From Mytilisepta virgata (Eukaryota > Mollusca > Bivalvia > Mytilida > Mytilidae): a DNA stretch of 64,000 bases. This document shows, piece by piece, positions 1 through 64,000 of this stretch; position 1 is the first letter of the stretch; every line of letters begins with the position of its first letter. The notes below the pieces were generated by a model. It saw only the letters and a list, made by a program, of their open reading frames with translations, was not told the DNA's origin and did no database searches. The stretch covers positions 54,812,230 through 54,876,229 of the forward strand of contig CM051516.1 in NCBI GenBank assembly GCA_028015205.1. Direction: 5' to 3'. Made by a program: the position numbers and the translations under genes.

Positions 1-830
1 GACAGTAAGATTTTTAAATGAATTTCAAATAGGGTCCTATGTTAAACTAAGTTCGGCTGTGGCGGCCATTTTGGTCGGAGGTCGGGGCCATCAGACACAC
101 TTTTGAAAGAGGACCACCTTATGACCATCCCACCACAGTTTGGTTCTAATTGGGCAAGTAGTTTCAGACAAGAAGATTTTTACGTGAATTTTCTATAGGG
201 TACTTTCTTAAACTAAGTTCCGCTGTGGCGGCCATCATGGTCAGATGTCGGGAACATTTTTTTTTAATTTGACCTCCCTTTTTCTATTTTAAGCTTTGCT
301 ACCATCTTGGTCGAAGGTCGAGGACACCGGACACAATTTTGGAAGGGGGCAACCCAATGACCATTTCACCAAAGTGTGGTCCGAATTGGCCCAGTGGTTT
401 CTGAGGAGACGATTAAAATGTGGAATTGTGGACGATGAACGACAGATGACGGAGGACGGACGCCAAGTGATGACAATAAAAATCCTTTCTTAGTTGCACA
501 TATATTCTTCTATAATTTACAAAGCACCCATAGATAAGCAACCTCCACTTTTAACAACGCAACTATTGCAAGGTCAACAAAGAAAACATGTCTATTCGAG
601 TTTGCCTGTCGTGCCAAATGATACGCAATAAAAATAGCTTACGGTCTATGGACAGAGAACTAGAAGAAATTACTTTCATCTTGGTTGACAGTCCAGGTCA
701 TCGGATATAATTCTGAAAGAGAACCATATAAGGACCATTGCTGCCAAGTCTTGTTCCGATTGGCTTAGTTGTTTCAGACATGTAAGAAGATTTTTAAATG
801 AATTTCCCTCGTATACCCTATGATATGGTT
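1..830. repeat. Copies of the 168-bp tandem-unit family
   Basis: GGCGGCCATTTTGGTCGGAG, GGCGGCCATCATGGTCAG and related blocks recur through 1-480, ending with GACGGACGCCAAGTGATGAC. A further single unit covers 678-815. No gene is supported here; the 65-residue frame at 296-493 lies wholly in the repeat. Confidence 0.65.
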
Positions 831-1279
831 TTTGCGTTAACATATTCCTGCAAGTTTTGGCTAAATTTCAAACTGTCAGCTGAATAGGTGTAAAGTTCTG
901 AATGAGACATACCTCATTGCAAAGCAAAAGAATAGCAGATTTTAAAACTGCTACAAATATGGTACGATGATCGTTTTACTTTATTTGCAAAATGAGTCTG
1001 AAGGCAGTTTCTCTAATCACCAAGTGTTTAATTTTGGAGACATACTGAGAAAAGGGATGGACATTAGTCGTGTTATTACTTCCTGTATCATACATTCCTA
1101 CTCGTAGGTGGAAACTGGCAGTTGTCTTTAAAACAAATATTCTCAGCTCTCATTTAAGCCTTTAAATGTTACTTTTACAATAATGGTATTATACTAATTT
1201 ACTCAAACGAATTTACTTCAAAGTTCAACTTTTTAAAAGAACTATGGTGGTCACTTGACCTGGAAGTGTATAACGAGAC

Positions 1280-2640
1280 AATCTTCAGTTTCGTCAAATG
1301 ATTGAAATTACATTTTCCTCTTATACAGAGATTTCATATTCTAACATACACATTATAATAGAAATTCATAAAACATTTCATTTTAAGTTTTCTTTCAAAC
1401 ATTTAGTATACATACACAGATTAAAAGAAATTATGAGTAATGTACGGTTACGTCTTTATAAATTATTCATCTGTGGTTAGGTTAATACAAACATTTTGAG
1501 TCATTCATTACTTGAATTCAGGGACAACAGAACAAAATATTTTAACATTTCTTACAGGTTTGTAAGTTTTATGCTACGCTAAATATGCATCGTGTTTCAG
1601 GAAGTTTCTATGTAGACAGCAAGTTGTCAGTTATCGCAATGATACAATGCTTTAAAGAAAAGGAACTACATTTAATTACAACAACGTCATGCATATCTGT
1701 AACGGGTGGCTACAAATATTCATATATCGGAACATCTCATTGCGTATATGCAATAGCGACTTGGTCGTTCATGTTAGAATTATTTCAATATGCCATTTAT
1801 AATGATAAAATGTGCAAAATAGTGGAAATATCTGTTACTACATATGAATATGATACATTTACAAAATTTAAAAAATGGTATGGATTGAAAACTAATGAAT
1901 CTTGTTCTTCACAATTGCATTCGCAAAAGGCCTAATGCAATATGGTGTCATTTCGTTGCAATATTTATCAAGCCTACCTAAGCATATAAGAGAATGTAAG
2001 AGCTCGTTGATTTCAGAGTTCAACACAAGATAGATACACGACTTTACTTCACACACAAATATGTCTCTCTAGCTTATTAAAATATTGATTGTCAGTTGAA
2101 GGTTAACTATTTTAACATGAGGTCATGCATGGTCAGGTGACATAGCTATATGGATTAAGACTAAATATAGTTGCCCTATTTCTTCTGCGTATTGAGAAAC
2201 AAACCTAATAAAAATGGATGCAGATCACTGGACCATGTAAATGAGGTCAAGGTAGGGTTATATATATCAGGCACCCATCAGGCATATGATACAAGGTATA
2301 TTCAAACAAAAAGCATTTGAGCTAACATTTAACACTTACTGAGAAAACGACCTAAGGACATAGTCAATGAAGATTATGCATGAACCACTGTGACGTCAAA
2401 ATGAGGTCAAAAGGTAATATGTACACCTTGTGAATAATACACAGACCATATAAAAAATGTCAAGGTAAGGTGACATGTCATATTCCCATGTACACCTTAC
2501 ATGTACATGTATGAGGAACATACCAAATATAGTTTTGCTATCTCCCATGGCTACTGAGAATACAAAACTTAGAGTATATTTTTTTAAGTCAGTCAAACGT
2601 GAAATTGAAGTCAAGTATTATTGACATATATTTAAATCCC
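1280..2640. repeat. Duplicated non-coding segment, copy 1 of 3
   Basis: AAATTATTCATCTGTGGTTA at about 1457 is repeated at 9493 and 21519, with the following 150-500 bp alike (CATTTCTTACAGG, GGAAGTTTCTATGTAGACAG). The 116-codon frame at 1585-1935 is broken by indels in the copy at 9624, so it is not treated as a gene. Confidence 0.7.
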
Positions 2641-3149
2641 CAAAACAAAGTTTGAGGGACTTGTTGTTTTTGCTCCGTTTCTTTTCATTTCTTCTTCTGA
2701 TGAGCCATGAAGTTGTCCGAAGCAGATCTCAAAAACCGTTCAAGCCAACTTATGAAACTTGGTACAAGAATAGGTGACCATGCCTAGTTGTGAATAAAGG
2801 TTATTAAAATGGCTGCCACCCAAAATGAAATAAAAATAAAGATTAATTCATAAAAAATTCAAAAATGACACGATCTCAATGCAACACGATATGGACGGGC
2901 ATTCGGACATTCCGAACCATATTGCGGCCATTTTGAATTCAAAATGGTTACCAATATCTAAACATGCTTCTATGTGGACGAAATTTGGTTTCAAAGCAGA
3001 TTATGATGTGGCGAATTGATACCGTTATCGATAATACGGAATTTTCAAAATCGCTGCAGTTTTGGGGCTTTTGTGTGGGCATCCTAACACAGTATTACTT
3101 GTAAATGAATTTCGAATATTAAAAGTCTATAACTTGTGACCAAAAACAT
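2641..3149. other. No gene seen
   Basis: Unique AT-rich DNA with mammal-like word AAAATGGCTGCCACC and a GCGGCCATTTTG block probably belonging to a dispersed repeat. No splice-supported coding sequence. Confidence 0.5.
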
Positions 3150-3339
3150 TGATAATTCACTCATGTGATACGCGCGCGCAATCATAAATTAATCTGTTGG
3201 TCGTTCACTCCTTTTAGGCATTCGAATTTCAAGATAAGTTGTACTATAACAATATTATTAGAAGATTTTATGTATCAAAAACAAAAACTTATGTTCACAC
3301 ATAAATCTGATATAAAGCTAAAGTTTTCTTGTGTTTCGA

Positions 3340-4656
3340 TTACTGTTCTGTGTATTTAGCAATATGAATCATACCATAAGGCTCTATCTTCGCACCAATC
3401 ATCAAATGTCCCTGTCTATCCATTGATAGACTCCATGGTTTGCCAGGTATTCCTAAAGATGATTGGCTTACAAGATTCAACAACAATCCAGTCGCATCTA
3501 AAATGTGTATATCACCGTTGCATTCGTTAGCACAGATAATATTTCCTTTGGGAGAACATGTCAAACCGATAACGTTAAAAGTAACATTAGGTCTTTGATC
3601 TTTGTATGTAAAGGTTAGTTTTCCTTTTGAATTAAAATTTACAACTTGCCCCTGAATTCCGCAAATACCGGCACTTACTACAATGTTTTGGTTTACAGGA
3701 TTGATAATAACTCTGTGTGGAAAAGTAAATCGTAACTTCTTCCCCTCTATTCCCTTTATTCGCAGACAAATATCACCATTTCTAGAGAATTTAACTATTT
3801 CCCTCTGGGGTGATTCTACGTAATTATAAGCTTCAACAAGTCCTATATATATACAATCGTCTGGAGAAACCGTAATACAAGTTGGCTTCATCGGTTCAAC
3901 GCACTTAAGGATCCTTAGCTGAAAGTCTTCCATAACGGACATTATACAGGGGTTTTTGCGATCACAATACAATATTTCATTGGTCTGAGGATCAAAACAA
4001 ATATCGCAAAAGACATGTTCTGGATACTGAAATTCTTTGATAAGTGTAAGTTCATTTTCGTTATAATGTACTTTCATGAAGCCATCAAAAGCCTGTCTAC
4101 CTATCCACATTGTATTTTCTCCAACACTAACCATGTGTGACACTAAATGTTTAAGCGTAGTGTTAAGTGTTTGTTCAATTTGTATTTGTGGAGTACCTGA
4201 GTCGGCTTCGAAAGGCAAGTTTATAAAATAGCTTCCATTTTGTTGGTCTTTTGAATCATATGTTCCAGTATTGTTCCGCCTCTTTTTTGGTTTTGAAACT
4301 GTAACTTTTGTTGACACGTTTAAACCATACTGTTTCTTTCTTTTTGGGAAATTTTTCGAAGACAACTGTCTCCTTTGTACTACAATCTCTTTACTTTTGG
4401 ATTGTATATTATCTTCTGCTTTAACCTTGACGAGCGTCGAGTCTACGTGTTTTTGTTTCAGGTTCTGAGACGAATTTCCGGCTTTTGCACTTGACGATCT
4501 AGTAACCCTCTTTGTAAACGGTTCAGCTAAATTAATTGAACTCTTTCTTTTTATCTTAATCGATTTTATCTGTGACGTTGGATATTTCGTTTCTTTTGCT
4601 TGTTTTTCTTTCACTTGCTTTTGTTTTTCTCTCACCATTCTTCCTCTCGTTGACAT
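3340..4656 (-). CDS. NHL/TRIM-type beta-propeller protein with lysine-rich N-terminus (copy 1)
   Basis: Intronless ORF of 438 residues starting at a true ATG. Residues 1 to about 135 are very rich in Lys, Arg and Ser, with the basic cluster KPKKRR (122-127) that could act as a nuclear localisation signal. Residues from about 165 to the end form repeated beta-strand blocks with motifs such as MWIGRQAFDG, ITVSPDD, FPHRVIINP, SPKGNIICANE and WSLSMDRQGHLMIGA. This is the six-bladed NHL-like propeller typical of the greatly expanded bivalve TRIM proteins. No RING, B-box or coiled coil is present, so it cannot be a classical TRIM ubiquitin ligase. On the minus strand a conserved TTTCCAG about 27 nt before the ATG, shared with the second copy, may be the acceptor of a 5' UTR intron. 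The paralogue at 15053-16411 is very similar. Propeller assignment is confident; function (possibly RNA or protein binding in the nucleus) is not known. Confidence 0.85.
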   Translation of the reverse strand: MSTRGRMVREKQKQVKEKQAKETKYPTSQIKSIKIKRKSSINLAEPFTKRVTRSSSAKAGNSSQNLKQKHVDSTLVKVKAEDNIQSKSKEIVVQRRQLSSKNFPKRKKQYGLNVSTKVTVSKPKKRRNNTGTYDSKDQQNGSYFINLPFEADSGTPQIQIEQTLNTTLKHLVSHMVSVGENTMWIGRQAFDGFMKVHYNENELTLIKEFQYPEHVFCDICFDPQTNEILYCDRKNPCIMSVMEDFQLRILKCVEPMKPTCITVSPDDCIYIGLVEAYNYVESPQREIVKFSRNGDICLRIKGIEGKKLRFTFPHRVIINPVNQNIVVSAGICGIQGQVVNFNSKGKLTFTYKDQRPNVTFNVIGLTCSPKGNIICANECNGDIHILDATGLLLNLVSQSSLGIPGKPWSLSMDRQGHLMIGAKIEPYGMIHIAKYTEQ

Positions 4657-5734
4657 CTTTGATGTTTACTATCTATACTTACTGGAAACATACAGAAAAA
4701 GGTTATGATAAATGAATTAATGAAACAGATCCCATCTAATCCCATCCATTCAATCAGATATAATTAAACTTTTTATTGGTTTAAACGAGATTATGTTTCA
4801 ATTTTACAATCTACGGTAAAGACCATCAGGCATTATCATGATAATGATTATGTTCGTTTGTACTTTTAAAGTTTTAAACGCCAATAAAGACATTTAATAA
4901 AACGTTTTATAATCCTTTTGATTAAACAAAACCATTTCGGGGGTCTACAGATGCAGATAAAGATACATAAAGGTGAATTAATGCAATAGTTGTTTCTATT
5001 CACCAGTTCGTTTCCATTTTCCTTCACATAACTCAGTTCCATTCCCCAAATACTTTGTGATCACTCCAATGATAAGCTACATGTAGAGTCTTAGAAGACG
5101 TCTCGAAATAAAAAACATCTCTTCAGTCGGGAATGTTACGTTTGCTGCCGATCAAAATATATTAAATTTTTAAAAAAAAACATACGTTTGTTTTCTGGTT
5201 TTGCCGATCAAAAAATTTACATTTCTACTTTATACAATAAAATAACGTTAAAAATGTAAATGCACGTCAAAACGGCATTGTCTGATGTATAGACTGCCTT
5301 TAGACAGCATTGTTGGTTCGTACGTTCGTCCGCCCCACCTGTTAAGGTCCGGATCTAAACCACTATAAGTCATATAGGTATAATGTATCATCAGAGAACG
5401 CTTCTTGGGAAATCACAAAGGTCTTTATAAAAATTGGATCACCATAATTTACATTTTATGCATGAGTGACTGTGTTTTGCGTTAATGTTCAGTTCTAAAA
5501 CACTGTAAGTCATATAGGTATATTACTTCACCAGTGGATGCGTCTTGGAAAATAACGAAGGTCCGTATAAGAATTGGATCACCCTGACCTATATTTTATA
5601 CATGAGTGACTCTGGTTATGTTTCGCGTTAAGATTCAGTTCTAAGACACTGTAAGTCATATAGGTATAATATTTCACCAGTGAATGCTTCTTAGAAAATA
5701 ACGATGGCCTGTATAACTAGAGGCTCCCAGGAGA

Positions 5735-6668
5735 CTGGCGGCCATCTTGGATGACGTGTGGGGTCATGGGATATAATTCTGAAAGAGGACCAACAATGGA
5801 CTTGCTCTGGCGGCCATTTTGGATGGTGTGCGGGGTCATGGGATATAATTTGAAAGAGGACCACGAAAGGACCATTGCTGCTAAGTTTTGTTCCAATTTG
5901 CCAAGTTGTTTCAGATAAGAAGATCTTTAAGTAAATCTCCCATAGGGTCCTATGTTAAACTATGTTCGGCTCTGGCGACCATCTTGGATGACTGATGGGG
6001 GTCACCAGATATAATTCTGAAAGAGGACCACCTAAGGACCATTGTTGCTAAGTTTTCTTACAATTTGCCAAGTGGTTTCAGATAAGAAGATCTTTAATCA
6101 AATTCCCCCATAGTGTCCTATGTTAAATTATGTTCGGCTCTGGCGGCCATCTTGGATGACGAGCTGGGTCATCGGATACACTTCTAAAAGAAGACCACCT
6201 AAGGACCATTGCTGCTAATTTTTTTTCCAATTGGCCAAGTGGTTTCAGACAAGAAGATCTTTAAGTAAATTTCCCATAGGCTCCTATGTTAATCTATGTT
6301 CGGCTCTGACGGCTTTTTGGATGACGGGTCGGGTCATCGGATACATTTCTGAAAGGGACCACCTAAGGAACATTGCTGCCAAGTTTTGTTCTAGTTGATC
6401 CAGTGGTTTCAGACAAGAAGATCTTTAAATAAATTCCCCATAAGGTCCTATGTTAAACTATGTTCGGCTATGGCGGCCATTTTGGATGACGAGCTGGGTC
6501 ATTGGATACAATTCTGAAAGAGGACCACCTAAAGACCATTGCTGCCAATTTTTGTTCCAATTGGCCCAGTGGTTTCAGAGGAGAAGATCTCTAAAGGAAA
6601 GTTTACGACGATGACGACGACCGACGCCAAGTGATCATGACGGTATTAGCTCACATGGCCCTTTGGAC
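5735..6668. repeat. 168-bp tandem-unit element inside duplication unit 1
   Basis: GGCGGCCATCTTGGATGAC-type starts recur near 5738, 5811, 5975, 6143, 6305 and 6472, mostly about 168 bp apart. Each is followed by GGTCATCGGATA, AAGAGGACCACCTAAGGACC and CAGACAAGAAGATCTTTAA. It ends with GACGACCGACGCCAAGTGAT and AGCTCACATGGCCC. The element is missing at the matching place of unit 2 (about 17450), so it was inserted or lost after duplication. Confidence 0.75.
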
Positions 6669-9219
6669 CACCCTGACCTATATTTTATGTATGACTGACT
6701 CTGTAAAGTTTTGTGTTAAGGTGTTGGGTTAAAACAAGTGAAAATACGGGAGAGGTGATTAGCTGTCGTTTACAACAGCTCCAGCTACTACATGTACTAG
6801 GTAACTTAACATCAGACAATTCTACAACCTTTGACCACCAACACAATTCTATAAAGACATTAACTCCCCAGACCAAAATGATAGGAGCTGACGTCACAAG
6901 AAAGTGTGGTGGATCGACGGACAGACGGACGGATACAACGAAGTGCGGGTATAAATACATAGGAACATTTATGAATTATTTTAACCTAAAGAAACGCGTA
7001 TGTACATGTTTTGAAGCTCAACACAGATTATAAATACAACTACTGAAGCACAACACAGATTATCAAGACAATAACTGTCTCAATATTTGATCTTTAGAAT
7101 TCATCGATTAGGGACGAGATCAAAAGTTCAATGTAGGATAAAAAAAACTTAATTCAAATAGTTTGGGGTGGGGGGTAAAAATCGCTGCAAGTTTTGTTAT
7201 CCGACATCGATTTTCGGATTTAAAAATACGGATTCAAGTGATGTCCAAGTCAAGTCAGAACAAACATACATTGTTGAGGAAAAACAGGACCCATGATACA
7301 AAAGTATACTCTCAAAGCATATGCCCATATTGGTCAATCAATTTTTCCCAAATTAAGTTAAGAGGGGTGGGGGAGGGGCTCAGTGAAAAAACTATGTGAA
7401 TTAAGTTTTTTATCCTGCATTGAAATTTTGATCTCGTCCCTTACACCATCGATTGTTGGTTAACCCTCTTTTCTATGTACTTTTCAAAAGGGACAATTTA
7501 TCATGTCGCCTGCTATCCTTATGCTGAAAATATGGACGCGACTGGTATTATAATTATGTTCCTACTTAAAAAAATAAGATAGTGAATGTTATGCACACAT
7601 TTTTTTTATCAGATAGAAATATAAATCATACCGTGCGATGTTCACTGTCCCATTTCTGAAATAGCACAGGTAAGTGTAAACACAGGTATAAACATCAACC
7701 TTGACTAACCCTTGATATTTACATGTATATGAACAATTATCTATTTTAAATGTACGTACAGGTAAAGTAGTTGTGTCTACAAGGACAACAATATAGTGAC
7801 TTTTGACACTGCGCGTGTCTAGAAGTAAATTGTAACAGTTTAAGTAGAATTTTAAAAGGGTTTTTATTTGTTTCAAATTAAATTTTGGTCTTTTTAATTG
7901 CCAACAAAGAAAAATATTGAAATCAAATCACTAAAACATAACATCTAGGTCTTGTTGACTCAAATCTTGCTGAGTTGTGTAGTACTAAATAAGATTACTG
8001 TAATTGTGAAATATCACCAATTTAATACTATAGTTTCTTTAAAAATATACTTAAATGCAAACATTATACCAAAATCACTCACGCATAAAAAATGCGTCAT
8101 GGTGACTCAAATGTTAGTAACTTTTTTTGTACTTATAATATGAATAAATAGGTATAATATCATTGATATGTTTCTAAGAAAAGAATATAAACACAAAAAC
8201 TTCACTAAGTCATTCATGCACGAAATGTGGGTCATAATGACCTGACTGATGGATAAATGCATTGTATAATGTAAGAGGCTTATAGTGGTGAAGTATCATT
8301 GATATAACAGCATGGGTTCCTACGATATGAAATTAAATCCAAAATTCTAATATCAGAGTCCCTCATGCATTATATGTAGGTCAAAGTGAACCAAATGTTG
8401 ATCTACTGTGTTTATTGTTATAAGAGGATTGTGGTGGTATAGTATCATTGATATATCTCAATGGTTTTCTGAGATACAGACCTAAAGGCAAAAGCTTTAA
8501 AATAATTTAGTGACAAAGGCAATAAACTGAGATGATATAGTCCGTATATATTCCGCAAAAAGTAATGTATAGTGGAATACCAAGTCACATTCTGTAAATA
8601 CAATGCTGATGAGGTAAAATTAATATAAATGTGCAAATCTAGTGCATCATAATTGGTATCATTCAATATATATTTGCATATGTGAGACTGTTGGCCCAAA
8701 CCTTCGGTCGAGACAGGATATATTTGAGTTCTCGGCTGCGAAATAGGTTCTTCTCTCCTTCACTTGTTAATACTAGAGATGTATCTTCGTTTATTTCTTA
8801 TTTGGAATGTAAATTGCATTTGTATCATGGACAGCTCTAATGCTATGGATTTAGTTTTGCATTTTCGTAACTTTGGAATTTGTACATGATCTACAATGCT
8901 CTGGAATTTTTCTTCATTTTGCCATGAGTACTGCATAATGTGATTGGTTGATTGTTGTATAACGTAAAGTGGCAATTATAAGTAAAGTTACGAAATACGA
9001 AAGGGGTATTCGAAGGCGGGGAAAATCGAAACAACTGTGACAAACTTCGGAGAAGAACGAAGACAAGACCAAAACAATCATGCACTTCAATTAAAAACTA
9101 AAAACATATGAACAACATGGACCATGCCAAATAACCGGGGGTAGACTTGGGTGCTCCGGAAGAGTAAGCAGTCTTTGTTTCCTGTAAGACGAAACATCTT
9201 GATTTTATATTAATGTAAA

Positions 9220-9475
9220 CTCTGATTTGAACTAGACCGATACACTGAGTCGGATTGTTAAATTGTTTTAGCTAATAGGACAGTAAGACGTCCCAACACC
9301 CGAAACACATTATTCTGACTCCATGCAGACCAGGCTTTGCTCTTATTCCTAATGCCGCGGGCGGGGTTATCGAAGGCCAAATACCAATCCCAGTTTTGAA
9401 GACTTTGACATTACCGTTGATATAAGCAGCGACCTTCCTGCATGTACCACGAGACTACTGAGGTGGTCTATCGAA
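9220..9475 (-). mobile_element. Diverged SINE copy (same family as 44810-45171)
   Basis: Shares ACTAGACCGATACACTGAGT, the ATTCTGACTCC block and a decayed tRNA head (CCACGAGACTACTGAGGTGG) with the full-length copy. Its counterpart at 20535-20730 lies at the matching place of the second duplication unit, so it was there before the duplication. Confidence 0.65.
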
Positions 9476-9479
9476 ATGT

Positions 9480-11260
9480 GGTTATCCGTTTATAAATTAT
9501 TCATCTGTGGTTAGGGTTAATACAAACATTTTGAGTTATTCATTCCATGAATCTCGGGACAATAGAACAAAATATTCTAACATTTCTTGCAGGCTTGAAC
9601 CAGTTGTTTGATACTGCGCTAAATATGCATCGTGTTTCAGGAAGTTTCTATGTAGACAGAAAGTCGCAATAAAACTATATTTCAAAGAAAAGGAACTACA
9701 TGTACATTCAATTACAACAGCTTCATGCATAATAATATCTGTAATGGCTGGCTACAGATATTTAAAGATCGGAATATTTCATTGCGTATATGCAAAGTCG
9801 ACTTGGTCGTTTATGTTAGAACCAGTGTAGTATGCCATTTATAATGATAAAATGTGCAAAATAGTGGAAATATCTGTTACTAAATATGAATATGATGCAT
9901 TTATATTGAAATTATGTTTTAAATTGAAAAAAAATGGTATGGATTGAACAATAGTGAATCTTTAGAATTGCATTTACAAAAAAGGGTAATGCAATATAAA
10001 GTCATTTTGATGCAATATTTATCAATATTCGTGCAATAACCATATCCTATCAGCCACCCATGCACATCATACAAGGTATATTCAAACCAAAGACATTTGA
10101 TATATCATTTTTAAAACAGTTACTGAGAAAAGGACATAATCACTGAAAATTACAAACGAACCACTGGGACGTGAAATTGAGGTCAAAGTAAGGAGACATA
10201 TGTCAGACGCAATAAGTACGCCTAGTAGATAATATACAGACCATTTATATACAGACAATATAAAAAAAGTTACTAAGAATTATTCATTAAAACGAAAACT
10301 GGACGTGAATAAATGTTCCATAAGAAAGGTATCAAGATCATATGACGGGTGTTTCAAACTCATGTGCACATTATGAAGCTTATACAGACCAATTATAGTT
10401 AATCTTCCACTTACAGTTACTAAACAACGACCTAATAACGAAAACTGGATGTGAACCGCTTGCCCATGACAAGAGCAAAAAATAAACAATTTCGCGCCTG
10501 CCTCTTGCTTAATTAAAGTGAGGCAACGTCAGTTAAAGTACGCCAGACACACGTTTATACCTTGACCTAATACATGTGAGTATCACTTACAGTTACTTAA
10601 ATTGAGGTGAATCAATGGAGAATAATAATGAGGTCAAAGACATGCACTACTCTAAAGAAATTTATTTATCAAATTTAGTTGACCTACTATGTACAGTAAC
10701 TGAAAAAAAAACCCAATTCAAAAACTTTGACCTGACCAGTCAGTAATTTTCAGTCATTGTACACGGTAGGTTAATTATAATTTGAGATGTAGATTTTTTT
10801 TTTCGGGGATCATATGTCTGTCCGACTGTTGTTGCATGACCCAATTTTCACGTACGAAGCACCGTGTACAATTATGAAAAACAGACCTATTCAAAAAACT
10901 TTAACCTGACCACCGGATTGCGAAAAATGAAGTCAAGGTCAGGTAACAATGACAGGCGGACGTGCTGACCTCTTAAGCAACCACTAACTTACTTAAGATA
11001 TCCTTTGTGGAAAAAAACAATACGTATGATCTTGCAGGTGAGGCATAAATATGGTCAAGGTATTTCATATTCCTATGTTCACATTACATGTATTAGAACA
11101 GACCAAATATAGTTCTGCTATCGCCTATACCTACTTAGAATCCGATCTTATCACGAAACATCGACGTAGATCTTTCAAATTCAGCCAACTGTGATATTAA
11201 AGTCGAGGCTTAATGGCATATACATTGTACATGTATCAAAGTGACAAGACCTTTAAATGA
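9480..11260. repeat. Duplicated non-coding segment, copy 2 of 3
   Basis: Matches 1440-2640, including AATGATAAAATGTGCAAAAT at about 9842 and 1800. It is extended with related tracts to about 11250. No coding sequence supported. Confidence 0.65.
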
Positions 11261-13937
11261 AGCGCATCTTTATAACAAAAATATCATTGGTTTAGATATT
11301 CTAGTTTCTGAGAAGCCGCCTTACTACGAAAACAAATTTGACAAAGCCTTAATCATGGGAACGAGATCACAAATATATGTCAGGCGAACTGTTTAGAAAA
11401 TGATGTATCTATATAACAAATATGATTTTCCTAAGTCTTGTACATTATGCAATATAAAATTTGTATTACTTTAGTCTCCAAATTCAGATGTGAATTTATT
11501 CGTTTTAAGTGGCCTCATGGGGCAGTTTTAGAGTTAATAATATTCATATACGTGTATATATATTCAGAAATGACAAAATACAGGCGGTGCATCAAACACC
11601 AAATAAAATAAATTTAAATTTACTTTACAATAACAACAATTCACATTTTTTATATGACAAAAGTCAGAAACTCGGGATATTAGTAGTTGTTACTTGTACA
11701 GTATAATTTATATTTAATCTGTATTACATATTTACCTTATTAAAGAGATGGTTCTGTTGCTGATTATTGCTTCTGACAGTTTCCAAGTAAAAACGGACTG
11801 AAGGGCAATAGCCCATGAGACAGAGATCTGACAATTTCAGTCAAATTAACCATGTATAATTATCTTGTTTTACTGATAATAATTGGTGATTTCAGGTTTT
11901 CTCTATCCTAAAAAGTCTTGAAAATTTGAAAAACGAGCAAATGTGTCCACAGTACACTGATGTCTGTCGCAATATAATTTTCCATGTTCAATGAACCATG
12001 GAATTGTGATCAAAACCCTCATTTGGTATACAATTTAGAAAGATCACATCCTAATGAACATGTGTACTAAGTTTCAAGTTATGACTACAACTTCATCATA
12101 AACTGCTTGACCAAAAACGTAAACCTGATACGGACGAACGTACGGAATGACGGACAGACGGACGCATAAACCGCAAAAGTTATACAACCAATTTGAATCT
12201 ACAAAAAACTATAATAACGGACATAATTGGTTCATTTCTTATAGCCCTTTTCAGAAACTCATTTCGAAATCACGATTCTAACTCTAAAATTATAATTTGA
12301 AGCAAGCTATTTCCCTAGTTGTTATCGCTTTCAAGTTGTGAGCCAAATTGAACATTTAATTGTAATTGTAACATTGGATGATAGACTTATAGCACTTTGC
12401 AAAACCAAAACCGTTGAGTTATACGGGTACAATCACCATCTCTTCCGAAAAAAAAAATCTATACTATGGGTTCAATGTTTAAAAATCCAAGCTTTCGAAA
12501 AAATTATATGGTGGGTACGATTTGGTTAAGTACGAGCTGGTGAAAATAAGGTACGAGTTGTCGTATATCCTAACTGACTAGTTTGTAGAGTTTGTTGGAG
12601 ATCTATTAGTTATTCCGGTTCTTCATCTGTTGCACGTTAGTAGGTCGTCCTAGATAGAAGCGGAAGTATTTTTCACTGCATTATTGATGCGCGGTGCGAA
12701 ATGTTTACAAAACTCGATTTAAGTTGTACGCTAAGCATAGTGTTTTGTATTAAAAATAACAATCCAAAGATACTAATGTTAGATATAGTAAATTAATACT
12801 ATGCTGTATACGACGCATTTCAAGGAGTTACGTCTCATCAGCAGCATTAAAACCGAAACATTTGGAAGACCAAAAACCAAACTTATTTTAAACAAGAAGT
12901 ACTCATAACCAAAAATACCGAATTAGGAAGCCAAATTTCAGCTAAGGAGGTCTACCATGTGCAATATAAGGAATGAACCCTTAGTATTTCTATTATTTTT
13001 GAATTTTGTTAAATACTGGTAATTTCTGTAACAAATCAATGAATAATCATGTCAGACAAGTCTGAAGACTGGGTTGGCGAATACCCTCGGGGACCTAGGG
13101 TCCCTCATGCAGAGGCATCGTCCCAGGAGTTTCAAAATAACAATCCAAAGATACTAATATTAGATATAGTAAATTTATACTATGCATTTATACTATATTA
13201 AAACAGGAAAAACTGTATTTATTTTTTTCGTGTGTGACCTCAAAAATAATAAGATTTAAATGGATATTCCTTGCGATTCAGACTTAGCATGGTAATAGAG
13301 TACTCCGACGTCCTTTGGCCTGAGTAAATATGCAATTATACCAATGTTCGACAGAAAATTAAGGTTTTCTGTGGCGTTTTAATGGAGATGAGCCTTCATT
13401 TTTCAGATTTTAAATCAAAATTTATTACATTTGTTTATAAAAACAAAGAAACCATTTCCATCCTATTTTCTCACAATTTAACTTACCAGTTCACGTAAAA
13501 CAAAATGCTGTGCGCATGGTCCTAGTTATTAATCTCTACATGTTCAGTTTGTTTTCGCACTTTATTATTCTAAAACCTACCCTTTTTCACTTGATATTCC
13601 TTATATGTGGGTAATGTATTCGTTATATGATTGCAATGCTGTCAAAAGTTACTAAATTTAAGAATCAATATATTTCTGTGGCGTACATTTATCCGAAACT
13701 TAATAACTAGTAGAGTCGTACCCAAAACTTATAAAGGCCGCCGGCTGCGATAGTACCTGTTAGCTGTAATAATCTCACTTGACTCTGATGACATTTCGTT
13801 AAACCCGGACTTTCTTCGATAGTTTTTCAAAGTTCTGCCCAGAAGTCTTTATATTGAACCAAAATGAACAATGTAAATTAAAGCAGTTAAGAGTCAGCCG
13901 ATAGCTTCCTGTCTTTTGAGAAAAGTTTGCAATAGTT

Positions 13938-14101
13938 TTAAGTAACAACTCCCTCAAATGAAAGCTGATATTGCTTGAGAAAATGAAAGCTGATATTACT
14001 TGAGAGGACTTGTTGGATTTTAAGTAACAACTCCCTCAAATGAAAGCTGATATTGCTTGAGAAAATGAAAGCTGATATTACTTGAGAGGACTTGTTGGAT
14101 T
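13938..14101. repeat. Exact 82-bp tandem duplication
   Basis: Two units of 82 bp that read as identical (AAGTAACAACTCCCTCAAAT start, GAGGACTTGTTGGATT end). Each contains an internal near-duplicate AATGAAAGCTGATATT twice. Confidence 0.85.
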
Positions 14102-14599
14102 CCAACACTAAAAGGCGGCCAGCAATCGTTGGATTTAGTTTCTGTTTATTCCAGGGGAGTATAATTGCACGAGGAATATCTTCTCAGTGGTCATTATGCT
14201 TAAATTGAAATGACTTTAGAAAGTATATTAATAGAATCTTTAGTTTGTCAATTTAATTTTTTTTTATCAAAAGATTCAACCCCTACACGTTTGTTGACCT
14301 CTCTTTTTCTACTGTCTCGAGGGCCTGATTATGTAGTTTCAGCCATTCAGAATTCAATGAAATGTTTAGGCTTACTAAATACTCATTGGAAAATAAAACA
14401 TTACTTTGAGTGTGGATATTTACCCTGATTTCCTAATGAAAGAAAATCCAATAAATCAATAGTGAACAGAAAAGTCACATTTCCTCTAGAAAATGACATT
14501 ACAATGAAATCACTGTAGTGCTTTCTGACACATAAAAACATAATCCAATTGTATGCTCTCATTACATATTCTGAATTTGTCAATTTAATACAATTTTTT

Positions 14600-14890
14600 A
14601 TACACATTTTGATGCACAAGATGTACACATTTTCTACGATTTACGACTCTCAGTTGTGTTCAAGGCCTACAATGTTAAAAACCAAAACAACAATCCAAAA
14701 AGTTTAAGAGCAAATTCAAATATACTAAAATGACCAAAAGGGGTGAAGCCAAAACCATCTAAGGACAGTGCTATGGAGAAGGGAGATACTCCTCAGGTTT
14801 TCACAAATTTCACAATTTTGTAACAGTAAATTTTAAGTATCAATTTCAGGCTTGTATCGAAATACTAGCAATCAACAGAATAACTACTCT
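14600..14890. repeat. Dispersed repeat (TTTTGATGCACAAGATG family)
   Basis: Shares TTTTGATGCACAAGATG, CTCAGTTGTGTTCAAGGC, CCAAAACAACAATCCAAAA and GGGAGATACTCCTCAGGTTT with 52370-52620. It lies just downstream of the second propeller gene. Confidence 0.55.
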
Positions 14891-15052
14891 TGAAATTCAA
14901 ATTTCAAAAAATCTACAACACTAATAATTCACTAATGCGCTACACAAAAATAATTTATACTATAATAATCTTATTACAAAATGCATGGTGTCAAAAGTGA
15001 AACTTAAATTCTCATAAAACCAATACAAGACTTAACTTTTCTTGTCTTTAGA

Positions 15053-16411
15053 TTACTGTTCTGTGTATTTAGCAATATGTATCATACCACAAGGCTCTAT
15101 CATCGCACCAATCATCAAATGTCCCTGTCTATCCATTGATAGACTCCATGGTTTTCCAGGTATTCCTAAAGATGATTGGCTTACCAGATTCAACAACAAT
15201 CCAGTCGCATCTAAAATGTGTATATCACCGTTGCATTCGTTAGCACAGATAATATTTCCTTTAGGAGAACATGTCAAACCAATGACTTTAAAATTTACAT
15301 TAGGTCTTTGATCTCTGTAGGTAAAGGTTAGTTTTCCTTTTGAATTAAAATTTACAACTTGCCCTTCATATCCACGTTGCATGTTAAGACCAGCAGCTAC
15401 TACAATATTGCGGTTGGCGGGATTGATAACAACTCTGTGTGGAAAAGCAAAACGTACATTCTTCCCCTCTAATCCTTTTATTCGCAGACAAACATCACCA
15501 TCTCTGGAAAATTTAACTATTTCCCTCTGGGGTGATTCTTCGTAATCATAATCTTCAACAAGTCCTACATATATATAATCGTCTGGAGAAACCGTAATGC
15601 AAGCTGGCTTCATCGGTTTAACGCACTTAAAGATCCTTAGCTGATAGTCGTCCATAACAGACATTATACATTGATTCTTGCGATCACAATACAATATTTC
15701 TTTGGTCAGAGGATCAAAACACATATCGTCAAAGTCATGTTCTGGATACTTAAATTCTTTGATAACTGTAAGTTCATTTTCGTTATAATGTACTTTCATG
15801 AAACCATCAAAAGCTTGTCTACCTATCCACATTGTATTTTCTCCAACACTCAACATATGTGACACTAAATTTCTTAGCGTAGTGTTAAATGTTTGTTCAA
15901 TTTTTATTTGTGGAGCACTAGAGTCGGCTTCTAAAGGCAAGTTTATAAAATAGCTTCCACTGTTCTTGTCTTTTGAATGAGATGTTCCGGTATTGTTCCG
16001 CCTCTTTTTTGGCTTCGAAATTGCAACTCTTCCTGGTTTTTTGCTTTTAGTTGAGGCGTGTATATCATACGTTTCTTTTCCTGTCGTCACATTAAATTGT
16101 CTTCCAACATTTTTCGAAGACATCTGTCTTCTTTTTACTACAAACCCTTTATTTTCGGATTTTATATTATCTTCTGCTTTGACCTTGGTGGACGAGCTTG
16201 TGTGATTCTGTTGCCGGTTTTGAGAAGAATTTTCGGCTTTTGCACTTGAAGATCTAGTAACCCTCTTTGTAAGCGGTTCAGTCAAATTAATTGAACTCTT
16301 TCTTTTTATTTTCTTCGATTTTATTGGCGACGTTTGATTTTTAGTTTCATAAGCTTGTTTATCTTTCACTTGCTTTTGTTTTTTTCTCACTATTGTTCCT
16401 CTCGCTGACAT
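15053..16411 (-). CDS. NHL/TRIM-type beta-propeller protein with lysine-rich N-terminus (copy 2)
   Basis: Intronless ORF of 452 residues, tandem paralogue of the gene at 3340-4656. The first 50 residues and the whole propeller align almost without gaps. Differences concentrate in the linker at residues 101-132, where this copy carries extra sequence (NVGRQFNVTTGKETYD region) in place of the FPKRKKQYG segment of copy 1. A second small insertion (NMQRGYEG against CGIQG) lies in a propeller loop. The basic KPKKRR cluster is kept at 133-138. Both copies keep an open frame over more than 430 codons while flanking DNA has many indels, which suggests both are under selection. No RING, B-box or coiled coil. 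Function unknown; the C-terminal domain is of the NHL/TRIM-propeller type common in bivalves. Confidence 0.85.
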   Translation of the reverse strand: MSARGTIVRKKQKQVKDKQAYETKNQTSPIKSKKIKRKSSINLTEPLTKRVTRSSSAKAENSSQNRQQNHTSSSTKVKAEDNIKSENKGFVVKRRQMSSKNVGRQFNVTTGKETYDIHASTKSKKPGRVAISKPKKRRNNTGTSHSKDKNSGSYFINLPLEADSSAPQIKIEQTFNTTLRNLVSHMLSVGENTMWIGRQAFDGFMKVHYNENELTVIKEFKYPEHDFDDMCFDPLTKEILYCDRKNQCIMSVMDDYQLRIFKCVKPMKPACITVSPDDYIYVGLVEDYDYEESPQREIVKFSRDGDVCLRIKGLEGKNVRFAFPHRVVINPANRNIVVAAGLNMQRGYEGQVVNFNSKGKLTFTYRDQRPNVNFKVIGLTCSPKGNIICANECNGDIHILDATGLLLNLVSQSSLGIPGKPWSLSMDRQGHLMIGAMIEPCGMIHIAKYTEQ

Positions 16412-17774
16412 CTTCGATATTAACTAATCTGTATTTACTGGAAATAAACAGAAAATTATAATGGTCGTTTGTGAGTTTAAAGTATAAAACGTTTTTTAAC
16501 CCCTTTTATAAAAAAGAACCACTTCGGGGGTCTACAAAGTTATAATAAAGATGCAGATAAAGATACTTCTCGACGTGTTTAATTGGTGGGATAAAAATAC
16601 ATATTTTTAACCACTTCCGGGTGATCAAATTTCTGCGCGGGAATTCCCATCGTTTTTTTTACGTTTATTGGAAAGATAAACTAGAGAAGTTCCGAAAAAA
16701 TTAATGCAATAATTGTTTCTATTCCAGCATGGCAGAAACCAGTTCGTTTGCAGTTTCCTTCGCATAACTCAGTTCCATTCTGTAAATACTTTGTAATCAC
16801 TCCAGTGATAAGTTGGAGTCTGCAGAGAAGTCTCAAAGCGAAAAACATCTCTTCAGTGGGTAATGTTACGTTTGCTACCCATCAAAATATATTAAATTAG
16901 AAAAAAATACAGGTTTGTTTTCTGGTGTTGCAGATCAAAAATTTACATTTCTATTTTATTCAATAAAATAACGTTATAAATGCAGGTAAAAACGGCACCA
17001 CTGCCTTTGGACAACATTATTGTCCGCCCGACCAACGGAGTTTGGGAGGAGATATACAATATAGTGTAGTATTTGGTTCTTCCGTCCGTCAGTCCGTCCA
17101 CCTTATACAGGTCCAGATCTAAGACACTTCTATTTCATCAGTGGATGCATCTTGAGAAATAACAAAGTTTTGTATAAAAATTGGATCACCCTGATCTACA
17201 TGTTCTGCATAAGTGACTCTGGTTAAGTCAGTTTTGCCTTAAGGTTCAGTTTTAAGACAGTGAAAGTCATATAGGTAAAATACTTCACCAGTGAATGCGT
17301 CTTAGAAAATAACGAAGGTCCGTATAAACAATTAGATCGCCCTGGTCTACATTTTATGCATGGGTGAATCTGGTTATATTTTGCGTTAAGGTCCAGTTCT
17401 AAGACATGTAAGTCATATGGGTATAATATTTCAACAGTGGGAAACCAACGAAGGTCCGTATAAAAAATTCGATCACCCTCCCCTATATTTTATGCATGAG
17501 TGACTCTGGTAAAGTTTTGTTTTAAAGTCGTTGCGTTAAAAGAAGTGAAAATACGGAGAGGGGGTTAGCTGTCGTTTACGACTGCTCAACTCTACAACCC
17601 TTGACCACCAACACAATTCTATATAGACAATAAATACCCAAACCAAAAATGAAATGAGTTGACGTCACAAGATAGTGTGGTGGATCGGTGGACAGACTGA
17701 TACAACAAAAAGTGAGGATAAATATATCGGAACATTTAGAAATATTTTAACCTAAGTAACTCATATATACATGT

Positions 17775-17870
17775 TTTGAAGCATAACACAGATTATAAAT
17801 ACATCTACTGAAGCTCGACACAGATTATAAATACAACTACTGAAGCACAACACAGATTATCAATACAATA
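17775..17870. repeat. Three short tandem units, copy number differs between the duplicated blocks
   Basis: TGAAGC-CAACACAGATTATAAATACA units of about 36 bp: three here, two in the matching place at 7010-7065 of the first block. Confidence 0.65.
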
Positions 17871-18344
17871 ATTGTCTCAATATTTCATCTTTAGAATTCA
17901 TCCATTACACCATCGATTGTTGGGTATCCCTCTTTTCTATATACCTTTCAAAAGGGACAATTTATCATGTTACCTTCTATTTACTGTCCGCGTCCTTCTA
18001 GAAATATGGATGCGACTGAAATATCACGGACTTCATGCAACTTCCTGGTATTATAATTATGTTAATACTTAAAAAGCATTAAGATACTGAATATTATGCA
18101 CATATTTGTTATCAGAAAAGAAATAAAATAACATACCGTGTGATGTTTACTGTCCCTTTTTTAAATCGCACAGGTATAAAACATCTACCTTGACTAACAC
18201 TTGATATACACATGTATGAACAATTATCGATTTTAAATGTACACAGGAGGTATAACAACAGTGAAGTTTGACACTGCGTAAATTGTAACAGTTTAAGTAA
18301 AATTTAAAAATTTTGGTCTATTTAATTACTAACAAAGAAAATAC

Positions 18345-19575
18345 TAGTAGTACATCGATATATTGTAATAATCTTGAAGGGATAATGTTTATGCGTAAAA
18401 ACAAACAGATTTATTCCGGTTTGAAATTTTTTCCAATTAAACACATTTCATGTGATTTTTGCGATTAAACAAATTTGTTTAAACTTATTTATTTATAGTG
18501 GATAGGGAAACAAGTTATACCAACTTATACTAATCCCTCTCCTCTTGTCGGGTGCGAGAGCGGTCCCTGTAGCGGCATTTTCGACATCTACAGAGGAGTC
18601 TTATAGGTTACAAACAACAGTTAGCCGTCCTATGTTTTTTCCCATATGGGGGTACCCCAATATGCAATAAAATTTAATATAAAATTCCAAATTAATTTAT
18701 AGAAAAATTATAGCATTCCGTTGTGGCGGAAGCGTAAAGCAATTTAAAATACATGTCTCGTTTCTGTCGCACCCGCCAAGTGGAGAGGGATTAGAATAAG
18801 CCTGAAAATAAGCTTGAAAAAGGGGGGATGCAATTTTCCTGAAAATCCGGTGTCCACCGTTTAAATCTTCAATTTGCACACATTTTTAAACAATCATGTG
18901 AAATAGTTTGATTTAGAATGTTTCGAATAAAGACCACTCTCGTTTTAAATCATTTACAAATTAATATGATATTGACCGGTCGGAATCGAGTGTGATATTC
19001 ATTTTGGGGTTCAATCATCCTTCATAAAATGGCTGCTGCCCAGTGAATCTTTTAATGGTTTATTGTAACCTTAACGTGCTAAGGGTGTTGTTATCCCTTA
19101 ACACGGGACAGCGATTTTTCGTCCCCATCCGACGCACTAGCATCGTTTATTTAACGGTTTACCGAGACCATCCTCGCAAATAGTGTCGATAGGGCGTCGC
19201 AAATTTGATTCCTGAAATGTTCATCCCGAAAGGGAATCGAACTAACTCTAATAATTCAAGCCCGCATTCAAGTTTCCGTATCCGATTGGAGTGATCGAAG
19301 TGAGCGAATATAACGACTGGATTATTCGGGTTAGAATCGAACTAGGGACCTTTGGATTCGTAGTGCCATAATCTAACCACTACACCACGGCGCACTTATT
19401 AAACAAATGACATCTCAAATCTTTAACAGTTGCAAATAAACGAATATTTTACAGTTTCAGCTGAACACAGTGACATTTTCAACAGTCATTTGCTATATAG
19501 TGGTACCCTTTAAGAAAGTGTTTTTTATGTTTTCATTTTGATGTTAACATTTTTATTTAATTTATTTTTTTAGGT
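18345..19575. mobile_element. Composite insertion in duplication unit 2 with a tRNA-like segment
   Basis: Absent from unit 1 (joined near 7935). Its outer parts (CACATTTCATGTGAT start; GACATCTCAAAT, TTTTTTATGTTTTCAT end) match the shorter element at 23870-24076. Its middle (about 18480-19400) is extra and holds a tRNA-like minus-strand segment at 19330-19393. That segment has A box TGGTGTAGTGG and B box AGTTCGATTCT, but its acceptor and T stems do not pair. Confidence 0.5.
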
Positions 19576-20534
19576 CGTGGTGACTCAAATCTTGCTGAGT
19601 TGTGTAATACTAAGTAAGATTACTGTAATTGTGAAATATCACCAATTTAATACTATAGTTTCTTTAAAAATATACCGAAATGCAAACATTATACCAAAAT
19701 CACTCACGCATAAAATATAGGTCATGGTTACTCAAATGTTGCTAACTTTTTTGTACTATATAAGATGAATAAATAGGTATGATATCATTGATATGTCACA
19801 ATGTGTTTCTGAGAAAAGGGTCTAAACGCAAAATTTCACCAAGTCATTCATGCGCGATTTGTGGGTCATAATGAGTTTAATAAATGCATTATATAATGTG
19901 AGAGGCCTATAGTGATGAAGTATCATTGATATAACAGCATGGGTTCCTACGATATGAAATTAAAGGCAAAAACTCTTATCAGCGTCACTCACGCATTAAA
20001 CGTAGGTCAAAGTGGACCAAATGTTGATCTTCTGTGTTCATTGTTATAAGAGGATTGTAGTGGTAAAGTATCATTGATATATCTCAATGGGTTTCTGAGA
20101 AACAGACCTACAGGTAAACACTTTAGTGACGAAGGTACATGTAATCAACTGAGAAAATATAGTCACTATATATTCCTCTAAGATAATATATATTGGAATA
20201 CTCAGACACATTCAGTAAAAACAATGCTAATGAAGTAAAATTGGTATAAATGTGCAAATCCAGTGAATCATAATTGGTATCATTCTATATGTTTTCGCAC
20301 ATGTAAGACTGTTATATCACGCCGTTGCTAGTGTGCGAGATAAAAATGTAGCCTTGACCCAAACCCTCAGTCGAGACAGGATAAATCTGAGTTCTCGACT
20401 GTGAGATAGGTTCCTCTCTCCTTCACATGTTAATACTACAGAAACTTATCTTCATAATGTGATTGGTTGATTGATGGTTAACTTCACGTGGCAATTATAA
20501 CATGCATAACAGGATGACAACATCTTTTGATTTT

Positions 20535-20730
20535 CTATGAATGTAAACTCTGATTTGTACTTGACCTATACACTGAGTCGGATTGTTAAATTTTTTAGCT
20601 CACGAGACAGAAAAATTCCAACACCCGAAAACATTATTCTGACTCCACACAGACCAGACTTTAGCACGGGGTCATCGAAGGCCAAACACCAATTCCAATT
20701 TTGAAGACTACTGAGATGGTCTATCGAAAT
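20535..20730 (-). mobile_element. Diverged, internally deleted SINE copy
   Basis: Counterpart of 9220-9475 in the second duplication unit, with a deletion in the part between body and tRNA head. Confidence 0.6.
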
Positions 20731-20869
20731 GTGCACATTAAGTGTATTAAAACTGATGCCGTGATATATTTACGTTGCAGCATGTTTTGCTTTGTATTAT
20801 ATTTATTCAGACTTTACTAAATCATCTTTTAATGGATTTTTTTCTGACTTACAACAAAATGGATAAAAG

Positions 20870-21720
20870 GAAAGGTAAAGACTTTACTACATGTAAATGT
20901 ACAATTTACAAAGCACCCGTAGTCAAACAACCTCCATTTTTAACAACGCACAACTATCCCAATGTCAACTAAGAACAACATGTCTATTCAAATTTGCCTG
21001 TCGTGCCGAATGATATTAAAACATGAAGCGCGGGAAAAACAGCTGACGGTCTATGTACAGACAACTAGAAGAAATTACTTTCAATCTACTTCAGTTTCTT
21101 CAAATGATTGACATTTTCCTCTTATACATTTACAGAGATTTCATATTCTAACATGCACTTTATAATACATACATAGAATAGAGAATGGAAACGGGGAATG
21201 TGTCAAAGAGACAACAACCCGACCAAAGAGCAGAAAACAGCTCAAGGCTACCAATGGGTCTTCAACGCAGCGAGAAAATCCCGCACCCGGAAGCTCCTTC
21301 AGCTGGCCCCTAAACAATAATGTATACTATTTCAGAAAAATGGATGGCACACTAAAATCCGGAACATAAATAATGAACAAAAATTCAAAAAACACACAAG
21401 ACTTACAAAGGCTAGAGGTTCCTGGCTTGGGACAGGCGCAAAAATGCGGCGGGGTTAAACTTGTTTTATGAGATCTCAATCCTCCCCCTATATACATGTG
21501 TGTATGGTTACACGTTTATAAAATTATTCATCTGTGGTTAGGGTTCATACAAATATTTTGTGTTATTCATTACATGAATTCAGGGACAACAGAACAAAAT
21601 ATTTTAACATTTCTTACAGGTTTGTACCAGTTGTTTAATGCTGCGCTAAATATGAACCGGGTTCCATGAAGTTTCTATGTAAACAGGGAGTTGTCAGATT
21701 ATCGCAATGAAACAATATTG
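20870..21720. repeat. Partial third duplicated block
   Basis: 20905-21080 matches 515-690 (TTTACAAAGCACCC, TTTGCCTGTCGTGCC, CTAGAAGAAATTACTTTC). 21095-21167 and 21505-21720 match 1285-1350 and 1445-1640. Interrupted by the element at 21168-21490. Confidence 0.7.
21168..21490. mobile_element. Dispersed element interrupting the third duplicated block
   Basis: GAATGGAAACGGGGAATGTG, CCCGCACCCGGAAGCTCC, TTCAGCTGGCCCCTAAAC and GCGCAAAAATGCGGCGGGGT form a compact block. The sequence on either side (to 21167 and from 21505) continues the match to 1290-1340 and 1445-1600. I know the block as a very common mussel repeat, class uncertain. Confidence 0.5.
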
Positions 21721-22075
21721 TGAAAGATTCGTACAGGTTCCACGGAACCCCGTGTCTCGCTTTCGCACTTGTGTTTTCAGTGTAATAGTGGAATGTACAT
21801 AATTCCCTCCACATGTTATTAATTGATCATGAACAAGCTTCTTTCTAAGTTTGGTAAAAATCCAGGATGAGTTAAGAAAGTAAAACTGTAGTGTGACTGA
21901 CGAACTGTCTGACGGACACACGGACTGACGGACTGACGGACACACGGAACGACGGACTGACGGACACACGATACGACGGACTGACGGACACACGGACGGA
22001 CAGACAGACAGACAGACAGACGGACGGGGGCGATAACAATTTCATCGAACTTCTGCGGGGATAACAAAACAAACA
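21690..22075. repeat. GACGGACA/GACTGACGG minisatellite with pearl-like end
   Basis: Tandem GACGGACACACGGACTGACG-type units occupy about 21895-22028, followed by GGGGGCGATAACAATTTC and CTTCTGCGGGGATAAC. The same end type is seen at 22337 and 30840. Reading frames through it give only CPSVRQSV repeats and are not genes. Confidence 0.7.
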
Positions 22076-22336
22076 GGCACAGACGTAAAGACAAACATCG
22101 ACCCCCAAAAATGTCAAATACAGCTTGAAAGTCGAATCGGGGTTTTATAAAAATAGCTGTACCAGAGGTAATATGAGGACGTGTTCAATCTTTAAGGGGG
22201 ACAAAACTTCTATTCTGTGTATATACGGGGATCTCCTGCTGGGTTCGAAAATCTTTCATGTTCTGACGCCATACCAATCACAACTTGCCCCGCATGATGT
22301 TATACTTGTTCCTTATCGTTATTCTTTTATTTTTCC

Positions 22337-23820
22337 GTTTTGTTTCATTCATTATCCCCGCACTTCGAAGAAGTTTTGAGATATTGTTATCGCCCCCGTC
22401 CGTCTGTCCGTCACACTTTTTTGTGACCTAAACTCCTCGTTCATTTTTATTTTCATGCATTTAATTTTTATACGGTATTATCACATATTGTATATAGATG
22501 CGCAATAAGGTTTTAGAATTTTCATTTCCACAGATTGGGGCCCACAGGGGTCGACTTTTGAAAATTAGGAATTTAAGCTTGTGACCTAAACTCATCTTTT
22601 ATTATTCATTTTATGCATTTAATTTCTTTACAGTATTATCATAAACTGTATGTAGATGTGGAATAAGGTTTCAGAATTTTCATTTTCAAAAATTGGGGCT
22701 CACAGGGGTCGATTTTCGAAAATTGTGAATTTAAGCTTGTGACTTAAACTCCTCTTTCATTTTTGATTTCATGTATTTGATTTATATACATTATTGTCAC
22801 ATACTGTATGTAGATGCGCAATAAGGTTTTAGAATTTTGATTTTCAAAAATTGGGGCCTTAACTCCTCTTTCATTTAATTTCCACACAGTATTATCACAT
22901 ACTGTATCTAGATGTGCCATAAGGTTTTAGAATTTTGATTTTAAAACTAGAAATTTGGACTGTATTTGGGCCACTTACCTATAGTCAAAAATATAATACC
23001 TTATTCCCATCCAAAAAAGTATGCAGTCATTCTATAAAGAAATTATATCAATAAACCTAATGAAAATTGGAAAAATTTTACAAGCTTAAATGACAATTTT
23101 TGAAATGAGCCCCCCGTTTAAAAATCGATATTCTGAATCCTTATTGTGCAACTAAATATAGGGTAGGGCAATACTATATATAAGATAACTGAAAGAGAAG
23201 TTAAGGTCACAAGCTTAAATTAAAAATTTCAAATTTCGACCCATGTGGACTCCAATTTTAGAAAATTAAAATTCTAAAACCTTATTGCACATCTGCATAT
23301 GGTGTTTGACAATACTGTATAGAAATAAAATGCATAAATTGAAAAACAAAAGACGAGTTTATGACACAAGCTTAAATTTCAAAATTCGACCCCTGAGGGC
23401 CCCAATTTTAGAAAATCAAAATTTTAAAACCTTATAGCGCATCTGTATGTAATCTATAACAATACCATATAGAAATAATATGCATAAATTGTAAAATTAA
23501 AGAGGAGATTAGGTTACAAGCTTAAATTGACAGTTTTTCGAAATTCGACCCCTGTGGACCCCAATTTTAGAAAATCAAAATTCTAAAACTTTATTGCGCA
23601 TCTGTATATGCTGCATGACAATACTGTATAGAAATAAAATGCATCAATTGAAAAATGAAAGACCTGTTCAGGTCACAAGCTTTTTCGAAGTTCAACACAT
23701 GTGGGCCCCTTGTTTAGAAAATCAAAATTCTAAAACCTTATTGCGCATCTACAGATGGTATGCAACCATTCTATATAGAAATTATCTTCGAAAGTGCGGG
23801 ATAATAATATCCCGATATTT
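22337..23820. repeat. Pearl-like tandem-core repeat, inverted pair
   Basis: Units of about 150-175 bp containing AAGCTTGTGACCTAAACTCC, ACTGTATGTAGATGCGCAAT and AAGGTTTTAGAATTTT run forward from about 22430 to 22980. The reverse complement of the same units runs from about 23020 to 23790. The outer ends carry TTATCCCCGCACTTCGAA (left) and CGAAAGTGCGGGATAA (right); GTCCGTCTGTCCGTC microsatellite follows the left end. Left end, tandem core and ACGG microsatellite recall bivalve pearl elements. Confidence 0.65.
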
Positions 23821-23869
23821 CCTCCTGAAACAAATTTACCAGGAAAGAATTATGGCTTAAATATGCCAA

Positions 23870-24076
23870 TGGAACACATTTCATGTGATGTTTTTGCAAT
23901 TAAACAAATTACATCTCAAATATGTTGCAATTAAACTGATATTTCACAGTTTTTGCTGCCCACAGTAACATTTCACAGTTTTGGCTGTCCACAGTAACCA
24001 TGGTAACATTTTCACACATGAAAGTTTTTTATGTTCTAATATTGATGTTTCATTGTTTTTCTTTGTTTGTCCTAGG
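23870..24076. mobile_element. Short relative of the 18345-19575 insertion
   Basis: Begins ACACATTTCATGTGATG and contains AAATTACATCTCAAAT and CACAGTAACCATGG. It ends near TTTGTCCTAGG and has no middle insert. Confidence 0.45.
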
Positions 24077-24813
24077 CTCTGAACATCGGATACGACTTTG
24101 AAAGATCCACTTCGTTACATTTTTTTTGTACAAATTCAATTGTGCTCATTACTTAAAACAGAAAAAAGTATTTATGGCTTGTCCAATTCTTGGTATCGTG
24201 GCCATATTGAACCTTCGCCTTAAGGCTTAAAATTAAATCTCTATTAGAGAATATTCTTATAATACTAAACAGATATCACAGCTACATGGATAACACTTCT
24301 TTGATGCTGGAAATAATGTTCGTTATTTACCATTGTTGATTTATTTGTGTATTCCATTTAATAAATTAGCTTTGTTGGTATATCTTCCCATATGACTGTC
24401 AAAACTAATTAATTAAATATTGCCTGTTCTGTATTTAATATAACATATGTAATTCATATATGTCATCAATAAACTTCATACTCTTGATTAAAATTTATAA
24501 ATATGATACATTATGCCCAATTCCCCCAATCAGTTTGAGACTATGTGATATGAATTCTTTTTTCAAGCTCGACACTTCCAATACAAACGCACATTCCATT
24601 CTTTGTCAAATAATTAAACTGATAGAAACAAATTTAGAAAATTGCATAAACTAACTTGTTTAGAACTAAAATATTAACGGATAAAAAAGTTACATTTGGG
24701 TAAGATTATCAAGTCTGCTTTTACGGAAAAAAAACGATATACAAAATGGGATAACTGTCATTTTAAAGCCGACAGTTCAGTTTATAATCGTCTTAAATTC
24801 AAATTTCAACAAA

Positions 24814-27800
24814 ATGGATACAATTGGTTTTCAATTTTGTGTTGTAGCATGCCTCCAGTTATCTTTTACAGTTGGAATTTGTTTCGATCAAACCCGTAAG
24901 TATTTCATTACATTTCTTCAATTTAGTAAGGGGACTTGTTTAGCGTCATCCATTTATTGCATATTTTTTTCGGCCTGCCTAATATTTTTTCAAAATATAT
25001 CATTGTTTGACCCAAGGAGATATGCATTCCTGTTTTTTTTTCATGATAATTTTTTAGCCTATTTTTTTACCAACTTTCTTATACTGTAAGAGGCATTCTA
25101 ATTTCCTAATAAATGTTCAATGTGTATAAAAAGACCAATTAACATGATCTTACTACATGTAGCTACAATAATGCAGCTCCTGTGACAAGTTTTTATCTAG
25201 GCGGAGATGCAAATTTTCATTAAAAATGTTCTTATCATTATTATACGTAATATCATGTACCTTGTTCTATTTCCGGTGGTTCAGTACCATTTGTCAAATT
25301 ATATCTGTTGTTTAATAAATTATACAAACACACATATATATATATATAGATTATAAATAGATTAAAAAATGAAATTTGTTCATATCAGACGTTCTACCAG
25401 CCTGAAAGCGGACAGGTTCGATGTTTGATATATGTCACAAGGCTGATAAAGTGTCTAATATACGAACATCCCATTTCATGATCTTTTCGTATACTGATAG
25501 TCTACTGGAAATTGCCGAGCGCCAACGAATGATAATGTCATGGAGATGTATGCAATAGTAACCGGAGTATAAGTTTATCAGTAAGCTGAACTTCATCTTG
25601 AAACATTCATGTACTTTATGAATAGAAAGGCGATATTTATTATATACAACTTTTATATAATTTAATCTCAAAGATTTTGGCTTCCTATCATTCTTATCAT
25701 TTATTGCCCTTAAATTGTTAATTTTAAGGAAATTTTGCAGTGTTAGGTTATTATCTTGAACATTATTATAGAGAAAGACAAACTGTAAAAAGCAAAAATG
25801 TTCAACAAAGTAAGATCTACAAATAAGTCAGCATATCCAAAATCATTGATTGACCCCATATGGGAGTTTTTGCCCTATAAAGACGGCGTCCGACGTAACT
25901 TTCCTTTAAAGATCTTCTACTCTGAAACCACTGGACCAATTGGGATCAAACTTTGTTGGAATGGTCCTTGGGTGGCCGCCCTCTCACAATTATGTCCGGC
26001 ATTCCCTGAATTCCACCCTACATGGCTGCTGTTACTAAAAGTAGAAAAAAAGGGGGGGGGTGAATTTTAAAAATCTTCCTCTATGAAACTACAAGGCCAG
26101 TTGGAACCAAAGTTGGTAGTAATGGTCCTTAGGAGGTTCTGTTTCAGAATAATTTCCGATGATCCGAACTATTAACCAAGATGGCCGTCACAGCCGAACT
26201 TAGTTTAACATAGGGCCCTATAGGAAAATTCATTGAAAAATCTTCTTGTCTGAAACCACTTGATCAATTGGAACCAGATTTGGCAGCAATGGTCCTTATA
26301 TGGTCCTCTTTTTGAATTGTTTCCGATGACCCGGACTGTGAACCAAGATGGCCACCACAGCCGAACTTAGTTTAACATAGGACCTTTTGGGAAATTCACT
26401 CAAAAATCTTCTCATCTGAAACTACTGAGCCAAATGGAAGTAAAGTTGGCAGCATTGGTCCTTAGATGGTCCTCTTTCAGAATTATGTCCGATCATCCGG
26501 ATTGTCAGCCATTATGGCCGCCACAGCCGATCTTAGTTTAATATAGGACTGTATGGGAAAATTAATTTAAAAATCTTTTTGTCTGAAACCACTTAGCCAG
26601 TTGGAACAAGACTTAGCAGTAGTGGTCCTTAGATGGTTCTCTTTTAGAAATGTGTCCATTGACCTGGACTGTCAACCAACATGGCTGCCACAGCCGAACT
26701 TAGTTTAACATAGAACTTTATAGAAAAACCAACCAAATTGACTGCTACACTTAAATGTTTGGTCCTGCTCAAGGTGAAAATGTAAATTCAAGTGAGCGAT
26801 ACAGGCTCTTGACAGCCTCTAGTTTTGTTATCCAATTATCAGTATTTGTTACCATTATTGGAGATTCTAATGGCATATTCTTCAATCCTAACACTAAAAC
26901 TGTTTTGTCACAAGCCAAAAGTTTATCCGGGTGATCAAATTATTTCATATTTGAATTTTTGGATATGGAGTTTCGGAAAATCTAAATGTCTGTCTTGTAT
27001 TATGATTTGTGTAGCAAAAATAAAGTTAAAAATTAACCTGCAGATATAATGCTTTTCTGTGAACTTCCATGCCTAATTTGTAGCTACATTCCAGTCAGCT
27101 CTTCTCTCTTCAAATCCGCCTTCGCTAGTACAATGCTTACTATAAAAGGGGAACATATGTATGAAATGGTCAAAGTGAAAGTGCTGTAAACCAACCAATA
27201 AACCGAATATGTGGAAAAGAATGGTAATTTCCGGATTTTTTCTTACTTGATTTCATTTTCTTTCAGACTTAACCTGTCATAAGAGAACTTCTGATCAGTT
27301 CTTTAGCGAGAGTGATGCAAGTTATTGTCAAGAATCCGAGAACACTACTGCCTTTCTCATGCATATTGAGTTGATGCATCCTAATACATTTGCAAAGAAT
27401 ACAAGTTTATTTAATTGTACTGATGAATATCTCAACATTTCAAACATGAATCCTTATACTGTGAACGTAAAGTTGTGGCAATGTTCTGATGATTGTGAAA
27501 ATAATACTTTAGATGGTCATCATAATCAAACCGAGAAGAATTTAAGAAGTACCGTATATCAGGAAGACGAAATACACTGCATATTTATTAACAAAGCTGG
27601 AAAGCAGGAAGAAAATATGTCAGATGATTATGAATGGACTATTAAAGGAAACTATACCGACGACATCTCTGTAATTCTTACAGATGACTCTTCGAAAAAT
27701 AAAAGCAATGTGACACTAGACGGCGATGAGACCTCTGACATCTGGTCAGAAGAAAATCGTTTGTCAAAGTTTATTTTCCATCGCATTTTTAGCAATAAAT

Positions 27801-30800
27801 GCAAGGATTCTTCGATTAATAATATATCTGATTGTCTACAAGGAATCGCTTGTGGCATCTTTAATATAGTGACGAATTGTTCAGTGGATAATAAACTTGA
27901 TCTCTTCAATCCGGGGAACGTTTCTATAATTAAGATATTTATGCCGCAATTAACCGGAAATTATTCCATTAATCAGTCATCAATCAACTTCAAAATTAAT
28001 ATATTTGATTCTCAAAATACCTCTTTTGAATTTGAAGATAGTTATGTACTAAGATTGTCTATTTATAATATTTACAAAGTTCGGAAAATCTTTACTTGTA
28101 ACAGAATTTATCTGGTAACCAGAATTTCAAGCAGTGTAAGTGAGTTCATTTGTAAATCTTTTAACGACGGTTGCTTTGGAGACAAATGTATTAACAAATG
28201 CCCGGTAAACTGCGAGCAAGCTATGTATGATCATGAAACAGGATCATGCATTGTATGTAAATCAGGGTGGTTTGGCGAAACATGTGAAAAACAGTGCTTG
28301 AGGAATTGTGATAAATGTATTGACAATACTTCATGTATACAATGTAAAAATGGATTTTATGGAAAGAATTGTGAGCTAAATTGTCCGGTCAGTTGCAAAA
28401 CATGTTTAAAAGATGGCAAAGTATGTCCATTGTGTACTACCGAGAATGATTTTGGATCTCTTTGCGGGTGCAAAGTCGATGAATGTCAGAGTTATAACCC
28501 TTTACGTCAATGTACTGCTTGTAAGAAAGACGGGTGGTATGTTTCAGAGGGAGGTTGTTGTCCTTGTAGTGAGAACTGTGTTGGAGGAAATATGAACTGT
28601 GATAACAGGACAGGTGTATGCATCGATGGCTGTAAAGCAGAATATTACGACGAGAGATGTTTTGACAAATGTAGCAACCACTGTACGGGAAATAGCACCA
28701 TTTGCAACTTTACTACGGGAGAGTGCACGAATGGATGCCGGGAATCCTTTAATCTTTCTGATTGTAGTTATGATTGTTCTTTACTTTATCCTTACTGTAG
28801 CAAATGCTCTTATTTTTCTGATAGTGCATATGAGACTGCAAAATGTACAGAATGCATAGATGGATACTACATGCCTGCCAAATATAGGCTTACTAATCAT
28901 GTCCAGTCATACCTAAGTAGCTATTGCTTTCCATGTGATCATTGTCTAAATAACAAGTGTAATGGTAGAAGTGGATTTTGTAGTGAAGGATGTAAAGGCA
29001 TCGGTCAGTACAATTCTGAAGAGTACATAATGGGTGAAAAACATTGCATGCTTAAATGTTATACATGCTATGACATGAAGTGTAATTTTACAGACGGTTC
29101 ATGTTTAAATGGTTGTGTTCAGGGATATTATGGACCTTTATGTAAAACCAAATGCAGTTCGGCATGTTTAAACCACACCTGTTTAGAGTCGTCTGGCCAA
29201 TGCGTTACATGCGAGGCAGGATATCATGGTCACACGTGTAACCTCACTTGTGGTCAATGTGCAGAACCAATATGTCATCAGTTTACTGGCGAATGTGAAG
29301 GTATGTAGAAGTCATTTTTAATCCAATTACATCAACAGCTTTGACACAATATTACCAGTTAACATTCCGTACGACCGAATGTGTCATTTGTTCAAAGCCC
29401 GACTGATACGGTTCATGACCAGTTGTATACCTGCCCATGATGTATCATTGTTAACCAGTGGTACCTTGTTAAAATCCATTTCCAAAGCATAAGTGCAACG
29501 ATTTAGGACTTTTTAAACCTTTCACATACTATTCTGTAAATAGTTCTTCCAAGTACTCTCAGTTTGATTGTTATATTAAAACCTCATCGAGGACTGCAAA
29601 AAAAAAGAAATAAGTAGACATTTTATTGAAAATCCAAAACACATTTGTAAAGAGTAAACAACTTCAGAAAATGTACATTCGATTATAGTTAAATTGAGTC
29701 AAACAAAATCCTATTTCATTAAATCCTATTTCAATAAAGAAGAAATTAAAACTACACAAGTCAAAAAACAATTAACAATGAAAAATTAGCAATTTCACAA
29801 TTTCAGTCTGAAAATTGGAACCCTGAATCAAATTTTAAAATTGAAAACCTTAATGCACATCTACACGTAGTGAAGAACAATATTATAAACAAATGAAACC
29901 ACTGAAACAAAAAATGAATGAATATTTCCAGAGACAATGCAAGATTAGCAATTTCACCATTTTCGGTCCCAAAATTGGAACCCTTAATCGATTTTCAAAA
30001 TTAAAAACCATTTTTACACATCTACAGATAATAAAGAACAATATTATATACAAATAAATTTGCTAAATCTAGATGAAAACTGAAAGAGGAGTTTAAGTCA
30101 CAAGCTTAAATTTACTATGTCCAAAATACAACCCCTGTGGGCCTCAAATAGTGAAAATCAAAATTCTGAAACCTTATTGCGCATCTACATACAGTATGTG
30201 ACAATATTGTATAGAAATTAAAAGCATAAAATGAAAAATGAATAAGGAGTTAGTCACGAGCTTAAATTTCCAGTTTTCGAAATTCGATCCCTGTTTTCCC
30301 CAATTTTTAAAATTCTAAAACCTTATTGCGCATATACATACAGTATGTGATAAAACTGTATAGAAATTAAATGCATGACGTGAAAAATGAATGAGGAGTT
30401 TAGGTCATAAGCTTAAATTCCAATTTTTTTTTTAAATTCGACCCATGGGGACTCCAATTTTTAAAAATCAAAATTCGAAAACCTTATTGCGCATCTATAT
30501 ACAGTATGTGATAATACTGTATAGAAATTAAAAGCATAAAATGAGAAATGAATGAGTAGTTTAGTCAACAAGTTTAAATTTCCAGTTGTCGAAATTCGAC
30601 CCCTGTGGGCCCCAATTTTTGAAAACCAAAATTCTAAAACCTTATTGCACATCTACATACATTTTGTGAAAATACTGTATAGAAATTAAATGCATGAAGT
30701 TAAACATGAACGAAGAGTTCTGGAGACTAGATTATCTAACGGACGGACAGACGGACGGACGAACAGACGGGCGGACAGTCGGTCAGTCAGGCGGACAAAC

Positions 30801-33483
30801 GGACCGATTACAAATATCCCCTAACTTCATTCGAAGTGCGGGGATAATGATCCTTATGGTATCTAGTATGAAGTTGTGTTTTATTTTTTTAACTGTCGAG
30901 AAACATGGCCGCCATGGCTAAAAATAGAACATAGGGGTAAACTGCAGTTTTTTGGCTTATATAAAAAACTAAAGCATTTAGAGTAAAACTGATATGTGGT
31001 AAAAATATTCATCAGATCGAGATCTACCTGCCATGAAATTTTCAGACGAACCAGTCAACCCTTTGTTGGGTTATTGTCCCTGAATTGTTAATTTTAAGGA
31101 CATTTTGCAGTTTTAGGGCATTATCTTGAATATTATTATAGATAAAGACAAACTGTAAACAGCAAAAAATATTCAACAAAGTAGGATCTACAAATAAGTC
31201 CAAAATCGCTAATTGGCCCCTTCTAGAAGATTCTGCCTTTTAAAGACGTTTTTTCACATTTTTTCATCATCTTTGTAAAAATCTTCTTTGATACTACAGG
31301 ATAAATTTCAGCAAAACTTAGACTGAAAGATTCTTAGGGTTTGTAGTATGAAGTTTGTGTTTTATTTTCTTGTCCATCGAGAAGCATGGCTGCCATGGCT
31401 AAAATAGAACATAGGTGAAAAATACAAGTTTTGGCTCATATCTCAAAAACGACGGAGCTGGCTACCAAAATTTATCAGATTTCAAACTATCGACTCTTTT
31501 TGTCTCTACTACTTTTAGATGGATGCTTACAGGGATTTCATGGATTAACTTGTGAACAATATTGCAATACATGTGTCGGAAATGATTGTGATGTCGACGG
31601 GAATTGTTTGCATGGGTGTGTTCCAGGAAGATATGGTAAATCCTGTGATAAAACCTGTGCAGATAGCTGTTTTATTTGTCAACCAGAGCTTGGTCATTGT
31701 ATTATAAAGAATTCATCAAAAATCGATGTTACTCACTTTTGGAATGTTTCAAGACAATCTTGCCAGGTTGGGTGGTTTGGTGTATATTGCAATATATCAT
31801 GTGGAATTGGTTGCCAGGAAACAGACCGCAATGTATATAATTGTGATAGATTCACAGGTTTCTGTCCTCATTGTATAAAAGGTTACCACGGTATCGGTTG
31901 CTCAGAAGAATGTAACCATACATGTGTGGACCGGGATTGTAATAGAGATGGAACATGTCGGAAAGGATGTTTGTTCCGATGGCAAGGGAAATATTGCCAC
32001 AGTAAGTATGTCGTGTATGAAAGCAGATGGAAGGACGTCGATTGTCTTGAGTGGGGTTTCAAATTTAAGTCTTACAACAGAATGAAAAAAATGATGTATT
32101 GTAGCATATACCAATTGTCTATTTTATCATTGTATTATTATATTATATGCAATTGAAATGGTTGCTCTTGATTAATGAAAATTTTAATCGAGAATGTGGT
32201 GAAAAATAATAATTATAATGATCGTGGTTTTGTCCATCACGGTATAAAAATTCATGTTACCTCTTCGGACAAGCAATTTAAAGTCTGTCTGTTTAGTGTG
32301 TACCGGGTAGTTGATTCATATGAAAACATGTTCATCTAAATCTTTTAAACATATACATGAATTTTAAGACATTAAGACACCTTTCTTTTGAAAATACATT
32401 AGAATGGTCCAAATTTTAAATTCCTAATTACATTGTTATTTATTATGTGATTAGATGGATGGATGGATTATTGTTTAATGTACAGTGGCAAATATTACAT
32501 GCATATCAGGACGAGAACATGCTGTTGTGATATGAATATGAGATCTGCTTAGTGCTAGACCGATATTCTTCACGATAACAATATCAATTTTGAACTTGAG
32601 GAATTAAAAGAAAAAAAAACAAAATTCCTAACAGATATATATATATATTATCATTCGTTGTAGAATATTATCCTGAGACGCTTTTTGAAAGGCTTGCTGG
32701 AATTTTATTTGCTGTTATGGCTGTTATTGTTTTTGTGGCTAGTGTTGCTTGTATTGTTTTGAAGAAGAAGTAAGTAAAACAGTCAACAACAACTGTGATC
32801 ACTTACGAAACTCTTATTCTCTTGCCGGTGTTTACCTTCTAGTAATAGTATCAGAAACAGTTTTGATATTATCAAATATGGCATCATTTCATTTTGAACG
32901 ATGGTCTATCAAAATTTGAAAAGGCAAGTTTAACCAGGGTGTCCAATAAATTCTTTGATACCAATTTTGATGCACAAGGTGTGAAACATTCCGTCGATTT
33001 ACGACTCATCGCTTGTGTTCAATGCCTAAAATGCTATGTTGTGTGTTTTAATATAATATGATAAACCCTTAAAACGCAAACTTCAACATGTTAAGCAGGT
33101 TTTTTTTACCTTAGGCAAATACAAATGTAGATTCTGATATTAGTATTTTTGCCCATTTGTTTGCAACATATACATGTATATCGACCACACATGAACATTT
33201 CAAACTGTAAACGTTAACTAAAGGAATGTAAATGGGCTTGGTTTACCAGCAACCATATCTGAATGAATTCCAAATTCGAACCCCAAGTCCGAAATTTGTT
33301 CACCGAAAACCGAGTTGCACCAAACACATGATTGCATGAATGAAAGTAGTTTCCTCCGAACGAATGAACTATTGATGATCTACTAAATATTATGATTTCT
33401 ATTTCAGAAGAGAAGAGAAGAAAATCCATATCAGAAGAAGGTGTGCTGTTCAATATAAACACAATATGAGTACTTTTGTTTAG
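24814..33483 (+). CDS. Multiple-EGF-like type I membrane receptor (MEGF/SREC-like), five exons
   Basis: Exons 24814-24895, 27267-29300, 31519-32001, 32664-32769 and 33408-33483; every join keeps frame (phases 1,1,1,2) and uses GT-AG. They encode 926 residues ending in TAG. Residues 1-23 are a signal peptide (MDTIGFQFCVV start, A at -3). Residues 28 to about 325 are an ectodomain I do not recognise, with many N-x-S/T sequons. About 329-860 is a chain of Cys-rich EGF/laminin-EGF-like repeats with GWFGETC, GFYGKNC, GYYGPLC, GYHGHTC and GYHGIGC signatures, as in MEGF10/11 and SREC scavenger receptors. A 23-residue hydrophobic helix (about 877-899) is followed by a 27-residue basic tail (KKKREEKK start) without NPxY or YxxL motifs, so signalling would need a partner. 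Introns 1 and 2 are filled with repeats. A role in recognition or clearance of particles is inference from the family. A further exon missed by eye is possible. Confidence 0.85.
25885..26725. repeat. 168-bp tandem-unit family, opposite orientation, in intron 1 of the EGF-like receptor
   Basis: Five units with TCTGAAACCACTGGACCAAT, GGTCCTTAGATGGTCCTCTT, CCAAGATGGCCGCCACAGCC and TTAGTTTAACATAGG. This is the reverse complement of the family at 5735-6668. The upstream 25690-25880 (TTGTTAATTTTAAGGAAATT block) is shared with 31080-31210 and 48965-49100. Confidence 0.65.
29785..30850. repeat. Pearl-like tandem-core repeat with GACG microsatellite
   Basis: Six to seven diverged units of about 165 bp (CAAAATTCTAAAACCTTATT, GCGCATCTACATACAGTATG and so on) are followed by (GACG)n at 30738-30805 and the end CATTCGAAGTGCGGGGATAA. 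Same family and orientation as the right half of 22337-23820. It fills part of intron 2 of the EGF-like receptor gene. Confidence 0.65.
32453..32590 (-). mobile_element. Truncated SINE (same family as 44810-45171)
   Basis: Contains the (TGGA)n tail end and the body segment with TTGTTTAATGTACAGTGGC and TGCTAGACCGATA, but lacks the tRNA-like head. It lies in intron 3 of the EGF-like receptor gene. Confidence 0.65.
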
Positions 33484-35160
33484 TTGCAGAATGTTTGACG
33501 TGATTATACAATCCAGATTTGAAATGCAGGATTGTTTGAATTGTGATATATCGATAGAACTGTCTAAAACACTTTGGTTTGCCTGTTTTTTAGACACAAT
33601 TGGCATTACCTAAATTGGACATCCTGTGTAGGCGAGTTTGACTCTATTGCATAGTGTTGAAAAGGTTATGAGTGTTCCTGTTGAAAGTTTATCCCCATAT
33701 ATGTATTGTGCATTTAGTATTCAATTAATTACTTTTATCTTCCTAACTGTCATTATTGTGAAGATAAATAATTATTTAATAATTTAAAGCTTCGGTTCAT
33801 ACAATTTTTGTCGGGCGAACGACCGGTCCATATACTGCCATATGACCCTCAATGTCATGAACTATTTGTTAAATAATTAGTACATTATAGTAGTATATGG
33901 CCCAGATACATATATTCCATATAAATGACCATACATGTCACGTTAGTTGTGTTTAAAGTAAAAATATAATCCTAAAATATTGAATGGCAGATTCAGACTC
34001 CGCAATTGACTAAAACATGGCAAAAAGGACACGGGTGAACGTTATATAGTTTTCAAAATATTTTAACTAAGTGGTTACTGTTAACTTTACAATATGAATT
34101 TATGCATGTTGGAATCAAAATACGTGTTGGTCAGTTTCAGTATAGATCAGAAATATTAGAAGCTTTTATAATAGTTTTTTTCACTCGCTGTAAAATTCTA
34201 ATACAAAATTAACCAAAAACCCATTAGAACAAACATGTGGTATTCAATGGGAACAGAAGTTATATTCCTTGAATGTTTACTTTTAAAGCTACTCGTTACG
34301 CACCTTTTTACTCAAAGATTTGGGTCTAAAACAGATTATCTTCTTTCTAGTTATATTTCTATATTTATATTATATACAGTGTACTTGTGTTTTCATGCAT
34401 TGCTTATATGCAATGGTGCAATGTGTCAGCTTGAAGGGATACCGTTTAATGATCTATTTCGACAAGATGTTGTATAAAACGAGTAAAAAAGTTATTTACA
34501 AGACAATTTGATAGACTTGTTAATTTTATGAAATTGTCTATGTTATTTCTATTATTATATTATAATTATTATCATCTTAATATGATTATTTTATTTATTT
34601 ATTTATTTCATAGTAAAATAAGAATTATTAGGTAATAATTTGCATGTGAACATCTTTAGAAATGGTTCAAAAGATATGATCATTTCAGTTTCCATAATGA
34701 TCATTTCAGTTTCCATAATGACAACCTCCCGTGTTTAAGTAGTAACATACTGTTTCCCAGTACTATGTATGGTCACCGTGGTTAACTTATCTAAACTGAT
34801 ATGGTAATCCCAAGCGTGTCCCATTCTCACAACAAATCTAAAAATTAATTAATTCATATACAACAACACTTTATTAAAGAAGCAAAAACACTGTGTTATG
34901 ATATTGTAATATTATATTTATTTATCTTAGCCTAATTTGTTTTGTGGCCTTATAACATGTATAATATGCTTACATAATACTTATATTTGTTTACCAAATA
35001 ATGTTATAACTGTGCAGTTTAGATGTTATAACTGTGCAGTTTAGAAATCACTGGAACAATCATAGATACTGATGGAATGATTAGAACTTTCTATTTGACT
35101 TGAATAATAAGTCTGGAATGATCATAATATACGATGTGTAATTCAAACTTCTACCGTATT
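33484..35160. other. Intergenic between the EGF-like receptor and gene A
   Basis: AT-rich, with short tandem doublets (CATTTCAGTTTCCATAATGA near 34681-34720; TTATAACTGTGCAGTTTAG near 35004-35044). No exon fitting either neighbour was found. Confidence 0.5.
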
Positions 35161-35240
35161 CTAGGAGTTTCCGTTCTACAGTTTTCTAGGAGTTTCCCTT
35201 CTACAGTTTTCTAGAGGTTTCCGCGACAACTATATATATA
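35161..35240 (+). promoter_or_regulatory. Candidate promoter: three kappaB-like repeats and a TATA box
   Basis: A unit starting CTAGGAGTTTCC recurs at 35161, 35186 and 35211, exactly 25 bp apart (the third is CTAGAGGTTTCC). GGAGTTTCC resembles a Rel/NF-kappaB half-palindrome. Immediately after comes TATATATATA (35231-35240), with an initiator-like TCAGATTAG about 30 bp further. It lies about 430 bp before the ATG of gene A. Transcription from here would give a long 5' leader, possibly with an intron. Inference only. Confidence 0.4.
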
Positions 35241-35666
35241 CAGACACTTTCAGATTAGACATTAACATTCTTGTGTTTTTAGATGTTGGAACTTTTATTT
35301 ACGTTATCTACATCATGCTAGATTGTGACTTATTGGACATAATATTCTGTTTGGATTCTTGCAACAGTGAAGAGAAGAATTCCGGATAAAGAAAAGACAA
35401 AAGGGTCGGACATATATTTTAAAAGTTAAGTTGACATTTCAAATTGTATAATATTTCTTGTAAACTTGTGTATAATAAAACTTGTTAAATTTTATTATTG
35501 ATTTGTGTCTTTTGTTGGCTACAATTTAAAGGTGATTTCTGGCCGTAACAACTGTAACATCTTGAACTTGTCATGTGTACAGGTGTTATCGATTACTTTC
35601 GCACAAAATACATGTATAGATATATAACATTAATTTCAATTATAATACAATTTCAAGTTTGGGACC

Positions 35667-38600
35667 ATGGGATATTTTTATGTTGCCGTGGTAATGGCAG
35701 TCTGCATAGTTACACCAACTGCTATAGAGATAACAGGTAGTAAGTATTATATCAATAAAATATCAAGTACTCAAATCATGCTAAAACAATATCAATGTAC
35801 ATATATGTTGAATTCTAAGGAGTGAATATCTCGATTTATTACTTGCAAAATTTGGTAATCCACTCTCAATGTAATTTATTTTTAACTTTCTTGTCATTTT
35901 TTTATATAATATATCTATAGAGACGATAGTCCTCACTCACGGCTTAATTCAATGTTGGTTTTTCTTGTTTTGTTTTCCTTTTAAAAGTTTTTGGCATTTT
36001 GGTGAACTGATTTGGTGGAGTCATTATATTAAGATAAAAAAAAAATAACAATCCGTATTCATGCCGTATTATCTCAAGCCGAGGATCTTTCTACCATTCG
36101 CTTAAACATAAATGTCAAGTTGGTGCACAAATTTTCCAATCTAGTGTGTGATAAAGGTTGTGTGATTATTGTATAGGTTAGCCATAAGCTATAAAGGGTA
36201 GCAATTTAGGTCACGAGTATGCGATTTGGGATATTCGATAAAGGGGTGCAATACGAACGAAACAACAGTCAAGTGCTTTATTATAAAATACATTCATTCT
36301 TAGTTGAGAGATTTTGAGCTCAAATACAGATGACCAGAGAGGTAAAGCAAATCAAAGTTATAAGAACAGGTATATGTATAACTGTGCACGAATGTGATTC
36401 TTCCAGTGTGTGAGAAAAGCAGTAATAAACATTGTGTACATTTTCCATTGTCAATCATCATTGAAATTACAGTTGACTCTCGTTATCTCGAACACATTTA
36501 AGTCGACATTCCGGGTAGTTCGAATTATCTGTTTGGACCCTCAACAGCAGTAACTACACAGAATTACTCCTGATATCTCGAATTTTCGCTAAAGTCGAAC
36601 AAGATTTTCAGGTGTCAATGGATTCAACATAACGAGACTTGACTGTATTTTAAAACAATTTTCACGAAGAGATATGTATGAATGTTATTTCCTTTTCATT
36701 AGATGTTGCTACGATGGAAAACATCCAGGTATGTGTAGATGACTGTAAAAGATATGCTGAAACAGGTAATACGTACACCAATAAAATCTTAATATGTTTA
36801 TCATTATTTTTTTGCATGTGTTGTTTCTCATTAGCTATTTGTATTCATTTAATTTGTGCGTGTGTGCGCGCGCCTTGAATTATTTGTATGGTTCTCCTAA
36901 TACATGTGATAGTTTTATGGTAGATTATTAATTCTGTATAACTTGCAACTTGTATAATTTTCAGTCCTTGAATATGCACATTGGTTGAAATGCCAAAGTT
37001 ATCTTTTTAATCTTTATACAGAATATTAATGCTTACTTTTAATTATTTATCAGTATTAACCTATACTTTGAAAGGACATTGTTTCATTAGCAAATTAAAC
37101 CAGTGTTGTTTATTTCAGCTTTCGACCTTGGAATTTGTATAACGGGTTGCAATCGTAAGTATCTAAAATGTCTGTAATGCATTCCCATGATAAATCTTTG
37201 GGTTTTCAGTTTTAAAAGTTGCTTTCATTGATTTTTTCACTCAAGCCTATAGCAGCTAAGTATGAAAGTTTATACAAAGATTACAAAATATATACATATC
37301 AAAAAATATTTTTTATGAATCTAAAAATATTTTTCTAACTCAAAAGGTTTATATTTTAAATTTTAAATTTTGCGCTCATGGTTCTTTTTATGATTACGTT
37401 TGTATGTTTTTAAAGTGTATTCCTTTTTTTTCTAACAGCTGGTGATCTAAATGATTGTATTGAATGCTGTAAGATGTGTGGGGAAGGTAGTATCTCTGAT
37501 TATGTTAATTTCATTTACTTTATTAAAGTTTTTTTTATATTGATCGTATTGATCATGACATTTTATTTACCAGTTTTGCTGAAGCGCAAAAAAATCGAAA
37601 AATAATTCAGAATATTTCAATCATTCATGTACCCACTCAGCAGAACTACGCGAGGAAATACCATCCTCCCAAGTCAGGGTTTTGTATCTACGTTCGTTCC
37701 TACAAACCCCTGACAACATTCATTCATATTTTACGGGTCGGAAGTGAACGATTTTCATTGGTTACTTCTCAAGGTCAAAAGAGATCCATTTGCGTCGTAG
37801 GTAGAATTTTCTAGGTCACACACCAGGCGGCGATATGTTCGACCCGCAAAATATGAATGTGTGATGTAGGGGTTTGTAGGAACGAACATGGATACAAAAC
37901 CCTGACTTGGGAGGATGCAAAATACTAACTTAACAAGCAAATATTATTTGTCTAAATTTATGCATTCAAGCGATAATCTTTTAACGTTCCAAATAATCTC
38001 TGTGAATATCAGGATAGTCCAGAAATGCTAGAAACTACGATGATCATACTCTCGTGGGTTTGTATCAATCCGTAGATATTCTATCAGTGTTTGCAACAAA
38101 CGCTCCTTGGTAAAAATATTGACACATCGAAAACACATGTAGAAAAATGTCTATTTTTGTTGTTGATAATAGTGATTATATTACTTAATTATAACCTTAC
38201 GAGCCGTGAATTGTTCAATGTCTCTGGACCTATAATAAAATGACATAAATAAAGAACATGTTTAAACATAGACACGTGGTTAGCACTTTACCATCTTTCA
38301 AAATTTGTAATTTGTCTTTGAGTCTACAATTATTGAAATTTATTTTGACCAACGAATTTATTCTTATATTCTAAGGTGATATAAGTGACTGTTTTCAAGT
38401 TTGTAAAGTAACATATAACTACCAAAGTAAGTATTAAAAATGAGTCAAAAAATGTATTTTGTTATGTTGGTTGTTTTGTGCGTGCTACAGGATTACTGCT
38501 GGAGATCATAAAATGACTTCTTATACATGTACTGCATGAGAACTTTGAACAAGCATAGTTCTCGTAAAAGAATAGTTCAAGACAATGATGTTCTTAGCAA

Positions 38601-41600
38601 TAAAAAGTTGTGTATAATAAAGACTAAAAAATAAGTTTGAGATTCTAATATATACTCTCTCAAAAAAGAAACGCAACATCAGATTATCTTTTTGAAATAT
38701 TATTTTTCCGGACAAATAACCAATAAATATCAAAATATATGTACACATGATCATAATTACACCTTCATAAAAAGTTTCCAGGTACAATCATTTAAATTCA
38801 TCCACCCGTAAACGACTTTGGTCGCAATCTGGGACACCCTACGATTTACGCATTGCCAAAAACTGGGTCGACTTTCACGTGCAAATCATGGGTTATTTTT
38901 TAGCTCAGTCAGTCGGTATAAAAACCCGGTATTTCTTTTCATGAATGCATTCGTAAAATAAAATTCTGATGAGGTGACGCTATGCCAAGGTTAGACGCTG
39001 CTACCCGGAATATCGCTATCGGACGACTAGAGGCCGGAGAATCACAGAATGCTGTTGCTGTAACGTACAATGTTCATCGTAGCACAATTTCACGCCTTTG
39101 GGGACGCTACCTGCAGCTTGGTACTACGACAGATCGGCCACGTTCAGGGCGCCCGCGTGTTACAACCAGGGCGCAAGATCGTTACATCAGACTTTTCCAT
39201 CTGCGGAATAGGACTATTGCTGCAACAGAAACAGCTGTAAACGTCCCTGGGTTGCGCCGTATATCAGCACAGACAGTACGCAATCGGTTACGTTCTCATG
39301 GATTGAGGGCAAGAAGACCTTACTTTGGAGCAACACTGAGACGCCAACACCGCCGAGCGAGGGTTAGATGGTGTACTACAGTTCGTGCATGGAATTTACA
39401 GAACTGGAGAAGAGTATGGTTCAGCGATGAGTCACGTTTTCAACTGGAAAAGCGAGATGGTCGCATACGTGTGTATAGGCGCCGAAACGAACGTTTTGCG
39501 CAAAACTGTGTTGTGGAGAGAGACAATTTTGGCGGAGGCAGTGTTATGATGTGGGCCGCTATTTCTTATGCCAGAAACACACAGCTGATACATATCCAAG
39601 GCAATCTGAACGCTGTTAGGTATAGAGACGAAATTTTACGACCTCATTTATTGCCCGTAATTGACATTCGGAGAGAAATTTTTCAGCACGACAATGCCCG
39701 ACCACATACAGCACGTGTAACAGTAGACTTTTTAGAACAACAGAATGTCAATGTGATCCGTTGGCCGTCACGATCACCCGATCTTAATCCAATTGAACAT
39801 TTGTGGGATGAAGTGGATCGGCGCGTGCGCCAACGACAACCACCACCGCAAAATCTGCAACAATTACAGCAGGCACTTCAGTTTGAGTGGCAAAGGATAC
39901 CGCGTGTTCGAACTCAGCGTTTAATTCAATCTATGCCAAGAAGAGTCGGGGCTGTGTTACAAGCAAATGGTGGACATACCAGATATTGACAATTTATGAG
40001 TGATTTATTGACAATATGTGACAAACTGTGATATTCCAAGGTAAAAGAACTCATGAACAAGAAGTGTGCCAATTTTTGCATTCCTGTGTAAATTATTTAT
40101 ATCATAAATTATGAAAATAATATATGAAGTAAATTTCCTATTTTCTGTATGTTGCGTTTCTTTTTTGAGAGAGTATTATATACATGTTATTTTATATCAA
40201 TTTCATATGAGACACAACGAATATGTATTTCATGGGTCAACGTGCAAAGAATACAAATAAATAAATAAAGCTTTGATATGCACTCAAAATAAACTTTTGC
40301 CATGATCATGGAATACTGTTTATTGATTTACAACCATTAAGTAAGTTAATGCACCCTTCTAAGCGAACTTCAAGCTTCATAAACGATAGCAGATTATAAT
40401 TTGTTTGTTTGTTTGTTTAGTTCGGGGGGGGGGGGGGGGGGTTACGCCGATTTCAGCACCTTTTGGCTATTTCGCGGCAGCCAGTTTTTATTGGCTGAGG
40501 AAACCGTAGTACCCGGTAGTAAAATTGGCAAGATCGGACTCGAACACAATCCGCCACAGGTGAGATTCGAACTCACAACCTCCGTGTTGACAGGTTAGTG
40601 TTCATTAGTAGTCATGACGAACTATGTAGACCACTCGGCCACCGAGGCCCCTATAATTAGTTGTAAAATGTTAAAATTGAATGCCTTAACCGACAGATTA
40701 TCGAATATAATTGACAAATAGCATTCGCGAAGTAAAGGTTCGAGCGAGCGTGTTTATAGTCCAGTCAAACTAAGTTTTAACCACAAACTAATTGCAAAAG
40801 AAAATGTTTTAGTTCTAATCTATAGCATTAAGCCCCAAATATACACAGAAAAAAGTCCCATAAAATCTAACTTGAGCAAAACTCAAAATCAGCATGTTTA
40901 ATTTCCTATGGAACATTGGAAAGGGGAGATAACTCTGCAAAAATTAGTCTTTTTTTTGTCAGGTTTTTGTCGATTTTCTTAAAATTCATGTAAAGTATGA
41001 TACTTTGATGGGGTTATAACTTCGTATTTGACTATATTATATAATCTTCTGCTCATGAAATGTACAGAACCGAAGTGTTATGGGCATTTTTATTTTTTTT
41101 TGCACATTTTTCATTAAAGAAATTGCAAATTTGTGGCTTTGTGACCATTTTGAAAAAATAATGTGAAATTTTGGTATTGTTTATATCTGAAAATTATATT
41201 TTTTCAGCATCTACCTTGTTTAAAGAAACTTTGAACCACAAAAAGAAGAATGTATGCTTAATTATTTTTATTAAATTTGAGATTCTTTACCTTGACATGT
41301 TGAAAAATTTAATAAATGGTCAACTAATGAATTACGAAATCTAGGTTGTAGCTTGATAAAAGATATGAAAACACCTTTAGAGTTGTTTGTTATACTCTAA
41401 AGACGGCTAAAATATCAAGAATCAATACATTCTGATGAAAAGAAGCGGTAAAGTTATAATTTTATATCAATTTTTATTGATATTTCTGCATTTTTTGCAG
41501 AGTTATCTCCCATTTTCAATGCAAATCTCCATAGGAATTTTAAAATCGTGATTTTTTTAGTCTTCCTCAAGTTAGATTTTGTTAGACTTTTTTCTGTGTA

Positions 41601-42450
41601 TATTTGGGGTATAGTGCTTAAGAGTAAAACTTAAAAATCTTCTATTGCAATTACTTTAAGGTTAGGGTCAAATTTATGCTAGATTGACTGGACTATTACA
41701 CCGTCTGTGAATTATGTTGAATTTAATAAAGTAAAAAAAATACCAAAAGGAGGGGGGTCGAAACAACTGACAAACTCCGGAGGACAACGAAAACAATACA
41801 AGCACTACAATTAAAAACTAAAAACATATGAACAACATGGACCTCAGCTAAAAAACGGGGGTAGACTCAGGTGCTCCCGAAGAGTAAGCAGTCTTTGCTT
41901 CCTGCAGGACACCCGTCATGCTGCCCATGTCAAATCCGGTATGAGGAAGGGACAACATCAATGGAACAGGTCCATTTTAATATGTGAAACGGTTTTTTCA
42001 TACCTGTCAACCAAGTCATGATAGCGTCATTTAAGATACCGATACTTAAACTAAATTTCTTGCGAAAAAAGGGAGTAGTATTGAAATTTCCCTCATATAT
42101 TTCCTTTGGAAACAGAAAAAAATCTTTTTAGGACGTGATGATCAAATTGAGATTGCAGCAATCGAATAAGAATATTAGATTCTCATGATATTCAAGAGAA
42201 AGCCTTACCAACTATTATACCTATAAGTAAAAATTGAAAAGGTGTAAAACTGATACCATGCCAAAAATATACGTACTATCTTGTGAGGCTGACAATTTAA
42301 GATGTTTTGCTTACAAGGATCTTTTTTAATCAAATTTAGACATTATGATATTTAATAACCATGAAAATATATATATATATATATTTCTTTTTCTGTCTTT
42401 CAGGTAAAAAGATTCATAAAATCATACAATATGTACATTCAGATTCTTAG
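35667..42450 (+). CDS. Small secreted CxxxC-repeat protein, gene A (six micro-exons)
   Basis: Exons 35667-35739, 36703-36765, 37119-37154, 37439-37486, 38376-38426 and 42404-42450. All five introns are phase 1 with good borders (GTAAGT or similar). The product has 105 residues. Exon 1 (ATG in GACCATGG context) encodes a signal peptide starting MGYFYVAVVMAVCIV. Exons 2-5 each encode one C-x3-C unit: CVDDC, CITGC, CIECC (plus a later Cys) and CFQVC, usually preceded by an acidic or small helix-compatible stretch. The terminal exon encodes a short KKIHKII tail and TAG, with AATAAA at 42487-42492. The mature chain has 10 Cys. I know no family with this plan; the spacing allows a disulfide-stapled helical hairpin, but that is inference. 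The closest relative is gene B next door, with exon-for-exon correspondence. An intact Tc1-like element, a SINE and a foldback element lie in the last intron. Confidence 0.78.
36470..36645. mobile_element. Tigger/pogo-like MITE in intron 1 of gene A
   Basis: 176 bp flanked by TA on both sides. The left end CAGTTGACTCTCGTTATCTC and the right end (reverse complement CAGTCAAGTCTCGTTATGTT) are imperfect inverted repeats. They resemble the CAGTTGAACCTCGATAT type ends of pogo/Tigger transposons. No coding capacity. Confidence 0.75.
37662..37917. mobile_element. Foldback MITE in intron 4 of gene A
   Basis: About 80 bp at each end are inverted copies, for example CATCCTCCCAAGTCAGGGTT left and AACCCTGACTTGGGAGGATG right, around a spacer of about 95 bp. 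The target duplication could not be resolved. Confidence 0.75.
38655..40173 (+). mobile_element. Intact Tc1/mariner (DD34E) transposon
   Basis: A 1,519-bp element bounded by TA on both sides (38653-38654 and 40174-40175). Its terminal inverted repeats are at least 25 bp and identical, beginning CTCTCTCAAAAAAGAAACGC. It contains one uninterrupted transposase gene in the same direction as host gene A. It sits in the last intron of that gene, between exon 5 (ends 38426) and the terminal exon (starts 42404). Perfect ends and an open frame point to recent insertion. Confidence 0.95.
38982..39989 (+). CDS. Tc1-like transposase, full length
   Basis: 335 residues. Residues 1-50 are a helix-turn-helix (NVHRSTISRLWGRY), followed by a GRPR-type linker at 56-59 and a second DNA-binding helix region (RISAQTVRNRLRSHGL). 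The catalytic triad is intact: D149 in WFSDESRF, D237 in QHDNARPH and E272 in DLNPIEHLWDE, with 34 residues between the second D and E (DD34E). A basic stretch at 107-135 may act as nuclear localisation signal. Length is normal for Tc1 transposases (about 340). The enzyme would cut and paste the element into TA sites; no stop or frameshift is seen. Confidence 0.95.
   Translation: MPRLDAATRNIAIGRLEAGESQNAVAVTYNVHRSTISRLWGRYLQLGTTTDRPRSGRPRVTTRAQDRYIRLFHLRNRTIAATETAVNVPGLRRISAQTVRNRLRSHGLRARRPYFGATLRRQHRRARVRWCTTVRAWNLQNWRRVWFSDESRFQLEKRDGRIRVYRRRNERFAQNCVVERDNFGGGSVMMWAAISYARNTQLIHIQGNLNAVRYRDEILRPHLLPVIDIRREIFQHDNARPHTARVTVDFLEQQNVNVIRWPSRSPDLNPIEHLWDEVDRRVRQRQPPPQNLQQLQQALQFEWQRIPRVRTQRLIQSMPRRVGAVLQANGGHTRY
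40402..40651 (-). mobile_element. Second tRNA-derived SINE type with C-tract tail
   Basis: On the minus strand the head has A box TGGCCGAGTGGTC, typical of Leu/Ser tRNA, and a T arm GTGAG-TTCGAAT-CTCAC with a perfect 5-bp stem. A unique body, a C tract of about 19 and a CAAACAAACAAA tail follow. Target duplication TATAATT is found at 40395-40401 and 40652-40658. The acceptor stem does not pair, so it is not a working tRNA gene. Confidence 0.8.
40757..41695. mobile_element. Long foldback element, Harbinger-like target site
   Basis: Imperfect terminal inverted repeats of more than 150 bp, outermost TAGTCCAGTCAA. They include shared blocks CCCCAAATATACACAGAAAA and GGGAGATAACTCTGCAAAAA in opposite orientation. 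TTA flanks both sides (40754-40756, 41696-41698), the target size of PIF/Harbinger elements. No ORF of note. In the last intron of gene A. Confidence 0.7.
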
Positions 42451-42486
42451 GAAATGTGTGTACTCCGTATAATTCAGAAACTGAAC

Positions 42487-42492
42487 AATAAA
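42487..42492 (+). terminator. Polyadenylation signal of gene A
   Basis: AATAAA 36 nt after the TAG of the gene A terminal exon, and about 105 nt before the ATG of gene B. Supports the exon at 42404 being a true terminal exon. Confidence 0.55.
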
Positions 42493-42597
42493 TTGTTTAT
42501 TGATTAAATGAGAGGTTCAATCTGTCACATTTGTACCATCTTGTATGTGTATCATCCTTTAAATTATTACATTAAATCTGTTTCAAATTTCTCTGAG

Positions 42598-45500
42598 ATG
42601 TCTTTTTATGTGTATATGATTATTACTGTCATTGTTATTATTAACACCCGAGCAAAAGAGCTTTTGGTAGGTAAGTTAACATTTACTGCACCCTCAAAAG
42701 AAGGACAAAAGATACTACAGAAGCAAACGGTTAAAATTGGAAATTATAACTCCAGAGACAGAAACCAGGGATAGCTCAACAACGAGGACAGATTTTTTTA
42801 AATCACATCACCCCGGGCTACATATTTTACCGAAAAGAACTTGTAATATATTTTTTTAAACATTGTAAAATACAAAATGACCCAAAACCTAAACGAACAT
42901 GTACAAGAAGGAAAGTAATCATCAGATGACTTGGAAGGATTTGCATGTCTGCCTTGTTCACGTTAGAAATCCGTCAAGTTAGGACAGGCGATGCGTCATG
43001 TTAAGTAAAACGAGAGACATTGTAAGAATCAATAACTAGTCTCATTTATGAGATAGAAACTACGAATATGTCAATCGCAAGCAATTAAGTCCGTAACGAA
43101 CCAGGTGATATGAATGTACTCTATACATAGTTGACGTTGGAATGCCACAAAGAACAAAGCAAGTGTCCGGAATCTGAGGTAGTGGTTATCGGAAAATGTT
43201 TTTAAAAATGTACTTTTATGTCTACATTAGGAACCGTCTTGCTTTTTCCCACCCAAGGCACTGATAACGTATTTCATCATTGGACTGGGAAAGCGGCTAA
43301 AGAACCGTCCCGGTCTTTTATAAAATGAGAGCGTTTCGCTCATTGTTGAAAATAGAATCATGTGACGTTACTTCTCTGTTCAGTTGGGTTTTTTTTTTTG
43401 GTTTTTTTATTCAGTTCCATGTCGTTGTGTCACCAGTACATAAACATCACACCAATATAGTACCTTATACTACTTGTTGGATATTTTAGCAACCATGTTT
43501 GTAATAAAGATGATTTCAATCGTATATTCCAGTCTTTTATAAGTATAAATCAAGCTGCCGAGGTGTGTGTGTGTGTTTGGTCGTCTCTTTGATTTAAAGA
43601 TCTTTAAATTTCGCTGGGATAGAAAATTGAGCAATATCGATTAGTGTAATACCAGGTCATAATTCCGTTTTAGAAGAAAGATAAAAGAGACTTCTACAAA
43701 ATCAAAAGCAAAAGGTCAAAATAGTGATACCTAGAGAGAATTAAAAAAATAAATCCAAACGAATTGAAAACAAACATTTATATACAAAACGAAAGCAATT
43801 AAAACAGCACAACTTACAGCACCTAGGAATGTAAACAATTTCTGCTCCGGTAACCCGTAACAATGCAAATGGTCCAAGGCCATTCAAATGGCAAGTACAA
43901 TGAGGCGTCAAATTTCTGTTAAGTTTTGAAATCGAACTGAAGATATCCAGTCGCATTTCTGAGAGGAAAATTTAATCAAATAAATACTGTTGACGATTAT
44001 AAGTCATTGTATATAAACAAAGGCTGTACATAAAGCTGTCTTATAAATACCTTTGATATAGTTCTTTTAATTGATTTCTGGTGATGAAAGGATAGCAACA
44101 TACGTTTATGCTGTTGTCTTTTTTTATTTATTCATTTTATTTTGTTTTTTTTTGTTTTTGTTTTTTTTTTTGTTGTTGTTATAAATACATGCAGTTTGCG
44201 TTATAATTTATTCTTTGTTTTACTTTTTTGAATTAAGAATATTTTTTTTCTAAAACAAAAGGAGTTTAGTAAATGATTTTGCTATAGCAATTCAATATTT
44301 TACCCATAATTGAATACTTGTGGGTTAGGGAAATTAGTCTACTATATAATATTCACGCTTTTGCTCTGACGATGGTAAAGCGAATCAAACTTGCGTCTTA
44401 CTTATTCATTTTAGCCTGTTCACATATCATTATATTGATCTTTCAAGACAACTAAGACAGTCCTTCAAAAACTTTTTCGATATCTGTAAGTGTTTTGTGT
44501 ATTGTTTTATTTACATACATTTGTATGTTATATTTTTTGTATACATGTATGTATTTCCTAAGCATGTAATTATTTCTTTGTTATATTTTATAAAAGCAAT
44601 TTTTTAACTATGTTAGTGTAACTGTTTCTTCAAATTTATTTATTTATATACAGTTGAATCTCGTTGTCTCAAACTCTTTTATCTCCAAATAAAAACTCCT
44701 GATATCTCAAAGTAATGTTCCGGACCCTAGATTAAATTTTGCACTATATTTCGTCCTGATATATCAAACTCCTGTTATCTCAAACTATTTTGTTGGTCCC
44801 TTCCACTTTGATGGATGGATGGATGAATTATTGTTTAACGTCCAGTGGCAACCAGGTGCATATCAGGAGGAGAACATGTTGATATGATAATGAATATGAT
44901 CCCTGCTTTGTACTAGACCGACACGCTAAGTCGGATTTTTACTGTGCTAGCTCACGAGGTAACTGTCCACAGGAAGACATATCACCTCACTCGGACACAT
45001 TATACTGACTCCGAGCCGACCAGTCTTTGGTCTTACTCCTAGATGCCGCGTGTTTGGTGGAGAAGCATCAAATACCAATTTTAATGTCTTTGGTTTGACC
45101 CGGCCGGAGATCGAACCCGCGACCTTCCGCACTCGGGGCGAGCACACTACCACGAGACCACCGAGGCGGTCTTCCATTTTGAGATATCGAGAGTCAACTG
45201 TATTCGTTTATGCATTTGTCTATTTGTTCATCAAGAGTAAACGTTTACCTGCATTTGTGTTATTATTTCTATACAGAACCTACCCAAGGATGTACCGTCA
45301 ATTGCAAAGGAATACAAGAAGGTAACTTTGCATAATATTAAGGCTTTGCAAAACAACAAATTCAAACTTAACAAATATAAATTCTGCTTAAATAGAGCAT
45401 AAGCAGTGAGCTCGATTGATCAATACTATTATGGCTAGAGAAAGAATATAACAGGGATATAAAGAATTCTGCAGTGTACTAAACCAATATACTGTGGTAT

Positions 45501-48500
45501 AAAACATATAAATTCGAAAACTTAGTTATGATTTTTTCTAACTTGACTTTCATTTATCTGGAAAATATGTTATAAATGGTCATCTAGACGAGTTTTTGTA
45601 ATTTGTGTACATTAGTAAAACGATTAGAGATGTGAGCTGCTGTAAACTTTTTCTCGGTTATGGACTCTGTTTCATCTTAGAACAATTATATGGCACGCCG
45701 TTTTTATATTTATTCAAATTCCAAGATATCTTATTTATTTAACAAGATATCTTATTAAGTATTAAGATATCTTTAATTTTTATAAGATATCTTATTTAAT
45801 TTGAAAGTAAATAAGATATCTCTATAAGTTAATAAGATATCTCTATAAATTAATAAGATATCTCTATTAGTTAATAAGATATCTCTATAAGTTTATAAGA
45901 TATCTCTATTAGTTTATAAGATATCTCTATTAGTTTATAAGATATCTTATTAAATAAATAAGATATCTCTATTATTAACTATATAAAAGATATCTTATAT
46001 AGTTAATAAGATATCTTATAAATTAATAGAGATATCTTGTTAACTTATAGAGATATCTTATATATTTAATAAGATATCTTATATATTTAATAAGATATCT
46101 TATAAATTAATAGAGATATCTTGTTAACTTATAGAGATATCTTATATATTTAATAAGATATCTTTATAACCAGTTAAATAAGATATCTCTATAAGTTAAT
46201 AAGATATCTCTATAAGTTTATAAGATATCTCTATTTGTTTATAAGATATCTCTATTAATTTATAAGATATCTCAATTAGTTTATAAGATATTTTATTTAA
46301 CTAAATAAGATATCTCGAAATTGAATAAATATAACAACGGCGTGCCATACAATTATAGCATAGAGCAGCTTTCGTTTAAACGTTTGTCAAATCTTCAGTG
46401 TTTGAAATTTCACAATATCAGTTGGATTATATTTTAGGTCTTAAATGTAAAAAATGCATTCAAGGCGGACACTAACACAACTAAAGCTAAACTATTCCAT
46501 GAAGGAGTTTCCAAAAACCAGTCCACATGACTCAAAATCTTTCTAGAGTAGGGATTTCAGAGCTTGTCAAACAGTATAGCCGGTCTACCAGGAAACTAAT
46601 AGAACAGAATAGATCGACTTTTAATTGTTGAGATCCTCTTTAAAGCAGCAAAAAAATGTCAAATTCAAAATCTGCTCACGTGACCCTATGATTTAATTAA
46701 AGAAAGGTTAGAACTGGTCACAAACGTTAAAGACTAAATTAGGGTTACTATTTTTGTTAATTTACTCAGTCTACAGGTTAGAAATGAGTCATTTTACGCA
46801 AATTTTGTTATTGCGTGTAAAGCATTACTTAAACTAAGCAAGTCTTTTTTCAATGGCTCAGTAATGATCGTGAAGATGAATATACCAACAATTTCTTCGT
46901 CAGTTCTGACATTTCATTTAAATTTTTGTAGGATTCGAATTAGGAATGTGTATTCTGCAGTGTAAGCGTGAGTTTTTTTTAAACAATATTTATTAAAAAA
47001 ATATATGGTGTTGAGACGATCAATACAATATCTATAATGTCCATAGAGAATCTTGAAAGAACATTACAACGCAAATGTTTACAATTAAACAAAGATTAGT
47101 AATCTTAAAATCAAAATTTGCAAATAAAACATTTTGCAAGGTTAAATTATATTTTCTTTAGAAATGTTTAATTTCACCCTAATTTTACTAACATGGACTA
47201 CAGAAAGCTACGTTTTCTAGTTGTCGATGAGTCCCGACCTTTTCCCGATTTCTAGACGTTGAATTCAATTGTAATTTGTATTTTTAACAGCCAAGAACCT
47301 TAACACATGTGTGGAGTTTTGTGAAATCCACGCAGAAGGCAATGGTGAGTGTATTGATATTAAGACTTTTTCAATTGAACTCTAGATAGGTTAAGGGGTA
47401 TTGTTTTGTTTTTTTGTTTTTGTTTTTCTTCTGTTTAGATGTGTTTGCATGATATTTCCTACTAATATTGTTACTGAACAGTCAGTGATTTGTTTTTTTT
47501 TTGTTTGTTTGTCCCCCTCCCTTCCCCCTTTTTCTGTTTTTTTAAATTTTTTTTCTGTTTTGTTTTTCTTCTTTTTATATTCTGTTGTATTCTTGTATGT
47601 GAATGAATGTGAAGTTATCATTATATGACCCAATTGCCACTTCCCTGGTGAATTAATAATATTTAAAAAATAATGCAATTAATACATGTATGTAAAAAAT
47701 AGTGCAAAGTATTGATTCGGTATATATGGATTTTATAAAGGCGTTCGATAAGGTCCCTCATAAAAGACTAATTAGGATGCTAGAAGCTTATGGGATAAGT
47801 GAAGAAATCACTTAGTGGGTTGAAATTTCTTAAGTGACCTAAGGCAGGAAGTTTCCGTACACGAAAGCAGATGGTGACAAGTGGTATCTCCTAAGGAAGT
47901 GTCTTAGGTCCAGTTTTGTTTGTCGTCTATATTAATGATATGTGATATGCCAGATTGTGTTAATTTCATCCTATGAAGTGCCAAGTGGTCAATTTAACGC
48001 AAAAACAGTCTGAAGATAAGAAAAAAGACCAATATCATTTGTATAACCAAAAAGGAGAAGAGGTGAAACTAGAATACTCAGAGGCAGAAAAAGACATAGC
48101 CCTGGTAGTAGTGGATCGTTCCTCCAAGCTGTTGTCTTAAAAAAATGATTGTAAACAATTCCAACAGGTCCTGTAACATGGCAAACAGGACAAAATAGTG
48201 GTAAAAGTATAAAAATGGAGCTTTGTTTTATCCCCTATGGCCTGTATAATGCTGGAAATGTCTTTAAATGTGTTTTTGGAACACCCTTCAAAACAAATAT
48301 GGCCGAATATATGTATGCTTAAAGAGACGATATAATGAAGGTTAATAGAATAATGCTAAAAACGGAATATATCAAACAAAAATTAATCGCACCCCCTCCC
48401 CCCACTCCCATAGAAAAAAACCTCAAATCATCCAAAAATGAAGTTTTATTGTATCCCCCAGGGTCTCTATAATGCTGGAAATGCCTTTAAATGCGTTTTT

Positions 48501-50471
48501 GGAACACCCTCCAAAAATTTGGGCAGGGGTTCCCCTAGACCCCGACTAACCCGCCGGGTCTGGGGGGGGGGGGGGGGGGGGCATGCAGTAAAAAGTCATA
48601 TTTTTAGCTCACCTGGCCCACAGGGCCATGTGAGCTTATGCCATCACTTGTCGTCCGTCGTCGTCGTAAACTATTTCAAGAATCTTCTCCTCTGAAACTA
48701 CTGGGCAAAATACCTTCGAACTTTAACTGAATGTTCCTTACGGTATCTAGTTTATAAATTGTATCTGAAGTTTTGATCTAATAAAAAACATGACTGCTGT
48801 TGCTAAAATTAGAACATAGGGGTCAAATGCAGTTTAGGCTTATATTTCAGAAACCAAAGCATTTAGAGCAAAACTGACATGGATTAAAAATGTTCAACAG
48901 GTCAAGATCTACCAGCCATGAAATTTTCAGATGAATCGGACAACCCTTTGTTGGGTTATTGCCTCTGAATTGTTAATTTTAAGGAAATTTTGCAGTTTAA
49001 GGTTGTTTTCTTGAATATAATAATAGATAAAGACAAACTGTAAACAACAAAAATGTTCAGCAAAGTCAGATTTACAAATAAGTCAACATGACCAAAATCG
49101 TGAATTGACTCCTTATAGTAGTTTTTGCCCTTGAAAGATTATTTACATGTAAACAGAAAATAATGGTCTGACATGTCACAGATGTTTAGGGCGTTACTTG
49201 AAATAAATTAAATGGTAGCAATACAAGTAAAATGGAGCGTCACGGGTCAAGGTCATTGAAGAATTCCATAGCAACCGATGAAAAAGTCCCTAAAAACAGA
49301 TAAAAAAGTCCCTAGCAATCATATATATTTGGATTAAGGACCTTATAATTTACCTGTACAAGTCAAAAAGAAAGGTCAAGAGTCAAGGTCATTGAAAAGG
49401 TCTATAGCAACCGATGAAAAAGTACCTAGCAACCATATATATTTGGGTTCAGAATCCTACAATTTACCTGTTCAAGTCAAAATGGAAGGTCAAAAGTCAA
49501 TGCCATTGAAAAAGTCCATAGCAACCGATGAAAAAGTACCTAGGAACCATATATATTTAGGTTAAGGACTTTATAATTTACCTGTAATGTCAAAAAGAAA
49601 GGTCAAGAGTCAATCCCATTGAAAAAGTCCATAGCAACCGATGAAAAAGTCCCTAGCATATATATTACGGTTAAGGACCCTAAAATTTACCGGTTCAAGT
49701 CAAAATTGAAGCCTTTTGTTTTTATTTTTAACGAATGGATTTTTTTCTCCAAAACTTAACTACATCTCGGATTTCGTTTTAAAATCGTTTAACGTATAGT
49801 TACTTTATTTCCATGCCAAATTAATCACTCGTTTTTTAAGTACAGATATAATAAAAAAATATCCCTTAATCATTCTTGAGTTGCCTTCAATGGGTAGTAT
49901 AAAGTTAAAGAATGTAAATTAATGATCTTTTATTCAACAGCCAATTCTAAAACAGAACATGTATCCAGTTCTTCTTGTGTGCAGATTAGTATATTTGTTT
50001 GTCCTACAATAGCTGTAAAATCCATGTTTTCTTTCCTTTTTGTAGACGAGGTCCTAACAGACTGCCAGCATGTCTGTAAAATAGGAGATGCAACGTACAG
50101 TAAGTTTTTTTTTGTCCCTTTGAAATAAATTGTTTTATTGTGATTAAAACTCTAGTACCTTATGCATTTGGAGAAAAGGATCTTTTCTTCGTCCGATAGG
50201 ACCGTGACCAACCTCTTGAAAACCAATGCGACTTAGCCACTGAAAGCTAAAATTCATGTGATTGAGAGAAATGCAAACTTTATCAACTGAAAATTACAAT
50301 GAATGTTTAAACTAGCTAACAGCAACATTTATATAGTTTCTTAGACTGGAATTATATTTTATTGTATATTCCAAATACATTAAGGGGGCTAAAGTAAAAT
50401 ATTTATTATGCAGATATGTTTTAATTTTCACAGACAAAAAGCATGGCAAGGCGAGAAGACGTAGACGCTAG
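42598..50471 (+). CDS. Small secreted CxxxC-repeat protein, gene B (six micro-exons, Arg-rich tail)
   Basis: Exons 42598-42670, 45277-45321, 46932-46967, 47291-47344, 50046-50099 and 50434-50471; all introns phase 1, product 99 residues. Exon 1 is 73 nt, exactly as in gene A, and encodes the signal peptide MSFYVYMIITVIVII; exon 3 is 36 nt in both genes. Exons 2-5 each carry one C-x3-C unit (CTVNC, CILQC, CVEFC, CQHVC), giving 8 Cys in the mature chain. Aligned pairs with gene A include FELGMC/FDLGIC and NLNTC/DLNDC. The terminal exon encodes KKHGKARRRRR and TAG, far more cationic than gene A. An in-frame upstream ATG at 42508 would add 30 residues, but the one at 42598 starts the signal peptide and matches gene A. 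The gene begins only 147 nt after the stop codon of gene A. Function unknown; a secreted defence or signalling peptide is possible. Confidence 0.76.
44651..45200. mobile_element. Tigger/pogo-like MITE in intron 1 of gene B, interrupted by a SINE
   Basis: Left end CAGTTGAATCTCGTTGTCTC at 44651 and matching inverted end GATATCGAGAGTCAACTG ending at 45200, each next to TA. The SINE at 44810-45171 is inserted inside it, so the MITE is the older of the two. Same end type as the element in intron 1 of gene A. Confidence 0.75.
44810..45171 (-). mobile_element. tRNA-derived SINE, full length
   Basis: Read on the minus strand it starts with a polymerase III A box (TGGTCTCGTGGTAG) and a B box (GGGTTCGATCTCC), then a body and a (CCAT)n-type tail. 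Target duplications TTCCACTTT (44801-44809) and TTCCATTTT (45172-45180) flank it with one mismatch. Partial relatives lie at 9220-9475, 20535-20730 and 32453-32590. Confidence 0.8.
45690..46348. mobile_element. Foldback element built of GATATC tandem repeats
   Basis: 659 bp. The ends ATGGCACGCCGTTTTTATAT and their inverted partner match over 28 bp with one mismatch. Direct 8-bp duplications ACAATTAT at 45682-45689 and 46349-46356 suggest a hAT-type insertion. The inside is made almost only of about 20-bp units such as AAGATATCTCTATAAGTTAAT, each centred on the palindrome AGATATCT. It lies in intron 2 of gene B. No coding capacity. Confidence 0.85.
47713..47985 (+). pseudogene. Fragment of a non-LTR reverse transcriptase
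   Basis: Translation gives VYMDFIKAFDKVPHKRLIRM followed by LEAYGISEEI, then a stop and frameshifts, then SVLGPVLFVVYINDM. These are motif A and the motif B region of a Jockey/CR1/RTE-like reverse transcriptase, broken several times. It lies in intron 4 of gene B, in gene orientation, with no sign of activity. Confidence 0.8.
48597..49140. repeat. Element end AGCTCACCTGGCCC and shared 3' body
   Basis: Begins AGCTCACCTGGCCCACAGGG, then GTCGTCCGTCGTCGTCG, the counterpart of the end seen at 6600-6668. The body block at 48965-49100 is also found at 25700-25850 and 31080-31210. In intron 4 of gene B. Confidence 0.6.
49190..49710. repeat. Tandem repeat of about 118-bp units
   Basis: Four to five units with CATAGCAACCGATGAAAAAG, CCTAGCAACCATATATAT and TTAAGGACCTTATAATTTAC. 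In intron 4 of gene B. Confidence 0.65.
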
Positions 50472-50630
50472 TTAGATAGTAATTCCAAACACCGATGGAG
50501 CAATATAACTGTGTATCTGTAACATTCTTTGTTGGATATTATAATACAAAAATATTCTCAAAAAAAATAGTCTTGTCTTACATGTCTTAATTACTGCATT
50601 GCCTTGTTGAATTTGTGTATATTTTTTCTA

Positions 50631-50689
50631 ACGTCAGAAATTAAGACTTTCGTGGTTGACATTATCACGAAAGTCTTTATTCCTGACGT
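50631..50689. repeat. Perfect-stem hairpin downstream of gene B
   Basis: AAGACTTTCGTG and its exact complement CACGAAAGTCTT are separated by 11 nt, inside a longer imperfect inverted repeat starting ACGTCAG. It lies 160 bp after the gene B stop; could be a tiny MITE or a 3'-end signal. Confidence 0.6.
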
Positions 50690-51154
50690 ACATGAGAACC
50701 AGTTCCTAAAATACAGGGAAAAATAATAATCTTACATTGTTTTTTATTACTGACCTTCATAAGAAAGTCCAATTGAGGCTTTCGACGATGCAGGCGATAG
50801 AATTGTATATATTTTTCTCTCAGTATAATCATTCTCACATCAGTTGACCTGTATATGTATTTCAAGTGTTTTTTGCCATTTAAACTTTTAAAGCATGGAT
50901 GAGTTTATGACAAGTTACAAAATATAACAATTTTCTTTACTACAGAAATATTACAAACATATATTCAAACTTTAATATATAAATAAGATTGACGGAAGAG
51001 GAATTGGCCACTGCACTGCTGCACAATTCTTTCTAAAATATTCAAAGGCAATAACTAAGGACCAAAACCAGATCAAGGTCAATCCAAGGTCGGGCCCCAC
51101 CGTCTGTTATCTATTTTTTGTTTCCACTGCGTAAGCTTGAAAGAAAAAAGTGTC

Positions 51155-51560
51155 TATGTTTGGTTCTGGCAGCCATCTTGGATGGTGGGCAGGGTCATTG
51201 GATATAATTCTGAAAGAGGACTGATGCAAAGTTTTATTCCAATTGGCTTTGTAGTTTCAGACAAGAGCTTAAATTTCCCAAATGGTCCCATGTTAAACCG
51301 TATTCGTTCTGGCGGCCATCTTGGACGGTGGGCGGTCTCATCGGATGCACTTCTGAAAGAGGACCACCTAAGGACCAGGTTTGGTTCCAACTGGCTTTGT
51401 AGTTTCAGACAAGAACCTAAGGACCATTGAATTTAAATTTTGTTCTAGTTTGACTTGTTGTTTCACAAGAAGATCTTTTAAGTAAATTTCCAATAGGTTA
51501 CTATGTTAAACTATATTAGGCTCTGGTAGCCATCTTGGATGGTGCGTGGGGGCATTGGAT
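51155..51560. repeat. 168-bp tandem-unit family, three units
   Basis: GGCAGCCATCTTGGATGGTG, GGCGGCCATCTTGGACGGTG and GGTAGCCATCTTGGATGGTG head three units; both strands are open by chance over part of it. Confidence 0.6.
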
Positions 51561-51584
51561 ATACATGCCCCATTTGCAATACTA

Positions 51585-52110
51585 GGATTTTACCCTTACA
51601 AACTTCAAACCCACAAGTTGGATTATCTCCCTTTGCAAGCATCCGGCGATAATTGTCTTATTTCATGTATATCTACATATGCTGTCCAACCTTCATAAAA
51701 CATTTCATCAAAATGCATTGAACGGTTAATGATGGGTTACGCTGACAAGTTTTAAATTAGTAAAACCCTTAAGTTTGATTATCTCCCTTTGCAAGAATCC
51801 AGCGATAATTATCTTGCTTCATACACATCTACATATGATACCCAACCTCCTAAACCTTTCAATTCATTTTGATGAAACTTTATTGAAAGGTTTAGGAGTT
51901 GCGCTTACAAGCTTTAATCGTGTAAAACCTTTAGGATGAATTATCTCCCTTTGCAAGCATCCGTTGATAATTATATTGCTTCATGCACATCTACATATGA
52001 TGCCCAACCTTCATATAAAGTCTCATCAAAATCCATTGAACTGTTTAGGAGGAGTTGCGCTTACAATGTACATGGACAGACAGACAGACGGACAATTCCT
52101 AAATACCCCC
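51585..52110. repeat. Tandem repeat of about 170-bp units ending in GACA/GACG microsatellite
   Basis: GATTATCTCCCTTTGCAAGC, ATCTACATATGATGCCCAAC and CATTGAACGGTTAATGATGG type blocks repeat three times, then ATGGACAGACAGACAGACGG. The layout recalls the pearl-like elements but the core sequence is different. Confidence 0.6.
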
Positions 52111-52364
52111 CCCCCCCCCATCCAAAAAAAAAAACCCCAAAAAACTGTGTTTGCAGGGGGTATAATAAATGACTATTTTCACTTATTCACTAAAATAACT
52201 CATGTGACTGTTAAGTCAGAACAAGTAATAAAGTTCAATTTTTTGTTCTAAACAGGTAAAACAAAAGGCTAACAACACGTTAAACTATCGTACAACATAA
52301 CATATTCTACAGTGTAACAGTAAACAGTGACTTTCTGAATTATGAATGATCAGAGATACAATTC

Positions 52365-52920
52365 TTTGATACCAATTTTGATGCACAAGATGTGATTTAC
52401 GACTCATCAGTTGTGCTCAAGGCTTAAAATGTTGAAATCCAAAACAATAATCCAAAAGGTTGAAGACCAATTCAAAATTTCCAAAATTACCAAAAGGGGT
52501 TATGCCAAAATGTTTTGATGACATAGCCACGCACGAGGGAGATACTCCTTAGGTTTTGCAAAATTTTACATTTTTTAAACAGTACATACTAAGTATCAGT
52601 TTTGGGTTAGTATCAAAATACTAGCAACTGAGCTGGGGAAATCCTCGGGGACTTGGAGTCCACCAGCAGTGGCATATCAACTCCAATGGTAAAAATACAA
52701 TTCTTTGATACCAATTTTGATGCACAAGATGAGCACATTTCATCGATTTAAATCACATCAGTTGTATTCAAGGCTTAAAATTTTGAAATCGAATACAATA
52801 ATCCAAAAGGTTGAAGAGCAATTCAAAATTGCCAAAATGACCAAAACCATCAAAGGACAGATCACTGCACAAGGGAGATACTATAATGAAAAGAGTTCAT
52901 GTAAAACAAAGAATTAACAT
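52365..52920. repeat. Two copies of a dispersed repeat (TTTGATACCAATTTTGATGC family)
   Basis: The block TTTGATACCAATTTTGATGC then CACAAGATG starts copies at 52370 and 52702. Relatives with the same order of blocks lie at 14605-14880 and 32955-33045. Intergenic between gene B and OSTM1. Confidence 0.6.
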
Positions 52921-54903
52921 AGATAATTAAATTGATTAAAAAAAAAAAATTAGTAGTACATTTGTTCTGTGTTTACAAAACTAAAGTTAAAGAGATTAGC
53001 AGAAAGTGGCATCCAAAATATCGCATGTGCAAGTAAATAAACCAGAGGCTCCAAGGAGCCTGTATCACTCACCTGATATTTCCAGTTGTTCATCGATAAA
53101 GGACCTTGAGATTAACATCAATGCTATGTTTGGTTTCAATCCATTAAGATATTTTCAAGAAGAAGCCGTCTGTATGTACTTTTAATAAGGTCCTATGTTA
53201 AACTAAGTCTTCCGCAGAAGGTCGTCATGGACACCAAAGTAACACTTGGCCAGAACGTCTTAAGGAACATTCATGCTATGTTTAATTTCAATCCATTCAG
53301 TGGTTCTCTAGATGAAGATTTTTGTATGAAATTTCCCGTAGGAGCAAGTGCCCATTATGGATGGTTATTGACTTCGTTGAACGTTGGGCATCCTTTATCT
53401 GGTGAAACTTCGTTTTGATTGTGGAAAAACACAGAGGATGGTCAGCAGATCGATATAATAAAACAGTTAAAAATTAACGCTATGGTTTCTTAATTTAATT
53501 CCAATCCTTTTCATAATTTTATAATTCTTCCTTTTTATGCAGAGGTAACTCTTAGTTGAGTTTGGATACCTGTTTGTTTTAATTGTTTTGATTTTTGATG
53601 GTTGTGCTTATTAATACATCATTATATCTTTAATCGGTTTTCCAATATTTTGATCTCGAGCACTGCTGTTGAGTTGTCAGTCAACGAAATGGCCATACAG
53701 TGCATCAAGTTTATTTCGGTATTTTGTGATACGTTTGATATACAGTTCCTGGCCTACCCAACTTGTAAGGAAATTTAAATACCTTTACTACAAACTGTTT
53801 ACAAACTATTTCATATCACAAGACAATAAAAGTTTATCCTGAAAGTTGTTTGGAAGGAGATAAAATTGTTCAAAGGAGAAAAAAATTTCATAAAGGAGCA
53901 CTGGATTTAATAATTAAAAAAATATCCTATGGAAACTATTTCTTATCAAACATTTTCCTCAGGAGACAATTTCACCCAGAAATAATTATGGCTTACATAT
54001 GATCCAAATGTCTCAATAGATGTCCCATATGATCCAAATGTCTCAATAGATGTCCAAAGTTTATAAAACTAGAAGGAAACAAGAAACTTACAAGAGTCTG
54101 CAAATCTAACTATAGCTATCAAAATATATAACTTGGTACAAGAAATGTGGACACACTAGAGAAAAGAGATCACCTATGTACCACTTTTAAAAATTGCCCA
54201 TGTAATTTCAGACAAGATCATCATTAATTTTTTTCCCCTCAATATTCTATTTGATGTAATCCTAAATTTTGTGAAAAAGGTAGGCTTAAAAAAATGTTAA
54301 ACAAATATCACCTGAAATCAGACAATGGTATAGGCTGGGTATAATTACATGTACAAGCACCTGGGAATTGCATGCCACAAAAAGTGTTTCCAGGATCCAA
54401 GATTACCTTCTATGGTCAACTTCTTGTCACCCAATCCAATTAATGTTTTTAGTGATAGTAGCGTCCCTCTTCTAATCTAACCGTACATGATCATACCATA
54501 TCCCACATGCACAGAATAAGTTGTCTGATATGAGTTGTTGAATAAAGAGGAAGTTACTACACAACTGATCAACTTGAAGGTATTTGGCAATGAAAAGAGA
54601 TTTCATAATTACGTCTGTTGTTATTTCGCTGCTGTATTGTCACATTTTTTGTTGATTAAAACTGAAAATCTTATGTCAATTTTTTATATTTTTTGGCACT
54701 TAAGAAGAAATACAAAGCAAAATATTTGACAATGAAACCATAAAAAACTATATAACTTTTTTGTTCTGTTGAAGCTAAACATCACAGAATAAATTCTCAT
54801 TATTTTCTGAACTGCCATCAAGTTAAAATAAACTGTTCTAGACAAAATGGAATGTTGTAATGAAATATTGCACAATTCTTTGTACTGGAATTTCTACTGA
54901 TTA
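52921..54903. other. Intergenic between gene B and OSTM1
   Basis: Holds a repeat starting AGAGGCTCCAAGGAGCCTG near 53043-53420 and a doublet CATATGATCCAAATGTCTCA near 53996-54045. No gene seen. Confidence 0.5.
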
Positions 54904-57900
54904 TCAACTGTAAGTCTCTTTGGTAGTCAGTCCATCTTCACTATTATCAAATCCATCAACACTAAGTTCTGATGTAGTACCATATAAAGCTGCCGCTGAT
55001 CTGTGAGACATTCGTTTTTCTAGAAATAAAATTTTCAAATCCATCAAGTGCATGGAGATGAACCTGCAATCCAATAGCAGTTATAACATATGCCTCAATT
55101 TAGCATGTTATATTGTAATATGTCCTAATTGTAAAATGTCTGTATTATCAGAATTGCTAGTTGATGCATAAGACACATGTCAAGGGACATAACTCCAAGT
55201 TGTATAATCTGAGAAAACCTGATTTGTCATGCATTGTCTAAATGATTAATGTCCTACATCATTTATTGGAGGGGCTCTGATCCCAAAATCCCTTGCTTAA
55301 AATCGTGAAATACCAAATTCCCGAATTTAATAAAAGTTCAATCCTGACGTCCAAAAATTCAAAATGGGTATTCCCGTATCCCGAGAGGATAAATCCCAAG
55401 CTTAAAAAGACCCAATCCCAAAGTCCCAGTAAGGTTCCAACCCCCCCCCCCCCCCCCCCCATTTATTTGTTTTATTACAAATGAGCAATTTTTTTTCAAT
55501 GCAAATGACAAAAAATATTTGATATTAGAATTTCATCTTCAATACAATAAAGGCAAATAAATAACAAAAATAAGATTTAATTGATTGACACCAACCTGTT
55601 AATCATATTCACACAAACAGGGATGTATACACTTACGTTTCATAATTTTTTTATCTTTACCACTGCCTCTAAGTCCAGTAACAACATAGAATGCTACGGT
55701 TGCTGCAGCTATCAGTATTGTTATTATTATGATACCAGCATTTGTAGAATGGCTCTTTGTACACTTTAGTTTTAAACCCCATGCTATACGGGTGTAATTC
55801 ATCTGAAAAATTTGAATCAGTTTTGTAAAAAATATTTCAATTAATGACACAAAGTACAGTAATACCAAATATTCACAGAAATATTTTATAGAGGTCAGAA
55901 ATTTAATGATAAATTCATCATACATAGACTTTCACAATATGATTTTCAGTAATTTTGATCAAAGGGCAGTCTTGTTGAAGGAGTGGGATAAATTTAAAAA
56001 ATAAGGTTTACTAATAGCAGTTTTTAAAAATAACCACAGATTTCTATTTATTTCAACTTTGAATTTGAAAAAAGTTACAAAAGTTAACACTGAATACATA
56101 ATTCAATTTAAAAAAAAATTTTGGGGAATAAATAAAAATATTTTGATGGCTGCACTACAACTGCGAAAGTTTTGTAATTAATGACTGTTACATCTGAGCA
56201 CCTTTTTATATTACAACTGTGTTCTATTTTTCTTACATCTGCCAATAAAATATTCAAGAGGTGAATCAGATAGAGTACACTACTTCAAGGCCTTAGGATT
56301 CAAGTTTTCAGACCCAATGGATTTGTAAATCTATGTTTCTTCTCCATTTTACTTTGATTTAAGTGCTACTGCATTTCTTTTATACATGCTGACCTTAAAA
56401 TTTTTAAAGAGTTTTATATGTATATACATTTGACCTTTATGTTAATCTAATGTCCCCCTCAAAATCATACTTCCACTGCCCAATTGGTGAGCAAAGTCTG
56501 ATTAACGAAAGAGGTACTTTAAAGAAATATAAAATTTAATAAAGTCCTAAGGAAAGTAATGCAGTGAACAGTTGTATTTAAAATGTGCACTGTTGTAATG
56601 AAAAAAGGTGCACACATGTCATGAAAAAAGTGCAGACTGATTTAATACAAAAAGTGTGCAGATATGGAGAAAAAGTGCACAGATGTAATGCATGGATTTT
56701 TACATTGTTCATTTTACTATTTTTAGCCTGGGGGATTTCAAATTACAGGGGTTCGTACATTTTCTCTGGGGTAAGTTTTTCTGAATTTGCTATTGGGGAT
56801 GGTGGGAGGGGGTGTCAATGAAAATATTTTATTTCCTTTTCCTTCAATCTATGAAAATGTATGACAATGAACACTGAATCAACAGCAGAGATTACAGTAT
56901 CCACAATTACTAATATACCTACCATGTCTACTAAATCCATGCATACTGCTTGGTCTGAGTTTTTCATGGCATCTTTGAACTTTGTATTCAATTCTCTGTA
57001 TTCTCCTAAACACTTATCACATGCACTTCCATTTACACCCTGAAAATATATATTTCCTTAGGCTAATAAATAAATTTCAGTTATGTTATAAAAATATACA
57101 GTTTTTCCACAGACAAATAAAAACAAAAGCTCTCTCTCATATTTTAATTAAATTCTATAGCTATTTATTTAAAAAAAAACTTTACTGGATGATGTGGGTT
57201 TCTCAATGTAAAGAAGAAATGTCAAGGTTTGCCTTAAATATATATGTAAACCATACCATGTGTATTGAAAATAGGATTTATTTTTGTAGCTCATAGGTTT
57301 GTACAAGCTGAATAACATATAGAAAATTGGGATATTTTGGCTGTCATTATATTTTGGTATATCTTGCACTTGTTGTAAATGTTCCAGAATTGCATCCAAT
57401 CCCAAAAAAATAAACATCCAAAATAATTCTGAATTCTTGTAATCCGGAAATGTTATTTACATTGATAATATAGTTGCAATGCTTTGATTGATATTATTTT
57501 TGTGAAAGCTAAACTGCTGTTATCATATTTATCTTATCGAATCAATTCAATTTGTTCTGATTTTTTAAAATAACAATCATGAGTTGTGAATCATGACAGT
57601 TTGTAGTGAAAACATTATTACCATTACACAAGCACTGCTAATCAAACATACTAGTAAATAATAAACTCGTAACGGTGATTTATTTTATTTTTTAATTTTA
57701 TTATAAATTGAATTTAAAAGTGCAAAAATTAAATACAGTACCGACACAAAAACTCAAATTTTAACACCAAAATTTAACATCCATGTTTTTGGCAAAAAAC
57801 ACAAAATATCCCAATTTATGGTACCGGTAAGTATGTAGTGTATATTGAGTACTAGCACATAGCACTGTTCCATCTTTGGCATGTTTGGGGAGGGAACTGT

Positions 57901-60900
57901 TAGAGGAGCACACCATTTGATTTTACAGTTTTTTAGAATGACTATTTTATGTCTCTCCATACATAAGGGAGCACTGTTTCGATCACAAAAAGGGCTGAGC
58001 AGTGCTTTCCCACATTTTTTTGTGCAAGTGTGAACACTTCATCTAGTGATAGGAGTATAAGATTGGTTATGTCACTTTCAAACAAATGTTTTCACACTTC
58101 CTTGACAACAGGGATAAGAACTACAAGTTCATGGGCGTTTCCATGATATTTGAAAGGGGGTCGTATAATAAAACTTTGGCTGAGCAGGGCGAGGCAAAAC
58201 ATTTTTTTTACCTTTTTTTGCAATAAAAAACATAAAATAATTGTGAAATGCACTAACAGTTCCTGACTTGGAGCATGTATATTTTATAGTTAAGTGTCAG
58301 GGTTTGATATTTTTTATGCCAAATTCTCTCCATTAATTTTTTTTTTTTTTTAAAAGGGGGGGGGGGGGGGGGGGGGGGGCAGGGCACGTGCCCATTATGT
58401 CCTAACCTCGACCCGCCCCTGAAGTTTATGCGATACCAAACAAACATTTAGATTTATATCATTAGTGAAGATTTCGTTTCCCATTTTTATCTCAATTCCA
58501 TACATTGTAGGCTGTTATTATAAAAAAGGCAAAAAATTTTTAGGTGATTAACCCATTCATGATAAAATTACCAACACCTGTCATATGTATCTAATGATTA
58601 TCTTTAAATATTCCTTTTGATCTGCAGCCGTTATTTGACTCGTATGATTATCAATTAAAAGAATCGTGAATTTGCAGTATATATAAATAGCAATAAAATG
58701 TGCATGAAATAAATAAATTTAAATGTACATTAATATACAAATGAAAACTTACGTTTCTCTTCTAAAATATATAATAAACATATATACATGTGTATTACAA
58801 TAAGAATAAATATATAGATTAAGGTATTAATTACAAGCACCATATTAATTTTTTAAATTCAAAACTGGAATAAAGACAAATTCTTCAGTTGATTGCAGCT
58901 TTAAAATGTTATCATAATTTTTATTACTGTGCTGCAATTTTTAGCCATTAAAGTTATACTGACATAGAAATTCCTTTCCAATCCTCAGCAGCTTGTTTTT
59001 GCACTTGTTCCTAACACTAAATTATAAAGCTTATAATGTAAGTTATGTAGATATGTCTTTATTTTGTATATATTTCTAAATTTACCTGTAATGAATCTTG
59101 ACCATCCAATGATATATTTGAATGTTTTCTGATACATCTGGTCACGTTGTGAAAAAGAATATTAAATTCTATTGCAGTATCACTAAATTGAAATAATACT
59201 GTCCCATTTTTGTCTTCTGTAATACTGTCTTTCTGGAAACAACCTAAAATACACCTATAAATATAACTACACTTTTATACTGCCACTAAATATAATGCCA
59301 CTTATTATATCTACACTTTTATACTGCCACTAAATATAACAACACTTTTATACTGCCACTAAATTTAACTACACTTTTATACAGCCACTAAATATAAATA
59401 CACTTTTATACTGCCACTACAATTTAATATTGCCACTAAATATAACTACACTTTTATACTGCCACTAAATATAACTACACTTTTATACTGCCACTAAATA
59501 TAACTACACTTTTATACTGCCACTAAATATAAATACACTTTTATACTGCCACTAAATATAACTACACTTTTATACTGCCATTAAATATAACTACACTTTT
59601 ATACTGCCACTAAATATAACTACACATTTATACTGCCACTAAATATAACTACACTTTTATACTGCCACTAAATTACTTCCTGTCAGAAGTAATTTATATA
59701 AATTCAAATTCTCTAAGTTCTTAATCGAAAGGGCCCTTTAGGAGCATTCAATCAATATATAAATCACGAACATCAAGCATACACAACCATTACATACATA
59801 TGCCATACAAACAATCATTCACACTGATTTTTTATTTATTTCAAAGACATTGTACAAACAAAAAATACAAAATGAGACTCAATACAAAACAGCATTTCGT
59901 TGTTTGTCATATATATTTTGAAATGTGATAGTCGCATGTTAATGCTGTATTGTTTTATTATTCAGCCCCTCTTTTAATACTTCCTTCAATTGTCAACATA
60001 TTTCTTTTTTGAATATTTACTGCAATGGGGTGTATGCTTTTATCTGTAGGTTAACTGTGAGTAAGATGTAGGACAGTAAATAAAGCTTATCGACACTTAT
60101 ATTTAGTGGTTTATATTAAGAGTTAACCAACATGTCCCCTGCTTTCATATTAAATATAAACTAAAGTCTATGATTTGATTAACAAGTCTTTCTGACACAA
60201 AAGAAAATTGCTTTTTTCTAATCCTAAAAGAACCAATCGTTCAAAGGGACACAACTCTAGATAACTATGCATTTTTAAAAAGATACCACCAACATCACTG
60301 ATGATGTTTTTTTTTTTAATCTAATAATTTTTATTCATAGGTAGTATATATACATGTATTTATGTCTTTCCTAGGTCACAATCAAGTATTTACATTTATA
60401 TTAATCTTCTGCAGCCAACACTGACTTTAAAAATTAAATTTAACTGACATTGAAACTTCAATATATATATGTCATTTATGTATCAAATATTTAAAACTAT
60501 CAGATTGATAGCAATATCATATACAATGCAAATAAGCTTATTGCTACCATCACAATTTGCTTGGTCCCATACAGCCTTTATATTGTTGTATACTTGGTCT
60601 AATACTTGTATTCTGTCAGCCTTCAATAACACATCTCTACATCCACTTTTTGAGGCATCGTCCTAAAATTATTCAAAATATATGTCAAAAGGTTTAATTT
60701 TTAGGTTTAAAATTTAATTTCTGTTGTCTCAGATCCCTTTTGTATGTTACCCATATTTTAGAATGCAATAGCTACATTGTGTAGTAATATAAACCTTTCC
60801 CTGTTCTGATTATTTAAACAAAAATCACTGTTGAGTGTTGTCAAGAATGAAGTGTAGCACTGAACCATGATTAAATAGGTCATGGTGGTCCCTACAGCAG

Positions 60901-61347
60901 TGAAGATTGAAATTAAATGGAATAAGCTATCATTTCCATTTGCAAAAAAGTGAAGCTGACTACATGTATAATAGTTACCTGCCGAATATCTTCAAATGTT
61001 GTCATTGCTCGTTTGAATTCTACTACACAACTTTCACAAAATCTAAACGGCCTAGCCTTTTCAACAGAACACTGAATAAACTCTGCTGCATTCTTCCCAA
61101 ATTCTTTAAGAAAAGCTGTACATACATCATAAACTGGAACACTTCCGTTGCCTAAACTGCCACCTAATGGACTATTATCGATAAAATAACTTAATTTTGC
61201 TAAACTTTGTTTCATTTTGTAGTCTAAATTCTCATGTGGTTCTGAATGTGCAATACCAGAAGTGTGTGAAAATGATTTATGGCTTTCTGCTTTCGTATCT
61301 TTGGAAACTAAATATATAATTAAGGCGATAAGGTGCATTAGTGTCAT
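54904..61347 (-). CDS. OSTM1: OSTM1 (osteopetrosis-associated transmembrane protein 1), ClC-7 beta subunit, six exons
   Basis: Minus-strand exons 61347-60979, 60662-60548, 59243-59086, 57039-56923, 55802-55637 and 55019-54904. Phases fit at every join, giving 346 residues, close to the vertebrate length of about 334. The start is the ATG at 61347-61345 (A at -3), opening a signal peptide MTLMHLIALIIYLV. Recognisable OSTM1 blocks are CSVEKARPFRFCESC in exon 1, LLKADRIQ and NCDGC (exons 2/3 junction), and CDKCLGEY followed by CMDLVDM in exon 4. A single transmembrane helix lies at about 276-294 (exon 5), then a short cytosolic tail ending TTKETYS. The many lumenal Cys and N-glycosylation sequons agree with the family. 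OSTM1 stabilises the lysosomal Cl-/H+ exchanger ClC-7. The exon 3 acceptor at 59244 was chosen over the one at 59233 because only it keeps frame and restores the CxxC. Confidence 0.9.
59255..59670. repeat. 29-bp minisatellite next to OSTM1 exon 3
   Basis: About thirteen copies of a 29-bp unit (ACTACACTTTTATACTGCCA plus CTAAATATA), with an exact 29-bp spacing between the GCCAC blocks at 59461 and 59490. On the gene strand it lies in intron 2 and ends about 10-20 bp before the exon 3 acceptor at 59244. Confidence 0.9.
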
Positions 61348-61434
61348 TGTGTTTTGGACGTTTTCCTCCTTCGCAAAATGAAACCGGAAATAAGAAAGGT
61401 AGCTCGAAAATGAAAGTACACATGTGATTCCCAC

Positions 61435-62229
61435 GTGACATTAACTGCTCAACATTTAAAAAAATAATAATGTTTAGTATATTATAAGTTATCCTCAGCT
61501 ATAATTTTATCCACTGCTCCTAACATTTAATAATGCTTCCAGCATTTCTACCAATTTATGAAATTCAATTTATTTTTTTTGCGGGATTACAAGATGTCAG
61601 CGTCCATGAAAATGTTACAAACTTGTAGAAGTTGTTTAAAATGTTTTAATTCGACACAATGTGTATCAGAAAGGTCATTAGCTTTCTTGTAAAAATTAAT
61701 ACATTTGAGTGTCAAACCAAAATGTTCCTATACCTATGGAAAACTAATTAAAAAACCACTAATAGATTTTCCTTAACAATAAAATGTAAAATTGGCAAAT
61801 TCTATATTTATGTTTATATTGAGAGGCATATCATGTGACTGAAAATCTTAATCATGGTGATTTGCTTCTCTTGAATTGTACTTGAATTTAGAAAATACAT
61901 GCACTCTCCAAGATCAGAATCTGGGTCTATTTGCCATATTATACCTGTTTCCCTAGGTCCGTTAATTTTGTGTTGTTATTCTGTATCTGTATCCAATGAA
62001 TTTCTGCCAATATAGGCACACCTCCGGTTTTGGAGTAAAAAGAAAAGTAATTCCAACACCACTATAGACAATAAATTCCACCACCAGTATATTTACACTT
62101 CAGATAATAAGTACACAGTTCACGATTTCAAATAAGATACTAATTTATGTAAAAGGTAAGAAATGCCTCATAACTATTTAAATACACTTAGTTAGTCTAG
62201 ACGATCTGCAAACACTCAATACGACCTAT
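61435..62229. other. Upstream of OSTM1, no gene seen
   Basis: AT-rich DNA between the OSTM1 start and the 3' end of the retrotransposon remnant. It should contain the OSTM1 promoter, but no clear TATA box or initiator is visible. Confidence 0.45.
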
Positions 62230-64000
62230 TTATTTAACTTTAATGTTCATTTTCCTCCTACAACTTAACATGTCCGTTCTTGCAAGTAGTTCGTATCTCT
62301 TATTGTGTAAGTTATAAATAAGTTGTCTACATAGAGGTTCTACTTTACTGCTGATATCTATTTCTACTTTATCTCTTTTAGCATAGTGGAAAGGGTTTTA
62401 ATAAATAATTAGTTGCATAATGTTTAGCTGAGCATTAGTATTTTGCAATGCAGGAAGCTCACTAAATTTACATATAATATTTTTCAATATGGGTGTTCGG
62501 ATTTGGTCTAAAGTTTTACAACACAGTAGAAAGTGTGGTAAGGTTTCATCAGCCTGATTACACAGTTTGCATGTTGGATCTACGTTGTTTTGATTGTAAG
62601 CTCTATTTGTCTGTAGAATGTAAGTTCCAGTTGCAACCTTTAATCTGATTGGTATTCTGTTGATATCTCATTGGTTAGCACTGTTTGTAATGGCTAAGGG
62701 GTGAATTTTTCCCAATTTTATACGAGGATGATATATATTTCATACTGGAATAGTATTTTATTTCTTCATTTATACTTGTGGTCCAGTATTTATGTACAGC
62801 TGTTGTAATCATTTTCTTCCATTTACCTTTTGACATTTCATTATAGAGTAAAGTTAGTGGGTCTTGTAATTCATATTTGATACATATCTTTTTTATTTCA
62901 ATAAACCAACTGTTACTGTCAAGACTCTTAATCTGTAGTTGTCTTTCTGCCAGCCTCCACTCAGTTGAGCTTTTATTTGCTCTTGTTATATTACCAAACA
63001 TTGTTAGGATTTTAAGATGTATTTCTGCTTCAATAGGTAGTAATCCAGAAATTAGGTACACAGCAGGGTCAGCAACATTAATATTTAGTGAGAGTATTTG
63101 TTTCAATAGCTTTTTGTATTGGAGTTGTATATCATCCAGAATTTTGCCTTTTGGTATTACAATTTCGAGGCCGTAAGTCAGTATTGGTATGATGTAAGTT
63201 CTCAACGGTGCAATTGATGTCTCTGGATCAAGTCCATTCTCCCCGTGTAGACCAGTACCCATTAAACTGTAGATAGCTCTTCTTGTTTTTTTCATGTTCT
63301 CGTCAACAGTTGATTGTGCAGAATTATTTTGAGATCTTGTTATTCCAATATGTGTAGCTTTGTCCATAACTGGCATTATAGTATCATTCAATTTCAAAAA
63401 TCCTTTATTAGTTTCTATGGATTTGGCCTTACTTTTTACAGGTAAGATTACAGAAGGTTGTAGCTGGTATCCTTCACGCTTACTGAAATCTACGGCAATG
63501 TCTACCATCGTTTGCAAATCTAAAGGGTTACAGGCAATTAATGCAACATCGTCTGCGCAGGTTGGGGCGCAACAATTAATGTTACCAATTTTTCCACCTA
63601 ATCCATTGTCACATAGGAAATTCAGTAGAGGGTTTATATATAATTTATATAAGTCGGCACTAAGAGTTCCTCCTTGTCGAACACCTTGTTCAATTTTAAA
63701 GTTTTCTTCTGATAAGCAATTGTCCCATTTAACATGTGTTATTGCATTTTGGTAAAGGTTGTCTATCAAAAGTATTGATTGTTTTGAAAAGTCACATTGA
63801 TGAAGTCTTCTGATCAGGTTTGCATGAACCACAACATCAAAAGCTGATTTTGCATCTAATAGGCCAATATAAGTGGGACGTTTAAGATCTTTATTTTCTC
63901 TTACAAACTCTTCTACTATAAGTTCACAAAGTAATGGTGATGAGTTTTCTGTGAATCCTCTTTGTAAAGAATTTTGGTTTAAAGTTATTTTACAATTTTC
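62230..64000 (-). pseudogene. Non-LTR retrotransposon reverse transcriptase, decayed, runs off the right edge
   Basis: The minus-strand frame is open from the window edge (64000) to 62675. It shows reverse-transcriptase blocks in order: LLDAKSAFD (motif A), GVRQGGTLSADLY (motif B) and APTCADDVAL (motif C, Cys in place of the usual Tyr or Phe before ADD). Downstream the similarity goes on in another frame after a stop near 62675 and an in-frame TGA. It includes a Cys-rich end (PTCKLCNQADETLPHFLLCC) typical of the C-terminus of these elements. A further stop at 62398-62400 precedes the last stretch, ending at 62230. The initiator of the long frame is not in the window. The clade cannot be fixed by eye. 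Probably a dead copy. Confidence 0.85.

Follow-up and report, generated by a model that had tools for sequence, protein, structure and literature searches.

Pairs of CxxxC motifs are known from helical-hairpin peptides, as an earlier note on this DNA had stated and as the excerpted text of PMC7191063 bears out. In those excerpts, plant alpha-hairpinins are described as secreted, with CxxxC pairs and several hairpin modules per precursor; PDB codes are given for five alpha-hairpinins, and in the five with stated cysteine positions the pairs lie 11–13 residues apart. The same excerpts describe the motif C1X3C2-Xn-C3X3C4, a helical hairpin with C1-C4 and C2-C3 disulfides, in the scorpion kappa-hefutoxins and OmTx and in cone-snail flf14 and vil14, so that one such group occurs in molluscs (PMC7191063). 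Schistosome micro-exon genes (MEGs) produce secreted proteins from symmetric short exons that may be skipped, and the available part of PMC5825161 places about 80% of their coding sequence in symmetric exons of 6–36 bp. Mytilus CRP-I proteins are small, secreted and cysteine-rich, some with repeated cysteine arrays; in the partial text of PMC10138031, one or several arrays of the form C(X3-6)C(X1-7)CC(X3-4)C(X3-5)C lie inside exon 4. Achatina CRASP, in the excerpt of PMC4596865, is a secreted protein of molluscs that is lineage-restricted, helical and disulfide-bonded.

The locus described here, within a 64-kb window (the whole stretch of DNA that was analysed), resembles each of these systems in part. 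Wheat and barnyard-grass alpha-hairpinin genes are reported as intronless in the excerpts of PMC7191063, whereas in the animal genes described here every CxxxC half-hairpin occupies a separate phase-1 exon; Pfam and PDB searches gave no sequence homology to the plant family. The scorpion and cone-snail peptides are set apart by their description, with 22–27 residues and a single hairpin, from the four helix-sized units in secreted proteins of about 75–81 residues predicted here. The inner exons measure 36–63 nt, and only exon 3 falls within the MEG range (36/318 nt in gene 1 and 36/300 nt in gene 2). In contrast to the one-exon arrays of CRP-I, each gene distributes its cysteines among four exons, and gene 2 has no CC. 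Achatina CRASP has cysteine spacings of 9-6-28 and 11-8-10, with no CxxxC pairs reported in the excerpt of PMC4596865. We found no description of such a gene plan in the literature, which was judged mainly by the openings of abstracts and lay largely outside subscription papers.

We consider it probable that the locus holds two intact, tandem-duplicated genes for small secreted proteins, each forming two stapled hairpins and acting as an extracellular ligand. With 0.3 kb of coding sequence in exons of 36–73 nt across about 7 kb, such genes are invisible to ORF-based annotation, and the secreted-peptide repertoires of large-intron animals are therefore probably undercounted. The presence of one unit per exon also makes the locus a clean test case for the growth of disulfide-stapled peptides via exon duplication.

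Exon plan of the two genes

Both genes lie on the plus strand and have the six-exon plan proposed in the earlier note, whose twelve exons were confirmed at base level where they had been placed. All introns are in phase 1 (10/10) with GT-AG ends (10/10), and both frames stay open until the stop. Gene 1 has a coding sequence of 318 nt over a genomic span of 6784 nt. Its exon 1 (35667..35739, 73 nt) holds the start codon and the signal-like sequence MGYFYVAVVMAVCIVTPTAIEITG. It is followed by exon 2 (36703..36765, 63 nt; unit 1, VCVDDCK), exon 3 (37119..37154, 36 nt; unit 2, FDLGICITGCN), exon 4 (37439..37486, 48 nt; unit 3, GDLNDCIECCKMC) and exon 5 (38376..38426, 51 nt; unit 4, DISDCFQVCK), the last with an AAG acceptor. 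Exon 6 (42404..42450, 47 nt) encodes the C-terminal tail and the stop. A candidate polyadenylation signal, AATAAA, lies 37 nt past the stop (42487..42492, plus strand); it is weak as a signal because AATAAA occurs at 1.7 per kb on this strand.

Gene 2 has a coding sequence of 300 nt over 7874 nt. Exon 1 (42598..42670, 73 nt), with the start codon and the signal-like sequence MSFYVYMIITVIVIINTRAKELLV, precedes exon 2 (45277..45321, 45 nt; unit 1, GCTVNCK), exon 3 (46932..46967, 36 nt; unit 2, FELGMCILQCK), exon 4 (47291..47344, 54 nt; unit 3, NLNTCVEFCE) and exon 5 (50046..50099, 54 nt; unit 4, LTDCQHVCK). Starting exon 5 from an acceptor before 50013 would leave the frame intact as well. Exon 6 (50434..50471, 38 nt) encodes a basic C-terminal tail, KKHGKARRRRR, and the stop; neither AATAAA nor ATTAAA occurs within 500 nt downstream of that stop.

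The broader proposal of paralogous, modular genes with a CxxxC in each symmetric inner exon is supported, and exon 3 is indeed 36 nt in both genes. Two details are qualified. An exon 1 of 73 nt in both genes holds for gene 2 and depends on the donor in gene 1, because that exon has two phase-1 donors, giving 70 nt (GTAGTA; alternative donor after 35736) or 73 nt (GTAAGT). Exactly one CxxxC per inner exon was likewise found in all inner exons except gene 1 exon 4, where CIECCKMC contains two overlapping CxxxC and unit 3 has four cysteines.

Exon 1 is hydrophobic and signal-like in both genes, and in each it is the most hydrophobic of the listed first-exon candidates. Four other listed candidates for gene 2 have lower hydrophobicity and were rejected; they include an ATG inside exon 1 itself and, at 45210, exon 2 read back across its pyrimidine tract. 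From exon 1, the products are predicted to be secreted. For cleavage after A19, the gene 1 product would lack a typical residue at -3.

Relationship of the genes and of their units

The mature proteins align with a score of 133, compared with a maximum of 84 in 5000 shuffles with the cysteines fixed. The units resemble one another beyond the shuffles both at matching and at different positions (0/5000 each). Counted by codon position (1/2/3), the differences come to 14/12/26 among the 36 non-Cys codons free of gaps (p 0.0004 by Fisher's test) and to 40/38/60 across the 93 codons aligned through the proteins; NG86 gives a dN of 0.61, with dS not usable. The third-position excess, together with an alignment beyond all shuffles, argues for constrained coding sequence, and both genes appear, as far as sequence can tell, to be real and intact.

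The first exons resemble each other modestly, the ungapped score being reached by 19/5000 shuffles and the local score by 47/5000. When exons and introns of gene 1 were compared with gene 2 by blastn, no clear alignment was seen; the relationship is thus visible at the protein level only. Tandem duplication is the best reading of these comparisons. The pair probably arose by exon duplication and then gene duplication, after which the encoded units would have stayed alike and the surrounding DNA diverged and acquired a transposon. The gene 1 product is acidic (pI about 4.6) and the Arg-tailed gene 2 product basic (pI about 8.2), a pairing that suggests divergence after duplication.

Searches for relatives

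The earlier note also took these proteins for an apparently new family. This is consistent with the searches of Pfam, which gave no family up to E 1 for the gene 1 protein and nothing but an unconvincing LETM2_N at 0.15 for the gene 2 protein, and of PDB sequences, which gave no match up to E 10 for either. The claim is nevertheless unproven, because coverage of such animals in the protein database is poor: a 456-residue ORF from the same window, used as a control, found only 2 proteins, so the nulls from that database (one search with 1 candidate, not scored at E <= 10, and another with no candidate) say little. Rfam gave 0 matches at the gathering score.

The genome searched comprises 1.03 Gb in 109 contigs. 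At E <= 1e-3 the gene 2 protein matched 3 places, every one of them an exon of gene 2. The gene 1 protein gave 6 at E <= 10, 4 of them its own; the 2 elsewhere (E 0.52 and 5.6) look repetitive and were taken as chance. No third gene copy was found in the genome at this sensitivity, at which diverged copies would be missed because both searches recovered only part of the known exons. The exon-3 motif TTYGANYTNGGNATNTGYAT has 15 matches in the 1.03 Gb, compared with 4 for a reversed-pattern control, and two of the 15 are exon 3 of gene 1 and of gene 2. None of the 12 inspected among the other 13 continues as CxxxC; one (L034) continues as CxxxxC, without an acceptor upstream. The remaining match, C5:12472439, is identical over its 20 matched letters to one of those inspected. 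In viral contigs, 41 pattern stretches were found and 0 confirmed.

Predicted proteins and their proposed fold

The units encoded by exons 2–5 have the form [L/I]xxCxxxC[K/N]. Cysteine counts past exon 1 are even, 10 in gene 1 and 8 in gene 2, and units 1-2 and units 3-4 each conform to CX3C-Xn-CX3C in both genes. The linkers between cysteine pairs, 12/7/10 in gene 1 and 11/7/13 in gene 2, suggest two successive alpha-hairpinin-like hairpins. In the proposed protein, exon 1 would supply the signal peptide, each of exons 2–5 one short unit, probably a single short helix, and exon 6 the tail. Units 1-2 and units 3-4 would probably form two antiparallel hairpins, each stapled by C1-C4 and C2-C3, with a 7-residue turn connecting them. 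The products would most likely be stable extracellular ligands, either defence peptides or signals.

We give a minor but appreciable weight to a different mature fold of the same genes, in which unit 1 pairs with unit 4 and unit 2 with unit 3, units of separate chains pair, or the protein is a looser cysteine-rich repeat, for example a matrix or binding protein. The helix is weakly supported, because the hydrophobic moment is reached by 601/3000 shuffles at 100 degrees, by 280/3000 at 160 degrees and by 79/3000 at 120 degrees, and the four cysteines of gene 1 unit 3 also count in favour of this alternative. According to the excerpts of PMC7191063, moreover, the cysteine pattern alone cannot serve for classification or structure prediction. 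Against such a fold stand the middle linker, 7 residues in both genes, and the outer linkers (12 and 10; 11 and 13), of which 3/4 lie within the 11–13 residues of the five alpha-hairpinins and one, of 10, adjoins that range.

Extent of the transcription units

Between the gene 1 stop and the gene 2 ATG lie only 147 nt, and a gene 2 promoter would fall within or near them. This short gap would suit a single transcription unit, in which gene 1 exons 1–5 splice to gene 2 exons 2–6 to give a protein of four or eight units whose start and end could vary; such a join would be in frame because all junctions are phase 1. We regard this arrangement as unlikely, since gene 2 begins with a first exon of its own, which matches that of gene 1 in length and resembles it modestly in sequence, and gene 1 has its own terminal exon, stop and nearby AATAAA, common as that hexamer is here. 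More doubtful still is a combinatorial exon-per-helix system, which would skip or repeat the symmetric micro-exons of the two genes, or join them over the 147-nt gap, to yield a secreted repertoire of one to four hairpins; if true, it would be an animal counterpart of MEGs on a disulfide-stapled scaffold.

Exon clustering in the window and its flanks

Phase-1 micro-exons that encode CxxxC were sought by a strict scan of the window and its flanks. The acceptor rule was widened from YAG to include AAG after a YAG-only scan missed gene 1 exon 5, and the flank controls were scanned under the identical widened rule. The plus strand of the window gave 9 rows, namely the eight inner exons and, for gene 2 exon 5, a longer form as well. 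On the minus strand there were 2 places, both falling within the long ORFs at about 3.5 and 15.2 kb. Phases 0 and 2 gave 3 and 0 places on the plus strand and 1 and 1 on the minus strand. In about 237 kb of flanking chromosome, scanned on both strands (about 473 kb-strand), there were 3 scattered matches. The probability of chance clustering is about 6e-14 at the flank rate and 2e-8 at the minus-strand rate of the window, for a motif chosen after the data were seen.

Although the exons are short, each of little significance alone, and the motif was picked afterwards, it is very improbable that splice-like signals and CxxxC came together by accident in AT-rich sequence, or that the pair is dead; these readings are already close to refuted by the similarity of the four inner exons in order, the intact frames, the third-position bias and the nearly empty flanks. 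A looser unit-profile scan of 24 flank loci, on both strands, gave 1 match.

Structure of the two genes

The twelve exons of the tandem pair were placed in the window by exact sequence. In gene 1 (35667–42450, forward strand), exons 1 to 6 measure 73, 63, 36, 48, 51 and 47 nt and are separated by introns of 963, 353, 284, 889 and 3977 nt. In gene 2 (42598–50471, forward strand), the exons measure 73, 45, 36, 54, 54 and 38 nt and the introns 2606, 1610, 323, 2701 and 334 nt. All ten introns begin with GT, end with AG and lie in phase 1, as the earlier note had claimed for the phase, and the spliced frames, each closed by a stop codon, encode 105 and 99 residues, respectively. The length of 73 nt proposed for exon 1 in both genes is correct for gene 2; in gene 1, where two usable phase-1 donors lie 3 bases apart, the exon is 70 or 73 nt. 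Each inner exon (exons 2–5, encoding units 1–4) was said to carry exactly one CxxxC, which holds except in exon 4 of gene 1, where CIECCKMC contains two overlapping motifs. The gene plan is unaffected by either the double donor or CIECCKMC. From the sequence, we rate the pair as encoding putative disulfide-stapled repeat proteins, predicted to be secreted, with one putative half-hairpin per symmetric exon.

Between the stop of gene 1 and the ATG of gene 2 there are only 147 nt (42451–42597), at a locus whose introns reach 4 kb; such spacing would require read-through or a very compact promoter.

The two genes are related and their proteins constrained

Pairwise comparison of the two proteins gives 34% identity over 99 columns (E 7e-18). 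The alignment downstream of exon 1 scores 133; among 5000 shuffles in which every cysteine was kept fixed, the highest score is 84. The first exons are modestly alike (19 of 5000 shuffles reach the ungapped score and 47 of 5000 the local score). On average, a unit of one gene is closest to the same-numbered unit of the other, and likeness exceeds shuffling both at the same position and between different positions (0/5000 in both tests); the latter is expected if the unit exons were duplicated before the gene. Across 36 gap-free, Cys-anchored non-Cys codons, positions 1, 2 and 3 differ 14, 12 and 26 times (Fisher p 0.0004), and across 93 protein-aligned codons 40, 38 and 60 times. Judged from the two coding sequences, this third-position excess is the signature of selection acting on the protein. 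Between the gene regions, blastn found short matches only; outside the overlap the best are low-complexity stretches and a 25–33 nt element that occurs in both orientations, and the exons are not prominent either. The duplication is therefore old.

The exon pattern compared with chance

Both strands were scanned for internal exons of 27–90 nt with a pyrimidine-tract acceptor, a near-consensus donor, phase 1-1, an open frame and C-x3-C. Limited to YAG acceptors, the scan recovered seven of the eight inner exons, plus five further rows in Cys-rich ORFs at 28–32 kb and none on the minus strand; 20 first-order shuffles gave a mean of 1.15. The later settings, strict and loosest, also admit an AAG acceptor. 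The strict setting found eight places on the forward strand of the window, which are the eight inner exons (one also as a longer version), and two on the minus strand, both within long ORFs near 3.5 and 15.2 kb; 30 second-order Markov shuffles gave 0.43 (maximum 3). Run in phase 0, it found three forward places and one minus, and in phase 2 none and one. At the loosest setting, the forward strand had 18 places (the eight inner exons, nine within the Cys-rich ORFs and a single one at 35283) and the minus strand three; shuffles gave 2.17 (maximum 4). With alternative spacings (C-xn-C, n = 1, 2, 4–8), the scan finds zero or one in the region.

As a control with real sequence, the strict scan was also run on the chromosome flanking the window (about 197 kb on the downstream side and 39.5 kb on the upstream side), and both strands together yielded three scattered matches. 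At this rate, 0.085 matches would be expected in the 13.4-kb stretch that holds the eight inner exons (Poisson P(≥8) = 6e-14), and at the rate seen on the minus strand of the window itself (2 per 64 kb) P = 1.6e-8, probabilities that are generous because the CxxxC motif was picked after the sequence had been seen. The homology tests of genes 1 and 2 are independent of them.

At 35283–35390, a phase-1 stretch (VGTFIYVIYIMLDCDLLDIIFCLDSCNSEEKNSG) follows tttttag and ends at a stop; it is unit-like (IxxCxxxCN), with a weak donor, and AATAAA lies at 35474. Judged from sequence, the stretch may be either the last exon of a relative lying upstream or a chance occurrence; the loose profile that picked it has one match in 24 flank loci.

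Proposed fold and role

The units follow the consensus [L/I]xxCxxxC[K/N], with L or I at -3 in 7/8 and K or N directly after the motif in 7/8. Linkers between CxxxC pairs are 12, 7 and 10 residues in gene 1 and 11, 7 and 13 in gene 2, and those of five alpha-hairpinins, computed from Cys positions in the available text of a review (PMC7191063), are 11 to 13. Therefore, in each gene the spacing of units 1–2 and 3–4 suits two stapled hairpins, with the gene 1 linker of 10 (units 3–4) just outside the range. Each such pair of units would form one disulfide-stapled hairpin, and the middle linker of 7 would be the connecting turn. Cysteines after exon 1 are even in number (10 and 8, respectively). 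Counting against this fold, shuffles reach the helical hydrophobic moment too often for significance at 100 degrees (601/3000) and at 160 degrees (280/3000), its significance at 120 degrees is only marginal (79/3000), and the same review text warns that the Cys pattern is unusable for classifying or predicting fold (PMC7191063).

From residue 20 on, the pI is 4.57 for gene 1 and 8.18 for gene 2, whose product ends in five arginines. Our best guess, by analogy, is that the products would act as stable extracellular ligands for defence or signalling.

Comparison with known families

Pfam gave no convincing family for either protein, and PDB no sequence match, singly or as a profile. The protein database search returned no relative, which says little since its coverage is poor: a 456-residue ORF of the window matched only two proteins. 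Protein searches of the species' own assembly (1.03 Gb), which would miss diverged copies, returned the window's exons, two chance places and no further copy. The exon-3 motif occurs there at 15 places, 14 of which were inspected; CxxxC follows in the window's two and in none of the other 12. Alpha-hairpinins are predicted to be closest in mode of working, with no homology found to make the pair members, as are scorpion and cone-snail peptides of alpha-hairpinin-like fold as far as the available source text describes them. Within the same limits of the sources, the pair differs from MEG by exon size and from Mytilus CRP-I by Cys array.

Other features of the window

Intron 5 of gene 1 contains a Tc1-like element (38652–40176), whose 28-nt inverted ends are perfect and whose open frame of 338 codons matches DDE_3, and a tRNA-Ser-like match (40552–40648, minus strand), which may be a short interspersed element of tRNA origin. 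A tandem array in intron 2 of gene 2 (45805–46316) repeats a 21-nt unit (AAGTTAATAAGATATCTCTAT) about 24 times. By eye, the Cys-rich ORFs (27251–33460, forward strand) look EGF-like and include a transmembrane-like exon near 32664–32769; Pfam gave nothing better than E 0.08 for them. The intronless minus-strand ORFs at 3340–4665 and 15053–16423 (441 and 456 residues) are alike by eye and have only below-cut-off Pfam matches (WD40-type, E 0.0006; NHL, E 0.006). An exon at 60913–61440, minus strand, matches OSTMP1 (PF09777, E 6.8e-9).
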